A stretch of DNA of 64,000 nt, taken from NCBI GenBank assembly GCA_001725415.1, contig MEGH01000039.1, forward strand, positions 1-64,000, in the 5' to 3' direction. Shown in pieces: positions 1-64,000 of the stretch. Each line of letters opens with the position of its first letter. Position 1 is the first letter of the stretch. The notes below the pieces were generated by a model. That model searched no databases. It was given only the letters and a program-made list of their open reading frames with translations, and was not told the DNA's origin. Made by a program: the position numbers and the translations under genes. This DNA is from Pseudonocardia sp. SCN 73-27. Its GTDB lineage: Bacteria; Actinomycetota; Actinomycetes; Mycobacteriales; Pseudonocardiaceae.

Positions 1-435
1 GGCCGCGTCGCCGTACGGGCGGCCGCGCCACGAGGCCAGTGCCTCCGTCGTCCGGCGCAGCGCCCGCTCGGGGGCGCCCTGGGCGAGGAGATCGGCGGCG
101 TCGACGGCGAGCCGGGCGAACCGCAGGGAGTCGACCTGGTCGGTGGCCACGACGAGCCGGTACCCGCCCGCCTCGCGGACCAGCGTCGACGACGGGTCGC
201 CCGAGCTCCGGCCCGGTTCGAGGACGCGGCGGAGCCGGAACACATGGGAGTCGAGCGTCGAGGTCGTTCGCGGAGAACCGTTGCCCCACATGGCTTCCGC
301 GAGCGCGTCGTCGCCCACGGGCTTGCCGGCGTGGACCAGCAGCACCGACAGCGCGCCGCTGAGCCTGCCCGCGGGGACCCGCCGCGGTTCGCCGTCGAGC
401 TCCACCAGCAACGGCCCCAGGTCGTGGATCCGCAG
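1..435 (-). CDS. SARP/AfsR-type transcriptional regulator, N-terminal part (cut by window edge)
   Basis: The 145 residues present read as an OmpR-type winged-helix DNA-binding domain (starting LRIHDLGPLLVELDGEP, then a region with LAEAMWG and the recognition-helix stretch TLDSHVFRLRRVLEPG) running into the start of a bacterial transcriptional activator (BTAD) domain (DSLRFARLAVDAADLL, ALASWRGRPYGD). SARP/AfsR proteins activate secondary-metabolite or catabolic clusters; the target here is unknown. No ATG, GTG or TTG exists in frame between the upstream stop and the domain. The only sensible start is CTG at 435, ten bases after a GGAGG at 446-450, and this is where family members normally begin. 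The C-terminus lies outside the window, so a TPR or ATPase extension cannot be judged. Confidence 0.8.
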   Translation of the reverse strand, partial: MRIHDLGPLLVELDGEPRRVPAGRLSGALSVLLVHAGKPVGDDALAEAMWGNGSPRTTSTLDSHVFRLRRVLEPGRSSGDPSSTLVREAGGYRLVVATDQVDSLRFARLAVDAADLLAQGAPERALRRTTEALASWRGRPYGDAA

Positions 436-486
436 GGCCGCACCGCCTCCGTCGAAGGTCCCGTTCGTCCCACAGCGTGTCAGATG

Positions 487-786
487 TCAGGGAACGGCAC
501 CCTCACGCGCGACGTGCCGGCGCACCAGCAGCCAGATGAGCCGGCCCGTCCCGATGACGAACCCGAAGCTGATGATCCGGTAGAGCACGACGGCCGCGAT
601 CGCCGTCGGTGTGGCGATGCCGGCCGCGACCAGGCCGAGGATCAACGCGCTGTCGACGATCCCGAGCCCGCCGGGGATGATCGTGATCGACCCGGCCGCC
701 ATGCCCGCGACCTGCGTCAACCGGCGCCTGCCACGGTGCGAGGCTGGGCCCGGGGCCCCGTCGACGCCGTCCTCTCCGACCATCAC
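487..786 (-). pseudogene. C-terminal remnant of LPG-synthase-TM (UPF0104/AglD-like) membrane protein
   Basis: Only about the last 65 residues look like a known family. A segment with IIPGGLGIVDSALILGLVA followed by a long hydrophobic stretch and VVLYRIISFGFVIGTGRLIW matches the conserved C-terminal helices of the lysylphosphatidylglycerol-synthase transmembrane/flippase-like family, which normally has about 300 or more residues and 7-8 helices. Here the frame opens only 80 bases from the divergent oxidoreductase gene and its first 35 residues are low-complexity and charged. The rest of the protein is missing, so I read it as a truncated relic that is probably not functional. A short expressed two-helix protein is the alternative. 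Confidence 0.6.
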
Positions 787-866
787 GCCGCACTCTTCTC
801 CTCGCGAACCGTGCTGCCCAGGGCACTCGTCGCACGAGGGCCCCGCGACGGCACTAGCGTGAGCGC

Positions 867-1736
867 ATGCGGATCGGCCTGCACCTCTCGGACCTGACCT
901 ACCCCGACGGCCCCACCACCCTCGCCGACGACCTCACCCGCATCGTCGTCGCGGCCGAGGACGCCGGGTTCGCGCGCGTCAGCGTCATGGACCACGTCTG
1001 GCAGATCGCCGTCCACGGCTCACCCGAGCACGACATGCTCGAGGCCTACACGACGCTCGGCTTCATCGCGGCCCGCACCAGCCGCGTCGAGCTGCTGTCC
1101 TGGGTGACCGCGGTCAGCTACCGGGCACCCGGCCTGCTGGCCAAGCTCGTCAGCACCCTCGACGTGCTCTCCGGCGGCCGGGCGTGGCTCGGCGTCGGCG
1201 CCGCCTGGAACGCCGAGGAGGCCGTCGGGCTCGGCCTCGACTTCCCGCCCCTCGCGCAGCGGTTCGAGATGCTCGAGGAGACCGTCCAGATCTGCCGGCA
1301 GATGTGGGATCCCGAGAACGACGGCCCCTACGACGGCACGCACTACCACCTCGGCCGCACCCTCAACGTCCCCGCGCCGCTGCACCGGCCCAAGATTCTC
1401 ATCGGCGGGGGTGGGGAGAAGAAGACGCTGCGGCTCGTCGCCAAGTTCGCCGACGCCTGCAACGTCATCAACGGTCCCGAGCTGGAGCACAAGCTCGCCG
1501 TGCTGCGCGGGCACTGCGAGACCGAAGGCCGCGACTACGGCGAGATCGAGAAGACCGCCCAGGTCACGCTCGAGCTCGGCGAGGGGAAAGCGGGCGTCGA
1601 CGAGTTCCTGGAGACGTTGCGGGGGCTCGCCGCGCTGGGCGTCGACTCGATCCAGGGCAAGCTGCCCGGCGTCTGGGAGACCGAGCGCATCGAGCGGTTC
1701 GGCCGCGAGATCGTCCCGGCGGCCGCCGAGCTCTGA
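867..1736 (+). CDS. LLM-class (luciferase-like) F420-dependent oxidoreductase
   Basis: A 289-residue TIM-barrel protein of the bacterial luciferase-like monooxygenase family, close in style to the actinobacterial F420-dependent subgroup (opening MRIGLHLSDLTYP, then a middle block VLSGGRAWLGVGAAWNAEEA and IGGGGEKKTLRLVAKFADACNV). These signatures shape the deazaflavin or flavin pocket; length fits the family. Likely a cytoplasmic hydride-transfer or monooxygenase enzyme, substrate not predictable. The ATG is the first in frame and lies divergent from the flippase remnant, so it probably has its own promoter in the 80-bp gap. No catalytic oddity is visible. Whether the cofactor is F420 or FMN cannot be decided from sequence alone. 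Confidence 0.85.
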   Translation: MRIGLHLSDLTYPDGPTTLADDLTRIVVAAEDAGFARVSVMDHVWQIAVHGSPEHDMLEAYTTLGFIAARTSRVELLSWVTAVSYRAPGLLAKLVSTLDVLSGGRAWLGVGAAWNAEEAVGLGLDFPPLAQRFEMLEETVQICRQMWDPENDGPYDGTHYHLGRTLNVPAPLHRPKILIGGGGEKKTLRLVAKFADACNVINGPELEHKLAVLRGHCETEGRDYGEIEKTAQVTLELGEGKAGVDEFLETLRGLAALGVDSIQGKLPGVWETERIERFGREIVPAAAEL

Positions 1737-1823
1737 CCACCGCCGCTCGTTCACGTCGTTGGCGGTGTCGCGGGCCGCGCGGATCCGCCAAGGTCGACCG
1801 GTCCCGCTGTCCCAGGAGGACCC

Positions 1824-4436
1824 GTGGCCGACGGCGCGCACGGCACGTGGCCCGCGGCCGTCGCGATGGTGGGCCGTGACGCCGAGCTGACGCGGGTCGG
1901 CGACGCCCTCGCCCGTGGGGGCGGGCTCGTGCTCGTCCGCGGGGAACCCGGCATCGGCAAGACGACGTTGCTGACGGCGGTCGCGTCCCGGGCCCGGCAA
2001 CGGGGCGTCGACACGGTATGGGGGCTGTGCCGCGAGACGCCCGGGGCACCCGCCTTCCACCCCTGGGTGCAGGTCGTCCGGGCGCTGGCCGGGTCGACGT
2101 CGCCGGAACTGCTGCCGTTGCTCTCGCAGCCGGCCTCCGCCGACCGGTACGCGCTGTTCGAGGCCGTCACCGACCTGCTCGTCGGGCATCCGCGCCCGCT
2201 CGTGGTGCTGCTGGACGACGTCCACCGTGCCGACGAGGCCTCGATCCTGCTGCTGGACTTCCTCGTCCCGGTGCTGGCCGGGTCGGCCGTCCTCGTCGTC
2301 GCCGCACAGCGGGACACCGAGCAGGCCCGCGCGCCGCAGCTGGCGACGCTGGCGGGCCGCACGTCGGTCGACCTGGTGCGGCTCACGGGGTTGTCGGCGT
2401 CGGCGGTGGAGGAGATGGCCCAGGCCGTGGGCAACGCCGACGTCGACGCCGCCGGCCTGCGGGCACGGTGCGACGGCAACCCCTACTTCGTCGCCGAGGT
2501 GCTGCGCCTGCCCGACGCCGCCCCCGTCCCGCCGACCGTGGCGGCGACGATCGAGGCCCGCGCCCGCATCCTGCCGGCTGCAACCCGCGAGGCCCTGGAG
2601 GCCGGCGCGGTGATCGGCCGCGACATCCCTCCCGACCTGCTCGCGACCGTGCTCGACCTGCCCGACGGGCAGATCGACACCCTCCTGGAGCCCGCGGTCA
2701 CCGCCGGGCTGCTGCGGGCGGCGCCGGGTGGGTACCGGTTCGCCCACGTCCTGGCCCGCGACGCGCTCGAGGCGCTGCTCCCGCAAAACCGCCGGATCGC
2801 GCTGCACGACCGCCTCGCCGACCTCGCGGCCGACGCGCTGCCGGTGGCCGAGCGCGCGGAACACGCGTCGCGGGTCGTGCGGACCGCCGCCGGGAGGCGC
2901 CGCGCCGCGCGGCTCGCCGTCGACGCGGCCCGCGACGCCGGCGCCGGGCTCGCCCACGAGGAGGCCGAGCTGTGGCTGCGGCGAGCGCTGGACCTGACCC
3001 CGTCGACACCTGCCGACCGGTTCCCCCTGCTGCTCGACCTCGGCGCCGCCGCGGGCCGGGCCGGGTCGACCCCGCGCGCCCGCGAGGCCTACGAGCAGGC
3101 GTGGCGTGCCGTCGAGGGCGAGCGCAGCGACCGGCCGGCCCGGGTCGCGCTCGGCCTGGGTGAGGTCGTCGACTCCGCAGGCACCGTCGACGGCGGGCTG
3201 GTCCGCATGCTCGAACACGCGCTCGTCGTCCTGCCCCCGGCGCAGCGGTCGACCCGCATTGCCCTGCTTTCCCGGCTGGCGACGGAGATCTACTGGGGCC
3301 CGCGCCTCGACGAGGCGCGCGTCCTCGCGGCCGACGCCGTCGCCGCCGGGCGCCGCCTCGGCGACGTCCGCAGCCTCGCCGTCGCGCTCGCCGCGCGGCA
3401 GTTCGCGCTCCGCGGCCCCGACGACCTCGCCGAACGGCAACGGACGGGGCGCGAGCTCGTCACGATCGCCCAGCAGCTGTCCGATGTCACGCTCGAGACG
3501 GCCGCGCGCAAGCTGCTGATCGCGGACGCGTTCCTGTGCGACCCGCCGGCCGTCGATCTCGAGCTCGGCGCCCTGGAGTCGCTCGCCGCCCAGGCCCGCC
3601 GCCCCCACGCGCACTGGTACACCCTCGTCACCAGGGCCGCCCTCGCCTGCCTGCACGGTCCCGCCGACGACGCGCTCGACGCCATCGACCGGATGGAACA
3701 CACCGGGACCCGCATCGGTGCCAGGCCGGCCGCGATGTACGCCGCCGTGCAACGGTTCTTCGTCCTGCGCCACTCCGGGCGGATCGCCGACGCCGAGGAC
3801 GGGATGCGTGCCGCCGTCCGCGCCTACCCGTGGCTGGTCACGCTGCGCTGCGGGGTGGCACTGCTCGACGCCGCGAGCGGGCGGCGCGCCGACGCGACCG
3901 CCGCCCTCACGGCCCTGACCGCCGACGACTGCGCGGCCGTCCCCGTCGACGCACTGCGGATGTCGGCGCTCGCCCAGCTCGCCGAGACCGCCCGGGAGCT
4001 CGGGCACCGGCCCGCGGCGGCCGCGGTGGGCCGGGCGCTCGCGCCCTACCACGGTGGGCTGGTGTTCCAGGGGCTCGTCGTCTGGCTCGGCGCCGTCGAC
4101 CACTACGCCGGGCTGACCGCCGCCGTCCTCGGCGACCACACCGGCGCGACCCGCATGATCCGGGCGGGGCTGGCCCGTCACCGGGAGTGGGGAGCCCCGG
4201 CCCTGGAAGCGGCGGGCGTCCAGGCACTGACCGCCGCGGACGGCCCGGCGCTGACCGGCCGGGAACGCGAGATCCTGGAGCTGCTCGCGGCCGGCTCGGC
4301 CAACAAGGAGATCGCCCGGCGGCTCGGCATCAGCGTCCACACCGTCGAACGGCACGTCGCGAACGGCTACGCCAAGCTCGGCGTCCGCAACCGTGCGGAG
4401 GCCACCGCCCACATGCTCGGAGCCCGTCGACACTGA
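1824..4436 (+). CDS. Large ATP-binding LuxR-family transcriptional regulator (LAL type)
   Basis: An 870-residue STAND-type regulator. Residues about 15-250 form an AAA ATPase with Walker A GEPGIGKT (40-47) and Walker B LVVLLDDVHRAD. The middle is a long helical TPR-like sensor. Residues about 805-865 are a LuxR helix-turn-helix (LTGREREILELL, NKEIARRLGISVHTVERHV). Such LAL regulators bind nucleotide and an effector and then activate a few promoters; the target is unknown, with the following SDR and DJ-1 genes the nearest candidates. The GTG at 1824 is four bases after a GGAGG (1815-1819), which is rather close. An in-frame ATG at 1866, just before MVGRDAEL, is an alternative start. Confidence 0.92.
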   Translation: MADGAHGTWPAAVAMVGRDAELTRVGDALARGGGLVLVRGEPGIGKTTLLTAVASRARQRGVDTVWGLCRETPGAPAFHPWVQVVRALAGSTSPELLPLLSQPASADRYALFEAVTDLLVGHPRPLVVLLDDVHRADEASILLLDFLVPVLAGSAVLVVAAQRDTEQARAPQLATLAGRTSVDLVRLTGLSASAVEEMAQAVGNADVDAAGLRARCDGNPYFVAEVLRLPDAAPVPPTVAATIEARARILPAATREALEAGAVIGRDIPPDLLATVLDLPDGQIDTLLEPAVTAGLLRAAPGGYRFAHVLARDALEALLPQNRRIALHDRLADLAADALPVAERAEHASRVVRTAAGRRRAARLAVDAARDAGAGLAHEEAELWLRRALDLTPSTPADRFPLLLDLGAAAGRAGSTPRAREAYEQAWRAVEGERSDRPARVALGLGEVVDSAGTVDGGLVRMLEHALVVLPPAQRSTRIALLSRLATEIYWGPRLDEARVLAADAVAAGRRLGDVRSLAVALAARQFALRGPDDLAERQRTGRELVTIAQQLSDVTLETAARKLLIADAFLCDPPAVDLELGALESLAAQARRPHAHWYTLVTRAALACLHGPADDALDAIDRMEHTGTRIGARPAAMYAAVQRFFVLRHSGRIADAEDGMRAAVRAYPWLVTLRCGVALLDAASGRRADATAALTALTADDCAAVPVDALRMSALAQLAETARELGHRPAAAAVGRALAPYHGGLVFQGLVVWLGAVDHYAGLTAAVLGDHTGATRMIRAGLARHREWGAPALEAAGVQALTAADGPALTGREREILELLAAGSANKEIARRLGISVHTVERHVANGYAKLGVRNRAEATAHMLGARRH

Positions 4437-4535
4437 CCTGCATGGTTTCCGGGATACCGCCGGCGACCTCCACGGGACGACGCTGCTCCTCGTCCCGCTC
4501 GCGAGGGGTCGGGCGGGCCGGCAACGGGAGGACCT

Positions 4536-5297
4536 GTGACAGGACGGCTGGAGAACAAGAACACGCTCATCACCGGCGGCGAGAGCGGGATCGGGCTGGC
4601 GACGGCCCGCCGGTTCGCCGCCGAAGGGGCCCGCGTCTTCATCGTGGGGCTCGACGAGGGCAGGCTCAAGGACGCCGCCTCCGAGCTGGGCGCCGGGCAC
4701 GGCTACGCCGTCGCCGACGTCACCGACGAGGCCGCCGTCGAGAGCGCCGTCCGGGCCGCCACCACGACCCTCGGAGGCGACCTCGACGTGCTGTTCTCCA
4801 ACGCGGGGATCAGCGGCGCGATCGCCGGGGTGACCGACTACCCGTCCGAGACGTTCACCCGCACCCTCGCCGTCCACGTCACCGGCGCCTTCCACATGAT
4901 CAAGCTCAGCCTGCCGGTGATGAACGACGGCGGCAGCATCGTCATCACCTCCAGCGTCGTCGGCCTGATCGGGTTCGGCGGGCTGTGCGGCTACATCGCC
5001 GCCAAGCACGCGCAGGTCGGCCTCATGCGCGCCGTCGCCACGGAGGTCGCGCCGCGCCGCATCCGGGTCAACACGCTGCACCCCGGTCCGACGTCGACCG
5101 CCTTCCAGGACGAGATCGAGATGGCCGCGACCGGGCTCGCGCAGCAGGAGGCCGCCGCGGTGTTCGACGACCTGATGCCGCTCAAGCGCCATGCCGACCC
5201 GGAGGAGATCGCGGCCGCGGTCGTCTACCTCGCCGCCGACGAGAGCTCCTTCGTCACCCGGACCACCCTCGCGGTCGACGGAGGCCTGGCCGGCTGA
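4536..5297 (+). CDS. SDR-family NAD(P)-dependent oxidoreductase
   Basis: A classical 253-residue short-chain dehydrogenase. It shows the cofactor motif TGGESGIG (13-20), the NAG stabilising motif (LFSNAGIS), a catalytic serine in ITSSVVG, the YxxxK pair in YIAAKHA (about 152-156) and the usual C-terminal VDGGLAG. All catalytic residues are present, so it should be an active carbonyl or alcohol oxidoreductase. A GTG start at 4536 follows a good GGGAGG. It lies 99 bases after the LuxR regulator and 60 before the DJ-1 gene in the same direction, so the three could share regulation. The substrate cannot be inferred. Confidence 0.92.
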   Translation: MTGRLENKNTLITGGESGIGLATARRFAAEGARVFIVGLDEGRLKDAASELGAGHGYAVADVTDEAAVESAVRAATTTLGGDLDVLFSNAGISGAIAGVTDYPSETFTRTLAVHVTGAFHMIKLSLPVMNDGGSIVITSSVVGLIGFGGLCGYIAAKHAQVGLMRAVATEVAPRRIRVNTLHPGPTSTAFQDEIEMAATGLAQQEAAAVFDDLMPLKRHADPEEIAAAVVYLAADESSFVTRTTLAVDGGLAG

Positions 5298-5357
5298 CCC
5301 GTCGTTGGGCGCGGCGAAGATCTGGACGCCACCCCGCGCAGCCGGTGGGATGGAGCC

Positions 5358-5960
5358 GTGACCACCATCGGCATCCTGCTGTTCGACGGCGCGGAGGAGC
5401 TCGACATCGTCGGGCCCTGGGAGATCTTCACGGCGTCGTCGGCCCTGCTGGAACGGGCGGGCGAGACACCCGACCGCGCCCTGCTCGTCGGACCCTCGCC
5501 GGATCCCGTGCGGTGCCGCAAGGGCATGCGGGTCCTGCCCGACGCGACGCGCGCCGACCACCCGCCGCTCGACGTGCTCGTCGTCCCCGGTGGCGACGGC
5601 GTCATGACGGCGATGGAGGACGAGGCGCTGCTGCGCTGGATCGTCGACACCGGCGCGCAGGCGCAGTGGGTCACCAGCGTCTGCACCGGCGCGCTGCTGC
5701 TGCACACCTCCGGGGTGAGCAAGGGCAGGCGGCTCGCCACGCACTGGGCGCTGGAGGACCGGCTCGCCGAGCTCGGCGCCGACGTCGTCCGGGGGCGGCG
5801 GTGGGTGCGCGACGGCAACGTCGTCAGCAGCCAGGGCGTGTCGGCGGGGATCGACATGGCGCTGTGGCTGGTCGGGCAGCTGCACTCGCCCGACCACGCC
5901 CGCGCCACCCAGCGCTACATCCAGTACGAGCCCGCGCCCCCGTACGCCGCGGAGGTCTGA
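5358..5960 (+). CDS. DJ-1/PfpI family protein (isonitrile hydratase-like)
   Basis: A 200-residue stand-alone class I glutamine-amidotransferase-like fold of the DJ-1/PfpI superfamily. The nucleophile elbow is SVCTGALLL with Cys109, and the N-terminal LLFDGAEELDIVGPWEIF matches the isocyanide hydratase / AraC-sensor subgroup. It has no helix-turn-helix extension, so it is an enzyme rather than a regulator. Isonitrile hydratase (N-substituted formamide formation) is the closest named activity I can suggest; glyoxalase III or deglycase-like roles are alternatives. It follows the SDR closely on the same strand and is convergent with the NTF2-like gene six bases later. Confidence 0.85.
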   Translation: MTTIGILLFDGAEELDIVGPWEIFTASSALLERAGETPDRALLVGPSPDPVRCRKGMRVLPDATRADHPPLDVLVVPGGDGVMTAMEDEALLRWIVDTGAQAQWVTSVCTGALLLHTSGVSKGRRLATHWALEDRLAELGADVVRGRRWVRDGNVVSSQGVSAGIDMALWLVGQLHSPDHARATQRYIQYEPAPPYAAEV

Positions 5961-5966
5961 GGCACG

Positions 5967-6380
5967 TCAGTCGTCGCGCAGGACCGTGCGGCGGCGGATG
6001 CGCAGCCCGTCGGCGGTGCGGAGAATGTCGTCGACGATCGTCGTGATGCGGTGCAGTCGGGAGTTCCCGCCCCGTGGTGTGCCGACGATCTGCAGGTACG
6101 CCTCGCAGGTCAGGGCGTCGGGCCCGGCGTCGCGGACCTCGACCGTGCTGACGACGTGCCGCAGCACCTCGCCGGACTCGACGCACGCGGCGTGGAAGCG
6201 TTCGGCGAACGCGGTCAGCCCGTCGGAACCCACGGCGGGCTGCGGGTAGCTCGGCGAGTGGAACTCGCCGTCGACGGTGAAGGTGGCGGCCCAGTCGGCG
6301 GCACGCCCGGAGTCGATCGCGTGGCTCTGCCGGCCGTAGAGCTGGTGGACGGCCATCAGGTCCCCGGTCGCGACGTCCAC
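5967..6380 (-). CDS. Nuclear transport factor 2-like (SnoaL-type) protein
   Basis: A 137-residue protein with the cone-shaped NTF2/SnoaL-like pattern: an N-terminal helical part (VHQLYGRQSHAIDSGRAADWAATFTVDGEF) followed by beta strands ending in a twisted sheet (HRITTIVDDILRT, LRIRRRTVLRDD). Family members include ketosteroid isomerases, polyketide cyclases, ring-hydroxylating dioxygenase beta subunits and binding proteins; no catalytic set is obvious, so the function stays open. The GTG start at 6380 is supported by GGAGG at 6386-6390. It is divergent from the MFS gene, with the two starts 95 bases apart, and could be co-regulated with it. Confidence 0.75.
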   Translation of the reverse strand: MDVATGDLMAVHQLYGRQSHAIDSGRAADWAATFTVDGEFHSPSYPQPAVGSDGLTAFAERFHAACVESGEVLRHVVSTVEVRDAGPDALTCEAYLQIVGTPRGGNSRLHRITTIVDDILRTADGLRIRRRTVLRDD

Positions 6381-6475
6381 CCCGGCCTCCTCGTCGATCG
6401 TCGGCGATCGCCGTCGAGTATGCCGGGACCGGACGGTTATCGTGACGCGACGATCCGGCCGAGCGAAGGGACGCG

Positions 6476-7741
6476 ATGACCGACGCCGCCGGGACCGAGC
6501 CGCCGGAGCAGCGCCGCATCCTCCGGGTGCTGATCGCCGCCCAGATCCTCAGCGGCGCGGGGCTCGCCGCCGGCATCACCGTCGGCGCGCTGCTGGCCCA
6601 GGACATGCTGAACACAACGGGCCTGGCCGGGCTGCCCGCCGCCCTGTTCACCGTCGGGTCCGCCGCGGCGGCGGCCGGGGTGGGGCGGCTGTCCGACCGG
6701 GCGGGGCGCCGGGCCGGGCTGACCTGGGGCTACGCGCTCGGAGCACTGGGGTGCGCGGGCGTCGTCATCGCCGCGGTCATCGGGAACGTGCCGCTGCTGT
6801 TCGCGTCGTTCTTCGTCTACGGCGCGGGCACCGCGACGAACCTGCAGGCCCGCTACGCCGGCGCCGACCTGGCCGATCCGGCCCGGCGGGGTCGTGCGGT
6901 GAGCGCCGTCCTGGTGGCGACGACCCTCGGTGGCGTCCTCGGCCCCAACCTCGTCGCGCCGATGGGGTCGCTGGCCGCGGCGTGGGGCATCCCGCCGCTC
7001 GCAGGCCCGTTCCTGCTGGCCGGTGCCGCCTACGCGGTGGCCGCCCTCGTGCTCGGGGTGCTGCTGCGCCCGGACCCCCTGCTGCGGGCGCGGGAGCTGG
7101 CGGTCCCGGTGACGGCGACCCCGGCCACGGGAGCGCAGGAGGCGGCGAGGAGCGGCGTCGTCCTCGGCGCCGCGGTCATGATCCTCACCCAGCTGGTGAT
7201 GGTCGCGATCATGACGATGACGCCGATCCACATGGCCGCGCACGGCCACACCCTCGGCGCCGCCGGACTTGTGATCGCGATCCACGTCGCGGCGATGTTC
7301 CTGCCCTCACCGATCAGCGGCCGGCTCGTCGACCGCCTCGGGCCCGTCCCGGTCGCCGTCGCCTCCGGCGCGACGCTGCTGGTCGCCGGGGTGCTCGCCG
7401 CGGTCGCGCCGGGCGAGTCGCTGGTCGTCCTGACGATCGCGCTGGCGCTGCTCGGCCTGGGCTGGAACCTCGGCCTGGTCAGCGGCACCGCGATCATCAC
7501 CGACGCCGTGCCGCTGGAACGCCGGGCGACGACCCAGGGCACCGTCGACGTCGGCATCGCGATCTCGGGCACCGGCGGCGGGCTGGCCTCCGGGCTGGTC
7601 GTCGCCGCCGCGGGGTTCCCGGTGCTCGCCCTGGCGGGTGCCGCCTTCGCGCTGGCGATCGTCCCGATCGCGCCCCCGCCGCGAGCGGAACCTGAACCGC
7701 TACCTGCTCTCCATCGGCTCCGACAAAATCTTGACATTTGA
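6476..7741 (+). CDS. Major facilitator superfamily transporter
   Basis: A 421-residue polytopic membrane protein with about twelve hydrophobic segments and the MFS motif A between helices 2 and 3 (GRLSDRAGRRAG, about 70-81), partly repeated in the second half (GRLVDRLGPVPV). Proton-coupled efflux or uptake of a small molecule at the cytoplasmic membrane is expected; the cargo is unknown. Length and layout fit the 12-helix group. Its last codons overlap the operator/promoter at 7731-7760 that serves the next operon, so the two transcription units abut directly. Confidence 0.88.
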   Translation: MTDAAGTEPPEQRRILRVLIAAQILSGAGLAAGITVGALLAQDMLNTTGLAGLPAALFTVGSAAAAAGVGRLSDRAGRRAGLTWGYALGALGCAGVVIAAVIGNVPLLFASFFVYGAGTATNLQARYAGADLADPARRGRAVSAVLVATTLGGVLGPNLVAPMGSLAAAWGIPPLAGPFLLAGAAYAVAALVLGVLLRPDPLLRARELAVPVTATPATGAQEAARSGVVLGAAVMILTQLVMVAIMTMTPIHMAAHGHTLGAAGLVIAIHVAAMFLPSPISGRLVDRLGPVPVAVASGATLLVAGVLAAVAPGESLVVLTIALALLGLGWNLGLVSGTAIITDAVPLERRATTQGTVDVGIAISGTGGGLASGLVVAAAGFPVLALAGAAFALAIVPIAPPPRAEPEPLPALHRLRQNLDI

Positions 7742-7760
7742 GGTACCTGAATGTCAGCGT
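7731..7760 (+). promoter_or_regulatory. Promoter with 25-bp inverted-repeat operator for the catabolic operon
   Basis: A consensus -35 box TTGACA (7731-7736) is embedded in an inverted repeat. TGACATT (7732-7738) is repeated perfectly inverted as AATGTCA (7750-7756), and the 11 bases between contain the palindrome AGGTACCT. The -10 box is weak (CAGCGT at 7755-7760 with 18-bp spacing). An operator laid over the -35 box is typical of a TetR or GntR repressor. The GntR gene at the far end of the operon is the natural candidate, but I infer this only from position. The element overlaps the stop codon of the MFS gene. Confidence 0.6.
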
Positions 7761-7802
7761 TCAGTCCACCACGCGCTCTCAACGTCGAGATGCAGGAGTG
7801 AC

Positions 7803-9014
7803 ATGGACGACAGCCTCACGATTCCCAAGGTCATCTCGGTCGACGACCACGCGGTCGAACCGCCGGACCTGTGGACCTCCGCCGCGCCGGCGAGAATCAA
7901 GGACCGGGTGCCGCGCGTCGAGCGTGCCAACGCCCGCTTCGGCTGGAGCGGTGGCAAGCACGTGGTCGAGCGCCGCCCCGACGGCGACGCCTGCGACTTC
8001 TGGTTGTACGAGGATTACGAGTGGCCGTTCTCGCAGACGTTCGCCTCGGTGGGTGTCGAGGAGGTCGACAACGTCCCGACCAACTACGACATCATCCGGC
8101 CGGGCGCCTGGATCCAGTCCGAGCGTCTGCGCGACATGGACGACGACGGTGTCGAGGCCGCGCTCTGCTTCCCGAACACCCTGCCCCGCTTCTGCGGTCA
8201 GACGTTCTCCGAGCGCACCGACAAGGACCTCTCGTTCTGGTGCCTGCAGACCTACAACGACTGGATCATCGACGAGTGGGGTGGCGGCGACGGTCGCAAC
8301 CGGCTGCTCCCCGCAGTGATCGTGCCGTTCTGGGACGTCGATCTCGCGGTGCGTGAGCTGAAGCGCTGCACCGACAAGGGCGCGGTTGCGTTGTCGTTCT
8401 CGGAGAATCCCGCGAACCTCGGGTTTCCGTCGCTGCACACCGGCCACTGGGACAAGCTGTTCGCCGCCTGCCAGGAGACGCACTCGACGGTCGCCATGCA
8501 CATCGGCTCGGGGTCGCGTGTCTACGCGACCTCCGACGACTCCCCGTTCATCGTGTCCAGCTGCATGCTGTTCGTGAACCCGATGGGCTCGATCCTCGAC
8601 TTCGTCTTCTCGGGAACTCTGGAGCGGTTCCCGCAGCTCAAGCTCATGTACCTCGAGGGCCAGGCCGGTTGGGTACCCTACGTGTTCGAGCGCGCCGACA
8701 AGCTGTGGGCCGAGCGGGGCAACAACGCCTTCGGGTCCGACCTCAAGCACAAGCCGTCGTCGTACATGGCGGAGAACGTCTTCCACTGCATCTTCGACGA
8801 CGACACGGGCCTGCGGATGCGCGACGTCGTCGGCATGGACCAGATCTGCTTCGAGACGGACTACCCGCACCCCGACGGCAGCTTCCCGAACACGCGCTCG
8901 ACCATCGAGAAGATGTGCACGGCCAACGGCCTGAACCAGGCGGAGGTCGACAAGCTGACCCGCCTGAACGCCATCCGTGCGCTGAGCCTCGAACGGTTCG
9001 GCTTCACGAGCTGA
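7803..9014 (+). CDS. Amidohydrolase-2 family metal-dependent hydrolase/decarboxylase
   Basis: A 403-residue TIM-barrel amidohydrolase of the ACMSD/decarboxylase-like family. Metal-binding features are DDHAVEP near the N-terminus (His16, Glu19), a barrel His in VAMHIGSG (about 233) and FETDYPHPDGSFP (about 351-361) with the usual aspartate. Members decarboxylate or hydrolyse cyclic or aromatic carboxylic acids using one zinc or manganese. ATG at 7803 with AGGAG seven bases upstream was chosen over an upstream in-frame start because the region before it is the promoter. It is the first gene of a long operon with CoA-pathway genes, so it may prepare the substrate or remove a carboxyl group. Confidence 0.9.
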   Translation: MDDSLTIPKVISVDDHAVEPPDLWTSAAPARIKDRVPRVERANARFGWSGGKHVVERRPDGDACDFWLYEDYEWPFSQTFASVGVEEVDNVPTNYDIIRPGAWIQSERLRDMDDDGVEAALCFPNTLPRFCGQTFSERTDKDLSFWCLQTYNDWIIDEWGGGDGRNRLLPAVIVPFWDVDLAVRELKRCTDKGAVALSFSENPANLGFPSLHTGHWDKLFAACQETHSTVAMHIGSGSRVYATSDDSPFIVSSCMLFVNPMGSILDFVFSGTLERFPQLKLMYLEGQAGWVPYVFERADKLWAERGNNAFGSDLKHKPSSYMAENVFHCIFDDDTGLRMRDVVGMDQICFETDYPHPDGSFPNTRSTIEKMCTANGLNQAEVDKLTRLNAIRALSLERFGFTS

Positions 9015-9076
9015 CCGACCAGGCCCGCCGATCCGGACGCGGATGTTCTCGCGCCACGACGAGTGAGTAGTCAACG

Positions 9077-10135
9077 ATGATCGAACTGCGCAATCCGCGC
9101 GCGTTCTTCGAACCGCTGTGCGTGGGTGCACCGCGTCCGGCTGTGGCCGTGTCGGCGGAACCGTCCCGGATGATCCACTTCTTCGACCCCGGCAACGAGC
9201 GGATGCGCGCGAAGCTGCCGGACCTGGCCCGGCGGGCCGACGTGTTGCTCGGCAACCTCGAGGACGCCGTGCCCGCCGACCGCAAGGACGCCGCGCGGGC
9301 CGGCCTCGTCGAGGCCTGCCGATCCGGTGCGCTCGACGGTGCGCGGGTCTGGTGCCGCATCAACGCGCTCGACAGTCCGTGGGTGCTCGACGACGTGACC
9401 ACTCTCGTCACCGAGGCGGGCGCGCACCTCGAGGTGCTGATGGTCCCCAAGGTCGAGGGGCCGCGCGACGTCCACTTCCTCGACCGGCTGCTCGCCCACC
9501 TGGAGGCGCGGGCCGGGCTCACGCACCAGATTGGGCTGCACGCGATCGTCGAGACCGCGCTGGGCGTCACCAACCTGGAGGCGATCGCCGCGTCGAGCCC
9601 GCGGATGCAGGGGATGAGCTTCGGGCCGGCCGACCTGGCGGCGTCGCGACGGATGCGCACGCTGCGCCCGGGCGGACCGCACCCCGGCTACCGCACGATT
9701 GACGACGCGGACCCGGCCGCACGGACCAGCGTGGTGCAGGACCTGTGGCATGCGTCGATCGTGCGGATGGTTGACGCCTGCGCGGCTTTCGGGCTGCTGC
9801 CCTTCTATGGCCCCTTCGGCGACATCGCCGACCCGGAGGGCTGCGAGGTCCAGTTCCGCGCGGCCGCGGTGCTGGGCTGCGTCGGGGCCTGGTCGTTGCA
9901 CCCCAGCCAGATCGACATCGCGCGCAGGGTGTTCACCCCGCCTGCCGACGAGGTCGCTGCCGCCCGACGGGTCCTCGACGCGCTCCCGGACGGCTCCGGC
10001 GTCCGCATGATCGACGGTCGCATGACCGACGACGCGAGCTGGAAGCAGTGCCGTGCGATGGTCGCCTTCGCCGACCGGGCGGCCGAGCGCGACGCGCGCA
10101 TCGCCGAGGACACCCTGACCGGGGCGGCGACGTGA
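9077..10135 (+). CDS. HpcH/HpaI-fold CoA ester lyase (malyl-CoA/methylmalyl-CoA lyase-like)
   Basis: A 352-residue TIM-barrel of the CitE/Mcl group. The pattern LLGNLEDAVPADRKDAARAG near residue 60, a conserved IVETALGV and MSFGPADLAAS carry the Mg-binding Glu and Asp, and a C-terminal helical part (GAWSLHPSQIDIA) fits L-malyl-CoA/beta-methylmalyl-CoA lyases rather than the shorter citrate lyase beta chain. Expected reaction: reversible cleavage of a beta-hydroxyacyl-CoA to an acyl-CoA plus glyoxylate or a similar 2-oxoacid. It overlaps the next gene by one base, so it is translated with the acyl-CoA dehydrogenases. Confidence 0.85.
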   Translation: MIELRNPRAFFEPLCVGAPRPAVAVSAEPSRMIHFFDPGNERMRAKLPDLARRADVLLGNLEDAVPADRKDAARAGLVEACRSGALDGARVWCRINALDSPWVLDDVTTLVTEAGAHLEVLMVPKVEGPRDVHFLDRLLAHLEARAGLTHQIGLHAIVETALGVTNLEAIAASSPRMQGMSFGPADLAASRRMRTLRPGGPHPGYRTIDDADPAARTSVVQDLWHASIVRMVDACAAFGLLPFYGPFGDIADPEGCEVQFRAAAVLGCVGAWSLHPSQIDIARRVFTPPADEVAAARRVLDALPDGSGVRMIDGRMTDDASWKQCRAMVAFADRAAERDARIAEDTLTGAAT

Positions 10136-11289
10136 TGGACGACGTCGACACCCGCGCGCTGCGCGCGGAGATCCGGGCGTGGTTCGAGCGTGTGTTGCCC
10201 GCCGAGGTGTGCCTGGACCGAGCCGCCGGCACACCGTTGACCGAGGAGCAGGACTTCGCGGAGCGGCGTCGCTACGCCGGTGTCCTGACCCGCGACGGCT
10301 GGGCCGGCTTGGCGTGGCCGCGCGAGTGGGGTGGTCGCGGCGGCGGGTACCGCGAGCGGCTCGTGCTCGCCGAGGAGGCGGCCCGCGCCGACGCGCCCGA
10401 CCCGCTCAACCGCCTCGGCGTCGACATCATCGGTCCGGCCATCGACGTGCTGTGCACGGACGAGCAGAAGAGCCGCTTCCTGCCACCGATCCTGCGCGGC
10501 GAGGCGATCTGGTGCCAGGGCTTCTCCGAGCCGGGCGCCGGCTCCGACCTGTCGGCCCTGTCGACGCGCGCCGAACGTGTGCCCGGGGGCTGGCGGATCA
10601 ACGGCCAGAAGGTGTGGACGTCGTTCGGCCAGTACGCGGACTGCTGCGTCGTACTGGCCCGCACCGACCCGACGGTCCGCCCGCACGCCGGCATCAGCGC
10701 TTTCGCGGTGCCCATGGACACGCCGGGCGTCGAGGAACGGCCGATCCGGCAGATGACCGGCGGCTCCGACTTCTGCGAGGTGTTCCTCACCGACGTCGTC
10801 GTCTCCGACGCGGACCTGCTCGGCGCGGAGGGCGACGGGTGGAAGTTCGCGATGACCGCGCTCGGGTTCGAACGATCGATCAACTTCATGGCCCGTCAGG
10901 TTCGGCTGACCAAGAACGTCAGCGACCTCGTCGTCCAGATCCGGGCCAACGCCACCCGGGTGCCGTCGCGGGCGAAGGAGCGCGTCGTCGGCATCCACGC
11001 GCGGGCGATGGCGCTGCAGGCGGTCGTCGAGGCCAACATGACCGCACTCGACGCCGGCGGTGTCCCGGGCGTGGAGACCAACGCGTCGAAGGTGTTCTGG
11101 AGCGAGACCTACCAGGGCATGACCGACCTCGGCGCCGAGCTCGAGCTGACCGTCCCGGGGTTCGGCGACGGCCGCGGCGCGGCCTGGACGAGCTCCTACC
11201 TCGCCGGCCGCGCCACGACCATCTACGCGGGCACAAGCGAGATCCAGCGCAACATCATCGCCGAGCGCGGTCTCGGCCTCCCACGATGA
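10135..11289 (+). CDS. Acyl-CoA dehydrogenase, large subunit type
   Basis: A 384-residue FAD-dependent acyl-CoA dehydrogenase. It has the FAD/substrate motifs WCQGFSEPGAGSDLSAL and INGQKVWTSF and a C-terminal RATTIYAGTSEIQRNIIAE. In the homotetrameric medium-chain type the catalytic base is the Glu of IYEGT; here it is Ala. This is often seen in the heteromeric alpha-beta dehydrogenases of actinobacteria, such as the cholesterol side-chain FadE pairs, where the base comes from another position. It is followed after 10 bases by a shorter partner, so an alpha2beta2 enzyme is likely. Start ATG at 10135 lies in a TGATG junction. Confidence 0.9.
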   Translation: MDDVDTRALRAEIRAWFERVLPAEVCLDRAAGTPLTEEQDFAERRRYAGVLTRDGWAGLAWPREWGGRGGGYRERLVLAEEAARADAPDPLNRLGVDIIGPAIDVLCTDEQKSRFLPPILRGEAIWCQGFSEPGAGSDLSALSTRAERVPGGWRINGQKVWTSFGQYADCCVVLARTDPTVRPHAGISAFAVPMDTPGVEERPIRQMTGGSDFCEVFLTDVVVSDADLLGAEGDGWKFAMTALGFERSINFMARQVRLTKNVSDLVVQIRANATRVPSRAKERVVGIHARAMALQAVVEANMTALDAGGVPGVETNASKVFWSETYQGMTDLGAELELTVPGFGDGRGAAWTSSYLAGRATTIYAGTSEIQRNIIAERGLGLPR

Positions 11290-11299
11290 GGAGGACGCA

Positions 11300-12337
11300 G
11301 TGACCAGCACGCTCGCCGAGGACGAGCTGGCGGAGATCCGTGGCCACGTCGACCGGTTCTTCGACCGGCGCGTGGACGCGGTCGCCGACCGGCCCGTCGT
11401 CGACCGGCCGCTGCACGAGGAGATGGGCGACCTGGGCTTCTTCAGCCAGGGCCTGCCCGACGCCCTCGGCGGCCTCGACCTGCCGCCCGCCGCGGCGGCC
11501 GCCATCGCGGCAGGCGCCGGCCGGGCCCTGGTGCACGGCCCGTGGCTCGATCAGTTGGTCGTCGTCGAGCTGCTCGCGGCCGTCGCGCCCCAGCACCTGC
11601 CGCCGCTGCTCGACGGCCGCGTGCTCTTCTCGGTCGCGTTCGCCGGTGCGGAGCTCGTCCACGACCCCGTGACCGGGACGCTGCGCGGCACGGTGTCGCG
11701 GGTGCGGTTCGGCAGTCACGTCGACCGCTGGTGCCTGGTCACCGGCACCGGCACGCACGTCGTGGCCGCCGGGGCACCGGGGATCGGGGACATGGTCGAG
11801 GAGCCCGCGATCGACCCCAGCTGGACGTCGTACACGGTGACGTTCGACGGCGTCGTGCCCGAATTCTCGGTCGCGCACGGCCCTGAGCTGCACAACCGCA
11901 CGCACAACCGCGCCAAGGGACTGCTCGCGTGCTTCTCCGTCGGCGCGGCACAACGGGTCCTGGAGATCGCGGTCGAGTACGTCAAGACGCGCAAGCAGTT
12001 CGGCAAGCCCGTCGGCTCGTTCCAGGCGATCAAGCACCGGCTCGCCGGCTGCTACATCGAGCTGGTGCACGCCCGGGCGCTCGCCGCGCGGGCCGTCGAC
12101 CACGACGACCGCACCGTGGCCGCGGCCGCGCGGGTGCTGGCCGACGAGGCCTTCCGGCACACCGCCGAGGGGGCCCTGCAGGTCCACGGCGGCGTCGGGT
12201 TCACCGCCGAGGTCCCCGTCCACCACTACGTCAAGGCCGCGCAGCAGGCGCGCGCGTGGCCGCTGCCCATCTCCGACGAGCTCGACCTGCTGCGCTCGGC
12301 GCTCGAGATGGACCTCCTCCTGCCGGAGCCGTCGTGA
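11300..12337 (+). CDS. Acyl-CoA dehydrogenase, small partner subunit
   Basis: A 345-residue acyl-CoA dehydrogenase homologue. The N-terminal half is diverged and short of the usual FAD loop, while the C-terminal half keeps VEYVKTRKQFGKPVGSFQAIKHRLAG and LQVHGGVGFTAEVPVHHYVKAA. This asymmetry is typical of the beta chain of heteromeric FadE enzymes. It sits directly behind the large subunit (GTG start at 11300, GAGGA just upstream) and overlaps the next gene by four bases. I infer that it forms one FAD-dependent dehydrogenase with the preceding protein; a stand-alone enzyme is less likely. Confidence 0.85.
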   Translation: MTSTLAEDELAEIRGHVDRFFDRRVDAVADRPVVDRPLHEEMGDLGFFSQGLPDALGGLDLPPAAAAAIAAGAGRALVHGPWLDQLVVVELLAAVAPQHLPPLLDGRVLFSVAFAGAELVHDPVTGTLRGTVSRVRFGSHVDRWCLVTGTGTHVVAAGAPGIGDMVEEPAIDPSWTSYTVTFDGVVPEFSVAHGPELHNRTHNRAKGLLACFSVGAAQRVLEIAVEYVKTRKQFGKPVGSFQAIKHRLAGCYIELVHARALAARAVDHDDRTVAAAARVLADEAFRHTAEGALQVHGGVGFTAEVPVHHYVKAAQQARAWPLPISDELDLLRSALEMDLLLPEPS

Positions 12338-13146
12338 ACACTCCCTGGTCCACCGCGATCGCCCGCGTCGACGTCGACGACGTCCTCGTCCGCGGGTACC
12401 CGTTGTCCGAGCTCGTCGGCGAGGTGTCGTTCGTCGACATGGTCTTCCTCGTCCACACCGGTGAGCTGCCCGGTCCGCACCAGAGTCGCGTGCTCGACGC
12501 GGTCTTCGTGACGCTGATCGAGCACGGCATCTCGCCCAGCACGATCATCAGCCGGGAGCTGGCGACGTGCGGCACCCCGATGCAGGCCGCCATCGCGGGC
12601 GGGGTGCTGAGCATCGCCGACTGGCACGGCGGGTCCGGCGAGGACCTTGCCGAGACGCTCGTGGTGCTGCTCGAACGCGTCGGCGACGACGCTGCGGACG
12701 AGGCCACCGACGAGCGGGTCGAGGCCGTCGCAGTCGAGTACGTCCGCGCCCGCCGCGGTGCCGGGATGCGGTTCGAGGGCTTCGGACACCCCCAGCACCC
12801 CGAGGGCGACCCCCGCGCCGGGACGCTGCTGCGCCTCGCCGACGAGTGCGGGACCGCGGGCGCCGCCACCCGGCTGCTACGCACCCTCGCCACGGTGATC
12901 ACGCGCGAGACCGGCAAGTCGTTGCCGCCCAACGTCACCGGTGCCGTCGCCGCCGTGCTGCTCGACCTGGGCTTCTCCTGGCGGGCCATGCGGGGCCTGG
13001 TCATCGCGCCCCGGACGGCGGGACTGACCGCGCACGTCGTCGAAGAGCTGGAACAGGGGGCGCGCTGGCGGCACGCCCCCGCCGACGAGATCGAGTACAC
13101 CGGCCCCGCGGTGCGCGCACCGGGACCGAAGGGAGCAGGGACGTGA
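12334..13146 (+). CDS. Citrate synthase-like protein (citryl-CoA lyase type), short
   Basis: A 270-residue member of the citrate synthase superfamily, well short of true citrate synthases (about 370-430 residues) and close to the citryl-CoA lyase-like group. The first catalytic His is in IADWHGGSGED and the second in EGFGHPQHPEGDPRAG. In the block LPPNVTGAVAAVLLDLGF, the Asp normally found in NxDG is Thr, which may change the reaction. Retro-aldol cleavage or condensation of an acyl-CoA is the family chemistry. GTG start in a GTGA overlap with the dehydrogenase; the next dehydrogenase follows in the same way. Confidence 0.8.
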   Translation: MNTPWSTAIARVDVDDVLVRGYPLSELVGEVSFVDMVFLVHTGELPGPHQSRVLDAVFVTLIEHGISPSTIISRELATCGTPMQAAIAGGVLSIADWHGGSGEDLAETLVVLLERVGDDAADEATDERVEAVAVEYVRARRGAGMRFEGFGHPQHPEGDPRAGTLLRLADECGTAGAATRLLRTLATVITRETGKSLPPNVTGAVAAVLLDLGFSWRAMRGLVIAPRTAGLTAHVVEELEQGARWRHAPADEIEYTGPAVRAPGPKGAGT

Positions 13147-14309
13147 CCGCGACCATCACCGCACCGTCGTTCGACGCCGTGCCCGGCCTGCGCGAGAGCC
13201 ACGGCGACGTCGTCGACGAGGCCGCCCGGGTGGCCGCCGACCTCGCACCGCTGGCGGCCGAGGCCGACGAGCTGTCGACGCTGCACCGCCCGACGCTGGA
13301 CGTCCTGCGCGACAGCGGGATCCTGCGCCACATGGTGCCCGCCCGCTGGGGCGGCCGTCGCGAGCGCGTCGATCCCGTGTCGGTCTGCATCGTCCGCGAG
13401 GCGCTCATGGGCGTCTCGTCGCACGCCGACTCGCTGTTCGGGCTGCAGGGCATCGGCAGCCACGGCATCGCCCTCGTCGGCACCGACGAGCAGCGCGACC
13501 GCTGGCTCCCGAAGGTCGCCGCGGGCGAGGTCCTCGCGGCCTTCGCCGTCAGCGAGGACGGCGCCGGTTCCGACGTCAAGCGGATGACGACGACCCTGGA
13601 GGAGCGCGGCGGGCGGCTGCGTCTGGACGGACAGAAGTCGTTCATCTCCAACGCCGGGATCGCCGGCTACTACGAGGTGATCGCCCGTGAGGGCGACGGG
13701 TTCTCGGCGGTGCTCGTCGAGGCCGACACCCCTGGGCTGACGACGGAGCCGGCCCCGGAGCTGCTGGCACCGCACGTCGTCGGGCGGGTCCGGTTCGACG
13801 GTGTGGAGCTGCCCGCCTCGGCGCGGCTGGGTGCACCGGGCGCCGGGTTCGAGGTCGCGCTCGGCACGCTGGCCATGTTCCGGATCAGCGTCGCCGCCGG
13901 CGCCGTCGGACTCGCACAGCGCGCACTCGACGAGGCCGCCCGGCACGCCGCGGAACGCGAGCAGTTCGGGCGGCCGCTGGTGAGGCTCGGGCCCGTCGCC
14001 GGACTGCTCGCGGACTCGTGGGCCGACGTCGCCTCGGCGCGGCTGCTGACCTACCACACCGCGGCGATCGCGGCGGCCGATCCGCGCGCCCACCTGCAGC
14101 ACTCGTCGCTGGCCAAGCTCGCTGCGACCGAGGCGTGCTCCCGCGTCGTCGACCGAGCGGTGCAGGTGTGCGGGCGCTGGGGCCTGGTCCGCGGCTCCCA
14201 GGTCGAGCGCTGCTACCGGCAGTCCCGCGCCATGCGGATCTACGAGGGCGCCTCCGAGGTGCTGCGCCTCGGGATCGCCCAGCAGCTGTGCCAGGAGGTC
14301 ACCCGATGA
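13143..14309 (+). CDS. Acyl-CoA dehydrogenase (homomeric type)
   Basis: A 388-residue acyl-CoA dehydrogenase with complete motifs: AFAVSEDGAGSDVKRM for the flavin and substrate loop, LDGQKSFISNAG, and MRIYEGASEVLRLGIAQQL near the C-terminus, where the catalytic Glu of IYEG is present. It should act as a self-sufficient tetramer introducing an alpha-beta double bond into an acyl-CoA, unlike the heteromeric pair encoded just before it. GTG start at 13143 overlaps the citrate-synthase-like gene by four bases and its stop overlaps the VOC gene by four bases, so co-translation is likely. Confidence 0.9.
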   Translation: MTATITAPSFDAVPGLRESHGDVVDEAARVAADLAPLAAEADELSTLHRPTLDVLRDSGILRHMVPARWGGRRERVDPVSVCIVREALMGVSSHADSLFGLQGIGSHGIALVGTDEQRDRWLPKVAAGEVLAAFAVSEDGAGSDVKRMTTTLEERGGRLRLDGQKSFISNAGIAGYYEVIAREGDGFSAVLVEADTPGLTTEPAPELLAPHVVGRVRFDGVELPASARLGAPGAGFEVALGTLAMFRISVAAGAVGLAQRALDEAARHAAEREQFGRPLVRLGPVAGLLADSWADVASARLLTYHTAAIAAADPRAHLQHSSLAKLAATEACSRVVDRAVQVCGRWGLVRGSQVERCYRQSRAMRIYEGASEVLRLGIAQQLCQEVTR

Positions 14310-14893
14310 GGACGGCACGCGAGATCCTGGGCGTCCCGAAGCAGACGGGCTACGTCGTGGAGGACCTCGACGCCGCTGTCGACTTCTGGACCACGACCCT
14401 CGGCGTTGGGCCGTTCTACGTCGCCGACGGGTTCGAGATCGAGGACTTCCGCCACCGCGGCAGGCCGGCGCCGATCACGATGCGGCTCGCGCTGGGCTCC
14501 TACGGTCCGTTGCAGGTCGAGCTGATCGAGCTGGTGTCCGACGGTCCGTCGGACTTCCACGACTTCCGCGAGCTCCACGGCTCCGGCCTGCACCATCTCG
14601 GCTTCTGGACCGACGACTTCTCCCGCGACGACGCCGCTCTGCGCGAGCTCGGGTTCGTCGAGGTGCACGCCGGGAAGACGCCCGGCATCGGTGAGCCATT
14701 CGTCTACTTCGACGCCACTGTCCATCCCGGGACCGTCATCGAGCTGTCGCAGGCCGACGGGGCCAAGGGAGTCATGTTCGCCGACATCGCGCGCGCCGCC
14801 CGCGACTGGGACGGCCGCGACCCCGTGCGCCCGCTGCGCGACGCGATGGCACGCGCGACCGAGACCTGCCGGGCAGGAAGGGCCACCTCATGA
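14306..14893 (+). CDS. VOC-superfamily protein (glyoxalase/epimerase-like)
   Basis: A 195-residue vicinal-oxygen-chelate protein with two beta-alpha-beta-beta-beta units: QTGYVVEDLDAAVDFWTTTLGVGPFYVADGF at the start, then HHLGFWTDDF and a C-terminal VIELSQ. It is in the size range of methylmalonyl-CoA epimerases and lactoylglutathione-lyase-like proteins. Among CoA-pathway genes, an epimerase of a branched or hydroxylated acyl-CoA is an attractive inference, but binding-only roles are possible. It overlaps both neighbours by four bases and so belongs to the same translational chain. Confidence 0.8.
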   Translation: MRTAREILGVPKQTGYVVEDLDAAVDFWTTTLGVGPFYVADGFEIEDFRHRGRPAPITMRLALGSYGPLQVELIELVSDGPSDFHDFRELHGSGLHHLGFWTDDFSRDDAALRELGFVEVHAGKTPGIGEPFVYFDATVHPGTVIELSQADGAKGVMFADIARAARDWDGRDPVRPLRDAMARATETCRAGRATS

Positions 14894-16536
14894 CCGTGCG
14901 GACCTACGAGGCGTTCGAGCCCGTCTTCGCCGACCCGGCCGACTGGTCGCTGCCCACGGTGCTGCGCACCAACGCCGAGCGCTTCGGGGAAGAGGTGTTC
15001 CTGGAGTCGCCGTCGGAGGGGCTGTCGTTCACCTACCGGCAGATGCTCGACGACGCCGAACGCGTCGCCGGCGCCCTGCTCGCCCGCGGGCTCGTCCCCG
15101 GCGACCGGCTGCTGATCATGTCCGACAACCGGGCCGACTACATCCGGGCCTGGTTCGGTGCCGCGCTCGCGGGCATCGCCGAGGTCCCGCTCAACACTGC
15201 GTACTCCGGCCGCTTCCTCGCCCACCAGGTGTCGACGACCGCGCCCCGCTGCGCCGTCATCGAGCCGCAGTTCGCGGAGCGGTTCGTCGCCGAGCGCGAG
15301 GCGTGCGCGAGCATCGCGACCGTCGTCGTCCTCGACGCCGACGGCCGTGACGAGGCCCTGGCGGCCCTGGCCGCGGCGGGCTGGGCAACCGCGACCTTCG
15401 AGGAGCTGCTCGCCGCCGAGCCCGCCACGGATCTCCCGGTGATCGCGGCCCGCGACCTCGCCTCGGTGTTCTTCACCTCCGGCACCACCGGGCTGAGCAA
15501 GGGCGTGATGATGGCCCACGCCCACATGCACTTCTTCGCCGAGGAGTGGGCACACATCACACGTCTGACCAGGGACGACACGTACTTCACGTGCCTGCCG
15601 CTGTTCCACGGCAACGCCCAGTTCGTGACGGTCTACCCCGCGCTGGTCGCGGGCGCGCGAACGGTCATCGAGCGGCGGTTCTCGGCATCGTCCTGGGTCG
15701 GCTGGCTGCGCGAGTACGGCGCGACCGTCACCAACCTCATGGGCGTCATGATGGAGTTCCTCTGGAAGCAGCCCGCGTCGCCCGACGACGCCGCGCACCG
15801 GCTGCGCTGCGTCAACGCCACCCCGACGGCGTGGACGCTGGAGCAGCAGTTCAAGGAGCGCTTCGGCGTCGAGACGATTGTCGAGGGCTTCGGCACCACC
15901 GAGATCTCCTCGCCGATCGCGACTCCCTACGGCGCCGACCGCCCCACCGGGGCGTGCGGGCTGGCCCTCGACCAGTTCTACGACGTCACGCTGCTCGACC
16001 CCGAGACCGACGAGGAGGTCCCCGCGGGCGAGGTCGGCGAGCTGGCCGTCCGGCCGAAGGTCCCCTGGATCACCACGCTCGGCTACTACGGGATGCCCGA
16101 GAAGACCCTCGACGCGCTGCGCAACGTCTGGTTCCGCACCGGCGACACCATGCGCCGCGACGAGGACGGCTGGTTCTTCTTCGCCGACCGCATCAAGGAC
16201 GCGCTGCGCCGCCGCGGCGAGAACATCAGCTCCTACGAGGTCGAGCTCGCCGTCCTGGAGCACGACGGCGTCCGCGAGTGCGCGGTGATCGGCGTCCCCG
16301 CCGACGAACGCGGCGGCGAGGAAGAGGTCATGGCCGTCGTCATCCGAGCCCCCGGCTCACAGGTCGACGCCACCGAGCTCTGGGAGTTCTGCGACGGCCG
16401 GATGCCCGCCTTCGCGGTGCCGCGGTACATCCGGTTCGTCGACGAGCTGCCCAAGACGCCGACGCAGCGCGTCGAGAAGGCGAAGCTGCGGGCCGAGGGG
16501 GTCGGTGCCACGACGGCCGACCGGGACGCGTCGTGA
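14890..16536 (+). CDS. AMP-dependent acyl-CoA synthetase (CaiC/ANL superfamily)
   Basis: A 548-residue adenylate-forming ligase. It shows the P-loop FFTSGTTGLSKGVMM (about 194-208), the A4/A5 motif GFGTTEISSP, the hinge WFRTGDTMRRDEDGWFFFADRIKDALRRRGENIS and a C-terminal lysine region (LPKTPTQRVEKAKLR). It resembles the crotonobetaine/carnitine-CoA ligase branch more than long-chain FadD proteins, suggesting a medium or polar carboxylic acid. Reaction: carboxylate + ATP + CoA to acyl-CoA + AMP + PPi. It should supply the three dehydrogenases and the hydratase in the same operon. Confidence 0.92.
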   Translation: MTVRTYEAFEPVFADPADWSLPTVLRTNAERFGEEVFLESPSEGLSFTYRQMLDDAERVAGALLARGLVPGDRLLIMSDNRADYIRAWFGAALAGIAEVPLNTAYSGRFLAHQVSTTAPRCAVIEPQFAERFVAEREACASIATVVVLDADGRDEALAALAAAGWATATFEELLAAEPATDLPVIAARDLASVFFTSGTTGLSKGVMMAHAHMHFFAEEWAHITRLTRDDTYFTCLPLFHGNAQFVTVYPALVAGARTVIERRFSASSWVGWLREYGATVTNLMGVMMEFLWKQPASPDDAAHRLRCVNATPTAWTLEQQFKERFGVETIVEGFGTTEISSPIATPYGADRPTGACGLALDQFYDVTLLDPETDEEVPAGEVGELAVRPKVPWITTLGYYGMPEKTLDALRNVWFRTGDTMRRDEDGWFFFADRIKDALRRRGENISSYEVELAVLEHDGVRECAVIGVPADERGGEEEVMAVVIRAPGSQVDATELWEFCDGRMPAFAVPRYIRFVDELPKTPTQRVEKAKLRAEGVGATTADRDAS

Positions 16537-17321
16537 CCGCCGCGGTGCACGAGGGCGTGCGCGCCGAGCGGCGCGGCGACGCCTGGTGGGTCACCCTCGA
16601 CCGGCCCGACCGCGCCAACGCCTTCGACGAGCCGATGCGCCGCGCGATCATCGCGGCCTTCGACGAGGGCGCGGACTCCGGCGCGGCGGCCACCGTCCTC
16701 ACCGGCGCCGGCCGCTCGTTCTGCGCGGGCGGGCTGCTGGAGGACATCGCGTCGGCCGGCCACGCCGAGATCCGGGCGCTCTACTTCGGCAGCCTGGAGC
16801 TCTTCGAGACGATCCGGAACCACCCGCTGCCCGTCGTGGCCGCGGTCAACGGACCCGCCGTCGGCGGTGGCGTCGAGCTGGTCGGGGCCTGCGACCTCGC
16901 CGTCGCCGCCGACCACGCCTGGTTCTCGATGAACAGCGTCCGGGTCGGCAGCGCGCCCGTCCTCGGCGGCGCCGGCGTCCTCGCGCTCGCCATGGGCGAG
17001 AAGCACGCTCGCGAGGCGATGCTGCTGGGCGGACGGCACTCGGCCGCCGACGCGATGGCCCGCGGCTGGGTCAACCGCGTCGTCCCCCGCGCCGACCTGG
17101 AGACCGAGGTCGACACGATCGTCGCCGAGCTGGCCAAGGCGAGCCCCCGCTCGCTGGAGATCGCCAAGATGTCGGCCAACGTGTGGTGGAACCTCAGCCG
17201 ACACAGCATGGTCGCCGGGCTGGAAGCCCTCGTACGGTCCTTCTCGTCGGGCGACCTCCACGAGGGTGCGCAGGCGCTGCTGGAACGGCGCGAGCCACAG
17301 TTCCGCAAGGCGGCGCCATGA
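16533..17321 (+). CDS. Enoyl-CoA hydratase/isomerase family protein
   Basis: A 262-residue crotonase-fold protein. The oxyanion-hole segments are SFCAGGLLEDI and NGPAVGGGVELVGACDLAVAAD, where a Glu matches one of the hydratase catalytic glutamates. The second conserved Glu position is less clear, so an isomerase, lyase or hydrolase of the crotonase family cannot be excluded. GTG start at 16533 in a GTGA overlap with the ligase gene. In the operon it would add water to the double bond made by the acyl-CoA dehydrogenases. Confidence 0.88.
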   Translation: MTAAVHEGVRAERRGDAWWVTLDRPDRANAFDEPMRRAIIAAFDEGADSGAAATVLTGAGRSFCAGGLLEDIASAGHAEIRALYFGSLELFETIRNHPLPVVAAVNGPAVGGGVELVGACDLAVAADHAWFSMNSVRVGSAPVLGGAGVLALAMGEKHAREAMLLGGRHSAADAMARGWVNRVVPRADLETEVDTIVAELAKASPRSLEIAKMSANVWWNLSRHSMVAGLEALVRSFSSGDLHEGAQALLERREPQFRKAAP

Positions 17322-17349
17322 GCCCCCGCTTGCACGTCCGGGAGGCCCG

Positions 17350-18096
17350 ATGGACCTCGGGCTGAAGGACCGCGTCGCGATCGTCACCGGCGCCGGCCGG
17401 GGACTCGGGCACGCCATCGCGACGGCGCTCGCCGAGGAGGGCGTCACCGTCGTCGGCACCGCCCGCACCCGCAACGGCCTCGACGCGGTTGACGCGATCG
17501 CCGACCACACGATCGGCGTCGAGTTCGACGCGCGCGACCCCGACGGCGCGACCGCGCTGGTCGACTCGGCACTCGACCGTGCCGGGCGGGTCGACATCGT
17601 CGTCAACAACGCGGGGATCGCGCCCACCGGGACCCTGGAGACCCAGGGCCTGGCCGCACTGCGCGACGTGCTCGAGGTCAACCTCATGACCCCGGTCGCG
17701 CTCGCGCTGGCCGCACTGCCGGCGTTCCGCGCCGCCGGTGGCGGTCGGATCGTCAATATCGCGTCGACGGCGGCACTGCGCGCACAGCGCACGGTCGCCG
17801 CCTACTCGGCGTCGAAGGCCGCGTTGCTTCGGGTCACCGAAGCGCTCGCGGTCGAGCTCGCCCCCGACGGGGTCCGCGTCAACGCCCTCGCACTCGGGGC
17901 GTTCGCTACCGGGATGCAGGGCGACCTGCTGACCGACCCCGAGCAGTACGCCCGCCGAACCCGACGGATCACCGTGCAGCGCATGGGCGATCCGGCGGAG
18001 GTGGGCTCGTTCGTCGCCTATCTCGTCTCACCCCACGGTGACTTCCTCACCGGCACCACGTACGTGCTCGACGGCGGCGAGTCCGCACGCCTCTGA
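17350..18096 (+). CDS. SDR-family oxidoreductase (3-hydroxyacyl-CoA dehydrogenase/FabG-like)
   Basis: A 248-residue classical SDR with TGAGRGLG near residue 14, VNNAGIAPTG, a catalytic Ser in IVNIASTAALR, YSASKAAL as the YxxxK motif, and a C-terminal YVLDGGESARL. All catalytic residues are there. It would oxidise the hydroxyl group produced by the hydratase, giving a 3-oxoacyl-CoA for lyase or thiolytic cleavage; no thiolase is encoded in the operon, which makes the two lyase-like proteins more interesting. ATG at 17350 follows GGAGG at 17341-17345. Confidence 0.9.
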   Translation: MDLGLKDRVAIVTGAGRGLGHAIATALAEEGVTVVGTARTRNGLDAVDAIADHTIGVEFDARDPDGATALVDSALDRAGRVDIVVNNAGIAPTGTLETQGLAALRDVLEVNLMTPVALALAALPAFRAAGGGRIVNIASTAALRAQRTVAAYSASKAALLRVTEALAVELAPDGVRVNALALGAFATGMQGDLLTDPEQYARRTRRITVQRMGDPAEVGSFVAYLVSPHGDFLTGTTYVLDGGESARL

Positions 18097-18126
18097 CACT
18101 CCCCCTCCGATGAAAAAGGGTCACCG

Positions 18127-19344
18127 ATGACTCACAGACTCCGACGCGGTCGTCGCGCACTGACGCTGCTGCCCGTCGCACTCGCGTTCACGCTCGTCGC
18201 CGCGTGCGGCGGCGGCTCCGGCGGCTCGGGGGCCGCCGCGAGCGGCGACTTCGACGAGATGATCAAGATCGGCATCAACGAGTCCGTCACCGGGCCCGCC
18301 GCGAGCAACGGCGCGCCCTTCCGCGATTCGGCACGCTTCGCGATCGACCAGGTCAACGCCGACGGCGGGGTCACGGTCGACGGGAAGCGCTACGGTTTCG
18401 AGGCTGTCGAGCGCGACAACGAGACCGACCCGCAGAAGGCGATCGGCATCGCGCAGGAGTTCTCCCGCGACGGAGTCAAGTTCGTCCTCGGCCCAGGAAT
18501 CTCGTCGGTGTTCTCGCCGGCGTTCGAGTCGATGCAGGGCACCGACAGCCTGGTGTTCTCGGCGGCCGGTGTGGCGACGTCGCTCGTCGGCAAGCCGGAG
18601 GCGCAGAACCTGTTCTCGCCGATCAACCCGCAGGCCGGGACCGCGGGCCTGATCAAGGACGCCGCCGACGCGGCCGTCGAGAAGTTCAAGCCCGCCCGCG
18701 CCGCGATCCTGCTGCCCAACGACCCGCTGGGCGAGCTGCACGGCAACGGCTTCAAGACTGCGTTCGAGTCCGCCGGGGTCCAGGTCGTCTACAACGAGCG
18801 CTTCGGCTCCGACACCGTCGACTTCGCCCCGTACGTCACCCAGCTCAAGGCGCTCAACCCCGACGTCGTCGTGATCGGCCCGCTCGACCGCTGGGTCGAG
18901 CCGATCCTCACCGAGGCCACCGCGGCCGGCTTCACCACACCCGCGTTCATCGGCAGCCCCGGTGTCTCGCAGGCGCCGTTCGGCAAGTTCCCGACGATCA
19001 CGAAGGCCATGGTCACGATGGTGACCCGCGCCGTCGACAACCCGGCCGACACCTCGCTGGACGCCTTCCGCACCGCCTACAAGGCGCACTTCGACAAGGA
19101 CCCGGGTCCGAGCTCGTTCTGGTCGCTCATCTACTTCGACTCGGTCAACATGCTGGCCCGGTCGATGCAGGTCGCGGGCACCGTCGACGATCTCGACGCC
19201 ATCTCCCGCACACTGCTGAGCTCGCCGGAGGTCACGAAGTACCCGGCCCGTGCGCTCGACCTGAAGTACGACGAGAAGCACCAGGCCCACTACCCGATCC
19301 AGCACCAGTTCATCATCGACGGCCAGCGCTCCTACGTCGGCTGA
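18127..19344 (+). CDS. ABC transporter substrate-binding lipoprotein, branched-chain amino acid type
   Basis: A 405-residue extracellular binding protein of the Leu/Ile/Val (Periplas_BP_6) family. A signal peptide with twin arginines near the start is followed by the lipobox LVAACGGG, placing the lipidated Cys at residue 27, and a Gly/Ser-rich linker. The mature part shows the family pattern IKIGINESVTGPAASNGAPFRDSARFAIDQVN and VKFVLGPGISSVFSPAF. It should capture the growth substrate outside the cell for the two permeases and two ATPases encoded next. Given the operon, a carboxylic or aromatic acid is as likely as an amino acid. Confidence 0.93.
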   Translation: MTHRLRRGRRALTLLPVALAFTLVAACGGGSGGSGAAASGDFDEMIKIGINESVTGPAASNGAPFRDSARFAIDQVNADGGVTVDGKRYGFEAVERDNETDPQKAIGIAQEFSRDGVKFVLGPGISSVFSPAFESMQGTDSLVFSAAGVATSLVGKPEAQNLFSPINPQAGTAGLIKDAADAAVEKFKPARAAILLPNDPLGELHGNGFKTAFESAGVQVVYNERFGSDTVDFAPYVTQLKALNPDVVVIGPLDRWVEPILTEATAAGFTTPAFIGSPGVSQAPFGKFPTITKAMVTMVTRAVDNPADTSLDAFRTAYKAHFDKDPGPSSFWSLIYFDSVNMLARSMQVAGTVDDLDAISRTLLSSPEVTKYPARALDLKYDEKHQAHYPIQHQFIIDGQRSYVG

Positions 19345-19371
19345 CGACTACAACCGACGAGGTGTTGCGAG

Positions 19372-20244
19372 ATGAGTAGCGAGCTCTTCCTCCAGGCCCT
19401 GGTCAACGGGCTGATGCTGGCGGCGCTGTACGCGCTGGTGGCGCTCGGCCTGACCTTGATCTTCGGCCTGCTGGACGTCGTGAACTTCGCTCACGGCCAG
19501 CTCATCCTGCTGGGCGCCTACGTGCTGTCCAGCATCGTCGACATCGGCGCGAACTTCTGGGTCGCGTTGCCGCTCGTCGTCGTGGGGCTGGTCGTCCTGG
19601 GCGTCGTCCTGGACATGGCGCTCTTCGCCCGTGTCCGCGACGAGCCGATCAACGGGCTGCTCATCTCGCTCGGCCTCGTCGCGATCCTGGAGAACGCGTT
19701 CCACGTGATCTACGGCCCCGACCTGCGCCGGGTCGCCCCACCGATCGACGCGGTGATCGACGTGGCCGGCATCCGCATCTCCGGGAACCGGCTGCTGGTC
19801 ATCGTGGTGACGGTGTTCGTCCTGGTGGCGCTGTCGTACTTCCTGCGCCGCACGCGGACGGGCAAGGCGATGCGCGCCACCGCGGAGGCCGACGAGGCCG
19901 CCGGCCTGATGGGCATCCGGGTCGAGCGGATCCGGCACATCGCCTTCGCGGCGGGTGCCGGCCTCGCCGGCCTGGCAGGCGTCCTGATGGCGACCGTCTA
20001 CCCGATCGAGCCGTCGCTGGGCGAGGGGCCGCTGATCATGGGCTTCGCCGCGCTGATCCTCGGCGGCTCCCGCAGCCCGCTCGGGGCGGTGCTCGGTGCC
20101 GTCGTGATCGGCATGGTGCAGAGCTTCGGCACGACGTACCTGTCGTCGTCACTCGCCGACGTCCTGGTGTTCGCGTTCCTGATCCTCATCCTGTTCTGGC
20201 GTCCTCAGGGCCTGCTTCGCGCCCGTCTGGAGACTGCCCTGTGA
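19372..20244 (+). CDS. ABC transporter permease, LivH type
   Basis: A 290-residue integral membrane protein with about eight hydrophobic segments and LivH-type motifs: LFLQALVNGLMLAALYALVALG at the N-terminus (in part), VVNFAHGQLILLGAY, and the cytoplasmic EAA-like loop around ATAEADEAAGLMGIRVERI. It pairs with the LivM-type permease encoded next, whose GTG start overlaps its stop by four bases. It forms the channel of the branched-chain-type importer fed by the preceding lipoprotein. Confidence 0.92.
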   Translation: MSSELFLQALVNGLMLAALYALVALGLTLIFGLLDVVNFAHGQLILLGAYVLSSIVDIGANFWVALPLVVVGLVVLGVVLDMALFARVRDEPINGLLISLGLVAILENAFHVIYGPDLRRVAPPIDAVIDVAGIRISGNRLLVIVVTVFVLVALSYFLRRTRTGKAMRATAEADEAAGLMGIRVERIRHIAFAAGAGLAGLAGVLMATVYPIEPSLGEGPLIMGFAALILGGSRSPLGAVLGAVVIGMVQSFGTTYLSSSLADVLVFAFLILILFWRPQGLLRARLETAL

Positions 20245-21296
20245 AAAGCGGCTCGGTGAAAGCCTTCTTCAAGGACCGCACGCGGATCGGGTGGGTCGCT
20301 GTCGTCGTCCTCGCGGTGTTCTTCGCGACGATCGGCGACCCCACCTACATCCACCTCGGCAGCCTCGTCGCCATCTGGGCGCTGTGGGGCAGCAGCTTCA
20401 ACCTGATCTGGGGCTACGCGGGCCAGTTCTCGCTGGCCCAGGTCGGGTTCGGGGCTGTCGCCGGCTACTCGGTGGCGATCCTGACCGCGCGCTGGGGCTG
20501 GTCGTTCTGGGCCGCGGTGCCGCTCGCCATCGCGCTGACCGTGCTGTTCAGCGTCGTCGTCGGCTACTTCAGCCTGCGGCTGTCCGGGTTCTACTTCGCG
20601 ATCATGACTCTCGCGTTCGCGCTGCTGGTCGTCCGCGTCATCTCGAGCAGCGAGCTCGCCGGGCGGTCGACGGGCATCAAGTCGAACTTCGACATCGGCA
20701 CGATCTCGCTCGGGCCGCTGGAGTGGAACCTGACGTCGCGGACCGGCGGCTTCGTGCTGCTCGCGTTCGTGCTGCTGGCGGCCGTGCTGGCCTTCATCGG
20801 CCGGATCGAGCGCAGCGGCACGGGCTGGGCGCTCAACGGGCTGCGCGAGGACGAGACGCTCTCCCGTTCGCTCGGCATCGAGCCGCTCCGGTTCCGGCTG
20901 GTCGGGTTCATGGTCAGCGCGGTCATCGCCGCGATCGGCGGCATCCTCTACGCCACGTACCTGCGCTACATCTCGCCCGGCTTCTTCGGCCTGCCCGCGG
21001 TCATCGCGATGATCGCGCTGGTCGTGCTGGGTGGCAGGGGTTTCCGGTTCGGGCCGGTCCTCGGGGCGGTCGTCTACATCGGCATCACCCAGTGGCTCGA
21101 GGTGGGCGGCGAGTGGGGCGACGGCGTGTTCGGCGCGCTGCTCATCCTGCTGGTGCTGTTCGCACCCAAGGGCCTGCTCGGCATCGACCTGCGCCGGCTG
21201 CGACGCCGTGCCGAGCCCCCACCGCCGACGGACGACGACGAACCCGTTGCGGCGCGACCGGTACCGCGCCGTGAGAGCCAGGGGGTGAAGGCATGA
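20241..21296 (+). CDS. ABC transporter permease, LivM type
   Basis: A 351-residue permease with nine to ten hydrophobic segments and LivM motifs: FNLIWGYAGQFSLAQVGFGAV, the loop GWALNGLREDETLSRSLGIE that contacts the ATPase, and a C-terminal LLVLFAPKGLLGIDLRR. The last 40 residues are a charged, proline-rich cytoplasmic tail, longer than usual. It overlaps livH-type and livG-type genes on both sides by four bases, so the subunits are made in step. Confidence 0.92.
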   Translation: MKSGSVKAFFKDRTRIGWVAVVVLAVFFATIGDPTYIHLGSLVAIWALWGSSFNLIWGYAGQFSLAQVGFGAVAGYSVAILTARWGWSFWAAVPLAIALTVLFSVVVGYFSLRLSGFYFAIMTLAFALLVVRVISSSELAGRSTGIKSNFDIGTISLGPLEWNLTSRTGGFVLLAFVLLAAVLAFIGRIERSGTGWALNGLREDETLSRSLGIEPLRFRLVGFMVSAVIAAIGGILYATYLRYISPGFFGLPAVIAMIALVVLGGRGFRFGPVLGAVVYIGITQWLEVGGEWGDGVFGALLILLVLFAPKGLLGIDLRRLRRRAEPPPPTDDDEPVAARPVPRRESQGVKA

Positions 21297-22084
21297 CCGC
21301 GGAGGTGGCGCCGGGCGAGGTCCTGCTGGAGTGCACGGACCTGGTGAGACGGTTCGGTGGGGTCGCGGCCGTCGACGGCGTCGGCTTCGGGCTGCGCGCC
21401 GGTGAGGTGTCGGCCCTCATCGGCCCGAACGGCGCCGGGAAGACGACGGTGTTCAACCTGCTCAGCGGCTTCCTGGCGGTCACGTCGGGGTCGATCACCT
21501 GGCGGGGGCGCGACATCACGTCGGCGAAGGCGACCGCGCGGGCGGGGTCCGGGCTCGTCCGCACGTTCCAACAACCGCGGGTGTTCGCGGCGCTGACCGT
21601 CCACCAGAACCTGGTGACCGCGACGCACGCCGTCGTCCCGTCGCGGGTCTCGGCGGACCTGCTCGGGCTGCCGGGCGCGCGCCGCCGCGCCCGCCAGCGC
21701 CAGGGATTCGCCGACGAGCTGCTCGACCGTTTCGACCTGGCCGTCCATGCCGAGGTGAAGGCGGGCGACCTGCCCTACGGCCTGCGCAAACGTCTCGGTC
21801 TCGTGCTGGGGGTCGCCGCGTCGCCGAGGGTGCTGCTGATGGACGAGCCGGCGGCCGGTCTCAACGACGCCGAGGTCGAGCTGCTCAAGCAGGACCTCGC
21901 GACGATCCGCGGGTCCGGGGTGACGATCTGCATCGTCGAGCACCACATGGGTCTGATCATGAGCGTGTCCGACCGCGTCATGGTCATGGAGTCCGGCCGG
22001 ATGATCGCCGACGGCACCCCGGCCGAGATCGCGAACGACGAGCGCGTCGTCGCCGCATACCTGGGACAGGGGGCCACGGCGTGA
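21293..22084 (+). CDS. ABC transporter ATP-binding protein, LivG type
   Basis: A 263-residue nucleotide-binding subunit with Walker A GPNGAGKTT, the LivG-type signature LPYGLRKRLGLVLGVA in place of LSGGQ, Walker B VLLMDEPAAGLND and the switch His in IVEHHMGLI. The C-terminal MVMESGRMIADGTPAEIAND is typical for the family. It drives the branched-chain-type importer together with the LivF-type ATPase encoded directly after it. Confidence 0.93.
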   Translation: MTAEVAPGEVLLECTDLVRRFGGVAAVDGVGFGLRAGEVSALIGPNGAGKTTVFNLLSGFLAVTSGSITWRGRDITSAKATARAGSGLVRTFQQPRVFAALTVHQNLVTATHAVVPSRVSADLLGLPGARRRARQRQGFADELLDRFDLAVHAEVKAGDLPYGLRKRLGLVLGVAASPRVLLMDEPAAGLNDAEVELLKQDLATIRGSGVTICIVEHHMGLIMSVSDRVMVMESGRMIADGTPAEIANDERVVAAYLGQGATA

Positions 22085-22782
22085 GCTGGCTGAGCATCGA
22101 CGACATCCATGTCCGCCGCGGCCATTCGTCCGTTCTGCGTGGGGTGAACATCGACGTCGAACAGGGCGAGGTCGTCACCCTTCTCGGTTCCAACGGAATG
22201 GGGAAATCGACGACCCTGCGCACGATCTCGGGCCTCCACCGTCCACATCGTGGGAAGATCATGTTCGACGGTACGCGGATCGACCGTCGCCCTATGCATG
22301 AGATAGTGAGGGACGGCGTCGCGCACGTTCCCGAAGGCCGTCAGGTATTCCCGGCGATGACGGTGCGCGAGAACCTGGAGATGGGCGCGTTCGTGCGGCG
22401 CTCCGCGAGCGAGGGAATCGAGGAGGCGGTTCAGCGGTTCCCGGTCCTCGAGCGGTTCCTCGACGCACCGGCCGGGTCGCTGAGCGGTGGCCAGCAACAG
22501 ATGCTCGCAGTCGCGCGGGGGCTCATGAGCAAGCCGCGGCTGCTGCTGCTCGACGAGCCGACACTGGGACTCGCCCCACTGGTCGTCGCCGAGATCGGCG
22601 CGATCATCCGGTCGCTGCGGGAGGAGGGTGTGACGGTGCTGCTGGTTGAACAGAACACCGCACTCGCACTCGACGTCTCCGACCGCGCGTACGTTCTCGT
22701 CGAGGGCCGAGTGGAACTGTCCGGGCCGTCCGAGGAACTGCTCACGAGCGGGGAAATCAGAAAGGCGTACATGGGCATCTGA
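22081..22782 (+). CDS. ABC transporter ATP-binding protein, LivF type
   Basis: A 233-residue ATPase with Walker A GSNGMGKST, signature LSGGQQQMLAVARGL, Walker B LLLLDEPTLGLAP and the switch His replaced by Gln in LLVEQNTALAL, which is usual for LivF. It completes the five-component importer. GTG start at 22081 overlaps the LivG-type stop by four bases. The base composition of its first third is slightly less GC-rich than the neighbours, but this is mild. Confidence 0.93.
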   Translation: MSWLSIDDIHVRRGHSSVLRGVNIDVEQGEVVTLLGSNGMGKSTTLRTISGLHRPHRGKIMFDGTRIDRRPMHEIVRDGVAHVPEGRQVFPAMTVRENLEMGAFVRRSASEGIEEAVQRFPVLERFLDAPAGSLSGGQQQMLAVARGLMSKPRLLLLDEPTLGLAPLVVAEIGAIIRSLREEGVTVLLVEQNTALALDVSDRAYVLVEGRVELSGPSEELLTSGEIRKAYMGI

Positions 22783-22823
22783 CGGCCGATTCCCGATTTC
22801 CGACGATTCCAGGGGACACGCAC

Positions 22824-23618
22824 GTGGTAGAGGTTCCACAGCACGCGAGCAGGGACGGCGCGGTGACGCGCGCCGCCGCGCTGCAGCGTCAGCACAAGCC
22901 GACGAAGACGGCGATGCTGCTGGCGCACTCGATCATCGAGGAGCTGGCCGAGGGCGACCACCCGGTCGGCAGCATCCTCGCGACCGAGAAGCAGCTGCTC
23001 GAGCGCTACAACGTCGGCCGGGGTGTGCTTCGGGAGGCGTTGCGGTTCCTCGAGATCCAGGGTGTGCTCTGGACGAAGTCGGGCCCGCGGGGCGGGCTGG
23101 TCGTCGGCGCCCAGGACGGCTCGCACCTGGGCAGCATCATCACGATGCAGATGCAGGTGCTGCGGACGCCGCTGGTCTCGGTCATCGAGGTGCGGGAGAC
23201 CGTCGAGCCGCGGGCGGCCGGCTTGGCGGCCGAGCGGGCCACTGCGGAGCAGTTGGAGAACCTCGGGGCGTCGGTCGAGGAGATGCGCAACACCATCGGC
23301 GCGGTCGACCCGTTCCTGCGCAGCAGCGCCGAGTTCCACGACCTCATCGCGTGGAGCGCGGGCAACGACCTGTTCAGGCTGCTCACGACGTCGCTGCACT
23401 GGATCACCGACCGGACCGCGCTCGGCATCGACTACTCCGAGCGCCGCCAGCGGGCCGTGCTCACCGCACACGAGCAGATCTACGACGCGATCCGCAGCAA
23501 CGACGCCGAGGCGGCGGAGAAGCTGATGCACAGCCACGTCAAGGACTTCCGCCGTTACCTGGAGGGCCGCTACCCCGAGACGCTGCGGGCGCCGCTGCGC
23601 TGGGAGCAGGCACTCTGA
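22824..23618 (+). CDS. GntR-family regulator with FCD ligand-binding domain
   Basis: A 264-residue regulator. Residues about 20-95 form the GntR winged helix (HSIIEELAEGDHPVGSILATEKQLLERYNVGRGVLREALRFLE, read in part), and the rest is an all-helical FCD domain with the metal-binding pattern in EFHDLIAWSAGNDLF and HEQIYDAI..HVKDFRRYL. FCD regulators bind organic acids and usually repress their catabolic operon. Its place at the end of the operon and the inverted repeat in front of the first gene (7732-7756) make autoregulation of the whole operon likely. A 41-base gap separates it from the ATPase gene, so it may also have its own promoter. Confidence 0.9.
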   Translation: MVEVPQHASRDGAVTRAAALQRQHKPTKTAMLLAHSIIEELAEGDHPVGSILATEKQLLERYNVGRGVLREALRFLEIQGVLWTKSGPRGGLVVGAQDGSHLGSIITMQMQVLRTPLVSVIEVRETVEPRAAGLAAERATAEQLENLGASVEEMRNTIGAVDPFLRSSAEFHDLIAWSAGNDLFRLLTTSLHWITDRTALGIDYSERRQRAVLTAHEQIYDAIRSNDAEAAEKLMHSHVKDFRRYLEGRYPETLRAPLRWEQAL

Positions 23619-23628
23619 CCGCCCGGCG

Positions 23629-24501
23629 TCACCGCCGCAGCAGGAAGTCGACGACGCGCTGCTGCGCCGCGGCGGCGTCGGGGTGGGTGTAGAGCCCCAG
23701 GTGGGTGCCGGTGTCGAGGGTGAGCAGCTCGGCGCCGGGGATGGTCTTCGCGGCGTGGTAGCTGTGCTCGGGCGGCAGGTCGGCGTCGGCGGTGCCCTGC
23801 ACGACGAGGGTGGGCGCGGTGATCTTCTCCAACTCCAGCGTGGTGATCTGTGCGAAGAGGTCGATGTCGTTGCGAAAGCCCACCCGGCGGGTCTTGTCCT
23901 GTTCGGCGGTGGGGCCGAGGGCGAGGACGAAGTCACGCTTGACGGGGTCGGCGAAGACCTCGGCGACGCGCTGGTCGAGCTGCTCCTTCGTCAGGTCGCC
24001 CTCGCCCGACAGGGCGCCGCGGATGTACTGCTCGGGCTGGTGCGAGGCGAGCAGCCGCATGAGCCATCGGCCGGGCGCCGACGTGAACATGAGCCGGGTG
24101 GCGAGGTCCTGGTCGGGCAGTGTGTAGGCCTCGCTGACGGCGGCGAAGGCGACGAGCGCGTCGGTGCGGTCGGGGTGGCGGACGGCGAAGCGGTAGCCGC
24201 TCGGGCCGCCGCCGGACCAGGAGAAGATGCCGGCGCGGTCGATGCCGAGTTCGTCGAGGAGCGCGGCGACGAGGTCGGCCTGGTCGTCGGGCGTGCCGCG
24301 ACCGTCGAGCGGGGTGCCGAGATACCCGGGCCGTGACAGCAGGATCGCGGCGATCTCGTCGCGGGGCAGGAAGCCCGCCATGAGCTCGGCGGCGTCGATG
24401 CCGCCGGGGCTGCCGTGCAGGACGACGACGGGCGCTCCGGTGCCGACGACGGCGTACTCGACGGGGCCGAGGGCGGTGTGGGCGATCTTCGTGTCGGTCA
24501 C
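23629..24501 (-). CDS. Alpha/beta-fold hydrolase
   Basis: A 290-residue alpha/beta hydrolase. It has the oxyanion strand VVVLHGSPGG, the nucleophile elbow FSWSGGGPSG (the first Gly of GxSxG is Ser), an acidic residue in QGTADADLP and the catalytic His in TGTHLGLYTHPD. Esterase, lactonase or C-C hydrolase activity is possible. GTG start at 24501 with GAGAGG upstream overlaps the MFS stop by four bases, so exporter and hydrolase are co-translated. It is convergent with the GntR gene, with 10 bases between. Confidence 0.88.
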   Translation of the reverse strand: MTDTKIAHTALGPVEYAVVGTGAPVVVLHGSPGGIDAAELMAGFLPRDEIAAILLSRPGYLGTPLDGRGTPDDQADLVAALLDELGIDRAGIFSWSGGGPSGYRFAVRHPDRTDALVAFAAVSEAYTLPDQDLATRLMFTSAPGRWLMRLLASHQPEQYIRGALSGEGDLTKEQLDQRVAEVFADPVKRDFVLALGPTAEQDKTRRVGFRNDIDLFAQITTLELEKITAPTLVVQGTADADLPPEHSYHAAKTIPGAELLTLDTGTHLGLYTHPDAAAAQQRVVDFLLRR

Positions 24502-25694
24502 GACGTGGTCCTCTCGGTTTCGGTGTGCGGAAGGGTCCGGGCCGCGATCGCGGCTCCGGCGAGGGTGAGCAGGGCGGCGACGGCGAAGCCGATCGCGACG
24601 GCCTCGGCTCCGGGGCCGCCGCCGGGGGCATGCGGGAGCAGGGCGGCGAGCGCGCCGACGGCGCCGATGCCGGCCACGCCGCCGACCTGCCGGACGGTGG
24701 AGACGAGCCCGGAGGCCTGGCCGCGGCTGGTTGCGGGAGCGGCGGTGAGGGCGGCGTTGGTCATGGGGCCGAGCAGCAGCCCGATGCCGACGCCGGCGGG
24801 TGCGAGCGCGATGCAGACGACGACGATCCGGCCGTCGAGGATGCCGAGGCCGGCGACGACGAGGCCGACGGTGAGGGTGAGGGAGCCGACGGTGCCGAGC
24901 GTCCGGGAGCCGACGCGGTTCGCGTTGCGGCCCGCCCACCGGGTGGCGACGAGCAGCGGGACGACCAGGGGGAGCAGCGCGACACCGGCGGTGGCGGGGG
25001 AGAGTCCGAGGGTCTCCTGCAGGGAGGCGGTGCCGTAGATCGTCGCGGCCGTCATGCCGAAGCCGAGGGCGAAGAGGATGACGGCGGCGCCGGTGAACGG
25101 CCCGATCCGGAAGAGGCTCAGGTCGAGCAGGGTGCGGCTCGGCTGCCTGGGCGTCACCGGCCGGGCGCGGGCCATCAGGATCAGCCCGACGACGCCGACG
25201 GGCACGTTGACCAGGAAGCCCCAGCGCCAGCTCAGGAACTCTGCGCACAGGCCGCCGACGAGCGGGCCGACCGTCGCGAAGCCCTGTCCGACACCGGTGT
25301 AGACGGCGAGGGCGCCGGCGCGGCGGTCGTCGGGGTAGACGTCGGCGAGGACGGCGAGCCCTGCCGGCACCAGGAGTGCGGCGGCGCAGCCGGCGCCGCC
25401 GCGCCACGCGATGATCTCCGCCGCGCCGGTCGACAGGCCGACCCCGGTGGAGGCGACGGTGAAGCCCGCCATGCCGATCGAGAACGTGCGGGCGGCGCCG
25501 AGGGCGTCGCACAGCCGGCCGCCGAACGGCATCAGCACGGCCAGGGTGAGCAGGTAGATCGCGACGACCCACGCCTGCGCGCCTGCGCCGAGGCCGAGCT
25601 CGGTGCGCATGCTGGGGAGCAGGACGCCCATGATCGTGGAGTCGAGGACGAGCAGGACCATCGCCGACGTCGTCGCGATCAACGTCGCACGCAT
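24498..25694 (-). CDS. MFS transporter (drug:H+ antiporter-like)
   Basis: A 398-residue transporter with about twelve hydrophobic segments. The start VLLVLDSTIMGVLLPSMRTELGLG, motif A-like PFGGRLCDALGAART and the motif C-like run around GPLVGGLCAEFLSWRWGFLVNVPVG resemble the DHA/EmrB group of exporters. The open frame extends 98 codons upstream, but that part is not hydrophobic and overlaps the palindromic regulatory region. ATG at 25694, with AGAGGAGA eight bases before it, is the better start. Likely exports a compound linked to the hydrolase encoded next. Confidence 0.88.
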   Translation of the reverse strand: MRATLIATTSAMVLLVLDSTIMGVLLPSMRTELGLGAGAQAWVVAIYLLTLAVLMPFGGRLCDALGAARTFSIGMAGFTVASTGVGLSTGAAEIIAWRGGAGCAAALLVPAGLAVLADVYPDDRRAGALAVYTGVGQGFATVGPLVGGLCAEFLSWRWGFLVNVPVGVVGLILMARARPVTPRQPSRTLLDLSLFRIGPFTGAAVILFALGFGMTAATIYGTASLQETLGLSPATAGVALLPLVVPLLVATRWAGRNANRVGSRTLGTVGSLTLTVGLVVAGLGILDGRIVVVCIALAPAGVGIGLLLGPMTNAALTAAPATSRGQASGLVSTVRQVGGVAGIGAVGALAALLPHAPGGGPGAEAVAIGFAVAALLTLAGAAIAARTLPHTETERTTS

Positions 25695-25802
25695 CGATGC
25701 GGTCTCCTCTGCGGGTCGGGCGCAGCCCTGATCCACGGCGCCACCGGGTGACTCGGCGGTGACGGCCCCGGTGTGACCGGCGGACGGCCGAGGGATCGAG
25801 TA

Positions 25803-25934
25803 GGACATGACCCGACTGTGCGCCGGGTCGGGGACGGGAACATCCGCCATCTCGCTCGACCGGACCCGCTGCCGGAGTCGGGTGAGATGGCGGATGTCTC
25901 TGGCCCGCAGGGACGGCAGGTTCGAGTCATGTCC
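25803..25934. promoter_or_regulatory. Nested 132-bp palindromic regulatory region between divergent genes
   Basis: This lies in the 323-bp gap (25695-26017) between the MFS gene (minus) and the oxygenase gene (plus). ACATCCGCCATCTC (25840-25853) is repeated perfectly inverted at 25884-25897. Around it GGACATGACCCGA (25803-25815) is repeated inverted at 25922-25934 with 12 of 13 matches. Both pairs have exactly the same centre (25868.5), so the region carries two mirror-image copies of one bipartite site. A third partial copy, ACATCCGCCA, lies at 25979-25988. Two divergent promoters under one regulator is the natural reading; no regulator gene is adjacent. Confidence 0.7.
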
Positions 25935-26017
25935 CGCACGACGAGACCGCCGGCGACCGTCGTGTTCGTGATCGGTCACATCCGCCACGCCGGCAGCCGC
26001 ACCCAGGAGGTCGCGTG

Positions 26018-27445
26018 ATGAGCGCCCCCACCATGCCCAGCCGTCCCGGCCCCGTCGGGCCCGACACCTACCTGACCGGCCCGTACACCCCGGTCACCGA
26101 CGAGGTCGACGTCGCCGACCTGCAGGTCGAGGGCGAGCTGCCCGCCGACCTCGACGGCGCCTACCTGCGCAACGGCCCCAACCCACGGTTCTCGCCGATC
26201 GGCAGTTACCTCTTCCCGCTCGACGGCGACGGGATGCTGCACCGCGTCGAGGTGTCCGGTGGCCGCGCCCGCTACAGCAACCGGTTCGTCCGGACCCCGA
26301 TGGTGCGCAAGGAGGAGGAGGTCGGGCACGCGCTGTGGGGTGGGCTGACCACGCCATGGCGGCCGGGTGCCGACGAGGTCGGTGCGGAGCTGGCCGGCAG
26401 CATGCGCGAGCTGCCCGACATCAACGTCGTCCGCCACGGCGGGAGGCTGCTGGCGCTGGCCGAGTGCAAGCAGCCGTACCGGATCGGCCCGCAGCTGGAG
26501 ACGCTGGAGAAGGACTCGTTCGACGGGCAGGTCCCGGCCGGGATCTGCGCCCACCCGAAGATCGATCCGCGCACGGGCGAGATGGTCGCGTTCTGCTACA
26601 ACTTCGCGCCGCCGTTCCTGACCTGGACCGTCGTCCGTCCGGACGGCACCGCCACCCCGCCGCGGCCGGTCGAGGGCGTCGAACGGCCCGCGATGATCCA
26701 CGACATGGCGATCACCGAGCGGTATGTCGTGATCGTGGTGGCGCCGCTGTTCTTCGACATCGCTGCGGCGAGGTCGGGCGGCTCGCTGCTCGACTGGAAC
26801 GAGCGGGCCGGCACCCGGATCGCGCTGATCCCCCGCGGCGGCGGCCCGGTCCGCTGGTGCGAGGACGAGGTGTTCTGGCTGTGGCACACCGCGAACGCCC
26901 ACGACGCCAAGGACCCGGTCGACGGGGCCGACGTCGTCGTCCTGGACTACATCGAGTGGCCGAGGCCGTCACCGATCGCCCCTGGCCCCGCGGTGCAGGG
27001 ACACCTGGCGCGCGCGGTCGTCGACCCTGCGGCGGGCACGGTGCGCCGCACGGTCGTCGACGACGTCGTCGGCGAGTTCCCGCGCATCGACGACCGGCTC
27101 CTCGGCCGAGCCCACCCGGTGTCGGCGTTCGCGACGGGCACCGGCCGCCCGACCCCGCACCCGGACTGCTGGGACGCGCTGGCCTGGCACGACACCGGGT
27201 CCGGCGTCGTGACCCGGTGGGAGGCACCGGAGCTCGCCGTCGGCGAGCCCGTGTTCGCGCCGGACCCGACCTCCGATGCGCCCGACAGCGGCTGGTGGCT
27301 GACGTTCGCGACGTCGTACGCCACCCACGGGTCGAGCCTGCTGGTCATCCCGGCCGCCGACCCCGCCTCCGGACCGGTCGCCCGCGTCCGGATGCCGGTG
27401 CGGGTGCCGCTGGGCCTGCACGGCAACTGGATGCCGACGACCTAG
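26018..27445 (+). CDS. Carotenoid oxygenase family protein (RPE65/lignostilbene dioxygenase-like)
   Basis: A 475-residue seven-bladed beta-propeller dioxygenase. The opening GAYLRNGPNPRFSPIG and LDGDGMLHRV, and the four iron-binding histidines in ICAHPKID, MIHDMAIT, WHTANAHD and the C-terminal LHGNWMP, are all in place. Members cleave a C=C bond of carotenoids, apocarotenoids or stilbenes. Since the neighbourhood is rich in aromatic catabolism and has no carotenoid genes, a stilbene-type substrate is plausible but unproven. An in-frame GTG at 26015 exists; ATG at 26018 is preferred because it is seven bases after AGGAGG. Confidence 0.92.
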   Translation: MSAPTMPSRPGPVGPDTYLTGPYTPVTDEVDVADLQVEGELPADLDGAYLRNGPNPRFSPIGSYLFPLDGDGMLHRVEVSGGRARYSNRFVRTPMVRKEEEVGHALWGGLTTPWRPGADEVGAELAGSMRELPDINVVRHGGRLLALAECKQPYRIGPQLETLEKDSFDGQVPAGICAHPKIDPRTGEMVAFCYNFAPPFLTWTVVRPDGTATPPRPVEGVERPAMIHDMAITERYVVIVVAPLFFDIAAARSGGSLLDWNERAGTRIALIPRGGGPVRWCEDEVFWLWHTANAHDAKDPVDGADVVVLDYIEWPRPSPIAPGPAVQGHLARAVVDPAAGTVRRTVVDDVVGEFPRIDDRLLGRAHPVSAFATGTGRPTPHPDCWDALAWHDTGSGVVTRWEAPELAVGEPVFAPDPTSDAPDSGWWLTFATSYATHGSSLLVIPAADPASGPVARVRMPVRVPLGLHGNWMPTT

Positions 27446-27532
27446 ACACCCCTGGGGGCGGACGCGGAGCGAAACGAATCGGACACCCGCAGCGAGCCAT
27501 CTGACGACGACGCCGGATCTTCGAGGAGAGCA

Positions 27533-28558
27533 ATGGTCACGTTCCGCCGCCGCCCGCTCCCTGTCGTCCTCGTCGCACTGCTCGGTGTGCTCGCCGCGGT
27601 CGTCGCCGCCTGTTCCGGCGGGCCGCAGCAGGCTCCGCTCGACCGCATCACCGTCGTGACGACGTCGCCCGTCGAGTCGATGACCTACGCGCCCGAGATG
27701 GTCGCCGCGGCGCGGGGCGACTTCGCCCGCCACGGCCTCGACGTCGACCTGCAGGCACTGCAGGGTTCACCCGCGGCCCTGCAGGCCGTCGTCGGCGGAT
27801 CGGCGCAGGTCACCCGGCTCGGCGACATCGAGACGATGATCGCCGTCGGGACCCGCGACGCGCCGCTGCGGGTCGTCGGCACGGAGATGGCCGTCGGGAC
27901 GCTGCGAATCATCTCCGGTCCCGCGAAGCCGGTCCGCACTCCGGCCGATTTGGCCGGCAAGACCGTCGGAGTCCCGTCGCTGGGTGGGACGAGCGAGTCG
28001 ACGCTGAACCTCGTCATCGCCCGCGGCGGGGTCGACCCGGCCTCGGTCCGTCGGGAGGTCACCGGACTCGCGCCGGGCGTCTACGACCTCATCGGCGCCG
28101 GCCGCATCGACGCCTACATCGCCCCGATGGACACCGCGGTCGTGCTGCAACGCAGCCACCCGGATGCGGTCGTCCTCGACGCCGGGCAGCAGGTCACGGC
28201 CGGTGCGCAGGTGTATGTGAGCAGCACCGACCAGCTCGCCGACCCGGCCGTGCAGGACCGGATCAAGCGTTTCCTCGCCGCCATCCACGACGCCATGAAC
28301 TTCATCGCCGCCGACGCCGCGAGCGGCTACGCGGAGACGACGAAGCTGATCGCGTCGCGGTGGGACGTGCCGTCGATGTCGGACCCGGCCGTCGCGAAGG
28401 CGGGGATGGACGCCTATGTGACGACGTGGGGATCGCTGCGTGGGACGTTGCCGCCCGACCGCTGGCGCGGCGCCTACGCGGAGATCTCCGGGCTGGGGCT
28501 GGTCCCGGCCGGGCTCGACCCGGGCGGCTGGCTGCAGCAGCTCGGCCCCCAGCGGTGA
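27533..28558 (+). CDS. ABC transporter substrate-binding lipoprotein (NMT1/SsuA/TauA-like)
   Basis: A 341-residue binding protein with an N-terminal signal and lipobox AAVVAACSGG (lipidated Cys27). The mature part has the NrtA/SsuA/TauA pattern: SMTYAPEMVAAARGDFARHGLDVDL, a glycine-rich GGSAQVTRLGDIETM and LAGKTVGVPSLGGTSESTLN. Members bind sulfonates, nitrate, taurine, pyrimidine precursors or aromatic acids. Its stop overlaps the ATPase gene by four bases, forming a three-gene importer operon 87 bases after the oxygenase gene. Confidence 0.9.
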   Translation: MVTFRRRPLPVVLVALLGVLAAVVAACSGGPQQAPLDRITVVTTSPVESMTYAPEMVAAARGDFARHGLDVDLQALQGSPAALQAVVGGSAQVTRLGDIETMIAVGTRDAPLRVVGTEMAVGTLRIISGPAKPVRTPADLAGKTVGVPSLGGTSESTLNLVIARGGVDPASVRREVTGLAPGVYDLIGAGRIDAYIAPMDTAVVLQRSHPDAVVLDAGQQVTAGAQVYVSSTDQLADPAVQDRIKRFLAAIHDAMNFIAADAASGYAETTKLIASRWDVPSMSDPAVAKAGMDAYVTTWGSLRGTLPPDRWRGAYAEISGLGLVPAGLDPGGWLQQLGPQR

Positions 28559-29322
28559 CCGCGGTCCACCACGTCAAGGCCCACGCGGTCCACGTCGCCG
28601 GGGTCGGCCACGACCACCGGCGCCGCCGCGGGCCGGTGACGACCGCGCTGGACGGTGTCGACCTCACGATCGCGGCGGGGGAGTTCGTGGCCGTCGTCGG
28701 CCGGTCGGGGTGCGGGAAGTCGACGTTGCTGAGGATCCTCGCAGGCCTGCTGGAGCCGACACGCGGCACGGTCGAGGTCACCGGCGGAGCCGACCACGTC
28801 GGGATGGTGTTCCAGGAACCGAACCTGTTCCCCTGGTACTCGGTGCGCGACAACGTCGCCCTGCCGTTGCGACTGTCCGGAATGGACACGGCCCGGCGGC
28901 GGGCGCGGGCCGACGCGCTGTGCCGCGACGTCGGACTGGCCGGGTTCGAGGACGCCGCACCGGGCGAGCTGTCCGGTGGGATGCGGCAGCGGGCCGCGCT
29001 GGCCCGGGCGCTGATCCGCGACCCCGCGATCCTGCTGATGGACGAGCCCTTCGGCGCCCTCGACGCCCTGACCCGCGACGAGATGGTCACCGACCTGGCC
29101 GACCTGCACGCGGCGGCGGGCGCGACCGTCGTGTTCGTGACGCACTCGATCCCCGAGGCCGTCCAGCTGGCCGACCGGGTCGTGCTGCTGACCCCACGTC
29201 CCGGGCGGGTGCACGCGGTCGTCGACGTCCCGCTGCCGCGGCCGCGTCGCGACACGACCGAGCCCGCGTTCCAGGACGTCGTCCGGCAGGTGCGCGACGC
29301 GCTGGGGGCGGCGGACTCGTGA
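28555..29322 (+). CDS. ABC transporter ATP-binding protein (SsuB/TauB-like)
   Basis: A 255-residue ATPase with Walker A GRSGCGKST, Q-loop MVFQEPNLFPWYSV, signature LSGGMRQRAALARAL, Walker B ILLMDEPFGALDALTR and the switch His in VTHSIPEAVQLAD. The EPNLFPW variant is usual for the nitrate/taurine/sulfonate subfamily. GTG start in a GTGA overlap with the binding-protein gene; its own stop overlaps the permease gene. It energises the importer formed with the flanking genes. Confidence 0.93.
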   Translation: MTAVHHVKAHAVHVAGVGHDHRRRRGPVTTALDGVDLTIAAGEFVAVVGRSGCGKSTLLRILAGLLEPTRGTVEVTGGADHVGMVFQEPNLFPWYSVRDNVALPLRLSGMDTARRRARADALCRDVGLAGFEDAAPGELSGGMRQRAALARALIRDPAILLMDEPFGALDALTRDEMVTDLADLHAAAGATVVFVTHSIPEAVQLADRVVLLTPRPGRVHAVVDVPLPRPRRDTTEPAFQDVVRQVRDALGAADS

Positions 29323-30074
29323 AGGGCGTATCCGCCCTGGTCGGGGCACTCGTGACGGTCGTGGTCGTCCTCGGCGCCTGGACGGTCGCGACGGCCGCCG
29401 GCGTCTCCGCGCTCGTGCTGCCGCCGCTGGGGTCGGTCGCGGCGGCGTTCGTGACGCTGGTCCGGGCCCCGGTGACGTGGGCCCAGGTCGGGGTGACGGC
29501 GACGGAGATCGTGGGCGGCTTCGGTATCGCGCTCGTCGCCGGGATCGTCGTCGGGGTGGCGCTGGGCCGGCTGCGGTGGCTGGAGCAGGCGGCCCGGCCG
29601 GCGCTGGTGGCGTTCCAGGTGATCCCGAAGGTCGCGCTGGTGCCGATCTTCGTGCTGTGGTTCGGGTTCGGGCCGACGTCGAAGATCGTGCTCGCGGCGC
29701 TGCTGGCGTTCCTGCCGATCACGATGAACGTGCTGCTCGGGGTGCGCTCGGTCGAGCCCGGGCATCGCGACGTGCTGCGTCAGCTGGGGGCGTCGCGCCG
29801 GCAGGTGCTGCGCAGCCTCGACCTGCCGACGGCCGCGCCCGCCGTCCTCACCGGCGCCGAGACGGCCATCGTGTTCGCGGTGATCGGCGCGGTGATCGGG
29901 GAGTTCCTTGGCGGTAGCCAGGGGCTGGGGCACGTCGTGGTCGTCGCGATGAACTCGCTGGACACGCCGCGGATGTTCGCCGCGATCGTGCTGCTGGCGC
30001 TGCTGGGGATCACGTTGCACGGCATGGTCGCGGGCGCGCGTCGGGTGCTCGTCCCGTGGCACACGTCGGCCTGA
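29319..30074 (+). CDS. ABC transporter permease (SsuC/TauC-like)
   Basis: A 251-residue permease with six hydrophobic segments and the EAA loop (VEPGHRDVLRQLGASRRQVLRSLDLP) that docks on the ATPase; the preceding VIPKVALVPIFVLWFGFG is the hallmark of the binding-protein-dependent NtrB/SsuC group. It ends seven bases before the convergent LuxR gene. Together with the two preceding genes it makes a complete importer of a small anion or related molecule. Confidence 0.93.
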   Translation: MKGVSALVGALVTVVVVLGAWTVATAAGVSALVLPPLGSVAAAFVTLVRAPVTWAQVGVTATEIVGGFGIALVAGIVVGVALGRLRWLEQAARPALVAFQVIPKVALVPIFVLWFGFGPTSKIVLAALLAFLPITMNVLLGVRSVEPGHRDVLRQLGASRRQVLRSLDLPTAAPAVLTGAETAIVFAVIGAVIGEFLGGSQGLGHVVVVAMNSLDTPRMFAAIVLLALLGITLHGMVAGARRVLVPWHTSA

Positions 30075-30081
30075 GAGCGGC

Positions 30082-32787
30082 TCAGCGGTGCCGCGACACC
30101 GTCGTCGCCAGCTCGACGCGTGACGACAGGCCGAGCTTGCGCAGGCTGTGCGAGATGTGGGTCTGCACGGTGCGCGGGGAGATGTAGAGCCGCGTCGCGA
30201 TCTGCGGGCTGGTGAGGCCCTGCCCGACCAGCTCTGCGACCTGCAGCTCCGTCGGCGTCAGGCTGTCCCACCCCGACGACGGCCGGCGCCGCCTGCCCGT
30301 GACGCCCAGGCGCACCTCGTGCTCGCGCAGCCGCGCGGTCAGCCGGCGTTCGACGGTCGTCGCCCCCACCAGCCCGGCGACGTTCGTGCAGCGTGCTGCG
30401 CAGCTGCGGGCCCGGTCGGCGTCGCCGCGGGCCGCGGCCGCGACGGCCGCCTCCTCCCACGCGCCGAGCTCCCCGAGGACGTGGCCGCGCCCCGAGAACG
30501 CCGACGCCGCGGCCATCGCCCGGTCGGGGTCGCGTTCGGCGACGGCACGCACGAGGTCGGCCGCGGGGGCGAAGCCGGTGTTCTCGTCGAGGGGGACGGT
30601 CGCGGTGTCGGACGCGATGCGCGCCAGCAGGTCGCCGTCGCCGGCGACGGCCGCGACGCGTGCGGTGTCGGGGCCCGCGTAGAGCGCCCAGAGCAGCCGG
30701 CCGGTGTCGAGGGTGCCGGTCCAGGTGCGACGCGCGAGATCCCCGGCGGCCGCGACGTCGCCCCTCGCCTCGGCCAGGAGCATCTCGGCGAGCCCGACGA
30801 CGGGCAGCCCGTACTGCTCGGGCAGCGCCCGCAACTTCCACCGGTCGAGCCCGGCGGCGACGACGTCGAGCTCGCCGCGCCGGGTCCGGATGGCCAGGCT
30901 CAGCCCGACCGCCCGCGACAGCCACCCGGTCCCGGTGACGACGGTGGCCTCCAGCCCGGAGTCGACCGAGGCGAGCGCGTCGTCCCAGCGACCGGCGACG
31001 TAGTCGATCGTGGCGGCGACGAAAAGGTGGTAGGGCAGCTGCCAGCCGCGACCGTGCTCCTGGGCGCGGCGGCGGGCCTCGACCGACCGCTCCCGGGCCG
31101 CCTCGACACCGTCCGCGTGCAGCGCGCACCACGGCGGCATCACCGGCGACGTCGGGCCGTCGGCCCAGTCGGGCGAGCCGGCGTCGATGCGGGCCTGCAC
31201 CGCCTGCTCGACCATCCGCAGCGCCTGCCGGCTGCGCGCCGCGAGGAACAGGTCCAAAGCGGCCGGGAGCAAGGCCGCACCGGTGCGGCCCGTCGGGACA
31301 CCGTCTCCGACGGGTTCGCGGCCCTCGAGAACGACCGCCCACCGGCGCAGCTGCGTCAGCGCGTCGCGCGCGGCAGGGGTGGGGTCGCCGTCGAGTCGGC
31401 GGTCGATCTCGGCCAGGGCACCGGGGATGTCGGCGGCGCTGACGGTGTGGTGCAGCCGCAGCCGGACCAGCTCCGAGCGGACGGCGGGGTCGTCGGTGCG
31501 GTCGAGGCCCTCGCTCGCGACCTGCAGGGCCTCGGCCATCCGGCCCGCCGCGGCAAGGACGCCGGTGCGGGCGACGGCGATGCGGTCCTCCAGCCGGGTC
31601 CGCTCCGGGCCGGGGGGCAGCGCGGTGGCCTGCCGGGCGGCGGTGGCGAGCACGTCGGCGGCCTGCGCGGGCGCGTGCGCGAGGTCGGTCGCGACGACGG
31701 CGAGGGCGCTCTCGGCCTCGGACGCGTCGTCGGCGGCCGCGGCGGCCCCGGACTGCTGCAGCACCTGCGACGGGGTCCCGCCGACGGCCTGCAGCTCCGC
31801 CGCGCATGCCGAGTGCAGCATCCGGCGCAACGGCGGGTCGAGGTCGGAGTACACGACGTCGCGGTACAGGTCGTGCTGGAAGGCCAGCCGTTCGTCGTCG
31901 GTCCAGCGGGCGACACCCGAGGAGACGGCCGCCTGGATCGCGCCCAGCAGCGCGGCGGGTTTGCTGTCGGTGACGGCGGCGAGCTGCTCGGGGAACGCCG
32001 GGGCACCCCACACGGCCAGGACCTGCAGCAGGTCGCGGGTCGCCGGGTCGAGCAGCGCCAGGTGCGTGCGGGCGCCGGCCTGGACGGACTCGGGCGCGTC
32101 GGTGGCGTCGGCCGTGGTGGTGAGCATCCCGCCCGCGGTGTCGAGCAGGCCGCGTCGCTGCAGGTCGTCGAGCATGACGCGGGTGTGGAACGGGTTGCCG
32201 CCCGTCATCGCGAGCAGGCCCTGCACCGACGGCCCGGGCGCCGCGCCGAACCGGGCGGCGACGAGCGCGTCGAGCTCGTCGGGGGCGAGCCCGGCCAGCT
32301 CGACGACGTGCACGTCCGGGCGTGCGGCGAGCACCGTCAGGCTCTCGCGGGTGGGCAGCGGGCGGCGCGTCAGCAGCAGCGACAACGGCAGGTCGCGGGT
32401 CATGTCGGACAGCCAGCCGAGCAGGTCGAGGGAGTCGGAGTCGGCCTGGTGCAGGTCGTCGGCGCACAGCAGCACCGGCCCTTCGGCGCACAGCTTCTCC
32501 GCGGCCTCGACCATCCGGTCGGCCGTGTCGGGCCGTGGCGGGTACACGGCCTCGATCCCCAGCAGCCCCGAGATCAGGCCGAACGGGCGGCTGCGGCTCA
32601 TCTCGTCGGCCTCGACGCGCTGCACCACCGACCCGGACCGGGCCAGCCGCCCGGCGACCATGCCGACGGTCGTCGACTTCCCGATGCCCGGCAGCCCGCT
32701 GACCAGGACGGTCCGGCTGCCGCCCTGCAGCTCGGCCAGGATCTCCTCGACGGCCGACGCGTGGCGGCCGCCCGGCTCCGAGGTCAC
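30082..32787 (-). CDS. Large ATP-binding LuxR-family transcriptional regulator (LAL type)
   Basis: A 901-residue regulator with an N-terminal ATPase (Walker A SGLPGIGKST near residue 35, Walker B VLLCADDLHQAD), a long TPR-like helical middle and a C-terminal LuxR helix-turn-helix (SLTPTELQVAELVGQGL, SPQIATRLYISPRTVQTHISHSLRKL). It belongs to the same broad class as the 870-residue protein at the left of the window but the ATPase and sensor parts are clearly different. GTG start at 32787 lies ten bases after the stop of the M20-like gene upstream, so it may be read from the aromatic cluster promoter and regulate it or the adjacent importer. Confidence 0.92.
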   Translation of the reverse strand: MTSEPGGRHASAVEEILAELQGGSRTVLVSGLPGIGKSTTVGMVAGRLARSGSVVQRVEADEMSRSRPFGLISGLLGIEAVYPPRPDTADRMVEAAEKLCAEGPVLLCADDLHQADSDSLDLLGWLSDMTRDLPLSLLLTRRPLPTRESLTVLAARPDVHVVELAGLAPDELDALVAARFGAAPGPSVQGLLAMTGGNPFHTRVMLDDLQRRGLLDTAGGMLTTTADATDAPESVQAGARTHLALLDPATRDLLQVLAVWGAPAFPEQLAAVTDSKPAALLGAIQAAVSSGVARWTDDERLAFQHDLYRDVVYSDLDPPLRRMLHSACAAELQAVGGTPSQVLQQSGAAAAADDASEAESALAVVATDLAHAPAQAADVLATAARQATALPPGPERTRLEDRIAVARTGVLAAAGRMAEALQVASEGLDRTDDPAVRSELVRLRLHHTVSAADIPGALAEIDRRLDGDPTPAARDALTQLRRWAVVLEGREPVGDGVPTGRTGAALLPAALDLFLAARSRQALRMVEQAVQARIDAGSPDWADGPTSPVMPPWCALHADGVEAARERSVEARRRAQEHGRGWQLPYHLFVAATIDYVAGRWDDALASVDSGLEATVVTGTGWLSRAVGLSLAIRTRRGELDVVAAGLDRWKLRALPEQYGLPVVGLAEMLLAEARGDVAAAGDLARRTWTGTLDTGRLLWALYAGPDTARVAAVAGDGDLLARIASDTATVPLDENTGFAPAADLVRAVAERDPDRAMAAASAFSGRGHVLGELGAWEEAAVAAAARGDADRARSCAARCTNVAGLVGATTVERRLTARLREHEVRLGVTGRRRRPSSGWDSLTPTELQVAELVGQGLTSPQIATRLYISPRTVQTHISHSLRKLGLSSRVELATTVSRHR

Positions 32788-32796
32788 CTGGCCAGG

Positions 32797-34083
32797 CTAT
32801 TGAGGCCGCCACCCGGTCGCGTGGCCCATGTGGATGACGTCCGGATCTTCTCCCGCGCCGAGTTCGACACGGGGCTGGTCCCGACCCGTGGTCGAACCAG
32901 CCTGAGTGTGCCGCTCACAAGCCCGGAGGGCGATCTCGGCGTAGGCGTCCCGGAAGGCGTCGAGGCGGCGCAGGTCGAGGCGGTCGACGCGGGGGTCGTC
33001 GGGGTCCGGGCTGCTCGTCGGGCCGAGGCGGACGGTGTCGATGCCTGCGCCGCGGAAGACGACGCCGTCGGTGCTGCCCGTCCAGTCCCGGACCTCGGTG
33101 GGCGGTCCGCCGCAGTGCCGGGTCCAGGCGTCGACGGCCGCGACGACGACGGGCCGGTCGGCAGGGGTGACGCCGGCGGCGTGCAGGGTCTCGGCGGTCA
33201 CGTCGACGGCGATCCCGGGCAGCGCGGCCGCCACCTCTTCTTCCAGGGACACCGCGAGCGCGGCAGGGTCGTCGCCGGGGACGGTCACGACGTAGAGCCG
33301 CAGGTCGACGACCGCGGGCAGCAGGTCGGGCTTCTGGCTGCTCCCGGCGTGCAGGGCGCCGATGCCGGCCTCGCCGCCGATGCCGTCGGCACGCCCCCGG
33401 CGGGCGGCGACGTAGGCCTCCCGCCAGCGCGCGACGGCGGCCAGGATCGTGCCCGTCGACGTGAGGATGCCGCCCGCGGGCGTGGCCGACGCAGGAGCGA
33501 GTGCCGCACCCCAGCCGCCCGAGACGCGCAGCCGCAGGTAGCAGGCGCCGGGTTCGGCGCGCAGCACCGCGGGCGGCCCGCACTTGGCGATCACGACGGC
33601 GTCGGGACGCGGCCCGGTGGCGAGGTGGGCGAGAGCTCCCTGGCTCGATGCCGGGCGGACTCCCTGCGCCGCAACGGGTCCCTCCAGGGCGCTGCGGTGG
33701 GTTCCGGCGCTCGCGAGCAGTAACTGGAGTGATCGCTGCGGGCGGCCCGCCGCAGCGAGCAGGAACCCGGCGACCGCCGCCGCGGCCGGCCCCCGCGCGA
33801 CCCCGAGCCCGAACCCGGCGACGGTGGCGCCGTCGACCCGCAGTGCGGGCAGGGGATCGGAACGCCCGGTGATCGCGGCGTCGTCGGCAGGAGACCCGGA
33901 AAGCGACGTGTCGAGGTGCGACGCGAGCAGGAGCGCGACCGGACCGGAGCCGACGGTGCCGACCACGTTCCCGCCCGCCGCACCGACCCGGTCGACCCGC
34001 GCCTCCGCCGCGGCGAGCTCGCCACCGTGCGGCGCGGGCGTCGCCGACAGGACCCTGACGACCTCGAGAGGGGAGAGGCTCAG
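32797..34083 (-). CDS. Degenerate M20-family (ArgE/DapE-like) protein
   Basis: About 428 residues with the overall order of M20 metallopeptidases: VVRVLSATPAPHGGE at the start, LLLASHLDTSLSG matching the first metal His and Asp, and TGSTDGVVFRGAGIDTVRLGP matching the C-terminal block. The segment GFGLGVARGP stands where active enzymes have GRGxxDxKGG, so the bridging Asp is missing, and the usual DEE catalytic Glu is not recognisable. It may therefore be inactive or have a changed function. No ATG or GTG fits the domain start; CTG at 34083, giving a CTGA overlap with the upstream stop, mirrors the ATGA/GTGA overlaps of this genome. The first GTG would cut into the fold. Confidence 0.65.
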   Translation of the reverse strand: MSLSPLEVVRVLSATPAPHGGELAAAEARVDRVGAAGGNVVGTVGSGPVALLLASHLDTSLSGSPADDAAITGRSDPLPALRVDGATVAGFGLGVARGPAAAAVAGFLLAAAGRPQRSLQLLLASAGTHRSALEGPVAAQGVRPASSQGALAHLATGPRPDAVVIAKCGPPAVLRAEPGACYLRLRVSGGWGAALAPASATPAGGILTSTGTILAAVARWREAYVAARRGRADGIGGEAGIGALHAGSSQKPDLLPAVVDLRLYVVTVPGDDPAALAVSLEEEVAAALPGIAVDVTAETLHAAGVTPADRPVVVAAVDAWTRHCGGPPTEVRDWTGSTDGVVFRGAGIDTVRLGPTSSPDPDDPRVDRLDLRRLDAFRDAYAEIALRACERHTQAGSTTGRDQPRVELGAGEDPDVIHMGHATGWRPQ

Positions 34084-35288
34084 AACCGGCCCCAGTCGTC
34101 GGCGGCCGGACGCCAGACGTCGATGTTGCGGGGATCGGCCGGCATGAACCGGGCCCGATGCGTCTCGTGCTCCTCCGGGGTGAAGACGCGGTGGCTGTCG
34201 CACAGCTCGAAGCGCGGACCGTGCCTCGGGTCGTGCAGGTAGAACGCGATCGACGTCGACGCCGAGTGGTTGACCAGGTCGGACGCGATCGGCGAGCCCT
34301 TGTAGAGGGCGCGGGCGCGCATCCGCATGACGTGGTCGAGGCTCTTCATCGCGAAGCACAGGTGCGCGACGAACGTGCCCGACGACTCGCGGTTGCGGGA
34401 GATCGCGAGGCTGTGGTGGTAGCGGTCCTCGCAGCGGAAGAACGTCGTCGACCCCACGACGTGGTCGCTGGGGATGAAGCCGAGGACGTCCTGGTAGAAG
34501 GCGACGGTGGCGTCGAAGTTGTCGGTCACCAGGAACGGGTGGACGAGGTCGAGCGGCCGGATCTCGACGTGCGGCGCCTCGGCGTACTCCTGGTAGTCGA
34601 CGAACAGCTCGACGATCAGGCCGTTGGGGTCGACGGTCGCGAAGCCCTGGCGGCACAGGGCCTGCTGGCGCTCCTCGAGGTCGCGGATCTCCATGCCTGC
34701 GTCGGCGACGCGCTTCTGCAGGTCGGCGAGGACCTCGTCGTCCTCGACGCTGAAGCCGACGGCGACGGTGTGCCCGACCTCGCGGTGCGGGGCGGCGATG
34801 AGCTCGATGGAGTGGTGCTCGATGTCGGCGCGCAGGTAGGCGCGGTCGTCGGTGCGACCTTCCAGCTGCAGGCCGACGTGGTAGATCAGGAACTCGATGG
34901 TCGCCTCGATGTCGGGGACCTCGATGCGGGCGTACTCCATCCCGAACGGCCCACGTCGGCGCGTCGGTGCGGTCATGGCGTCTCCCTGGCTCGGCGAGTA
35001 CTCGTAGCTGACGATCGCCCGTTCGGCCACGACGGGCCGGAAGACCTCGGCGACGAAGGTCTCGTGCCGCTCGCTGGACAGGTAGTCCGCGAGCTCCTGC
35101 TCGGTCCGGAACTCGACCGTGAACGCGTGCGTGAAGCGGTCGTCGCGGTTGCTCCGGTTGGTCCCGCTGTGGAAGTTGATCATCGCGGGGTGGTGGGCCG
35201 GGAACTCGTCCATCGCGGCGACGACGGCCGCGGCCTGCTCGGGGGTGACCTCCGGCTTGAACCGGTAGGCGACGATGTGGCGGATCAC
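34080..35288 (-). CDS. Fusion of Dabb (stress-responsive barrel) domain and extradiol ring-cleavage dioxygenase
   Basis: A 402-residue reading frame without interruption. Residues 1-100 are a Dabb-type ferredoxin-like barrel (IRHIVAYRFKPEVTPEQ, HAFTVEFRTEQELADY). Residues 112-400 are two VOC domains of a type I extradiol dioxygenase, with the iron ligands His250 (LDLVHPFLV), His309 (FVAHLCF) and Glu361 (GPRFEL). It should open the ring of a catechol-like product of the Rieske dioxygenase encoded upstream. An in-frame ATG at 34976 (Met105) with GGGAGA just before it could give a separate dioxygenase chain, so both long and short forms are possible. GTG start overlaps the beta-subunit gene by four bases. 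Confidence 0.85.
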   Translation of the reverse strand: MIRHIVAYRFKPEVTPEQAAAVVAAMDEFPAHHPAMINFHSGTNRSNRDDRFTHAFTVEFRTEQELADYLSSERHETFVAEVFRPVVAERAIVSYEYSPSQGDAMTAPTRRRGPFGMEYARIEVPDIEATIEFLIYHVGLQLEGRTDDRAYLRADIEHHSIELIAAPHREVGHTVAVGFSVEDDEVLADLQKRVADAGMEIRDLEERQQALCRQGFATVDPNGLIVELFVDYQEYAEAPHVEIRPLDLVHPFLVTDNFDATVAFYQDVLGFIPSDHVVGSTTFFRCEDRYHHSLAISRNRESSGTFVAHLCFAMKSLDHVMRMRARALYKGSPIASDLVNHSASTSIAFYLHDPRHGPRFELCDSHRVFTPEEHETHRARFMPADPRNIDVWRPAADDWGRF

Positions 35289-35791
35289 AGGATGAAGCTC
35301 AGACGTGCGCCCGCGGTGAGGTGCTCGTGCGCGAGGACGGAGCGGCGCAGCAGGAATCGCAGGCCGCCCTCGGTGACGCGCAGCCGGTGCTCGTACCGTC
35401 CGACGTAGGCGCTCATGCCCCCGTCGCGGGAGCGGTGGACGATGAAGTTGGCCGTGAGGCGCAGCTCGTCGCCCTCCTGCTCGCCGAGCCGGACGTTGGA
35501 GACCATCCGGTGGGTGAGCGACGCCGGGTTCTCGGCGTGGGCCTTGCGGCTCTTGAGCCGCTTGACCCGGGCCTTGAGCAGGTTCCAGTCGTCGCACACG
35601 AAGTACCCGCTGACGGCGGCGGGCAGGTGCGGGTTGTCGGTCGTCGGCACCTCGAAACGGGCGCCCTCGACGAACAGCGACAGCCAGTCGTCGTAGCGCT
35701 GCGCGTCGAGCAGGTCGGCCTCGGCGTAGAGGAAGTCCTCCACCTCGGACCGGGTGACGACGCGGGTCGGTGCCCCCTGGGTGACGGTCAC
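35285..35791 (-). CDS. Aromatic-ring-hydroxylating dioxygenase, beta (small) subunit
   Basis: A 168-residue NTF2-fold small subunit. The N-terminal VEDFLYAEADLLDAQRYDDWLSLF and the later SLTHRMVSNVRL, DELRLTANFIVHRSR and FLLRRSVLAHEHL follow the pattern of the beta subunits of biphenyl, benzoate and 3-phenylpropionate dioxygenases. It has a structural role in the alpha3beta3 complex. GTG start at 35791 overlaps the alpha-subunit stop by four bases; its stop overlaps the fusion dioxygenase gene in the same way. Confidence 0.9.
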   Translation of the reverse strand: MTVTQGAPTRVVTRSEVEDFLYAEADLLDAQRYDDWLSLFVEGARFEVPTTDNPHLPAAVSGYFVCDDWNLLKARVKRLKSRKAHAENPASLTHRMVSNVRLGEQEGDELRLTANFIVHRSRDGGMSAYVGRYEHRLRVTEGGLRFLLRRSVLAHEHLTAGARLSFIL

Positions 35792-37200
35792 CGGCTCACC
35801 TCCTGGGCCTCGGCCCCGAGGCCGGCGAGGATCTCGTCGAGGCCGTGGGGGCGCTTGCTGGGCTGGGGGACGGGCTCGGCACGCGGCGGGGGTGGCGTCC
35901 CGATGTCGAGGGGCTCCTGGCCGACGGCGCGGACCCAGTGCCGCCAGAAGCCGCGCATGGCGCCCTCGTCGGTGGAGCGGCCGCGTTCGTCGGTCAGCTC
36001 GGAGGCCATGCCGCGGGACATGTCGCTGTAGTCGAGCTCGGTGCGGGCGTCGCCGGCGGTGGCCTCGATGCCGCGCTGCACGGCCTCGTAGGCCTCGATG
36101 TCGTCGGGGGTGGCGAGGCCGCCGGGGCCGACGAAGCTGACCATGGTGCGCATCCGCAGGTCGCGGACGTCCGGGTCCTCGACGCGGGGCACGAGCTGCC
36201 AGGCGCGGACGTCGGTGTGTCCTGGGGCGACCGGCTCGAGCTGACGGATCGACAGGCCCTCGAGGTCGAACAGCAGCAGGTTGGGGAACACGAACAGGAT
36301 GTGGCTCTCGTCGGCGACGAGGTGCGCGCGGTCGGAGCCGAGGCGCTGCTCCATCTCGCGGCGGTGCTCGGCGGTGCGCTCGCGCTCGGCTTCGCCGAAG
36401 CGGGGCTCCCACAGCATGCTGATGCGCCCGCCGTGGCCGGTGAGGATCAGTAGCGAGTGACCGTTGCCGAGGTTGTAGGCGTACTGGTCGTCGTCGTCGA
36501 CGGCGAAGCCGGTCTCGCGCAGGTAGCCGACGAACGTGTTGTGGGTCGGGGAGAAGTGGTAGCCGTCCATCGCGTTCTCGACGGCGAGCTTCCAGTTGCC
36601 CTTGACGCCGTAGAGCTGGGTGCCGGGCAGGACGTGCATGCCGCCGACGTGTTGCTCGCGGATCATCGTGAGGTAGTCGGCGGCTGCGCCGAGGTGCTCG
36701 CGCAGGGGCGGGACGTCGTCGGTGAAGGAGACGAAGACGAAGCCCTCGAAGGTCTCCAGTCGGGCGACCGACCGCAGTCCCATGGTGTCGCGGAACCCGT
36801 TGTCGGGGTAGGCGACCTGGTCCGGGATGGCGGCGACGTCACCGTTGTTGCGGAACGTCCACGCGTGGTAGAAGCACTGGAAGAGCTTGCTGGAGCCCCG
36901 CGACTCGCGGCACAGCACGGTCCCGCGGTGCGGGCAGCTGTTGAGGAAGGCGTGCAGCTCGCCCTCGGTGTCGCGGCAGAAGATCAGGGGCCGGCCGCCG
37001 AGGTTGCGCACGACGAAGTCGTTGGGCTCGGGCAGCTCGGTCTCGTGTCCGAGGTAGAGCCAGGTCCGGTCCCAGATCTGCGTGCGCTCGTCGGCGAAGA
37101 GGGTGTCGTCGCGGTAGGCGCTGCGGTGGACCCGGAACGTCAGCTCGTCCCAGTCCTGGACGACCAGGGGGGTGCCGATCGGGCCTCGGCGTTCGGTCAC
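35788..37200 (-). CDS. Aromatic-ring-hydroxylating dioxygenase, Rieske alpha subunit
   Basis: A 470-residue oxygenase. The Rieske 2Fe-2S cluster ligands are CPH (Cys89, His91) and CFYH (Cys109, His112). The mononuclear iron site is DGYHFSPTH with bridging Asp212, His215 and His220, and a later Asp pair in ATPDDIEAYE supplies the third ligand. It adds O2 to an aromatic ring to give a cis-diol or, with decarboxylation, a catechol. Electrons probably come from the ferredoxin at 38273. GTG at 37200 with GGGAG upstream was chosen; the longer frame to 37356 runs into the promoter. First gene of the alpha-beta-extradiol-M20 operon. Confidence 0.95.
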   Translation of the reverse strand: MTERRGPIGTPLVVQDWDELTFRVHRSAYRDDTLFADERTQIWDRTWLYLGHETELPEPNDFVVRNLGGRPLIFCRDTEGELHAFLNSCPHRGTVLCRESRGSSKLFQCFYHAWTFRNNGDVAAIPDQVAYPDNGFRDTMGLRSVARLETFEGFVFVSFTDDVPPLREHLGAAADYLTMIREQHVGGMHVLPGTQLYGVKGNWKLAVENAMDGYHFSPTHNTFVGYLRETGFAVDDDDQYAYNLGNGHSLLILTGHGGRISMLWEPRFGEAERERTAEHRREMEQRLGSDRAHLVADESHILFVFPNLLLFDLEGLSIRQLEPVAPGHTDVRAWQLVPRVEDPDVRDLRMRTMVSFVGPGGLATPDDIEAYEAVQRGIEATAGDARTELDYSDMSRGMASELTDERGRSTDEGAMRGFWRHWVRAVGQEPLDIGTPPPPRAEPVPQPSKRPHGLDEILAGLGAEAQEVSR

Positions 37201-37258
37201 AGCACGTGCTCCCGTCTGCCTCCCGGGACGGAGGCGGCTGGCGGTCGAGCGTTCGAAT

Positions 37259-37319
37259 ATGCGAGATGGCGTCTTGCATGCCGCTACACCCATTGTGTGG
37301 GAAGTGGGTGGTGTGTCAA
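37259..37319 (-). promoter_or_regulatory. Promoter and operator of the Rieske dioxygenase operon
   Basis: Reading on the minus strand, TTGACA (37319-37314) is followed at 17-bp spacing by the weak -10 ACAATG (37296-37291). Downstream lies a 19-bp imperfect palindrome within 37259-37279 (plus-strand core TGCGAGATGGCGTCTTGCA, 14 of 19 symmetric). This core shares 15 of 19 bases with the operator-like block before the fumarylacetoacetase gene (41884-41902). An operator downstream of the start point suggests repression. The IclR protein encoded 220 bases away is the likely binder, by inference. Confidence 0.5.
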
Positions 37320-37379
37320 CACCTGTTCTCCGTGTTCTCCCCGCCTGCGCACCCACCGTGACGAGGGCACGGCAGAGCG

Positions 37380-37404
37380 CCGCCGCACCGGGGCGGTGCG
37401 GCGG
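37380..37404 (-). terminator. Stem-loop after the IclR gene
   Basis: A perfect 10-bp stem (CCGCCGCACC at 37380-37389 against GGTGCGGCGG at 37395-37404) with a five-base loop starts 18 bases downstream of the IclR stop codon. No U-run follows, as is common in GC-rich actinobacteria. It probably separates the IclR transcript from the Rieske operon promoter. Confidence 0.5.
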
Positions 37405-37422
37405 GCGACTGCGGCACCAGGG

Positions 37423-38205
37423 TCAGCCCGCGGCGTCGTTCGGCTCGGTCGTGCCCAGGTAGCTCGACAGCTCGTTCGACGTCTTCAGCAGGGCGCCGGC
37501 CAGCGGACCATCGCCCGCCGGTTCGACCGACGCCGTCGTGCCCACGATCGCCATGGCGCCGACCAGTGCCGGTCCCCTGAACACCGGCGCCGCGATCGTC
37601 CGCACCCCGTTGACGGCCGGCACGTTCACCGACACGCCCTCGCGCCGGATCGTCTGCAGCTCGGCGGCGAGCTCCGCGTCGCGCTTGAGCAGCCTCGGCA
37701 GGCCCGGCACCTCGTCGGGAGCGAAGGTGCAGAACACCCGGCCCTGGGCCGACTGCACCGGATCGAGCCGCGACCCGATCCGGACGCTGATCCGGATGAC
37801 CCGGTCGGTGTTGTCGACCGAGCGCACGATGATCGGCGACTCGCCGTCCCACACGCTCAGGACGACGGTCTCGTTGACGTCGTGCACCAGCCGCTCCATG
37901 AACGGCTCGGCCGCGCTGATGATCGGCAGGCCGGCGCGGGCGGCGGCGCCGAGCGTCAGCACCTGGGGGCCGAGGGAGAACAGCGCGGTGCGCTCGTCGT
38001 AGCGCAGCAGCTTCGCCGCGCGCAGCGCCTTGGTGTAGCGGTGCGCGGTGGCCTTGCTGGTGCCGAGCCGCTCGGTGATCTCGTTGAGGCTCAGGAACGG
38101 CTTGGCCGGGGTGAACGAGTCGAGTATGACGGCAGCACGCTGCACGGTCTGGATCGTGGGCGCCGTGGCGTCCCCACGGGGGACATCATTACCCAACGTT
38201 GTCAC
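37423..38205 (-). CDS. IclR-family transcriptional regulator
   Basis: A 260-residue regulator with an N-terminal winged helix (IQTVQRAAVILDSFTPAKPFLSL, TERLGTSKATAHRYTKALRAA) and a C-terminal effector domain (VHDVNETVVLSVWDGESPIIV, SAQGRVFCTF, VPAVNGVRTIAAPVFR). IclR proteins of aromatic pathways (PcaR, PobR type) bind pathway intermediates. GTG at 38205 is chosen because GGGAGG ends four bases upstream; an in-frame ATG at 38220 would put that ribosome site inside the gene. It sits inside the meta-cleavage cluster and is my candidate for the shared operator blocks at 37259, 41874, 48304 and 49619. Confidence 0.93.
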   Translation of the reverse strand: MTTLGNDVPRGDATAPTIQTVQRAAVILDSFTPAKPFLSLNEITERLGTSKATAHRYTKALRAAKLLRYDERTALFSLGPQVLTLGAAARAGLPIISAAEPFMERLVHDVNETVVLSVWDGESPIIVRSVDNTDRVIRISVRIGSRLDPVQSAQGRVFCTFAPDEVPGLPRLLKRDAELAAELQTIRREGVSVNVPAVNGVRTIAAPVFRGPALVGAMAIVGTTASVEPAGDGPLAGALLKTSNELSSYLGTTEPNDAAG

Positions 38206-38233
38206 CGATCCTCCCGGCATGTGTGGCACGCCG

Positions 38234-38271
38234 TCGACGACGGCGCGTGGTGCAGTATCGACGACGGCGCG
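38234..38271. repeat. Two 14-bp direct repeats in front of the IclR gene
   Basis: TCGACGACGGCGCG occurs at 38234-38247 and again at 38258-38271, 24 bases apart start to start, between the ferredoxin stop and the IclR start. The complement contains CGCCGTCG, a piece also present in the shared operator blocks at 48304 and 49619. The repeats could be autoregulatory sites for IclR. The evidence is positional only. Confidence 0.45.
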
Positions 38272-38272
38272 C

Positions 38273-38605
38273 TCATGCGGGCCGGGCCGCGACGACAGCG
38301 GGGTGATCGGTTCCCACCCTACCGACCGTCTGGGCGCCCCCGGGCGAGCCGAGCTCACGGAAGAACTCGGCGTTCACGCCGGCCCAGTGCGCAGCCGTGT
38401 CGGGCAGGTCGTCGTGATGGAAGATCGACAGCTGCGGGCAGACGGCCTCGCAGGCGCCGCACTCGACGCACTCGTCGGGCTGGATGTAGAGCATCCGGGC
38501 GCCCTCGTAGATGCAGTCGACCGGGCACTCGGCGACGCAGGACCTGTCCATCTCGTCGATGCAGGACTCCGTGATCACGTACGGCACGTGGGGTTCATCT
38601 TTCAC
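38273..38605 (-). CDS. FdxA-type 7Fe ferredoxin
   Basis: A 110-residue ferredoxin of the actinobacterial FdxA pattern. The first cluster region has CIDEMDRSCVAECPVDC, where the spacing after the first Cys fits a 3Fe-4S cluster, and the second has CVECGACEAVCP for a 4Fe-4S cluster. The C-terminal 50 residues are a longer acidic/helical tail. In this cluster the expected job is electron delivery to the Rieske dioxygenase; no dedicated reductase is encoded nearby. GTG start at 38605 lacks a clear ribosome site, so translation may depend on the cupin gene 23 bases upstream. Confidence 0.9.
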   Translation of the reverse strand: MKDEPHVPYVITESCIDEMDRSCVAECPVDCIYEGARMLYIQPDECVECGACEAVCPQLSIFHHDDLPDTAAHWAGVNAEFFRELGSPGGAQTVGRVGTDHPAVVAARPA

Positions 38606-38628
38606 AAGGTGGGACGGGAGGGTCGTGC

Positions 38629-39024
38629 TCAGGAGATCGCCGGGGCCTCCTGCGCGCGCAGCTCCGCGAGGAAGTCGGCGCGCGGCGGCGCGAAGATGTC
38701 GATGTTGATGCAGGGCCCGCCGACCGGCTCGATGTGGTGCTCCGCCCCGGCGGGCACGAGCAGCAGCGACCCGGCGCTCATCCGGTGGGCGACGCCGGCG
38801 ACGTGGTAGTCGCAGGTCCCCTCGGTGATGAGGACGAGCTGGTCGAAGTCGGCGTGGCTGTGCGGGTTGCAGGTCATGCCTGCCTCGAGGCGGTGCCAGG
38901 CGACGGTGACCTCGTCGGTGGAGTAGAGGCGGCGGTGGACGCCGGGGCGTACGGTCGTCTCCGGGATGTCGTCCCAGTTCACGACGAGCCCGTAGAGCAG
39001 TGGGTTGCGTGCCTGCTCGGTCAT
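38629..39024 (-). CDS. Cupin-domain protein
   Basis: A 131-residue single cupin. The two conserved motifs are present: MTCNPHSHADFDQLVLITEGTCDY (in part; histidines and Glu) and LLLVPAGAEHHIEPVGG with the last metal His. It may bind a metal and act as a small dioxygenase, isomerase or sensor. ATG at 39024 overlaps the aldolase stop by four bases, so it belongs to the same transcript as the aldolase and hydrolase genes. Nothing shows its substrate. Confidence 0.88.
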   Translation of the reverse strand: MTEQARNPLLYGLVVNWDDIPETTVRPGVHRRLYSTDEVTVAWHRLEAGMTCNPHSHADFDQLVLITEGTCDYHVAGVAHRMSAGSLLLVPAGAEHHIEPVGGPCINIDIFAPPRADFLAELRAQEAPAIS

Positions 39025-39812
39025 GCTTCCTCCAGGGTCTCGGGTCGGTGGGCGGTGAGAGCGGCGCCGAGCAGTTGCAGGTCCGAGCCCAGCAGGACGT
39101 AGGTCGCGGCGGTGAGGCCGAGCCCGTCGACGGACCCGTCGGCGGGGGCCCAGCCGCCGAACGCGACGCCCGCCGCGGCCGCGGCCCGTTCGATCCCGGC
39201 GATCTCGTCGCGCAGCCGGTCGGCGTCGGCGCGGACGGCCGGGTCGAGGCCGAGCGCGACCTGCAGGTCGGTGGTCCCGACGAACACGACGTCGAGGCCG
39301 GCCGCGAGCTCCTCGACCGGGTCCGCGGTCGGGCCCTCGATCTGGCCGACGAGCAGCGGCGGGTTCTCCCGCTCGGCGTCGAGGTAGCCCCGTAGCCCGG
39401 TGCCGCCGTAGCCGGCCGCCCGGTGGCCGAGGCTCACCGAGCGGTCGCCCGTGGGGCTGTAGTGGGCGGCGGCGCGCAGGGCGTCGAGCTGGGCCAGGCT
39501 CGCCAGGGACGACAGCTGGATGCCCGCCGCCCCCGCCTCCAGCAGCCGGTTGACCAGCGCCCGGTCGACCGTCGGTGCCCGGACGACGACGGGCAGACCC
39601 AGCGCGTCGCCGTGGCGAACGAGCGCCAGGGCTTCACCGTCGGTGAGCCCGGAGTGCTCCAGGTCGACGACGGCCAGGTCCCAGCCCGCCCCGGCGACGG
39701 CCTCGAGGACGTCGGTCGGGGCGAGCTTGACGAAGGTGCCGACGACCCGGTGGCCCTGCGCCAACATCTGGCGCAGCCGCGCGCGGCTGCGGTGGACGCT
39801 GGTCGGTGTCAC
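39021..39812 (-). CDS. HpcH/HpaI-family 2-oxo-acid aldolase
   Basis: A 263-residue class II aldolase of the HpaI type. The metal and catalytic features are VVDLEHSGL, VVVRAPTVD with the conserved Arg, GQIEGPTADP (metal Glu) and VGTTDLQVALG (metal Asp). Typical reaction: retro-aldol cleavage of a 4-hydroxy-2-oxoacid to pyruvate and an aldehyde, the last step of a meta-cleavage route. GTG start eight bases after the amidohydrolase stop. Shorter and unrelated in detail to the CoA-ester lyase at 9077. Confidence 0.9.
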   Translation of the reverse strand: MTPTSVHRSRARLRQMLAQGHRVVGTFVKLAPTDVLEAVAGAGWDLAVVDLEHSGLTDGEALALVRHGDALGLPVVVRAPTVDRALVNRLLEAGAAGIQLSSLASLAQLDALRAAAHYSPTGDRSVSLGHRAAGYGGTGLRGYLDAERENPPLLVGQIEGPTADPVEELAAGLDVVFVGTTDLQVALGLDPAVRADADRLRDEIAGIERAAAAAGVAFGGWAPADGSVDGLGLTAATYVLLGSDLQLLGAALTAHRPETLEEA

Positions 39813-39819
39813 GGCCGGG

Positions 39820-40971
39820 TCAGGCCGCCGAGCCGCGCCACGGCACGAGGTCGACCGGCGCGCCGTTGTGCAGCACGGTGACCGGCTCGAACCGCGGGGC
39901 GACGATGCTGTTACCGGCGGCGTCGGGGAGGACCTGGTCGGAGACCTCCTCGATGACGGTGACGTGCGCGGCGGTGCCCGCCTCGAGGCTGCCGTAGCCC
40001 TCGTCGGCGATGCCGAGCAGGCGCGCCGGGTCGATCGTGGCGCGCTTGATGACCTCGTCGAGCGGGGCGCCCAGGGCGACCAGCTTGGAGATGGAGGTCA
40101 GCAGGTCGAAGACGGGTCCGCGCCAGTTGCGGGCGCTGGTGTCCGACGACGCGATGTCGGGCAGGAAGCCCTCCGCGATGGCGACCTTCGCGATGTCGAA
40201 CGACAGGTTCGACTTGCCGTGGGCGGAGTCGAACAGGACGCCGCGCTCGCGGGCCTCGGCGACGGCGGGCATGACGGCGCCGTCGGCGAGGATGTTGTGC
40301 GGCTTGCCGGTGTAGCAGTGGGCGACGATGTCGCCGGCCCGCAGCAGGGGGAGCAGGACGTCGAGGGGCTCGGACGTCTCGCCGATGTGCACCATGACCG
40401 GCAGGCCGGCCTCCTCGCCGACGGCCAGCGACCGGTCGAGCAGCTCGCGCCAGTTCTCGCCGACGACGTCCTCGGAGAGCCGGATCTTGAAGCCGCGCAC
40501 CACGTCGGGGTGTTCCTTGGCGACGGCGAGGGCGTCCTCGGGGACGAGGGTGTCGGGGTTCATCAGCTCACCGAACCGGAAGTCGATCAGGCCGAGGACC
40601 GACACGTTGAGGAAGCTGAGGATGCGCATCCCGCTCGGTTCGACGACGAGCTTGCGGAACGCGGCGAACGTCGAGGCACCGGCGGTTCCGGCGTCGGCGG
40701 CGGCGACGACACCGCGGCGAAGGTGGGCCTCGACGGGGTCCGCGCCGACCTTGCTCACGTGCTGGAAGATGTGGGTGTGGCCCTCGACCAGGCCGGGGAG
40801 CACGATCCGCCCGGTGCAGTCGATCGTCTCGGCGGCGGGTCCGGTGACGGTCTCGGAGACCTCGCTGATGCGGCCGTCGCGGATCGCGACGTCGAACCGG
40901 CCGTCGATCCCCTGTGCGGGATCGAGGACGCGGCCGCCCTTCAGGACGATGTCGTGGGCGCCTGCGTTCAT
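39820..40971 (-). CDS. Amidohydrolase/deacetylase-type metallohydrolase
   Basis: A 383-residue TIM-barrel amidohydrolase close to the deacetylase/dihydroorotase-like group. The N-terminal strand domain DIVLKGGRVLDPAQGIDGRFDVAI and IVLPGLVEGHTHIF (HxH) are followed by the bridging Lys in RGFKIRLSED, His in PVMVHIGE and AHCYTGKPHN, and the Asp in IASSDTSA: a full binuclear metal set. It hydrolyses an amide or cyclic amide. In this operon it may release the aromatic or aliphatic acid from an N-acyl precursor. ATG at 40971; 44-base gap to the gene upstream. Confidence 0.9.
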   Translation of the reverse strand: MNAGAHDIVLKGGRVLDPAQGIDGRFDVAIRDGRISEVSETVTGPAAETIDCTGRIVLPGLVEGHTHIFQHVSKVGADPVEAHLRRGVVAAADAGTAGASTFAAFRKLVVEPSGMRILSFLNVSVLGLIDFRFGELMNPDTLVPEDALAVAKEHPDVVRGFKIRLSEDVVGENWRELLDRSLAVGEEAGLPVMVHIGETSEPLDVLLPLLRAGDIVAHCYTGKPHNILADGAVMPAVAEARERGVLFDSAHGKSNLSFDIAKVAIAEGFLPDIASSDTSARNWRGPVFDLLTSISKLVALGAPLDEVIKRATIDPARLLGIADEGYGSLEAGTAAHVTVIEEVSDQVLPDAAGNSIVAPRFEPVTVLHNGAPVDLVPWRGSAA

Positions 40972-41015
40972 GGGGACTCCGGGGTGCGTAGGTGTTGTGG
41001 GCGCGTGGGTGCCGG

Positions 41016-41867
41016 TCAGGCCGGCGTGAACGTGTCCGGGACGGCGGACAGCGCGATCGAGGTGTGCAGCGGCAGGACGCCGTCGACCTCGACGGTCAGC
41101 GTCGAGCCGGGTGCGAGGAAGGCACCGCGGTCCTGGCCGGTGCCGGCGGGCGTGCCGGTGAGCAGCACATCGCCGGGTTCGAGGGCGGCGAACCAGGAGA
41201 TGCGGGCGAGCAGCTCGGTGATCGGCCAGATCATGTCGGCGCTCGTCGAGTCCTGGTGGACGACGCCGTCGACGAGTCCGCGGACCCCGATCGCGTCGGG
41301 GTCGGCGACCCCCTCGGCGGGCAGTACCGACGCACCGATCGGGGTGCAGCCGGGGAAGCTCTTCGCGAGCGTCGGGTTGCCGGTCCGGACCATGACGTCG
41401 CGGGCGGTGAGGTCGTTGGCGGCGGTGATGCCGGCGACGTGGGACCAGGCGTCGCGGGCGTCGACGCGGTACATCCGGCGGCCGACGACGACCGCGATCT
41501 CGGCCTCGCCGTCGAGCTGCTCGGTGCAGCCGTCGGGGAAGGGCAGCGCGTCGCCGGACTTGGCGACCGCGGACACGGCGCAGGTGTAGAGCGTCGGCTC
41601 GACGGGGATCGGGCGGCCGGTGAGCCGGGCCTTGCTGTGGTAGTTCATGCCGACGCCCCAGAGCGTGCCGATCGTGCCGAGGGGGGCGATCAGGCCGGCG
41701 GTGGCCTCGTGGAGCGGGAGCCGGCGGGTGACGGGCGCGAGGTGCATGTCCTGCAGCGATCCGGTGGCCCGGACCAGCTCGCCGACGTCCCGGTGGGGCA
41801 GGTCGAGGAGTGCGACTTCGGCGCCGTCTCGGCGCGCGACCCCCCATCGGGTGGCAAGGACGTCCAT
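41016..41867 (-). CDS. Fumarylacetoacetate hydrolase family protein
   Basis: A 283-residue FAH-fold enzyme with GVGMNYHSKARLTG, the acidic metal cluster LDGEAEIAVVVG (two Glu) and ANDLTARD with the Asp, and LLTGTPAGTG near the end. Family members hydrolyse fumarylpyruvate, acylpyruvates or decarboxylate/hydrate 2-oxo-hepta/hex-enoates in meta-cleavage pathways. I chose ATG 41867 over ATG 41876. The promoter -10 box (41880-41875) overlaps the latter, and a start point seven bases on falls exactly on the A of ATG 41867, so the mRNA is probably leaderless. First gene of the hydrolase-amidohydrolase-aldolase-cupin-ferredoxin run. Confidence 0.9.
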   Translation of the reverse strand: MDVLATRWGVARRDGAEVALLDLPHRDVGELVRATGSLQDMHLAPVTRRLPLHEATAGLIAPLGTIGTLWGVGMNYHSKARLTGRPIPVEPTLYTCAVSAVAKSGDALPFPDGCTEQLDGEAEIAVVVGRRMYRVDARDAWSHVAGITAANDLTARDVMVRTGNPTLAKSFPGCTPIGASVLPAEGVADPDAIGVRGLVDGVVHQDSTSADMIWPITELLARISWFAALEPGDVLLTGTPAGTGQDRGAFLAPGSTLTVEVDGVLPLHTSIALSAVPDTFTPA

Positions 41868-41873
41868 ACGTCG

Positions 41874-41904
41874 CATCTTTCGATGCGAGACGCCGTCTTG
41901 TCAA
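41874..41904 (-). promoter_or_regulatory. Promoter/operator of the fumarylacetoacetase operon
   Basis: On the minus strand the -35 TTGACA (41904-41899) and the -10 AAAGAT (41880-41875) are 18 bp apart. The 31-base block matches the corresponding stretch of the promoter at 48304-48334 in 25 of 31 positions, including CATCTT, TGCGA, ACGCCGTC and TGTCAA. The symmetric core AGACG-C-CGTCT lies between the boxes, a position suited to a repressor. The transcript would start at the ATG of the FAH gene. Confidence 0.65.
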
Positions 41905-42093
41905 CTATCCCGTGATGGCATCGCGGATCGTGAGACGGTCAGCACTCTAGGAAAGGTGGCGTCGACGGTAGAACCACAGGTCAGATGCCATGCTGCCGCG
42001 ACAGCGCGCTCGTGCATCACGGGCGGAACGCACGCACCGGCCGACGTCGCGAGACGGCCGGCCGGCGAGGGAGAGCCTGGAGAGGGGCCCGCG

Positions 42094-43164
42094 TCAGTTG
42101 CCCCAGTCGAGCCGGGGCTGCGTGACCTCCCCGATGCGGTGGCGACCGTCGGGGTGGCCCGGACCGTCGGCCACCCCCTGCTCCTTGACGACGTGCTTGC
42201 CGAAGCCCGGCACGAGCGGTCGCGTGCCGCGCTTGAGCCACAGCCGCATCAGGTGCCGACGCCGCCCGGGCTCGGGATGGTCGACGAACGCCGTGCGCGA
42301 GTGGAGCGCGGCATGGTTGGACAGCCACTGGATGTCGCCGGGCCGGAAGTCCATGTGCAGGACGAGCCCGTCGTGGCGCAGGATCTCGTCGAACAGGTCG
42401 AGCAGCTCCTCCTGCTGCGGCGTCAGCCGCGGGACCTCCTCGTAGTCCTGCGCCGAGCGGATGATCCGGTTGCCGGCGTACATGCTGAACACGCCGTCGA
42501 CGACACAGACCATCGGCGAGGTGTAGGTGTTCGCGGGCGCGTCGTGGTCCTGCTTGTACCAGTCCCAGTGCCACGTCTCGAACATCAGCGGCGCCAGGTC
42601 GGGCCGGCGCTCCAGCACGGTGTTGTAGATCGTCGCCGCGCAGATCAGACTGCTCGCCCCGCCCTCCTTCGCCGGCCGCAGGCACAGCAGGCCCACGACG
42701 TCGCTGGAGTCGGAGTGGAAGTTGAGGCTGTCGCGGATCGCCGACCCGAGCGCCGTCGGGTCGTCGCGCTTCTTGTCCGAGGTCGCCCGCACGTGGTCGA
42801 GCAGGTCTCCCATCTGGTTGAGCTGCATGGGCACGCCCAGGTGCAGCCCCAGCACGAAGTAGATGGCCCCGGACAGGGCGTCGCCGTACTCGTCGACGCG
42901 CAGGCCACGGACCAGCACGAAGCCGCGGCCGCCGTCGAGGACGCGGGCCCATTCGTCGACGGCCGGGCGGCACACCGGCAGCGGGTAGTCGTCGGCGGTG
43001 ACGCGGCGCAGGTCGGGGTCGTCGGCGACGAAGCGCCGGCCGACGGTCTCGAGCTCGGCGAGCTCGTCTGTCGTCAGCCGGTGGATCCAGTCGGTACGGG
43101 CGGACAGCTCGTCGCCACGCCACACGGCGGGGCCGCTGACGGGCTGGGACGTCATGGTGGACAT
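42094..43164 (-). CDS. TauD/TfdA-family 2-oxoglutarate/Fe(II) dioxygenase
   Basis: A 356-residue jelly-roll dioxygenase. The iron facial triad is His150 and Asp152 in NFHSDSSD and the distal His288 in AALHSRT; Arg307 in RRRHLMRLWL should hold 2-oxoglutarate. This matches the larger TauD-like branch common in soil bacteria, which oxidises small carboxylates, sulfonates or ethers. ATG 43164 follows GAGGA. It lies 224 bases after the enolase-superfamily gene of the importer operon and is a distant paralogue of the protein at 49718 (shared SDSSDVVGLLC-type core). The region 41905-42093 downstream shows no gene. Confidence 0.9.
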   Translation of the reverse strand: MSTMTSQPVSGPAVWRGDELSARTDWIHRLTTDELAELETVGRRFVADDPDLRRVTADDYPLPVCRPAVDEWARVLDGGRGFVLVRGLRVDEYGDALSGAIYFVLGLHLGVPMQLNQMGDLLDHVRATSDKKRDDPTALGSAIRDSLNFHSDSSDVVGLLCLRPAKEGGASSLICAATIYNTVLERRPDLAPLMFETWHWDWYKQDHDAPANTYTSPMVCVVDGVFSMYAGNRIIRSAQDYEEVPRLTPQQEELLDLFDEILRHDGLVLHMDFRPGDIQWLSNHAALHSRTAFVDHPEPGRRRHLMRLWLKRGTRPLVPGFGKHVVKEQGVADGPGHPDGRHRIGEVTQPRLDWGN

Positions 43165-43371
43165 GTCTGTTCCTCGGGTGATCGGGCGGTTTTTCGACCC
43201 GTCGTGGGCGCGGCCGCGCGCCGGGTCCGGTGCGTCCCGATCAGAAGTGCGCGTAGATCCCGTTGACTGCTGTGCCGTGCCGCAGGCCGTGGCGCTTGGG
43301 CGCCGACCTGCGACGTGGGTACGGATTCGTCGTCCTCACCTCCCTACGAAGCCTCCCTGCGGTGCGTCCCG

Positions 43372-43399
43372 AGCTCAGACGTCCCAGCTCAGACGTCCC
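43372..43399. repeat. Perfect 14-bp tandem duplication at the stop of the enolase-superfamily gene
   Basis: AGCTCAGACGTCCC is present twice head to tail (43372-43385 and 43386-43399). The second copy contains the stop codon of the mandelate-racemase-like gene (43391-43389). A simple replication-slippage duplication explains it; it does not disturb the reading frame. Confidence 0.7.
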
Positions 43400-44555
43400 C
43401 GTTGAAGCGGTCCAGGAGTCCCTTCGACGTGCCGACGACGCGGCCGCGCGGAGGGGAGTAGGGGTGCTTCGCGGCGGCTGCCTCGTCGAGGTCGACACCC
43501 AGGCCCGGGCCGTCGGGGATCGGCAGCATGCCGTCGACGACCTGGTCGAGTCCAAGCTTGGCGCCCACCGACAGCTCCTCGTGCGCGGGCACGAGGTGCA
43601 GCGAGTACTCGACGAGCCGGATCGCCGGCACCGTCGCGGCCAGGTGAAGGTTCGCCGTCAGCGCCAGCGGGCCCGCCGAGATGTGGGGGACGACGCGGGC
43701 GCCGTAGCGCGACGCCGCGACCTGCGCCATCCGCCGCGCCACCGAGATGCCGCCGTTGACCGCGGCGTCGGGCTGCAGCACCGACACCCCGCTCTCCAGG
43801 ACCTGAATCGCCTCCTCGACGCCGAACAGGTGCTCGCCGTAGGCGATCGGCACCGCGCTCGCCCGTGCGGCCGACGCGATCCCGGCCCACGCCGTCTGCG
43901 GCATGGGCTCCTCGAACCAGCGGATGCCGAGGTCGGCCAGGTGCCGCGAGAGCTCGACGGTGGTCGCCTGTGTGTAGGTCTCGCTGCCGTCGATCATCAG
44001 CTCGACGTCCGACGGCAGCAGGCCGCGCAGCTCGGTGAGCACGCGCAGGTCGTCGTGCCAGGCCGGGCCCAGCCGCACCTTCGCCTTGGTGACGCCGCGC
44101 TCGGTGGCGCGCGAGATCAGCTCGTGGTGGAAGCTCGCCGGGCCCTCGTCGAGGAACGTCGACGACGCGTAGATCTCGACGGCGTCACGCACCCGGCCGA
44201 TCAGGGCGCTGACCGAGCGCCCGGACGCCTTGCCCAGCAGGTCCCACAGCGCGATCTCGACGGCGCTGCGTGCCTGCGCCGCGATCCAGACGTCGCCGAG
44301 GCGGCGGCGGGTGGCCATGCGCAGCTTCTCGGTCAGCGGCTCGACCGCGACCAGCTCCTCGCCGGCCAGGAGCGGGTCGTAGACGTCGCGGATCAGCGTG
44401 GCCAGCACCGAGGCGTAGGAGCAGCCGTAGCTGTCGCAGGCCTCGCCGTAGCCGACGAGCCCGTCGTCGGTGGTGATCTTGACGAAGAGCAGCGACATCG
44501 GCTCCCGGCGCAGCGGGAACGTGACCGGGATCGGCTCGATCGACCGGATTCTCAT
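43389..44555 (-). CDS. Mandelate racemase/muconate lactonizing enzyme (enolase superfamily)
   Basis: A 388-residue enolase-superfamily member with the catalytic Lys pair KAK (157-159), the metal ligands Asp189 (MIDGSETY), Glu215 (FEEPMP) and Glu241 (AYGEHLFG), and the general acid/base Asp263 and His291 (VVPHISAG). The KxK and His-Asp dyad put it in the mandelate-racemase subgroup: abstraction of the alpha-proton of a carboxylate for racemisation or dehydration. Its ATG overlaps the ATPase stop by four bases, so it is co-translated with the importer and probably acts on the imported compound. Confidence 0.93.
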   Translation of the reverse strand: MRIRSIEPIPVTFPLRREPMSLLFVKITTDDGLVGYGEACDSYGCSYASVLATLIRDVYDPLLAGEELVAVEPLTEKLRMATRRRLGDVWIAAQARSAVEIALWDLLGKASGRSVSALIGRVRDAVEIYASSTFLDEGPASFHHELISRATERGVTKAKVRLGPAWHDDLRVLTELRGLLPSDVELMIDGSETYTQATTVELSRHLADLGIRWFEEPMPQTAWAGIASAARASAVPIAYGEHLFGVEEAIQVLESGVSVLQPDAAVNGGISVARRMAQVAASRYGARVVPHISAGPLALTANLHLAATVPAIRLVEYSLHLVPAHEELSVGAKLGLDQVVDGMLPIPDGPGLGVDLDEAAAAKHPYSPPRGRVVGTSKGLLDRFNGDV

Positions 44556-45427
44556 GCCTTCAGCTCCGAGGGCCGGCCGTCGAGCTCGGCGTCGCTCCCC
44601 GCGGACGAGGTCGCGGCCGGGCGGCGGACCAGGGTGAACACCTCGGCGCGCCGCTTCACGAACTCCGGCTCGGCCTTGGTGGTGAGCTGGTCGCGACGGC
44701 CCAGGTCGACCGGGATGTCGGCGATGAGCCGGCCCGGGTGGGCGGCCAGCACGATGACGCGGTCGGCCACGTACACGGCCTCGTCGATGTCGTGGGTGAC
44801 CATCGCGACGGTCATGTCGTACCGGTCACGCAGCGCCAGGACCAGGTCCTCGAGGTCGGCGCGGGTCTGGGCGTCGACGGCGGCGAGCGGCTCGTCCATC
44901 AGCATGACGGTCGGCTCGACGACCAGCGCGCGGGCGATCGCGACGCGCTGCTGCATGCCGCCCGACATCTGCCACGGGTACAGCGCCTGTGTCCCGGCGA
45001 GGTCGACGGCCGTCAGCGCCTCGTCGACGCGGCGGGCCACCTCGGCCTTGGGCAGCTTGTCGGCCGCCGCGGCCATCGACAGGTTCTTGCCGACGGTCAT
45101 CCACGGGAACAGCGAACGTCCGTAGTCCTGGAAGACGACGGCGACGCCGGGAGGCGGGCCGGAGATGGGCGTGGAGCCCAGCCGGATTCCGCCCGCGGTG
45201 GGCTTGAGCAGCCCGGCCATCATCATCAGCAGGGTCGACTTGCCGCAGCCGGACGGCCCGACGATGGAGATGAACTGGCCGCTCTCGACGGTGAACGAGG
45301 TCTCGTCGAGTGCGAGGCGGGCCGTGGGGCCGTCCCCGTAGACCTTCTTGACGCCTTCGACGTGCAGATCCATCGGTGCCTTCGCTCCGTTCGGCGTGCG
45401 TGTTCGCGGTGTCGCGAGGATGGTCAT
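44552..45427 (-). CDS. ABC transporter ATP-binding protein (SsuB/TauB-like)
   Basis: A 291-residue ATPase with Walker A GPSGCGKST, Q-loop VVFQDYGRSLFPWMTV, signature MSGGMQQRVAIARAL, Walker B VMLMDEPLAAVDAQTR and switch His VTHDIDEAV. The C-terminal 45 residues are an extra charged tail. ATG at 45427 in an ATGA overlap with the permease gene is favoured; an internal ATG at 45373 (MDLHVEG) would give the typical family start and is the alternative. Confidence 0.92.
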   Translation of the reverse strand: MTILATPRTRTPNGAKAPMDLHVEGVKKVYGDGPTARLALDETSFTVESGQFISIVGPSGCGKSTLLMMMAGLLKPTAGGIRLGSTPISGPPPGVAVVFQDYGRSLFPWMTVGKNLSMAAAADKLPKAEVARRVDEALTAVDLAGTQALYPWQMSGGMQQRVAIARALVVEPTVMLMDEPLAAVDAQTRADLEDLVLALRDRYDMTVAMVTHDIDEAVYVADRVIVLAAHPGRLIADIPVDLGRRDQLTTKAEPEFVKRRAEVFTLVRRPAATSSAGSDAELDGRPSELKA

Positions 45428-46326
45428 TGGCCGCTCAGCCCCTCCCGGCGCTGCCAGCGCAGCACGCGCTTCTCGATGAGCTCGAGGACGACGTTGAGGA
45501 GCACGCTGATCACGCCGATCAGCAGGAACGCCGACCACATCTGCAGGAACTTGAAGGACTGCTGGTTGAGCAGGATCTCGTAGCCGACACCCGCGGTCGT
45601 CGCGTAGAGCTCCGAGATCACCATGAGGATCAGTGCGACGCCGATGCTGACGCGGACACCGGTGAGGATGCCCGGCATCGCGGCGGGCACGAGGACCCGC
45701 CGGTACAGCGTGAACGGTGAGATCCGCAGGCTGCGGGCCGTCTGCAGGGTCATCCGATCGACGCCCGCGACGCCGTCGGCGGTGTTGACGATGATGAGCC
45801 CGACGGTGCCGACGAAGATCAGGAAGACGTTCATGCTGTCGGCGATGCCGAAGATCTGCACGGCGACCGGGATGATCGCCGACTTCGGCTCGGCCAGCCA
45901 GAACCGGATGAACGGGAAGTACATGGCCGCGGCGACGGCGCTGCGGCCCAGCAGGATGCCGACGGGGATGCCGACGACCAGCGCCAGCCCCCAACCCTGC
46001 GCGAGACGCCGGAGGCTGGGCAGGGCGGCGTCGAAGAAGTGCTGGGACAGGAACAGCGACGACGGGTCGCCGGTGAACCAGTCCTGGCCGAACTGCACGA
46101 AGATCTTCGACAGCGGCGGGAAGTAGAGCGTCGGACTGAGGGTGGCGACGACCTGCCACAGGATCGCGATCGCGACGAGCAGCCACAGGCTGCTCACCCC
46201 GCTCACCAGGCGGCGGCCGAAGGGGCGCTTTCGGCGCGGGACGCGCGTGGTCGGCGCCTTGTCGCCGGCGGGTGGGGGCGGCGGTGCGGACGTGAGAGTG
46301 GACGTGGCCCCGGACGGGTCAGGCAC
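45424..46326 (-). CDS. ABC transporter permease 2 (SsuC/TauC-like)
   Basis: A 300-residue permease. About 45 N-terminal cytoplasmic residues rich in Pro, Ala and Arg precede six hydrophobic segments, with the EAA loop near LQTARSLRISPFTLYRRVLVPA and the preceding WLAEPKSAIIPVAVQIFGIA. GTG at 46326 with GGAGG four bases before it overlaps the other permease gene by eight bases. It forms a heterodimer channel with the permease encoded upstream, unlike the single permease at 29319. Confidence 0.9.
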   Translation of the reverse strand: MPDPSGATSTLTSAPPPPPAGDKAPTTRVPRRKRPFGRRLVSGVSSLWLLVAIAILWQVVATLSPTLYFPPLSKIFVQFGQDWFTGDPSSLFLSQHFFDAALPSLRRLAQGWGLALVVGIPVGILLGRSAVAAAMYFPFIRFWLAEPKSAIIPVAVQIFGIADSMNVFLIFVGTVGLIIVNTADGVAGVDRMTLQTARSLRISPFTLYRRVLVPAAMPGILTGVRVSIGVALILMVISELYATTAGVGYEILLNQQSFKFLQMWSAFLLIGVISVLLNVVLELIEKRVLRWQRREGLSGQ

Positions 46327-47155
46327 TGGCCCTCCAACCGACGGCGCGACGCTCGAGACGGACCAGCACGGTGTAGAGGAGCGCACCGAGCAGGCCGACG
46401 ACGATGACGGCCGCGTAGACGATGTCGGGGCGCAGCGCCTGCTGGTACAGCCGCAGGAACGTGCCGACCCCGGAACGCGCGCCGAGCAGCTCGGCGGCGA
46501 TGACGACGACGAGTGCCGTGCCCGTCGCGACCCGCACGCCGGTGAGGATCGACGGCAGCGCGCTGGGCAGCGTGACGTACACCTGGCGGCGCCACCACGG
46601 CCAGCGCATGGACCGTGCGGCGTCGAGGCGCAGCGGCTCGGTGCCGAGCACGCCGTAGCTGGTGTTGATGATGATCGGCCACAGGATCGCCCAGAAGGCG
46701 ATGGCCACCTTCATCTCCGTCGCCAGCCCGAACATCAGGATGGCGATCGGCAGCAGTGCGGTGGCCGGGACGGCCCGCGCGACGTTGACGACGACCATCG
46801 ACGGCCGGCGCAGGAACGGGATCGCGCTGGTGACCAGACCGATGAGGATGCCCGCCGCGCTGCCGAGGGCGAGCGCGATCAGCCAGGTGAGCAAGGTGTC
46901 GCCGAGGGCGCCGAGGAACTCGCCGCTGGTGAGCACGCCGGGCAGGGCGGCGGCCACCACCGCCGGCCCGGGGAGGGCCGACGGCGGGATGACGCCGGTG
47001 GAGGCGCCGAGCTGCCAGAGCGCGATCAGCGAGCCGGTGCCGAGGATGCCGAGCAGTATCCGCTGGGTGCGGCTGAGCTGGGCGGCGGTGACTGCGCGCG
47101 ACGAACCGGGCGGGACCTGCTGCCTCGGCCGGGTCGTCGTCGACGCCGCGGTCAT
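46319..47155 (-). CDS. ABC transporter permease 1 (SsuC/TauC-like)
   Basis: A 278-residue permease with about six hydrophobic segments, the motif VARAVPATALLPIAILMFGLATEM and an EAA loop around LRLDAARSMRWPWWRRQVYVTLPSA. ATG at 47155 overlaps the stop of the binding-protein gene by four bases. Two different permease genes in one SsuABC-like system imply a heteromeric membrane channel. Confidence 0.9.
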   Translation of the reverse strand: MTAASTTTRPRQQVPPGSSRAVTAAQLSRTQRILLGILGTGSLIALWQLGASTGVIPPSALPGPAVVAAALPGVLTSGEFLGALGDTLLTWLIALALGSAAGILIGLVTSAIPFLRRPSMVVVNVARAVPATALLPIAILMFGLATEMKVAIAFWAILWPIIINTSYGVLGTEPLRLDAARSMRWPWWRRQVYVTLPSALPSILTGVRVATGTALVVVIAAELLGARSGVGTFLRLYQQALRPDIVYAAVIVVGLLGALLYTVLVRLERRAVGWRASA

Positions 47156-48135
47156 CCGGTGGTCCAGGCGAAGTCGGCGACCTTGGTCTCGACGGGGAAG
47201 TCGGCCGGGATGGCCTTCGTCTCGGCGAGGATCGACTTCATCCGCATGAACGAGCCGCGGTCGATGCGCCCGGCGTAGCCCTGCTCGGCGATCTGCGCGA
47301 GGTCGGCGGCGGGGCGCTTGCAGTACTTGGAGAAGATGTCGAACTTCTGGGCGTTGTTGGCCTTGTCGTTGCCCGCCTTGGCCGCCTCGTCCATGGCGTC
47401 GGTGAACTGCACGACGGCCTTCTGGTTCTTCGCGAGGAAGTCGTTCGAGGTGGCGTAGAGCGCGGTCGGGGTGGCGCCGCCGGCGGCGTCGAAGATCGGG
47501 TTGCCGATCGAGCGGCCGGTACCGGCCTTGGTCACCTCGAAGATCTCGGTCGACGTGACCTGCGCGCCGTCGACGGCCTTGTTGGCGACGGCCGTGGCGA
47601 GCTCGGGGAAGGGCAGCGCGGTGAACTTCGGCGCGGTGCCGCCGGCGTCGGTGATCCACCGGGAGGTGAGGACGGCGCCGGTGCCGGTCAGCTCGTTGAC
47701 GGCGACGGTCTTGCCGGAGAGGTCGGCGGGGCCGCGGGCGGGGGAGTCGGCGGCGACGATGACGCCGTGGCTCTCGGGCGTCGAGACGCCACTGCCGGAG
47801 ACGATCGTGAGCGGCAGGCCTTGCGCGAGCGCGTTGAAGATGGCCGCCGAGCTGACGAACGCGACGTCGGCCGAGCCGGACTGGACCGCGGCGATGCCGG
47901 CGTTGCCCCCCGTGGACTTGACGAGCTCCACGTCGAGGCCGTGCTTGGCGAAGATCCCGGCGTCCTGGGCGTAGAGGGCGATCTCGTTGCAGAGGCCGAG
48001 GCTGGTGACCCGCAGGGGGATCCGGCCGGACTCGCTGGCGGCCACCTCGTCGGTCGATGACCCGCACCCGGCCAGCGTCGCGAGGGCGACCACCGATGCG
48101 ACGGCGGTCGCGACCCACCTGAGACGTCGATTCAT
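47152..48135 (-). CDS. ABC transporter substrate-binding lipoprotein, paralogue A
   Basis: A 327-residue NMT1/SsuA-like binding protein with signal peptide MNRRLRWVATAVA and lipobox LATLAGCGSS (Cys24). It is a close paralogue of the protein at 50765: both share RVTSLxLCNE, FxKHGLDVE, TGGNAGxAAxQSGxADV, LTIVSGxG, FTALPFPEL, TKAGTGRSIGN and KQ/KRPAADLAQI. LCNE and CKRP are unusual and may mark the ligand site. GGAGTG lies before the ATG. It is the first gene of a binding protein-permease-permease-ATPase-enolase operon with a 5' leader of roughly 160 bases. Confidence 0.92.
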   Translation of the reverse strand: MNRRLRWVATAVASVVALATLAGCGSSTDEVAASESGRIPLRVTSLGLCNEIALYAQDAGIFAKHGLDVELVKSTGGNAGIAAVQSGSADVAFVSSAAIFNALAQGLPLTIVSGSGVSTPESHGVIVAADSPARGPADLSGKTVAVNELTGTGAVLTSRWITDAGGTAPKFTALPFPELATAVANKAVDGAQVTSTEIFEVTKAGTGRSIGNPIFDAAGGATPTALYATSNDFLAKNQKAVVQFTDAMDEAAKAGNDKANNAQKFDIFSKYCKRPAADLAQIAEQGYAGRIDRGSFMRMKSILAETKAIPADFPVETKVADFAWTTG

Positions 48136-48303
48136 GGGGCACTCCGTTGTGTGGTGGAACGGCCGTCGGCGGCGCGGCTCTCGCCTGCGCCTTCTGTCTG
48201 CTCCGCCGCCGCGGCGGGTCCGGGTGAACACATGCTTACCGAGTCCTGTATCGACCGCCGTGCGACATTCGCCACGTTCGTGGAGGAGCGGCCGAGGTGG
48301 CGC

Positions 48304-48344
48304 CATCTTGTATTGCGATACGCCGTCGTGTCAATCAATACGGC
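48304..48344 (-). promoter_or_regulatory. Promoter/operator of the importer operon (41-bp shared block, copy 1)
   Basis: On the minus strand, TTGACA (48334-48329) and CAAGAT (48310-48305) are 18 bp apart. The 41-base block is identical in 39 of 41 positions to the block at 49619-49659, which lies in front of the second TauD/binding-protein pair, in the same orientation relative to its gene. Such conservation between two otherwise different intergenic regions points to a common regulator covering the -35 and -10 boxes. Confidence 0.75.
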
Positions 48345-48376
48345 AGTGCGACCGTCGAGGCGCCCGGGCGGGCGGA

Positions 48377-49483
48377 TCACGCGAAGATCGACCGGTCGAT
48401 GCCGCAGTGCGCGCCGAGCACTCCGTCGACCACTTGCGTGACGCCGAGGTCGCCCGCGACCGACACCAGTGAGTAGGCGTCATCGGCCGAGAGCCCCACT
48501 CGCCACCGCAGCAACGCGACCATCTCGCGCGCTGCCATCAGCGCGGCGGCGTCCAGGTCGTCGCCGAACCCGTGGGTGAACCAGTGCGTCGCTGTCTCCA
48601 GCAGCGGCGTGCGGATCTCGATGTCGTCGACTGCGGCGACGCGGATCGTCGCGTTCATCGACGCCTCGATCGCCGTCCCGCACACCTCGCCGTCGCCCTG
48701 CGCGAAGTGCGGGTCGCCGACGTAGATGCCCGCGCCCTCGTGGAAGACCGGGAAGAAGACGGTGGCCCCTTCGCCGAACCGCCAGTTGTCGACGTTCCCA
48801 CCGAACACGCCGGGCGGCACCGTCGAGACGGGTTCGGTGCCGGGCGGCAGCACCCCGATCACGCCGAAGTGCGGACGGACCGGGATGCTCACCGGACGGC
48901 TGAACGGCTCGTCGGCGCGTGCGTCGGCAGGGGAGAGCCAGCCGGGGACGTCGTATACCGGGCGGCTGCGGAAGTCGTAGGCGAACTCGGGGCGGGCGGT
49001 GGCGGGGAAGGCGTCGCCGTTCTCGTCCAGGCGATAGATCGTGATCCGCTCCTTGCCGAAGTCGGAGTGCAGCAGTCCCCAGTTGGCGGCGCAGTTGGAG
49101 CCGTAGGGCACGCGCGGCGCGGTCGACTCGATGCGGACGGCGACCGCGCCCCCGGGCCGCGCACCGGCGACGGCGACCGGTCCGGTCAGGACGTGCACGC
49201 CCGGGCCGCGCTCGTGCTCGGGGAACGCCGACCAGATGGCGTGCAGGCCGTCGTCGAGCATCAGCTCGGGGGCGTCGCCGGCGTGGTGGCTGACGGCCTC
49301 GACGTCGAGACGGGCACCGGAGTCGACGGTCCGGACGGGGGGCGCGGCCGGGTCGATGGAGCCCCAGCGGACGGTCTGCGGGGTCGCGGGCAGCGCGTGG
49401 GCCGGGGGTGCGGCGGCGGCGAAGGTCTCGGTCGTCGTGGGCGAGAGCGTCTCGATCGCGTGCAGAGTGGGGGTACGGGTCAT
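48377..49483 (-). CDS. Acetamidase/formamidase family amidase
   Basis: A 368-residue FmdA/AmdA-type amidase with GPGVHVLTGPVAVAGARPGGAVAVRIE, the conserved FGVIGVLPPGTEP and GGNVDNWRFGEGATVFFPVFHEGAGIYVGD-type region (read in parts), and GDGEVCGTAIEASM. It hydrolyses short-chain or unusual amides to ammonia and an acid in the cytoplasm. It lies between the two transporter modules, transcribed alone on the minus strand; the 234-base gap upstream (49484-49717) holds the divergent promoter at 49619. No ribosome site is obvious before ATG 49483. Confidence 0.92.
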   Translation of the reverse strand: MTRTPTLHAIETLSPTTTETFAAAAPPAHALPATPQTVRWGSIDPAAPPVRTVDSGARLDVEAVSHHAGDAPELMLDDGLHAIWSAFPEHERGPGVHVLTGPVAVAGARPGGAVAVRIESTAPRVPYGSNCAANWGLLHSDFGKERITIYRLDENGDAFPATARPEFAYDFRSRPVYDVPGWLSPADARADEPFSRPVSIPVRPHFGVIGVLPPGTEPVSTVPPGVFGGNVDNWRFGEGATVFFPVFHEGAGIYVGDPHFAQGDGEVCGTAIEASMNATIRVAAVDDIEIRTPLLETATHWFTHGFGDDLDAAALMAAREMVALLRWRVGLSADDAYSLVSVAGDLGVTQVVDGVLGAHCGIDRSIFA

Positions 49484-49618
49484 GGTTCAAGGAGGCCCCG
49501 GGACTGTTGCCGACGCGTGACGTCGCAGTAAAACCGTCCCGCATTGCGTGATGACGTAACGCACCGTGCGGTGACGCCGACTACACCTGCGGGAGTGCGA
49601 TGCGCTTCGTTCGGCCCC

Positions 49619-49659
49619 GCCGTATCGATTGACACGACGGCGTATCGCATTACAAGATG
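49619..49659 (+). promoter_or_regulatory. Promoter/operator of the second TauD module (41-bp shared block, copy 2)
   Basis: TTGACA (49629-49634) and CAAGAT (49653-49658) are 18 bp apart, and the whole 41-base block matches the inverted copy at 48304-48344 in 39 positions. Transcription should start near 49665. An 8-bp stem (GGAATCCG 49662-49669 with CGGATTCC 49689-49696) would then sit at the 5' end of the message, before the GTG at 49718, and could affect stability or translation. Confidence 0.75.
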
Positions 49660-49717
49660 CCGGAATCCGTGCGGCAGGACCGTTCCGCCGGATTCCCAGC
49701 GATGAGAGGCGGTTGGT

Positions 49718-50707
49718 GTGGCTCGAGTGATCGGTGGCCCCGCGGCATGGCGCGGACCGGAGATCGTCGACTCCCCCGAGTGGAAGATCGAGCTGACCCC
49801 CGAGCACGTCGATGAGCTGCGGGCCGCGCTGCGCGGTGTCGACGAGCCCGACCGCGCACTGCGCTCGATCACCCGCGAGAACTTCCCCCTGCCCACCCTC
49901 GCCCCCGTCCTCGCCGCCGTGCAGGACGAACTGGTCGACGGCCGCGGCTTCGTGCTGCTGCGCGGCGTCCCCGTCGAGGAGCTCACCGAGCGCCAGGCCG
50001 AGCTCATGTACTGGGGCATCGGCCTCTACGTCGGCGTCCCGATCCACCAGAAGGGCGAGGACGACCTGCTCCTGCACATCCGCGACATGGGGCTCGACCG
50101 CAACGACCCCCTCGTCCGTGGCTTCCAGACCTCGGCGCGGCTCGACTATCACGCCGACTCCTCCGATGTCGTCGGCCTGCTGTGCATCCGGCCGGCCATG
50201 CGCGGCGGCGTCTCGACGATCGTCAGCGCCGTCGCCGTCCACGACGAGATCGTCCGCCGCCGCCCCGACCTCGCCGAGGTGCTGCACGAGCGCTGGTGGC
50301 ACGACCGCCGCTCCGGCGACGGCCCCGAGAGCTTCTTCGAGTGCCCGATCTTCGCCGAGGAGGGCGGCAAGCTCTTCGCCCACTACGGCCGCGCCTACAT
50401 CGACTCCGCCCCGCGCGGCGAGGGCGTCCCGGATCTCACCCCCGCGCAGGTCGAAGCCATGGACCTGCTCGACGAGCTGGACAACAGCGCCGAGTTCGTC
50501 CTCAACATGAACTTCGCGCCCGGCGACATCCAGTTCCTGAACAACTACACGATCATGCACGCGCGCACCGACTACGAGGACTACCCCGAGCCGGAGCGCA
50601 AGCGCGACCTGATCCGCCTGTGGCTGGTGCTCGACCGCGACCTCGGCCTCCCGGCCGACTTCGAGGCCGGGGGCATCACTCCGCGCTCGGCCGCGCTCAG
50701 CCGCTGA
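49718..50707 (+). CDS. TauD/TfdA-family 2-oxoglutarate/Fe(II) dioxygenase
   Basis: A 329-residue dioxygenase with His145 and Asp147 (DYHADSSDVVGLL), distal His281 (IMHARTDYEDYPEPE) and an Arg near 300 (RDLIRLWL) for 2-oxoglutarate. The block NMNFAPGDIQFLNNY is typical of this branch. It is a paralogue of the protein at 42094, though the central 100 residues differ, so the substrates may differ too. GTG start at 49718; the next gene, a binding lipoprotein, follows after 57 bases in the same direction and probably delivers the substrate. Confidence 0.92.
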   Translation: MARVIGGPAAWRGPEIVDSPEWKIELTPEHVDELRAALRGVDEPDRALRSITRENFPLPTLAPVLAAVQDELVDGRGFVLLRGVPVEELTERQAELMYWGIGLYVGVPIHQKGEDDLLLHIRDMGLDRNDPLVRGFQTSARLDYHADSSDVVGLLCIRPAMRGGVSTIVSAVAVHDEIVRRRPDLAEVLHERWWHDRRSGDGPESFFECPIFAEEGGKLFAHYGRAYIDSAPRGEGVPDLTPAQVEAMDLLDELDNSAEFVLNMNFAPGDIQFLNNYTIMHARTDYEDYPEPERKRDLIRLWLVLDRDLGLPADFEAGGITPRSAALSR

Positions 50708-50764
50708 CCTGCAAGGAAACCGTACGTCCCCCGAACCCCGCTGATCCCTCCACGGAGCATCCAG

Positions 50765-51760
50765 ATGAACCGACGTCTCAGATGGGTCGCGGCCGCCGCG
50801 GCGGCATCGCTGGCCCTCGTCCTGTCCGCCTGCGGCGGTGGCTCCTCCGGCACCGAGGTCGCCGCCGGCGCCGACGGCAAGGTCAAGCTCCGCGTCACCA
50901 GCCTCTCGCTGTGCAACGAGCTCGGCCTCTACACCAAGGACGGCGGCTACTTCGACAAGCACGGCCTCGACGTCGAGTTCGTCAAGGCGACGGGCGGCAA
51001 CGCCGGCGTCGCGGCACTGCAGTCCGGCGCGGCCGACGTCGTCACCGTGAGCCCCGCCGCGGTGTTCAACGCGATGGCCCAGGGCATCGACCTGACCATC
51101 GTCTCCGGCGCGGGCCGCACCACCCCGGAGACGCACGGCATCATCGTCAAGGCGGACTCGCCGCTGCAGGGCCCGAAGGACCTCGCGCAGGGCAAGACCC
51201 TCGCCGTCGTCGAGCTGTCCGGCACCGGTGCCGCGCTGACCAAGAAGTGGGTCGAGAACGCCACCGGCGGTCAGACCGACCTCAAGTTCACCGCGCTGCC
51301 CTTCCCGGAACTCGCGCCGGCGGTCGTCAACGGCACCGTCACCGCCGCCCAGGTCACCGCGTCGGAGATCTTCACGGTGACCAAGGCCGGCACCGGCCGG
51401 TCCATCGGCAACGCGATCTACGAGGCGTCCGGCGGCCCCACCCCGGTCTCGCTGTACGCCGTCTCCCCCGACTTCCTGGCCAAGAACCAGAAGACGATGG
51501 AGCAGTTCACCGCCGCTATGCAGGAGGCCGCGGTCAGCGCGAACGACCCGAACAACACCGAGAAGTTCGACGTCTTCTCCAGCTACTGCAAGCAGCCGGC
51601 CGCCGACCTGGCCCAGATCCCGCAGGTCACGTTCGAGGGCAACATCGACCGCGCGTCGTTCATGCGCATGGTCAAGGTCGTCCACGACGCGAACATGATC
51701 CCGGCCGACTTCCAGCCGGAGACCAAGGTCGCCGAGTTCGCCTGGGCGCCCAACACCTGA
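50765..51760 (+). CDS. ABC transporter substrate-binding lipoprotein, paralogue B
   Basis: A 331-residue NMT1/SsuA-like protein with signal peptide MNRRLRWVAAAAAAS and lipobox LVLSACGGG (Cys23). It is strongly similar over its whole length to the protein at 47152, including LCNELGLYTKDGGYFDKHGLDVEF and FDVFSSYCKQPAADLAQIP. No permease or ATPase gene accompanies it. It may therefore share the membrane complex encoded at 44552-47155, giving that importer two alternative binding proteins. A strong stem-loop follows its stop. Confidence 0.92.
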   Translation: MNRRLRWVAAAAAASLALVLSACGGGSSGTEVAAGADGKVKLRVTSLSLCNELGLYTKDGGYFDKHGLDVEFVKATGGNAGVAALQSGAADVVTVSPAAVFNAMAQGIDLTIVSGAGRTTPETHGIIVKADSPLQGPKDLAQGKTLAVVELSGTGAALTKKWVENATGGQTDLKFTALPFPELAPAVVNGTVTAAQVTASEIFTVTKAGTGRSIGNAIYEASGGPTPVSLYAVSPDFLAKNQKTMEQFTAAMQEAAVSANDPNNTEKFDVFSSYCKQPAADLAQIPQVTFEGNIDRASFMRMVKVVHDANMIPADFQPETKVAEFAWAPNT

Positions 51761-51774
51761 TCCCTGCTCACACG

Positions 51775-51815
51775 CAGCGGTCCTGCCGTCCGTCCCCAGG
51801 GTGGCAGGACCGCTG
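51775..51815 (+). terminator. Stem-loop terminator after binding protein B
   Basis: A perfect 13-bp stem (CAGCGGTCCTGCC at 51775-51787 with GGCAGGACCGCTG at 51803-51815) and 15-base loop begins 15 bases after the stop codon. A strong hairpin without U-run is usual for factor-independent or processing-type ends in GC-rich actinobacteria. Confidence 0.7.
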
Positions 51816-51837
51816 TATGTCCGGAGGTCCTGCTCGC

Positions 51838-52725
51838 ATGGTGCAGATCGTGGTGGCCGACGACGAGGGCGCCGCGGTGCTCACGGAGGTCGTCCCGGGG
51901 TCTTCGACGGTCGTCGTCCCGTTGTCCGGGCCGTTGCCGGCGGCCGCTCTCGGGGCGGAGGTGCTCGTCCCGCCGTTCGCGGTGCGCGGCACCAGGTTCC
52001 AGGAGCTGGCCGCGCGGATGCCGCGGCTGCGGCTGATCCAGCTGCTGACCGTCGGCGTCGACCAGTGGCAGGGCGCCGTCCCCGCCGGGGTCACGCTCTC
52101 AAACTGCCGCGGCGCCCACGACGCCCCCGTGGCCGAGTGGATCGTCGCGTCCCTGCTGGCGGTGCTGCGGGACCTCCCCCGCTACGTGCACGCACAGGCG
52201 GCCTCGGCATGGGCTCCCGGGCAGGCCGAAACCCTTGCGGGGAAACGGGTCCTGGTCGTCGGAGCCGGTGACGTCGCCACCGCGGCGCGGGCCCGGCTGG
52301 AGGTCTTCGGCGCGACCGTGACGCTGGTCGGCCGCGCCGCGCGCCACGGCGTCTCGGGGATCGACTCGCTCGACGACCTGCTCCCGCACCACGACGTCTG
52401 CGTGCTCGCCATCCCGCTGACCGACTCGACGGCCGGCCTGATCGGGGCGTCCCGCCTCGCGGCCCTTCCCGACGGCGCCGTCCTGGTCAACGCCGGCCGC
52501 GGCGGCCTGGCGGACACCACGGCCCTCGACGCGGCGCTCCGCACCGGCCGCCTCCGCGCGGCCCTCGACGTCACCGACCCCGAACCGCTCCCGGCCGATC
52601 ATCCACTGTGGAGCGCACCCGGCCTGCTCCTGACCCCGCACGTCGCGGGCCGTGTCGCAGGCGTGGGCCGCCGCGCCTACACCGTGGCAGGCCACCGCAT
52701 CGCGTCGTACTTCCAGAGCCTGTGA
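51838..52725 (+). CDS. D-isomer-specific 2-hydroxyacid dehydrogenase family protein
   Basis: A 295-residue NAD-dependent dehydrogenase. The Rossmann motif is VLVVGAGDVATAARARLEVFG; the catalytic Arg is in VNAGRGGLADT, the Glu in DVTDPEPLPADHPLW and the His in LTPHVAG, so the Arg-Glu-His triad is complete. It interconverts a 2-hydroxyacid and a 2-oxoacid. ATG 51838 has GGAGG ten bases upstream; an in-frame ATG at 51817 overlaps the hairpin region and is less likely. Its stop codon lies inside the first copy of the 40-bp palindrome. Confidence 0.88.
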   Translation: MVQIVVADDEGAAVLTEVVPGSSTVVVPLSGPLPAAALGAEVLVPPFAVRGTRFQELAARMPRLRLIQLLTVGVDQWQGAVPAGVTLSNCRGAHDAPVAEWIVASLLAVLRDLPRYVHAQAASAWAPGQAETLAGKRVLVVGAGDVATAARARLEVFGATVTLVGRAARHGVSGIDSLDDLLPHHDVCVLAIPLTDSTAGLIGASRLAALPDGAVLVNAGRGGLADTTALDAALRTGRLRAALDVTDPEPLPADHPLWSAPGLLLTPHVAGRVAGVGRRAYTVAGHRIASYFQSL

Positions 52726-52761
52726 GCGGTAACGGTCGCTGTGGCGACCATCACCGCTCAC
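52722..52761. repeat. 40-bp palindromic intergenic repeat, copy 1
   Basis: The two 20-base arms (outer parts GTGAGCGGT and ACCGCTCAC) match in 16 of 20 positions, and the whole element is 36/40 identical to the one at 57597-57636. It lies between two convergent genes (2-hydroxyacid dehydrogenase and P450) and fills most of the gap, overlapping the stop codon of the first. A bidirectional terminator or REP-like mobile repeat is the likely nature. Confidence 0.8.
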
Positions 52762-52771
52762 GAGGGCTGGG

Positions 52772-54967
52772 TCAGAGGTCCAGGGTCAGGGACGCCGACC
52801 GCGCCCGGCCGACACACACGATCATCGTTGCTCCACTCGCCCGGTCGTCGTCGGTGAGGACGGTGTCGCGGTGCTCCGGCGTGCCGTCGAGGACCCGCGT
52901 CTCGCACGCGCCGCAGTAGCCCTGCTCGCAGTCGTAGGACAGCGTCGGGATCTCCTCGCGCAGCGCGTCGATCAGGCGCTGGTCGGCCGGGACCGTCACG
53001 GTCCGGCCCGTCCGGGCGAGGACGACGCCGAACGCCCTGTCGCCCGAGGTGTCCCAGACCGGCTGGTCGGAGGGGGCGGTGAAGCGCTCGACGTGCAGGT
53101 CCGCCGACCGACCGGCCGCCTCGCACACCACCGTCGCGGCGTCGATCATCACCGACGGACCGCAGCAGTAGATCGCCGTCCCGGGCTCGGTGGCAGCGAC
53201 CAGCGCGGCGAGATTTGGGATGCCGTCGGTGTCCTGGGGGACGAGACGCAGGTCGTCCCCGAGCAGCGCGGTGAGCTCGTCGGCGAACGCCATCGACGAC
53301 CGCGTCCGCCCGCCGTAGACCATCCGCGGCCGCTGCCCGCGCGCCACGAGGTCCCGCGCGATCGCGAGCAGCGGCGTCACGCCGATGCCGCCCGCGAGCA
53401 GCAGGTGCCCCGGCGCGTCGACGAGCGGGAAGCGGTTGCGTGGCCCGCGGACGGTGAGCGCCAGCCCGTCGCGGACGACGTCGTGGACCTCCTTCGACCC
53501 ACCCCGGCCCGCCTCCGCCCGCAGGACAGCGACCGTCCATGTCGGACTCTCCGGGTGGCCGCACAGGGAGTACTGCCGGATGCGACCCGACGGCAGGTGC
53601 AGCTCGACGTGCGAGCCCGGCGCCCAGTCCGGGAGCGGGCTGCCGTCGGCCGCGGCCATCGTGAGGGCGATGACGTCGTCGGCCTTCTTCTCGACGCCGG
53701 TGACCTCGACGCGCAGGTCCGTCGCGATGGACGTCGACGGGGCCGCGCCGAGCCGTGGGCCCGGCGTGAACGTCGCCGGGAGCGCGTCCCAGCCCGTCTG
53801 ATTGCCCCGCGTCGGGTACGGGACGGCCCGGCCGGCGTCGATCACGAAGTCCGGCAACCGGGTCAGGACCTGCCGCATCATCTCCCCGAACATCGCCCGC
53901 GCCAGGTGCGCGCCCGCGCAGCGGTGCGTGCCGATGCCGAACGAGAGGTGGCGGCGGGCGTCGCGGTCGAGCCGGATCGTCTCCGGGTCGTCGAACACCG
54001 CGGGGTCGTGGTTGGCCGCGACCCACGGGATGAGGACGCGCTCGCCCCGCGCGACCGGGCAGCCGCCGATCTCGGTGTCGGCCATGACGGTGCGCGCCAT
54101 GGACTGCGACGGCGCGAACGCCCGCAGGAACTCCTCCGTCGCGTCGGTGAGCAGATCGGGGTCGTCGATCAGGCGCTGCCGCTCCTGCGGGTGCGCCGAC
54201 AACCAGACCAATGTGGACCCGGTCAGCGATGTCGTGGTGTCGACGCCGCCCGCGATCAGCAGGAACACCACCGACACGAGCTCGTCGTCGGTGAACGGGC
54301 GGCCGTCCGGGCGGGTGGCCGCGACCAGGGTGCTGACGGCGCCGTCGGCGGGCCGGGCGCGACGGTCCGCGAGCAGCTCCCGGATGCGGACCTCCAACGC
54401 CCCCAACGCCTCGCCGCCGCGGCGGGCCCGCTCGCTGCCGGCGACCGCGGCGAAGATGTCGTGCACCGGCTTGGCGTAGCGCGCCCACTCGTCGGTGCCG
54501 AAGCCGAGCCAGTCGAGCGTCACCGCGGCGGGCAGCGGGTTGGTCAGGTCGGCGACGAAGTCCACCGACCCGGCCTCCACGAAGCCGTCGACGATCCGCG
54601 TCGCGTGCGCGGCGATCATCGGCCGCAGCCGGTCGACGGACTCCGGCGAGAGCAGCGGGTTGATCAGCTCCCGGTAGGGCGTAGAGCTGGGCGGGTCGAG
54701 CTCGATCGGCAACTGCACCAGGCCCGCGCCCGGCGGGATGACGAAGGAGACGCCCTGGTCGCCGGCCGGTGCACGCTCGGAGGAGAACGTCGCGTCGTCC
54801 CGGGCGATGCGGGCGACGTCGGCGTAGCGCGTCGTGTAGACGAACCCGTCGTGCGCCGACGTCCGGCCCACCGGGCAGCGCTCGCGGAACTCCCGGTAGT
54901 ACGCAACGGGATCGGCGTTGGCCTCGGTGCCGTGGTGGTCGAACTCCGGCTGGATGGTCCGCGTCAT
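52772..54967 (-). CDS. Self-sufficient cytochrome P450 fused to phthalate-dioxygenase-type reductase (CYP116B-like)
   Basis: A 731-residue three-part protein. Residues 1-405 are the P450: I-helix AGGVDTTTS (239-247), and heme loop FGIGTHRCAGAH with thiolate Cys350. Residues 415-640 are an FMN/NAD(P)H reductase: RQYSLCG (464-470) and GGIGVTP (526-532). Residues 645-731 are a plant-type 2Fe-2S ferredoxin with Cys680, 685, 688 and 718. This order is that of P450RhF-type (class VII) enzymes, which hydroxylate or dealkylate aromatics without partner proteins. It lies 69 bases behind the aldehyde dehydrogenase gene, so the pair should share a transcript. Confidence 0.95.
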   Translation of the reverse strand: MTRTIQPEFDHHGTEANADPVAYYREFRERCPVGRTSAHDGFVYTTRYADVARIARDDATFSSERAPAGDQGVSFVIPPGAGLVQLPIELDPPSSTPYRELINPLLSPESVDRLRPMIAAHATRIVDGFVEAGSVDFVADLTNPLPAAVTLDWLGFGTDEWARYAKPVHDIFAAVAGSERARRGGEALGALEVRIRELLADRRARPADGAVSTLVAATRPDGRPFTDDELVSVVFLLIAGGVDTTTSLTGSTLVWLSAHPQERQRLIDDPDLLTDATEEFLRAFAPSQSMARTVMADTEIGGCPVARGERVLIPWVAANHDPAVFDDPETIRLDRDARRHLSFGIGTHRCAGAHLARAMFGEMMRQVLTRLPDFVIDAGRAVPYPTRGNQTGWDALPATFTPGPRLGAAPSTSIATDLRVEVTGVEKKADDVIALTMAAADGSPLPDWAPGSHVELHLPSGRIRQYSLCGHPESPTWTVAVLRAEAGRGGSKEVHDVVRDGLALTVRGPRNRFPLVDAPGHLLLAGGIGVTPLLAIARDLVARGQRPRMVYGGRTRSSMAFADELTALLGDDLRLVPQDTDGIPNLAALVAATEPGTAIYCCGPSVMIDAATVVCEAAGRSADLHVERFTAPSDQPVWDTSGDRAFGVVLARTGRTVTVPADQRLIDALREEIPTLSYDCEQGYCGACETRVLDGTPEHRDTVLTDDDRASGATMIVCVGRARSASLTLDL

Positions 54968-55036
54968 CGGGACTCCGTCGTGATGGTTCTGCGCGCGGTG
55001 TTGCCCGGCCGCGCCACCGGGGTCGTACCCGTCTTT

Positions 55037-56434
55037 CTAGCCGAGCTTGACCGCGACGCCCTTCTCGCGGGTGTACTCGCGCAGCGCCTCGTGGCCGACG
55101 CCGCGGGCGTAGCCGGAGGCCTTCTGCATCGCGAACGGGAAGCCGATCACACCGGCGTCGGCGAACTGGTTGACCGACACCTGCCCGGTCCGGACGGCCG
55201 CCGCGGCGCGCAGGGCCCGGGAGACGTCGGCCGTCCACAGGCAGGTGAGCAGCCCGAAGTCGGTACCGTCTGCCAGGGCGAGGGCCTCGTCGTCGCCGGT
55301 GAACGTCTGGATCGCCAGAACCGGGCCGAACACCTCCTCGCGCAGCAGCCGCGCGTCGGGGGCGAGCCCGTCGACCGCCGTGGGCTCGACGTACCAGCCC
55401 TCCGGTGAGCCGCCGCCGGTCAGCACACGCGCGCCCGTGCCGGGGAGCTCGTCGAGGAACCCACGGACCCGGGCGTGCTGGGTGGCGCTGACCAGCGGGC
55501 CCAAGTCGGCGCCTTCGTCCCAGGCGCCCAGCCGCAGCGTGCTCATCGCGGCGACGACCCGGTCGCGGACCTCGTCGGCGATCGCGGAGGCGACCAGCAG
55601 GCGCGAGCCGGCGTAGCAGTTCTGGCCGGAGTCCTCGGTGATCGAACCGACGATCGCAGGGATCGCGGTGTCGAGGTCGGCGTCGGCGAACACGACGTTG
55701 GCCGACTTCCCGCCCAGCTCCAGCTTGGCCGGCACCAGGTTGGCGGCGGCGGCCGCGGCGACGGCCCGCCCGGTCGACGTCGAGCCGACGAAGCTGACGT
55801 GGTCGATGCCCGGGTGCCCCGACAGCGCCGCACCCGCGACGCCGTCGCCGGTGACGACCTGCAGCACGCCCTCCGGCAGCCCGGCCTCCGCGGCGAGTGC
55901 TGCCATCTCGATCGCGACCAGCGGCGCGACCTCCGACGGCTTGAGGACGACGGTGTTGCCGGCGGCGAGCGCCGGGGCGACGTTGGCCGCGGTGAGGACG
56001 GCGGGCACGTTCCACGGGATGATCACGCCGCACACGCCGAGGGGTTCGCGCAGCGTGTAGCCGTGGAAGTCGGGGCTGCGCGTCGGCAGCGTGACGCCGG
56101 TGATCTTGTCGGCCGCGCCCGCGAAGTACCGGACGATGCCCGACGCGATGTAGACGTTGAGGATGCCGCCGCCGAGCGGCTTGCCGACGTCACGGGCCTC
56201 GACGGCCCCCAGCTGCTCCGCGCGCCCGGCCATCAGGTCGGCCCAGCGGCCGAGGACCGCGCCACGGTCGCTCGCCGAGGTCGCGGCCCAGTCGTGCGCG
56301 GCCCGGCGGGCGATGCCGACGGCGGCCTCCACGTCGGCGGCGGTGGCGCGGGCGACGGTCGTGATGGCGGTGCGGGTCGCGGGATCGAGGACCTCGATCT
56401 CGTGCCTCCGGACGGCCCCGGTGGTCGTCGTCAT
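55037..56434 (-). CDS. NAD(P)-dependent aldehyde dehydrogenase
   Basis: A 465-residue ALDH with Asn142 (IIPWNVPAV), general base Glu239 (LELGGKSANVV) and nucleophile Cys273 (SGQNCYAGSR), all in place. It oxidises an aldehyde to the acid, fitting an alcohol or methyl group first hydroxylated by the P450 and oxidised by the divergent alcohol dehydrogenase. ATG 56434 is preferred over ATG 56458, because a -35 TTGACT (56470-56465) and -10 GACGAT (56446-56441) would start the transcript at or next to 56434, a leaderless message. Confidence 0.93.
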   Translation of the reverse strand: MTTTTGAVRRHEIEVLDPATRTAITTVARATAADVEAAVGIARRAAHDWAATSASDRGAVLGRWADLMAGRAEQLGAVEARDVGKPLGGGILNVYIASGIVRYFAGAADKITGVTLPTRSPDFHGYTLREPLGVCGVIIPWNVPAVLTAANVAPALAAGNTVVLKPSEVAPLVAIEMAALAAEAGLPEGVLQVVTGDGVAGAALSGHPGIDHVSFVGSTSTGRAVAAAAAANLVPAKLELGGKSANVVFADADLDTAIPAIVGSITEDSGQNCYAGSRLLVASAIADEVRDRVVAAMSTLRLGAWDEGADLGPLVSATQHARVRGFLDELPGTGARVLTGGGSPEGWYVEPTAVDGLAPDARLLREEVFGPVLAIQTFTGDDEALALADGTDFGLLTCLWTADVSRALRAAAAVRTGQVSVNQFADAGVIGFPFAMQKASGYARGVGHEALREYTREKGVAVKLG

Positions 56435-56440
56435 GGGGCG

Positions 56441-56488
56441 ATCGTCACGGGAATCCATCTCTCAAGTCAAGATGGTCTCTCGTATTGT
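56441..56488. promoter_or_regulatory. Divergent promoters between aldehyde and alcohol dehydrogenase genes
   Basis: The two start codons are only 61 bases apart. On the minus strand TTGACT (56470-56465) and GACGAT (56446-56441) are 18 bp apart. On the plus strand a -10-like TATTGT (56483-56488) is seven bases before the alcohol dehydrogenase ATG; its -35 is not recognisable. Both messages would be leaderless. CCATCT (56455-56460) and AGATGG (56470-56475) form a small inverted repeat in the middle and may bind a regulator. Confidence 0.45.
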
Positions 56489-56495
56489 GTCGCGT

Positions 56496-57584
56496 ATGCG
56501 CCCCGTCACCGCCGCCGTCCTGCGCTCGCCCGAGGGCCCGTTCGAGCTCGCCGACCTGCAGCTGGAGGACCCCCGACCCGACGAGGTCGTCGTCCGCACG
56601 GTCGCCGCCGGCATCTGCGGGACCGACCTCGAGTTCGCCTCGATGATGGCGACGCCGGTCGTCCTCGGGCACGAGGGCGCGGGCGTCGTCGAACAAGTCG
56701 GTGCCGACGTGTCCGACCTCGTGGTCGGCGACCGCGTCACCATGACCTTCGCCCGCTGCGGCACCTGCCGGCCCTGCTCGGCCCGTGCCTTCGCCTACTG
56801 CGAGCGCTTCTGGGAGTACAACTTCATCGGCACCCGCCCCGACGGCAGCACCGCCCTGCGCGACGGCGACGGCACCCCGGTCAACGGGCACTTCCTCGGC
56901 CAGTCCTCGTTCGCCAGCCATACGCTCGCGAAGCGCACCAGCGTCGTCCGCGTCCCCGACGCGATGGACCTGTCGGTCAGCGCGCCCTTCGGCTGCGGCT
57001 TCCAGACCGGCGCCGGCGGCGTCCTCAACGTGCTGCGCCCCGCGCCCGGCTCGTCGATCGCCGTCTTCGGCGCGGGTGCGGTCGGTGCTGCCGCGCTGGC
57101 GGCCGCGAGGATCGCCGGCTGCGGGACGATCATCGCCGTCGACGTCGCCGACAGCCGCCGCGAACAGGCCCTCGCCCTGGGCGCGACGCACGCGATCGAC
57201 GCGGGGGAGGGGCTCGCCGAGCGCGTCCGCGACCTCGCCGACGGCGGCGTCGACTTCGCGATCGACACCACCGGCCGCGCCGAGGTCCTCCGCGCCGCCG
57301 TCGAAGCCCTCGCACCGCTCGGGACCTGCGGCGTCGTCGGAGTCGGGGCCAGCGCGGAGATGAGCTTCGAATGGCGCTCGGTCCTCAACGGCCGCACGAT
57401 CACCGGCATCATCGCCGGTGGCGGCGTGCCCGAGGAGTTCCTGCCGCAGCTCATCGACCTGCACCTCGAGGGCCGCTTCCCCGTCGACACCCTGCTGACC
57501 CGGTTCCCGTTCGCCGATATCAACGAGGCGATCGCCGAGCTGCGGGTGGGGCGCGTCGGCAAGGCGGTGCTGACGTTCGAGTAG
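56496..57584 (+). CDS. Zinc-dependent alcohol dehydrogenase (benzyl/aryl-alcohol type)
   Basis: A 362-residue medium-chain dehydrogenase. Catalytic zinc ligands are Cys41 (GICGTD), His59-Glu60 (LGHEGAG) and a Cys in APFGCGFQTGAGGVLN; the structural zinc Cys set is 88, 91, 94 and 102 (ARCGTCRPCSARAFAYC). NAD binding is by VFGAGAVGAAALAAARIAG. The CGFQTGAG block is typical for the aryl-alcohol (XylB-like) and class III branch. It should oxidise the alcohol made by the P450 to the aldehyde used by the divergent ALDH. ATG 56496 has no ribosome site, which fits a leaderless message. Confidence 0.93.
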   Translation: MRPVTAAVLRSPEGPFELADLQLEDPRPDEVVVRTVAAGICGTDLEFASMMATPVVLGHEGAGVVEQVGADVSDLVVGDRVTMTFARCGTCRPCSARAFAYCERFWEYNFIGTRPDGSTALRDGDGTPVNGHFLGQSSFASHTLAKRTSVVRVPDAMDLSVSAPFGCGFQTGAGGVLNVLRPAPGSSIAVFGAGAVGAAALAAARIAGCGTIIAVDVADSRREQALALGATHAIDAGEGLAERVRDLADGGVDFAIDTTGRAEVLRAAVEALAPLGTCGVVGVGASAEMSFEWRSVLNGRTITGIIAGGGVPEEFLPQLIDLHLEGRFPVDTLLTRFPFADINEAIAELRVGRVGKAVLTFE

Positions 57585-57596
57585 GCCCCGGGGGTC

Positions 57597-57636
57597 GTGA
57601 GCGGTAATGGTCGCTATAGCGACCATTACCGCTCAC
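57597..57636. repeat. 40-bp perfect palindrome, copy 2
   Basis: A perfect 20+20 base palindrome (arms start GTGAGCGGTAATGG, centre CTATAG) lies between the stop codons of the convergent alcohol dehydrogenase and NTF2-like genes. It is 36/40 identical to the element at 52722-52761. Two of the four differences form a compensatory pair about the centre. Its position and symmetry suit a bidirectional terminator or a REP-like repeat. Confidence 0.85.
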
Positions 57637-57641
57637 AGGCT

Positions 57642-58052
57642 CTATGCGGGGGCGGGCATCGCGCCGATCTGGACCAGCAGGCCGAGCATGTCGGTCGACG
57701 ACCATCGCTCCACGCAGACGCCGTCACGCATCCGCAGGATCGTGATGCCGTCCAACGCGACCGGGTTCCCCGTCGGCGGGACGCCCATGAACGCGCCGTC
57801 ATGCGTACCCGACAGCGTGAACCGGGAGACGATCCGGTCTCCGGAGCCGAAGGTGTCGTGCAGGTCGATCCGACTGCCGGGGAACGACGCCATCAGGGCC
57901 TCGTAGAAGCCGCGGACCCCGACCTTGTCCAGCGGCTCGGGGCCGAACCCGTGCACCTGCACGTCGTCGGCGTAGATCCGCAAGTAGCCGTCGAGGTCCC
58001 CGGCGTTCCACCGGTCGATCGCCTCGTTCAGCGCCGCTTCGTTCGTCGTCAT
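57642..58052 (-). CDS. SnoaL/NTF2-like (ester cyclase-type) protein
   Basis: A 136-residue NTF2-fold protein: NEAIDRWNAGDLDGYLRIYADDVQVHGFG, then VRGFYEALMASFPGSRIDLHDTFGSGDRIVSRFTLSGTHDG (in part) and a C-terminal WSSTDMLGLLVQIGAM. This is the SnoaL-like polyketide cyclase/ester cyclase pattern, often found as small stand-alone proteins of unclear role. ATG 58052 with AGGGGGA upstream was chosen; GTG 58055 is possible. It follows the ABC exporter genes after 86 bases. Confidence 0.85.
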   Translation of the reverse strand: MTTNEAALNEAIDRWNAGDLDGYLRIYADDVQVHGFGPEPLDKVGVRGFYEALMASFPGSRIDLHDTFGSGDRIVSRFTLSGTHDGAFMGVPPTGNPVALDGITILRMRDGVCVERWSSTDMLGLLVQIGAMPAPA

Positions 58053-58138
58053 CACGTCCCCCTCGTCCTCGGTTGCGGGGATCGTGGCCCGGTGCCCGGC
58101 TCGGCGCACCGGCCGTTGGGCCCCCGACCGGAGCGGGG

Positions 58139-58948
58139 TCAGCCGCGCGGGCGGATCGACGCGCGCTCGTACAGCCGGCGCGACCACAGGTAGCCCGCGC
58201 CCGCGATCACGACGCACCAGCCGACCGCCACCACGCCCGTCGTGCCCACCGGGGTCCCCGACAGCAGGGCCCGCAGCGTCTCGATCACCGGGGTGAACGG
58301 CTGGTACTCGGCGAACCAGCGCAGCAGCGTCGGCATCGAGTCGGTGGGCACGAAACCGCTGCTCAGGAACGGCAGCAGCATCAGGATCATCGGGGTGTTG
58401 CTGGCGGTCTCGACGCTCTTCGCCTTCAGCCCCAGCGCCACGGCAAGCCAGATCATCGCGAGCCCCGCCAGGACCAGGAGCCCGATCGCGCCGAGCCAGC
58501 CGCCGACGCCGGCGCCGGGCCGGAACCCCACCGCCAGCGCCACCGCGGTCACAGAGACGAGTCCCACGAACACCTGGATCAGGCTGCCGATCACATGCCC
58601 GGTCAGTACCGACGCCCGGGAGATCGACATCGTCCGGAACCGGGCGACGATGCCCTCGGTCATGTCCATCGCGATCGAGATCGCCGTGCCCTGCACCGCG
58701 CCTGCGATCGTCATCAGCAGGATGCCGGGGACGACGTAGTTGGCGTACGCCGCGCGCCCGGTCAGGCCGGCCGCCGGGCCGCCCAGGCCCGACCCCAGCG
58801 TCCCGCCGAAGACGAACACGAACAGCAGCAGGAACACCACCGGCAGCCCGACGAGCATGACCGTCAGCGACGGATAGCGGAGCATGCGGCGGACGTTGCG
58901 GCGCAACATGGTGCGCGAGTCGCGCAGCGGGTAGGTCATGGTCGTCAT
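58139..58948 (-). CDS. ABC-2 type transporter permease (DrrB-like)
   Basis: A 269-residue membrane protein with six hydrophobic segments and the ABC-2/DrrB order: LRDSRTMLRRNVRRMLRYPSLTVML at the start, YVVPGILLMTIAGAVQGTAISIAMDMTEGIVARFRTM in the middle (read in part), and a large exit loop. It forms the channel of a drug- or lipid-type exporter with the ATPase encoded immediately upstream, whose stop it overlaps by four bases. Confidence 0.92.
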   Translation of the reverse strand: MTTMTYPLRDSRTMLRRNVRRMLRYPSLTVMLVGLPVVFLLLFVFVFGGTLGSGLGGPAAGLTGRAAYANYVVPGILLMTIAGAVQGTAISIAMDMTEGIVARFRTMSISRASVLTGHVIGSLIQVFVGLVSVTAVALAVGFRPGAGVGGWLGAIGLLVLAGLAMIWLAVALGLKAKSVETASNTPMILMLLPFLSSGFVPTDSMPTLLRWFAEYQPFTPVIETLRALLSGTPVGTTGVVAVGWCVVIAGAGYLWSRRLYERASIRPRG

Positions 58949-59916
58949 CGGACGGCCTCCTTCGCCGGGGCATCGGTCGCCGCGCGGGGGCGGCCGGTCA
59001 GGGACAGGAACACGTCGTCGAGGTCGGGGCTGTGCACGGTCAGCTCGTCGGGCTGCACCCGGACAGCGTCGAGCCCGTCGAGCACTGCGCGCAGGGAGCC
59101 GACGCCACCGTCGGCCGGGATCTGCAGGGTCAGCGTCTCGTCGTCACGCCGGCCTCGGGTGAACACGCCGGCCGCCGCGGTGAGCGCGACCGGGGTGGCG
59201 AACCGCACGCTGATGTGCCCGCCGGGGATCATCCGCTTCAGTTCGGCGGCGGTCCCCTCGGCGACGATCCGGCCCTGGTCGAGCAACGCGATCCGGTCGG
59301 CCAGCTCGTCGGCCTCCTCCAGGTACTGCGTGGTCAGGAAGATCGTGACGCCGCTCGCCGCGAGGTCGCGGATCGCCTCCCACATCATGCGGCGCGTCCG
59401 CGGATCGAGGCCCGTCGTCGGTTCGTCGAGGAAGATCACCTGCGGGTCGCCGATCAGTGTCATCGCCAGGTCGAGCTTGCGGCGCATCCCGCCGGAGTAG
59501 GTGGCGGGGGCGCGGTTCGCGGCGTCGACGAGGTCGAACCGTTCCAGCAGCTCCGCGGCCCGGCGCCGGCCCTCGGCGCGGTCGAGGTGCAGCAGGTCGG
59601 CCATGAGGACGAGGTTCTCCGCGCCGGTCAGCAGGTTGTCGACCGCCGAGAACTGGCCCGTCACGCCGATCGCGCGGCGTGCGGCATCGGGTTCGTCGGT
59701 CAGGTCGTGACCGGCGATCCGGACCGTGCCGCCGTCGGCGGGCAGCAGCGTCGTGAGGATGTGGACGGTCGTGGTCTTGCCGGCGCCGTTCGGCCCGAGC
59801 AGGGCGAAGATCGAACCCGCGGGGACCGTGAGGTCGATGTCGTCGAGGACGACCTCGGTCCCGAACGACTTGCGCAGCCCGATCACCCTCACGGCGTCGG
59901 AACGGTTGGTGGACAT
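58945..59916 (-). CDS. ABC transporter ATP-binding protein (DrrA-like)
   Basis: A 323-residue ATPase of the daunorubicin-resistance group with Walker A GPNGAGKTT, signature YSGGMRRKLDLAMTL, Walker B VIFLDEPTTGLDPRTR and switch His replaced by Gln in LTTQYLEEAD. The C-terminal 80 residues (ISVRFATPVALTAA, VHSPDLDDVFLSLTGR) are the DrrA regulatory tail. Likely exports a hydrophobic compound. It follows the DUF4097 gene after 22 bases. Confidence 0.93.
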   Translation of the reverse strand: MSTNRSDAVRVIGLRKSFGTEVVLDDIDLTVPAGSIFALLGPNGAGKTTTVHILTTLLPADGGTVRIAGHDLTDEPDAARRAIGVTGQFSAVDNLLTGAENLVLMADLLHLDRAEGRRRAAELLERFDLVDAANRAPATYSGGMRRKLDLAMTLIGDPQVIFLDEPTTGLDPRTRRMMWEAIRDLAASGVTIFLTTQYLEEADELADRIALLDQGRIVAEGTAAELKRMIPGGHISVRFATPVALTAAAGVFTRGRRDDETLTLQIPADGGVGSLRAVLDGLDAVRVQPDELTVHSPDLDDVFLSLTGRPRAATDAPAKEAVR

Positions 59917-59938
59917 GGCATCTCCACTTCGGAAAGGG

Positions 59939-60787
59939 TCAGGCGCGGCGGACGACGATGTCGCCGCTGTCGGTGTGTGCGTGGATCTCGACGGTCTCGG
60001 TGAAGCCGTCGGGGTTGTCGCGGGCGTCGAGGGAGTTGCGGACCTTCCCCGACGTGGAGCTCACGTCGAGCCACGCGGCCGTGCCGGCGCGGATGCCGAC
60101 CTCGAGGACGCCCGAGGTCGTCGTCAGCTCGACGGTGCCGCGGACGACCTCGTCGATGCGAACGCCGCCGTAGGCCGTCTTCGCCGCGACGCCGCCCTCC
60201 GCGCGGCTGATCCGCACGTCGCCGTAGAGGCCGGTGACCCGCAGGTCGCCGCCGGCGTGGCCGATGCGGGTGCCGCCGTAGTTGTTGCGGACGGTCCCCG
60301 CCGCGTCGAGCGTGCGGGCCTCGATGTCGCCGGAGCCGGTGGAGAGCTCCGCGTCGTCGAGGGCGTGCTCGACGTGGACCTCGCCGTAGGTCGTCTCCAG
60401 CGTCAGCGGGCCGCCCTCCTCGACGCGGATGTCGCCGTAGCGCGTGAACAGGCTGCACTCGCCGAGCGGGCCGTCGCAGCGGTACTCGCCCATCGAGAGC
60501 GTCGCCTTCACGTGCGACCCGGCGGGCAGCTCGATCTCGACGTTCTCGGCGGTGCTGCCGCGCAGCCAGTCGAGCGCCCAGGCGAAGCGGCGCTGCGCCG
60601 GGCCCGTGATCGCGAGCTCGCCGTCGGCGAACGTGACGCGGGTGGCGGTCTCGGCGTCATCGGAGCCGTCGTGGGTCACGGTGACCCGGGCGTCGGTGCG
60701 GTCGCTCGCAAGGATGCGGACGCTGCCGTGCGGCAGGTCGATGGTGACCCGGACCGGCCCGGTCGTGTCGAAGACGTGGGTGGTCAT
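59939..60787 (-). CDS. DUF4097-type beta-strand repeat protein
   Basis: A 282-residue protein made of repeating short beta strands with alternating patterns such as GDIRVEEGGPLTLETTYGEVHVEHALDDAELSTGSGDIEARTLDAAG (read in parts), GDVRISRAEGGVAAKTAYGGVRI and SGVLEVGI. This right-handed beta-helix-like repeat is the adhesin/DUF4097 type. No signal peptide or membrane segment is present, so it should be cytoplasmic. It sits between the ribbon-helix-helix gene (4-base gap) and the DrrAB-type exporter in one operon. Molecular function is unknown. Confidence 0.88.
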   Translation of the reverse strand: MTTHVFDTTGPVRVTIDLPHGSVRILASDRTDARVTVTHDGSDDAETATRVTFADGELAITGPAQRRFAWALDWLRGSTAENVEIELPAGSHVKATLSMGEYRCDGPLGECSLFTRYGDIRVEEGGPLTLETTYGEVHVEHALDDAELSTGSGDIEARTLDAAGTVRNNYGGTRIGHAGGDLRVTGLYGDVRISRAEGGVAAKTAYGGVRIDEVVRGTVELTTTSGVLEVGIRAGTAAWLDVSSTSGKVRNSLDARDNPDGFTETVEIHAHTDSGDIVVRRA

Positions 60788-60791
60788 GTCG

Positions 60792-61295
60792 TCAGCCCAC
60801 CCATCCGGTGAGCCGGCCGCCGTGCGCGCGCCCGGTGGTCTTGCGGTCGCTCGCCGGGTCGAGTGCCGACGTCGCGGCACGGACGAGCCACGCGTTGACC
60901 GACAGGCCTTCCTTGCCCGCGGCCTCCTCGATCCGGGCTTTCAGCGTCTCCGGCGGCCGGAAGTTGATCCGTGACGTGGCGCCATCGATGGCGTCAGGCT
61001 GGCCCACCGGCGGGGCCGGGCGCTCGTCGGTGCTCGCGGCAGCGCGACCGGTGGCCGGCGCGGAGACCACGAAGTCGGGTTCGCGGCCGCGGAGCCGCAG
61101 GTGCACCGATCCCGGCGCCAGTTCGCGGGTGATCTCGTCGGTGGCGACCGACAGCGCATCCAGCAAGGTCAGCCGGGTCGCCGACTCCAGTGCGGGCACG
61201 AGCCGCTCGGCCAGCGCCCGCATGTCGTCGCCACCGGCCTCGGCCGCCACGAGCAGCTCGCGGCGGAGGCTCTCGACGTACCCCCCGATGTCCAT
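60792..61295 (-). CDS. Ribbon-helix-helix (HicB/Arc-like) regulator
   Basis: A 167-residue protein. The C-terminal part SRINFRPPETLKARIEEAA, GLSVNAWLVRAATSAL (about 108-144) is a ribbon-helix-helix DNA-binding domain as in HicB/CopG/Arc proteins. The N-terminal half (GYVESLRRELLVAAEAGG, RLVPALESATRLTLLDAL) is helical and may dimerise or sense. No toxin gene is next to it, so a role as regulator of the DUF4097-DrrAB operon is more likely than an antitoxin. ATG 61295 lies inside the first of three phased repeats, which suits tight autoregulation. Confidence 0.85.
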   Translation of the reverse strand: MDIGGYVESLRRELLVAAEAGGDDMRALAERLVPALESATRLTLLDALSVATDEITRELAPGSVHLRLRGREPDFVVSAPATGRAAASTDERPAPPVGQPDAIDGATSRINFRPPETLKARIEEAAGKEGLSVNAWLVRAATSALDPASDRKTTGRAHGGRLTGWVG

Positions 61296-61324
61296 GGCGC
61301 CACTATGGCGCCAGGATGGCGCCA
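61294..61324. promoter_or_regulatory. Triple phased operator at the ribbon-helix-helix gene
   Basis: ATGGCGCCA occurs three times at 61294-61302, 61305-61313 and 61316-61324, exactly 11 bp apart, that is about one helical turn. Each copy contains the palindrome TGGCGCCA. A related pair, again 11 bp apart, lies inside the gene at 60977-60984 and 60988-60996 (TGGCGCCA and ATGGCGTCA). Arrays of short palindromes in phase are how ribbon-helix-helix dimers bind cooperatively, so autoregulation is likely. Confidence 0.75.
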
Positions 61325-61355
61325 TGCGCAAGTGGAGGGCGCAGATACTTCCGAC

Positions 61356-61484
61356 TCAGGGCCGATCGACGACCTCGAACCAGCTCTCTCCGCCGGAGTG
61401 CAGGCGCATCGCGAGGGCCCGGGGGTCGCAGCCGGCGTACTGCCGGCCGGCCGTGGAGCCCTTGAGCGGGACGGTCAGCTCCAC
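61356..61484 (-). CDS. Small ORF (42 residues) overlapping the hydroxylase gene end
   Basis: A GTG-started frame of 42 residues (opening MELTVPLKGSTAGRQY, ending SWFEVVDRP) begins ten bases before the stop codon of the flavoprotein hydroxylase. Nearly every codon ends in G or C, as in true genes here. The overlap suggests translation coupled to the hydroxylase. I do not recognise the family. Features are one Cys (GCDP), a basic middle and an acidic aromatic C-terminus, with no signal or membrane segment. It could be a fragment of a larger lost domain. Confidence 0.5.
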   Translation of the reverse strand: MELTVPLKGSTAGRQYAGCDPRALAMRLHSGGESWFEVVDRP

Positions 61485-62995
61485 GACGGCACCGCGATCC
61501 GCAACGTCGTCGCCAGGTAGTCGCGCAGCACGTCGGGGTGGGCGGAGTCGGCGACGAGGCCGAGGTAGCCGTCGGGACGGATCAGCGCCATGCCGTCGAT
61601 CGGCCAGCCGTAGGCCCGGACGAGGGCGGTGTCGGCGGTGACGACCTGGCCGAGGTCACCGAGGACCTCACGCAGCGCGGCCTCGTGCTCGGCACCGCTG
61701 ACGACCAGCAGGAAGCCGGGCGTCGTCAGCAGGTCCTCGATCGCGACGGCGGTGCCCTCGGGGTCCGGGGCGTGGTTGCCGGCCTTCACGGCGGCGCGAC
61801 CGTGGTGCACCGACAGGGCGCTGTCGCGGTAGTTGATCGTCAGCTCGGCCATGGTCGAGCCGACGACGTTGCGGATCGCGGGGACGTGCCCCACCAGGTA
61901 CATCGCGACGTTGCGCAGGGCGGCCTGCGGGCCGGAAGCGGTGCCGACGTCGGTCAGCGTGGTCGTTGTGCGGACCACCATGGCGCCGACGGGGTGCCGC
62001 TCGTCGTTGTAGCTGTCGAGCAGCGCGGCGTCGGCCCGGCCCTGGGCGACGAGCGCGAGCTTCCACGCGAGGTTCGCGGCGTCCTGGATGCCGGTGTTCA
62101 TGCCCTGCGCCCCGGCCGGGCTGTGGATGTGCGCGGCGTCGCCGGCGAGGAACACGCGGCCGAACCGGTACTGCGGCACCTGGGCGTGGTGGACCTCGAA
62201 GTAGGTGAGCCAGCGCGGCGTGCCCATCGTGACCGCGCCGCCCATCCGGACGTCGGCCATCGCCTGCATCTCCGCGAGCGTCGGTGCGGTCTTCCCCTCG
62301 GGCGGGGTGTCGACGAGGAACATGATCCGCGCCCGGTCGCCGGCCAGCGGGAACAGCATCCCCATGCCGTCGGGGTGGGTGAACATCCGGATCGCGTCGG
62401 GCGCGTAGCTCGTCTCGACGTCGGCGTCGGCCATCGCGAAGTGCTGGCCGTGGAAGCCGCCGTCGAGCTTGGTCCCGACGAGGCGCCGCGTCGTGCTGTG
62501 CCCGCCGTCGGCACCCAGCACCCAGCCGTAGCGGACGGTCGACTCACCGTCGGCGCTGCGCAGAGTGACGTCGACACCGTCGTCGTCCTGGGTGAGCGCG
62601 GTCAGCGTGACACCCCGCTCGACGACGACGCCCAGCTCGGCGGCCCGCTCGGCCAACACGGCCTCGGTGTCGGGCTGGGCGACGTCGAGCACGTAGGGGT
62701 GGCGGCTGGCGGTGTCGCTGAGGTCCAGCCGGTTGCGGCTGCGGCCGGTCCTGCCGTCGATGACGTCGAGCGCCGGGATCCGGCGGCCGAGAGCCTCGAG
62801 CCGGTCGAGCACCCCGAGCGACGCGAGCATCTCCAGGCTGCGGGCGTGCACGCCGACGGCGCGCGACTCGGTCGTCGGCTGTTCCAGCGCCTCGATCACC
62901 CGGACGGCGACGCCGAGGCGGGCGAGCTGGACGGCGGCGGTCAGGCCGACCGGGCCGGCCCCCACGACCAGGACGGTGTCGGAGGTGGCGTTCAT
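61475..62995 (-). CDS. FAD-dependent aromatic hydroxylase (PheA/TfdB/RdmE type)
   Basis: A 506-residue class A flavoprotein monooxygenase. The FAD Rossmann motif is VVGAGPVGLTAAVQLARLG (GxGxxG at 12-17), the DG motif is WVLGADGGHSTTRR and the GD motif is VFLAGDAAHIHSPAGAQGMNTG (about 283; read in part). The C-terminal 110 residues are a thioredoxin-like domain with LVADSAHPDVLRDYL. Such enzymes hydroxylate phenols or polyketide rings with NAD(P)H and O2. Its ATG overlaps the DUF1269-like stop by four bases. Confidence 0.93.
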   Translation of the reverse strand: MNATSDTVLVVGAGPVGLTAAVQLARLGVAVRVIEALEQPTTESRAVGVHARSLEMLASLGVLDRLEALGRRIPALDVIDGRTGRSRNRLDLSDTASRHPYVLDVAQPDTEAVLAERAAELGVVVERGVTLTALTQDDDGVDVTLRSADGESTVRYGWVLGADGGHSTTRRLVGTKLDGGFHGQHFAMADADVETSYAPDAIRMFTHPDGMGMLFPLAGDRARIMFLVDTPPEGKTAPTLAEMQAMADVRMGGAVTMGTPRWLTYFEVHHAQVPQYRFGRVFLAGDAAHIHSPAGAQGMNTGIQDAANLAWKLALVAQGRADAALLDSYNDERHPVGAMVVRTTTTLTDVGTASGPQAALRNVAMYLVGHVPAIRNVVGSTMAELTINYRDSALSVHHGRAAVKAGNHAPDPEGTAVAIEDLLTTPGFLLVVSGAEHEAALREVLGDLGQVVTADTALVRAYGWPIDGMALIRPDGYLGLVADSAHPDVLRDYLATTLRIAVPSWS

Positions 62996-63483
62996 CGGAT
63001 GGCTCCTGTCGAGTAGGTGTCGGCGGAGAACGCGCGGGTGAGCGCGTCCTCCTCGGTGCGGGTGAGCGTGCTGACGAGCAGGTCGGCGTGCACGTCCGCG
63101 AACAGGTCGCGGACGAGGTCGAGTTCACCGGAGTCGGACAGCAGGAACAGTGCCGACGTGCCGGCCGTGACCCGGCCGTGGACCAGCTCGAGGAACTCGT
63201 CGGAGAGGCCCACGTGTGCGAGCCCGGCCCCGGCCGTGGGTCCGCTGAGCGGGAGGAGGAACACCGTCCCGAACAGCAGGCCCCAGAACGCGCCGGACAG
63301 CGCGGCCGTCCCGGCGGCGGTCCCGACCTGGTAGGTCCGGGGCCGCACCGCGTCGGCCGCCCACGCGACGACGGCGACGTCGTCGAGGGCGAGCTGCCGC
63401 TGGTTCTGCCGGCGCTCGAGCGGCCTCAGCGCGGCTTCGGCACCGGCCTCGGTGGCGAACGTCCAGATGCTCAGCGTGGTCAT
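62992..63483 (-). CDS. DUF1269-like membrane-associated protein
   Basis: A 163-residue protein: MTTLSIWTFATEAGAEAALRPLE, a beta-alpha start, then a glycine-rich hydrophobic hairpin (GTAALSGAFWGLLFGTVFLLPLSG) and a C-terminal region SALFLLSDSGELDLVRDLF. This is the DUF1269/general-stress-17M-like arrangement. It is probably anchored in or at the membrane; function unknown. ATG 63483 was chosen, since the frame continues upstream into the pseudogene without a stop. It is co-translated with the hydroxylase. Confidence 0.8.
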   Translation of the reverse strand: MTTLSIWTFATEAGAEAALRPLERRQNQRQLALDDVAVVAWAADAVRPRTYQVGTAAGTAALSGAFWGLLFGTVFLLPLSGPTAGAGLAHVGLSDEFLELVHGRVTAGTSALFLLSDSGELDLVRDLFADVHADLLVSTLTRTEEDALTRAFSADTYSTGAIR

Positions 63484-63593
63484 GTCGGGTACTCCGGTCC
63501 CGCTGCGGGCGGTGTCTCCGTCCGTCTGCCGACAACGGTGCCCGGGGGTACTCCAACTCGGCTCCAACTCCGGTCCCACGCGTTGAAATCGCT

Positions 63594-64000
63594 GCTCAGG
63601 CCAGGAACTCGGCGAGGCTGGTGCGGGCACCCTCGGGGTGGGGGCGTCGACCTGGGTGCGCCGCAACCTCGCGCGGATCGACGCGAGGTCGTCGTCCAGC
63701 GCGGCGTACCAGCCCGCCATCGTGTGCGCGTCCAGCCGCGGCTTCGCCCGGGCCAGGGTCTCGACCCATGCGTCGCGCCGCGCCGCCGGACGCTCCCCGG
63801 CCCGGTCGGCCTCGTGGTCCGGGGACGTTCTCCACCAGCTCCGCGACGGCGTCGAGGACGTGCTCGCAGTTGTCGAGGACGACGAGCATCCGCCGGGCAG
63901 AGGTGAAGCGGCGCAACGCGTCGGTGGGCTCGACCGGCCCCGCGGCGGGCAGTTCCAGTGCCGACGCGATCGTGTCGGGGACCCGTTCGGGGGTGGCGAC
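63594..64000 (-). pseudogene. Decayed AfsR/LuxR-like ATPase regulator (fragment, runs off the window)
   Basis: From the right edge inward the frame reads ERVPDTIASALEL, then RRMLVVLDNCEHVLDAVAELV, the Walker B block of AfsR/NB-ARC-like regulators. Right after VENVPG the match stops. A second frame then gives WVETLARAKPRLDAHTMAGWYAALDDDLASIRARL, which resembles the start of the TPR region that normally lies more than a hundred residues later. So an internal deletion with frameshift has joined two parts. The second frame has no stop of its own before the DUF1269-like gene. I consider it non-functional. Confidence 0.65.

Follow-up and report, generated by a model that had tools for sequence, protein, structure and literature searches.

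A probable IclR-controlled regulon of shared operator-promoter blocks in an aromatic-catabolism cluster of Pseudonocardia sp. SCN 73-27

Among the operators of IclR-family regulators, those of PcaU, PobR and HmgR carry an additional direct half-site, and group-2 members have the consensus TGRAACA-N1-2-TGTTYCA, with most site centres located 20-80 nt ahead of the gene start, according to the survey by Suvorova and Gelfand (2021; PMC8222616). The operator described below was not found in the literature searched, which is no proof of absence in print, and it may already be included in the supplementary tables of PMC8222616.

A first-pass annotation of 64,000 nucleotides of Pseudonocardia sp. SCN 73-27 (contig MEGH01000039.1, positions 1 to 64,000; hereafter the window) had proposed that recurring promoter-operator blocks unite a ring-cleavage module, two TauD-like dioxygenases, two binding proteins and an importer in one response, with an IclR protein as candidate regulator. 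The analysis presented here makes it likely that these blocks serve a single local regulon as operator-promoters, under the IclR-family protein of the cluster. Such a regulon is well supported yet fairly conventional.

Sequence and layout of the blocks

The blocks, sites and genes are collected in Table 1. Direct comparison confirmed the reported identities, with blocks A and B agreeing in 39 of 41 bases and block C in 25 of 31 with A (26 of 31 with B), as well as the spacing of exactly 18 bp between TTGACA and the -10 box (CAAGAT or AAAGAT) in all three. Site D, which had been described as a related core, shares 13, 14 and 16 of its 21 bases with A, B and C, respectively, and is the best window place of a motif derived from foreign Rieske genes (see below). 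With 8/10 pairs complementary, D surpasses the other copies in symmetry, and it has no TTGACA.

The core of the blocks is a 21-bp dyad, approximately ATGCrAGAyGnCrTCTyGCAT, situated between the -35 and -10 boxes. In A, B and C the dyad takes up the 18-bp spacer, and its left half-site overlaps bases of the -35 box. At C the -10 box ends 7 nt ahead of the ATG at 41867, and the distance is 6-7 nt across a list of 14 FAH promoters; thus, the FAH message is probably leaderless. A and B deviate from the dyad consensus, with ACGAC and GTATC in place of AAGAC and GTCTC. A half-site-like box (CGTAT or CGCAT) precedes TTGACA in A, B and 13/14 FAH promoters of the 41-mer set described below, and C carries CGGGATAG at the place of the CGTATyG found in A, B and most FAH promoters. 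A PcaU-like three-box operator was kept in part only as a general rule, since D and E have no such arrangement. A degenerate dyad (11.4 bits with the relatives-only matrix) lies 25 bp upstream of C and was not counted as a site.

Table 1. Positions of the operator-promoter blocks, dyad sites and genes in the window
Feature	Position	Strand	Description or Pfam domains
Block A	48304..48344	-	promoter-operator ahead of SBP1 / ABC importer / enolase-like / TauD1 genes
Block B	49619..49659	+	promoter-operator ahead of TauD2 / SBP2 / 2-hydroxyacid dehydrogenase-like genes
Block C	41874..41904	-	promoter-operator of FAH-hydrolase operon
Site D	37259..37279	none	near-perfect dyad ahead of Rieske operon
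Site E	56465..56485	none	probable dyad in the divergent ALDH-ADH intergenic region
Site F	49544..49564	none	possible weak site ahead of FmdA_AmdA gene
Rieske alpha + beta, VOC extradiol-type dioxygenase	34080..37200 (inner starts approximate)	-	PF00355/PF00848, PF00866, PF00903
iclR, candidate regulator	37423..38220 (ORF to 38358; start 38220 inferred)	-	PF09339 + PF01614
Amidohydrolase, HpcH/HpaI aldolase, cupin, 4Fe-4S ferredoxin	38273..40971	-	in line towards iclR
FAH-family hydrolase	41016..41867	-	PF01557
TauD1-like dioxygenase	42094..43164	-	PF02668
Enolase-superfamily enzyme	43389..44555	-	PF13378/PF02746
ABC importer, two permeases + ATPase	44552..47155	-	PF00528, PF00528, PF00005
ABC permeases	within ORFs 46319-48142 and 45424-46386 (N-termini approximate)	-	PF00528
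ABC ATPase	within ORF 44552-46186	-	PF00005
SBP1, NMT1-type binding protein	47152..48135 (start inferred from MNRRLRW)	-	PF09084
TauD2, SBP2, D-2-hydroxyacid dehydrogenase-like	49718..52725	+	PF02668, PF09084, PF02826
P450-reductase fusion + aldehyde dehydrogenase	52772..56434	-	PF00067/PF00111/PF00175; PF00171
Zinc alcohol dehydrogenase	56496..57584 (start inferred)	+	PF08240/PF00107

Recovery of the sites in the window, the genome and foreign promoters

The 21-mer TGNMAMGACGSCRTMTCGCAW, a pattern derived from copies A, B, C and D themselves, occurs four times in the window with up to three mismatches, compared with 0.22 ± 0.52 in 100 shuffles, none of which reached four. In the whole genome (6.95 Mb, 99 contigs) it has 17 matches, and its reversed control five: three without mismatches (A, B and C), two with two mismatches (D and one on contig C70, rejected as a site because it lies inside a transposase gene) and 12 with three. 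In the genome-wide motif search recommended in the first-pass annotation, a 30-base promoter pattern with up to three mismatches matched exactly A, B and C (control 0), B without any mismatch. A looser symmetrical dyad pattern gave 35 strand matches versus 27 in the control; D (no mismatches) and C (1-2) were distinct, whereas A, B and E, at three mismatches, fell within the background, so that the dyad alone could not single them out genome-wide. With the relatives-only matrix, built from sites chosen for their resemblance to those of the window, the dyads of A and B score 18.3 and 20.5 bits versus a largest simulated maximum of 21.6, and neither is among the best seven window places of the Rieske-derived motif. 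The case for A and B rests on the whole promoter, and their affinity for IclR may differ. An Rfam search of the window gave no match.

Because matrices derived from the window are circular, a de novo motif search was added in which upstream regions from other genomes were selected by protein homology as the sole criterion, without a window seed and after removal of near-identical sequences (FAH, 33 to 30; Rieske, 45 to 42). The 30 FAH-hydrolase upstreams yielded TTGACAnnAnnCCnTCTCGCAnnGAAAGAT, the same promoter as in the blocks, whose best window places are C (43.0 bits), B (30.7) and A (29.5), followed by one at 18.3; the largest value in 30 simulated windows was 20.4. Similarly, the 42 Rieske upstreams yielded nTGCGAGAnGGnnTCTCGnAT, i.e. 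the dyad, with D (31.4 bits) and C (20.1) as best places and a largest simulated value of 19.5. Each of A, B, C and D was thus recovered by a motif built without window sequence, A-C by the FAH and D by the Rieske motif, which argues for the single regulon proposed earlier.

Further, a 41-mer matrix from 14 foreign FAH promoters scored A at 47.6, B at 44.3 and C at 40.2 bits (3.9 for the next place and at most 9.1 in 40 simulated windows), although these 14, from the 34 loci with an FAH homologue, were chosen with a dyad matrix that contained window sites. The two rankings differ in that this matrix places A and B above C, whereas the shorter de novo motif places C first. A matrix made from window copies A-D only was also applied to gene starts in relatives (p<=0.01). 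In its unsymmetrical form it matched 7/12 FAH, 5/13 Rieske, 3/13 IclR, 3/10 Fdx, 1/10 ADH, 1/10 ALDH, 1/7 P450 and 1/9 TauD1 starts (the last at an impossible distance), and none of 12 HpcH, 12 cupin, two amidohydrolase and one enolase starts; in its symmetrical form it matched 3/12 FAH, 3/13 Rieske, 3/13 IclR, 3/10 Fdx and 1/9 TauD1 starts and none of the others. The null was taken from regions that contain sites, and the reading frame was wrong in the Rieske and amidohydrolase queries; the result, in the right direction but weak, was not relied upon.

Site E scores 27.9 bits with the relatives-only matrix (largest simulated, 21.6), whereas the Rieske motif found de novo gives it 18.1 bits, slightly below the largest simulated 19.5. 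It has a counterpart at the same place in relatives and is a probable fifth site of the regulon. Site F (12.0 bits with the relatives-only matrix and 11.4 in the de novo Rieske/FAH run, both inside the simulated range; 7/10 pairs complementary) is a possible weak site. The linkage of modules proposed in the first-pass annotation is therefore supported, but its extent was too narrow, as the Rieske operon (D) and probably the ALDH and ADH genes (E) are to be added.

The IclR protein and the distribution of the dyad

Both IclR domains exceed their cut-offs (PF09339, 43.1 versus 22 bits; PF01614, 63.8 versus 24 bits). Orthologues are 59-77% identical, and a helix stretch, SKATAHRYTKALR, is invariant in 14 of them. 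In a survey of orthologue loci, 65 of 76 were used, leaving out presumed duplicates of genomes already used (L107, L109, L111, L148 and L158), L108, and L178-L182 (30-37% identity). The loci retained are phylogenetically dependent, with several from Streptomyces, Actinomadura and Microtetraspora, and L110 and some Micromonospora loci are close to training genomes; the dyad matrix for the locus surveys comprised five window sites and 18 from relatives. At a threshold of 19 bits the dyad is present at 57 of the 65 loci, with 211 strand matches versus 0.55 for shuffled and none for the reversed matrix. Two of the eight loci without a site at this threshold (L115, L130, L144, L155, L157, L168, L175 and L177) score 30.8 (L115) and 43.6 bits (L155) with the 41-mer matrix. 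The dyad lies ahead of the same genes elsewhere: 132 of 153 sites lie close to the start of a gene with a homologue in the window, compared with 16.4% of random positions, and all 13 orthologous Rieske loci carry it, some of them in genomes that had contributed sites to the matrix. Two of three Chloroflexi MAG loci have a site.

Conversely, the dyad was absent from 27 loci of non-orthologous IclR genes and, in genomes that lack the IclR orthologue, from 16 paralogous Rieske loci. Within the order, a dyad pattern occurs in 10/14 genomes with the orthologue (sites of seven were already known; those of G252, G401 and G409 were unseen) versus 1/383 without it, and this sole match lies inside an rtcB gene and was rejected as chance. 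The dyad is thus conserved with the IclR orthologue, although the orthologous Rieske protein is found in the same 14 genomes, so that distribution cannot tie the dyad to IclR apart from the enzymes. The earlier nomination of IclR is nevertheless strengthened: given the locus surveys and the recurrence of this site ahead of the corresponding aromatic-degradation genes across dozens of further bacteria, the window IclR is very probably the regulator of the blocks. A scan of the window with the relatives-only matrix found no site directly ahead of iclR; the gene stands last behind the FAH, amidohydrolase, aldolase, cupin and ferredoxin genes, and autoregulation through C is therefore probable.

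Mode of control, alternatives and relation to described systems

We infer repression by promoter occlusion, in which an IclR dimer or tetramer would occupy the -35/-10 spacer and block RNA polymerase until a pathway intermediate or substrate releases it. Derepression would then cover import (SBPs and ABC), the TauD oxygenases, ring hydroxylation and cleavage (D) and the lower pathway (C), and through E probably ALDH, P450 and ADH. If the latter three feed the Rieske/extradiol pathway, oxidation of an alkyl-aromatic to an acid would fit. Activation from the same sites is a less likely mode, in which inducer-bound IclR would bend or realign the 18-bp spacer promoter. Some IclR proteins are reported to activate from the -35/-10 region, and the -10 boxes AAAGAT and CAAGAT are imperfect. 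However, TTGACA is the consensus -35 and 18 bp is near the usual spacing, so there is no obvious need for an activator.

Binding of the blocks, and of A and B in particular, by another regulator is very improbable. The GntR-FCD (22824-23618) and LuxR-type ATPase (30082-32787) genes are inside the window, A and B stray from the dyad consensus, and 22 matches to IclR, counting the protein itself, occur in the genome at E<=0.001; another genomic IclR or a distant gene might also serve. Yet the GntR and LuxR-type proteins, the two other regulators found among the window frames scanned, are not conserved in related clusters (GntR matched in 1/10 related stretches at 29% identity; LuxR-type in 4/10, over merely 53-183 residues at 30-43%), the other genomic IclR matches are 6e-15 or weaker among the matches listed, and the dyad distribution follows the window's IclR. 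Scarcely credible is recent copying or gene conversion as the whole account of the A-B likeness, with C and D as coincidence, even though the binding proteins downstream of A and B are paralogues (212/326) and the blocks themselves nearly identical. A-B identity is 19/20 per 20-bp step beside the centre and 1-10/20 further out; being confined to the block, it does not belong to a longer recent duplication, and this edge, with the foreign motifs that rank C, B, A and D best, already refutes an explanation by copying alone. A and B may nonetheless have arisen in this way. We propose, tentatively, an undescribed IclR regulog across many actinobacterial genera and some Chloroflexi MAGs, whose operator would also act as the spacer of a promoter that is probably leaderless. 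In this lineage it would have grown by copying an ancestral FAH-type block onto the importer and two TauD modules, as A and B fit foreign FAH promoters in the 41-mer matrix better than does the cluster's own C, though not in the shorter de novo motif.

Under control by the window's IclR, an aromatic-catabolism cluster can be read as a regulon defined by its candidate regulator, its operator consensus and exactly placed promoters, here and in dozens of other genomes; one 41-bp block serves ahead of several units. The inducer, and hence the substrate of the cluster, becomes testable with a simple reporter, and, should the inducer be identified, the compact operator-promoter could serve as a biosensor for aromatics.

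Like PcaR, PcaU and PobR (TIGR02431), the system combines an IclR fold, aromatic catabolism and a dyad operator. TIGR02431 is the best NCBIfam match of the window IclR, at 90.4 bits far under the cut-off of 284.75, so that membership of that subfamily is not supported; the dyad is GAGAC-N3-GTCTC, not GTNCG-N5-6-CGNAC, and the pathway genes differ. Comparison with IphR of Comamonas (isophthalate), as given in PMC8222616, reveals a shared GTCTC core, in the IphR site GTCTCATCAGAC, but half-sites that point inward, another genus and another pathway. As in group 2 of the same source, only a very short spacer separates the two half-sites, here roughly CGAGACG-N1-CGTCTCG, and the centres of many sites likewise lie 20-80 nt ahead of gene starts; in contrast, the half-site is G+C-shifted here, and close tandem dyads are 25 bp apart (five pairs) rather than the 18-22 reported there.

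Promoter blocks in the window and its genome

Blocks A, B and C had been described in the first-pass annotation as near-copies of one promoter-operator, with D as a related core, and a recount bore this out. A and B are identical at 39 of 41 bases, C agrees with A at 25 of 31 and with B at 26 of 31, and TTGACA lies 18 bp ahead of CAAGAT, CAAGAT and AAAGAT in A, B and C, respectively. D is the clearest dyad among the copies, though weaker in sequence match: of its 21 bases it shares 13 with A, 14 with B and 16 with C. A 21-mer written from copies A-D has four occurrences in the window, where 0.22 would be expected; with ≤2 mismatches it is found in the 6.95-Mb genome only at A-D and at one place inside a transposase gene. 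The genome-wide search proposed by the annotation placed the 30-base promoter pattern at exactly three places, each without mismatch. The bare symmetrical dyad was less telling genome-wide, at 35 strand hits versus 27 for the control, and D and C alone stood out.

Sites and neighbouring features in the window
Feature	Positions	Context
Block A	48304-48344 (minus)	before SBP1, ABC importer, enolase-like and TauD1 genes
Block B	49619-49659 (plus)	before TauD2 and SBP2 genes
Block C	41874-41904 (minus)	before FAH-hydrolase operon
Dyad D	37259-37279	before Rieske operon
Probable dyad E	56465-56485	between ALDH and ADH genes
Differing dyad F	49544-49564	TTGCGTGATGACGTAACGCAC, before FmdA_AmdA gene
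iclR	37423-38358	compared with 18470-19294 of related locus L070
GntR-FCD and LuxR-type ATPase regulator genes	22824-23618 and 30082-32787	near branched-chain-type ABC importer and other catabolic genes
RPE65-type (carotenoid/stilbene cleavage-like) oxygenase and third NMT1-type binding protein	26015-28558	

Dyad F is perhaps a diverged operator or the site of another regulator. The GntR-FCD and LuxR-type genes showed no conservation with the aromatic cluster. No operator was seen in the region of the RPE65-type oxygenase and the third binding protein, the latter identical to SBP1 at 94 of 296 positions.

Candidate operator motifs from related loci

Among 397 genomes of the order searched, IclR orthologues (E<=1e-45) were found in 13 others. 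In the ten stretches first compared, many window genes have counterparts close by, their order varying. Rieske alpha accompanies the IclR orthologue in nine, and beta, VOC, FAH, amidohydrolase, HpcH, cupin, P450, ALDH and TauD genes occur in varying numbers. The cleanest dyad form in relatives' promoters, ATGCGAGAC-N3-GTCTCGCAT, lies between divergent iclR and Rieske genes (genomes G261, G265 and G276), and the form before the FAH gene is TGACAAGACGSCGTCTCGCAT. In the window, iclR and the Rieske gene are read in the same direction; this difference from the three divergent clusters is a local rearrangement. In five genomes (G038, G370, G252, G401 and G409; loci L061-L065), a second IclR copy of 49-51% identity sits next to the orthologue.

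A matrix was built from sites of relatives, which had been picked for their likeness to window sites; its five highest-scoring window places were C (31.1), D (29.7), E (27.9), B (20.5) and A (18.3). In 30 simulated windows the best value was 21.6 and the largest fourth-best 12.3; thus, C, D and E each stand above chance singly, and A and B only as a set. Because of this selection, the test was repeated without it. Upstream DNA from 65 related loci, picked by protein homology only (33 FAH and 45 Rieske homologues; 30 and 42 after removal of near-identical upstreams), was subjected to an expectation-maximisation motif search using neither window sequence nor a seed from the window. The FAH upstreams yielded TTGACAnnAnnCCnTCTCGCAnnGAAAGAT, with best window places C (43.0 bits), B (30.7) and A (29.5), the next at 18.3 and the largest value in 30 simulated windows 20.4. 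The Rieske upstreams yielded nTGCGAGAnGGnnTCTCGnAT, best placed at D (31.4), C (20.1) and E (18.1) against a largest simulated value of 19.5; A and B were absent from its best seven window places. These placements secure A, B and C as carriers of the promoter form and D and C as carriers of the dyad. E is a probable predicted site, suggested by its score with the relatives' matrix and a counterpart site in relatives.

A longer comparison agrees with the de novo test. The 14 FAH promoters with the dyad, from 34 loci with an FAH homologue, share CGTATyGcTTGACAnGAyGnCrTCTCGCATtgAAAGAT with small variation. Their 41-column matrix scored A 47.6, B 44.3 and C 40.2 bits. The next window place reached 3.9, and the maxima were 9.1 over 40 simulated windows and 7.4 over 39 control loci. 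With the dyad columns left out, the simulated maximum was 17.2; A scored above it (22.0), B just short of it (16.4) and C below it (7.8).

Distribution of the dyad across genomes

A further scan, run with the IclR alignment over named genomes, gave 76 loci, spread over Blastococcus, Streptomyces, Micromonospora, Nocardioides, Actinomadura, Microtetraspora and others, including Chloroflexi MAGs; 65 (1.15 Mb) were scanned with the dyad matrix. At 19 bits it made 211 strand hits in 57 of the 65 loci, compared with a mean of 0.55 (largest 3) for 20 column-shuffled matrices and 0 for the reversed matrix. The hits represent 153 places. For 132 of them (86%) the centre falls between 350 bp upstream and 30 bp downstream of the start of a homologous gene, an interval that takes in 16.4% of positions drawn at random in these loci. 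With intergenic sites assigned to both flanking genes, assignments were mainly to Rieske (52), ferredoxin (36), FAH (35), IclR (26) and TauD1 (12, in 12 of the 16 loci with a TauD1 homologue), and less often to ALDH (6), ADH (6), FmdA (5) and P450 (4). FAH site distances peak at 25-26 bp and again near 50 bp.

The dyad was found in none of 27 loci of non-orthologous IclR genes. The dyad pattern is present in 10 of 14 genomes with IclR versus 1 of 383 without, the low latter rate being the stronger half of this comparison since the pattern was written after sites of seven of the ten matched genomes had been seen. The single match among the 383 falls inside an rtcB gene. The dyad is present at all 13 orthologous Rieske loci, some of them from training genomes, and at 0 of 16 paralogous Rieske loci in genomes without IclR.

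Proposed regulation and known systems

As predicted from sequence, the regulon would comprise four secure sites and one probable one, serving about six transcription units from about 34 to 57.6 kb; E, if an operator, would extend it to the aldehyde and alcohol dehydrogenases. In A, B and C the dyad occupies the -35/-10 spacer, and its left half-site includes part of TTGACA. On the simplest reading, a protein bound there would exclude RNA polymerase. The -10 box of C ends 7 nt ahead of the ATG at 41867 (6-7 nt in the 14 FAH promoters), and the message is therefore expected to start at the start codon. The FAH message from C would then be leaderless. Judging by gene order, iclR would be the last gene transcribed from C.

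The candidate regulator is an IclR-family system. No description of this operator turned up among the papers listed by literature searches. A more novel but less likely reading is an undescribed IclR regulog, with a spacer operator in a probably leaderless promoter, that would have grown by copying of the FAH-type block onto the importer and two TauD modules; the de novo FAH motif, by ranking C above A and B, makes this slightly less probable. The window IclR lies outside PcaR/PcaU/PobR by the curated cut-off. The Rieske alpha protein is similar to enzymes of the benzoate and biphenyl types, with a score below the benzoate cut-off. The half-site layout is like that of the group-2 IclR motifs presented in PMC8222616, from which the operator differs in sequence.
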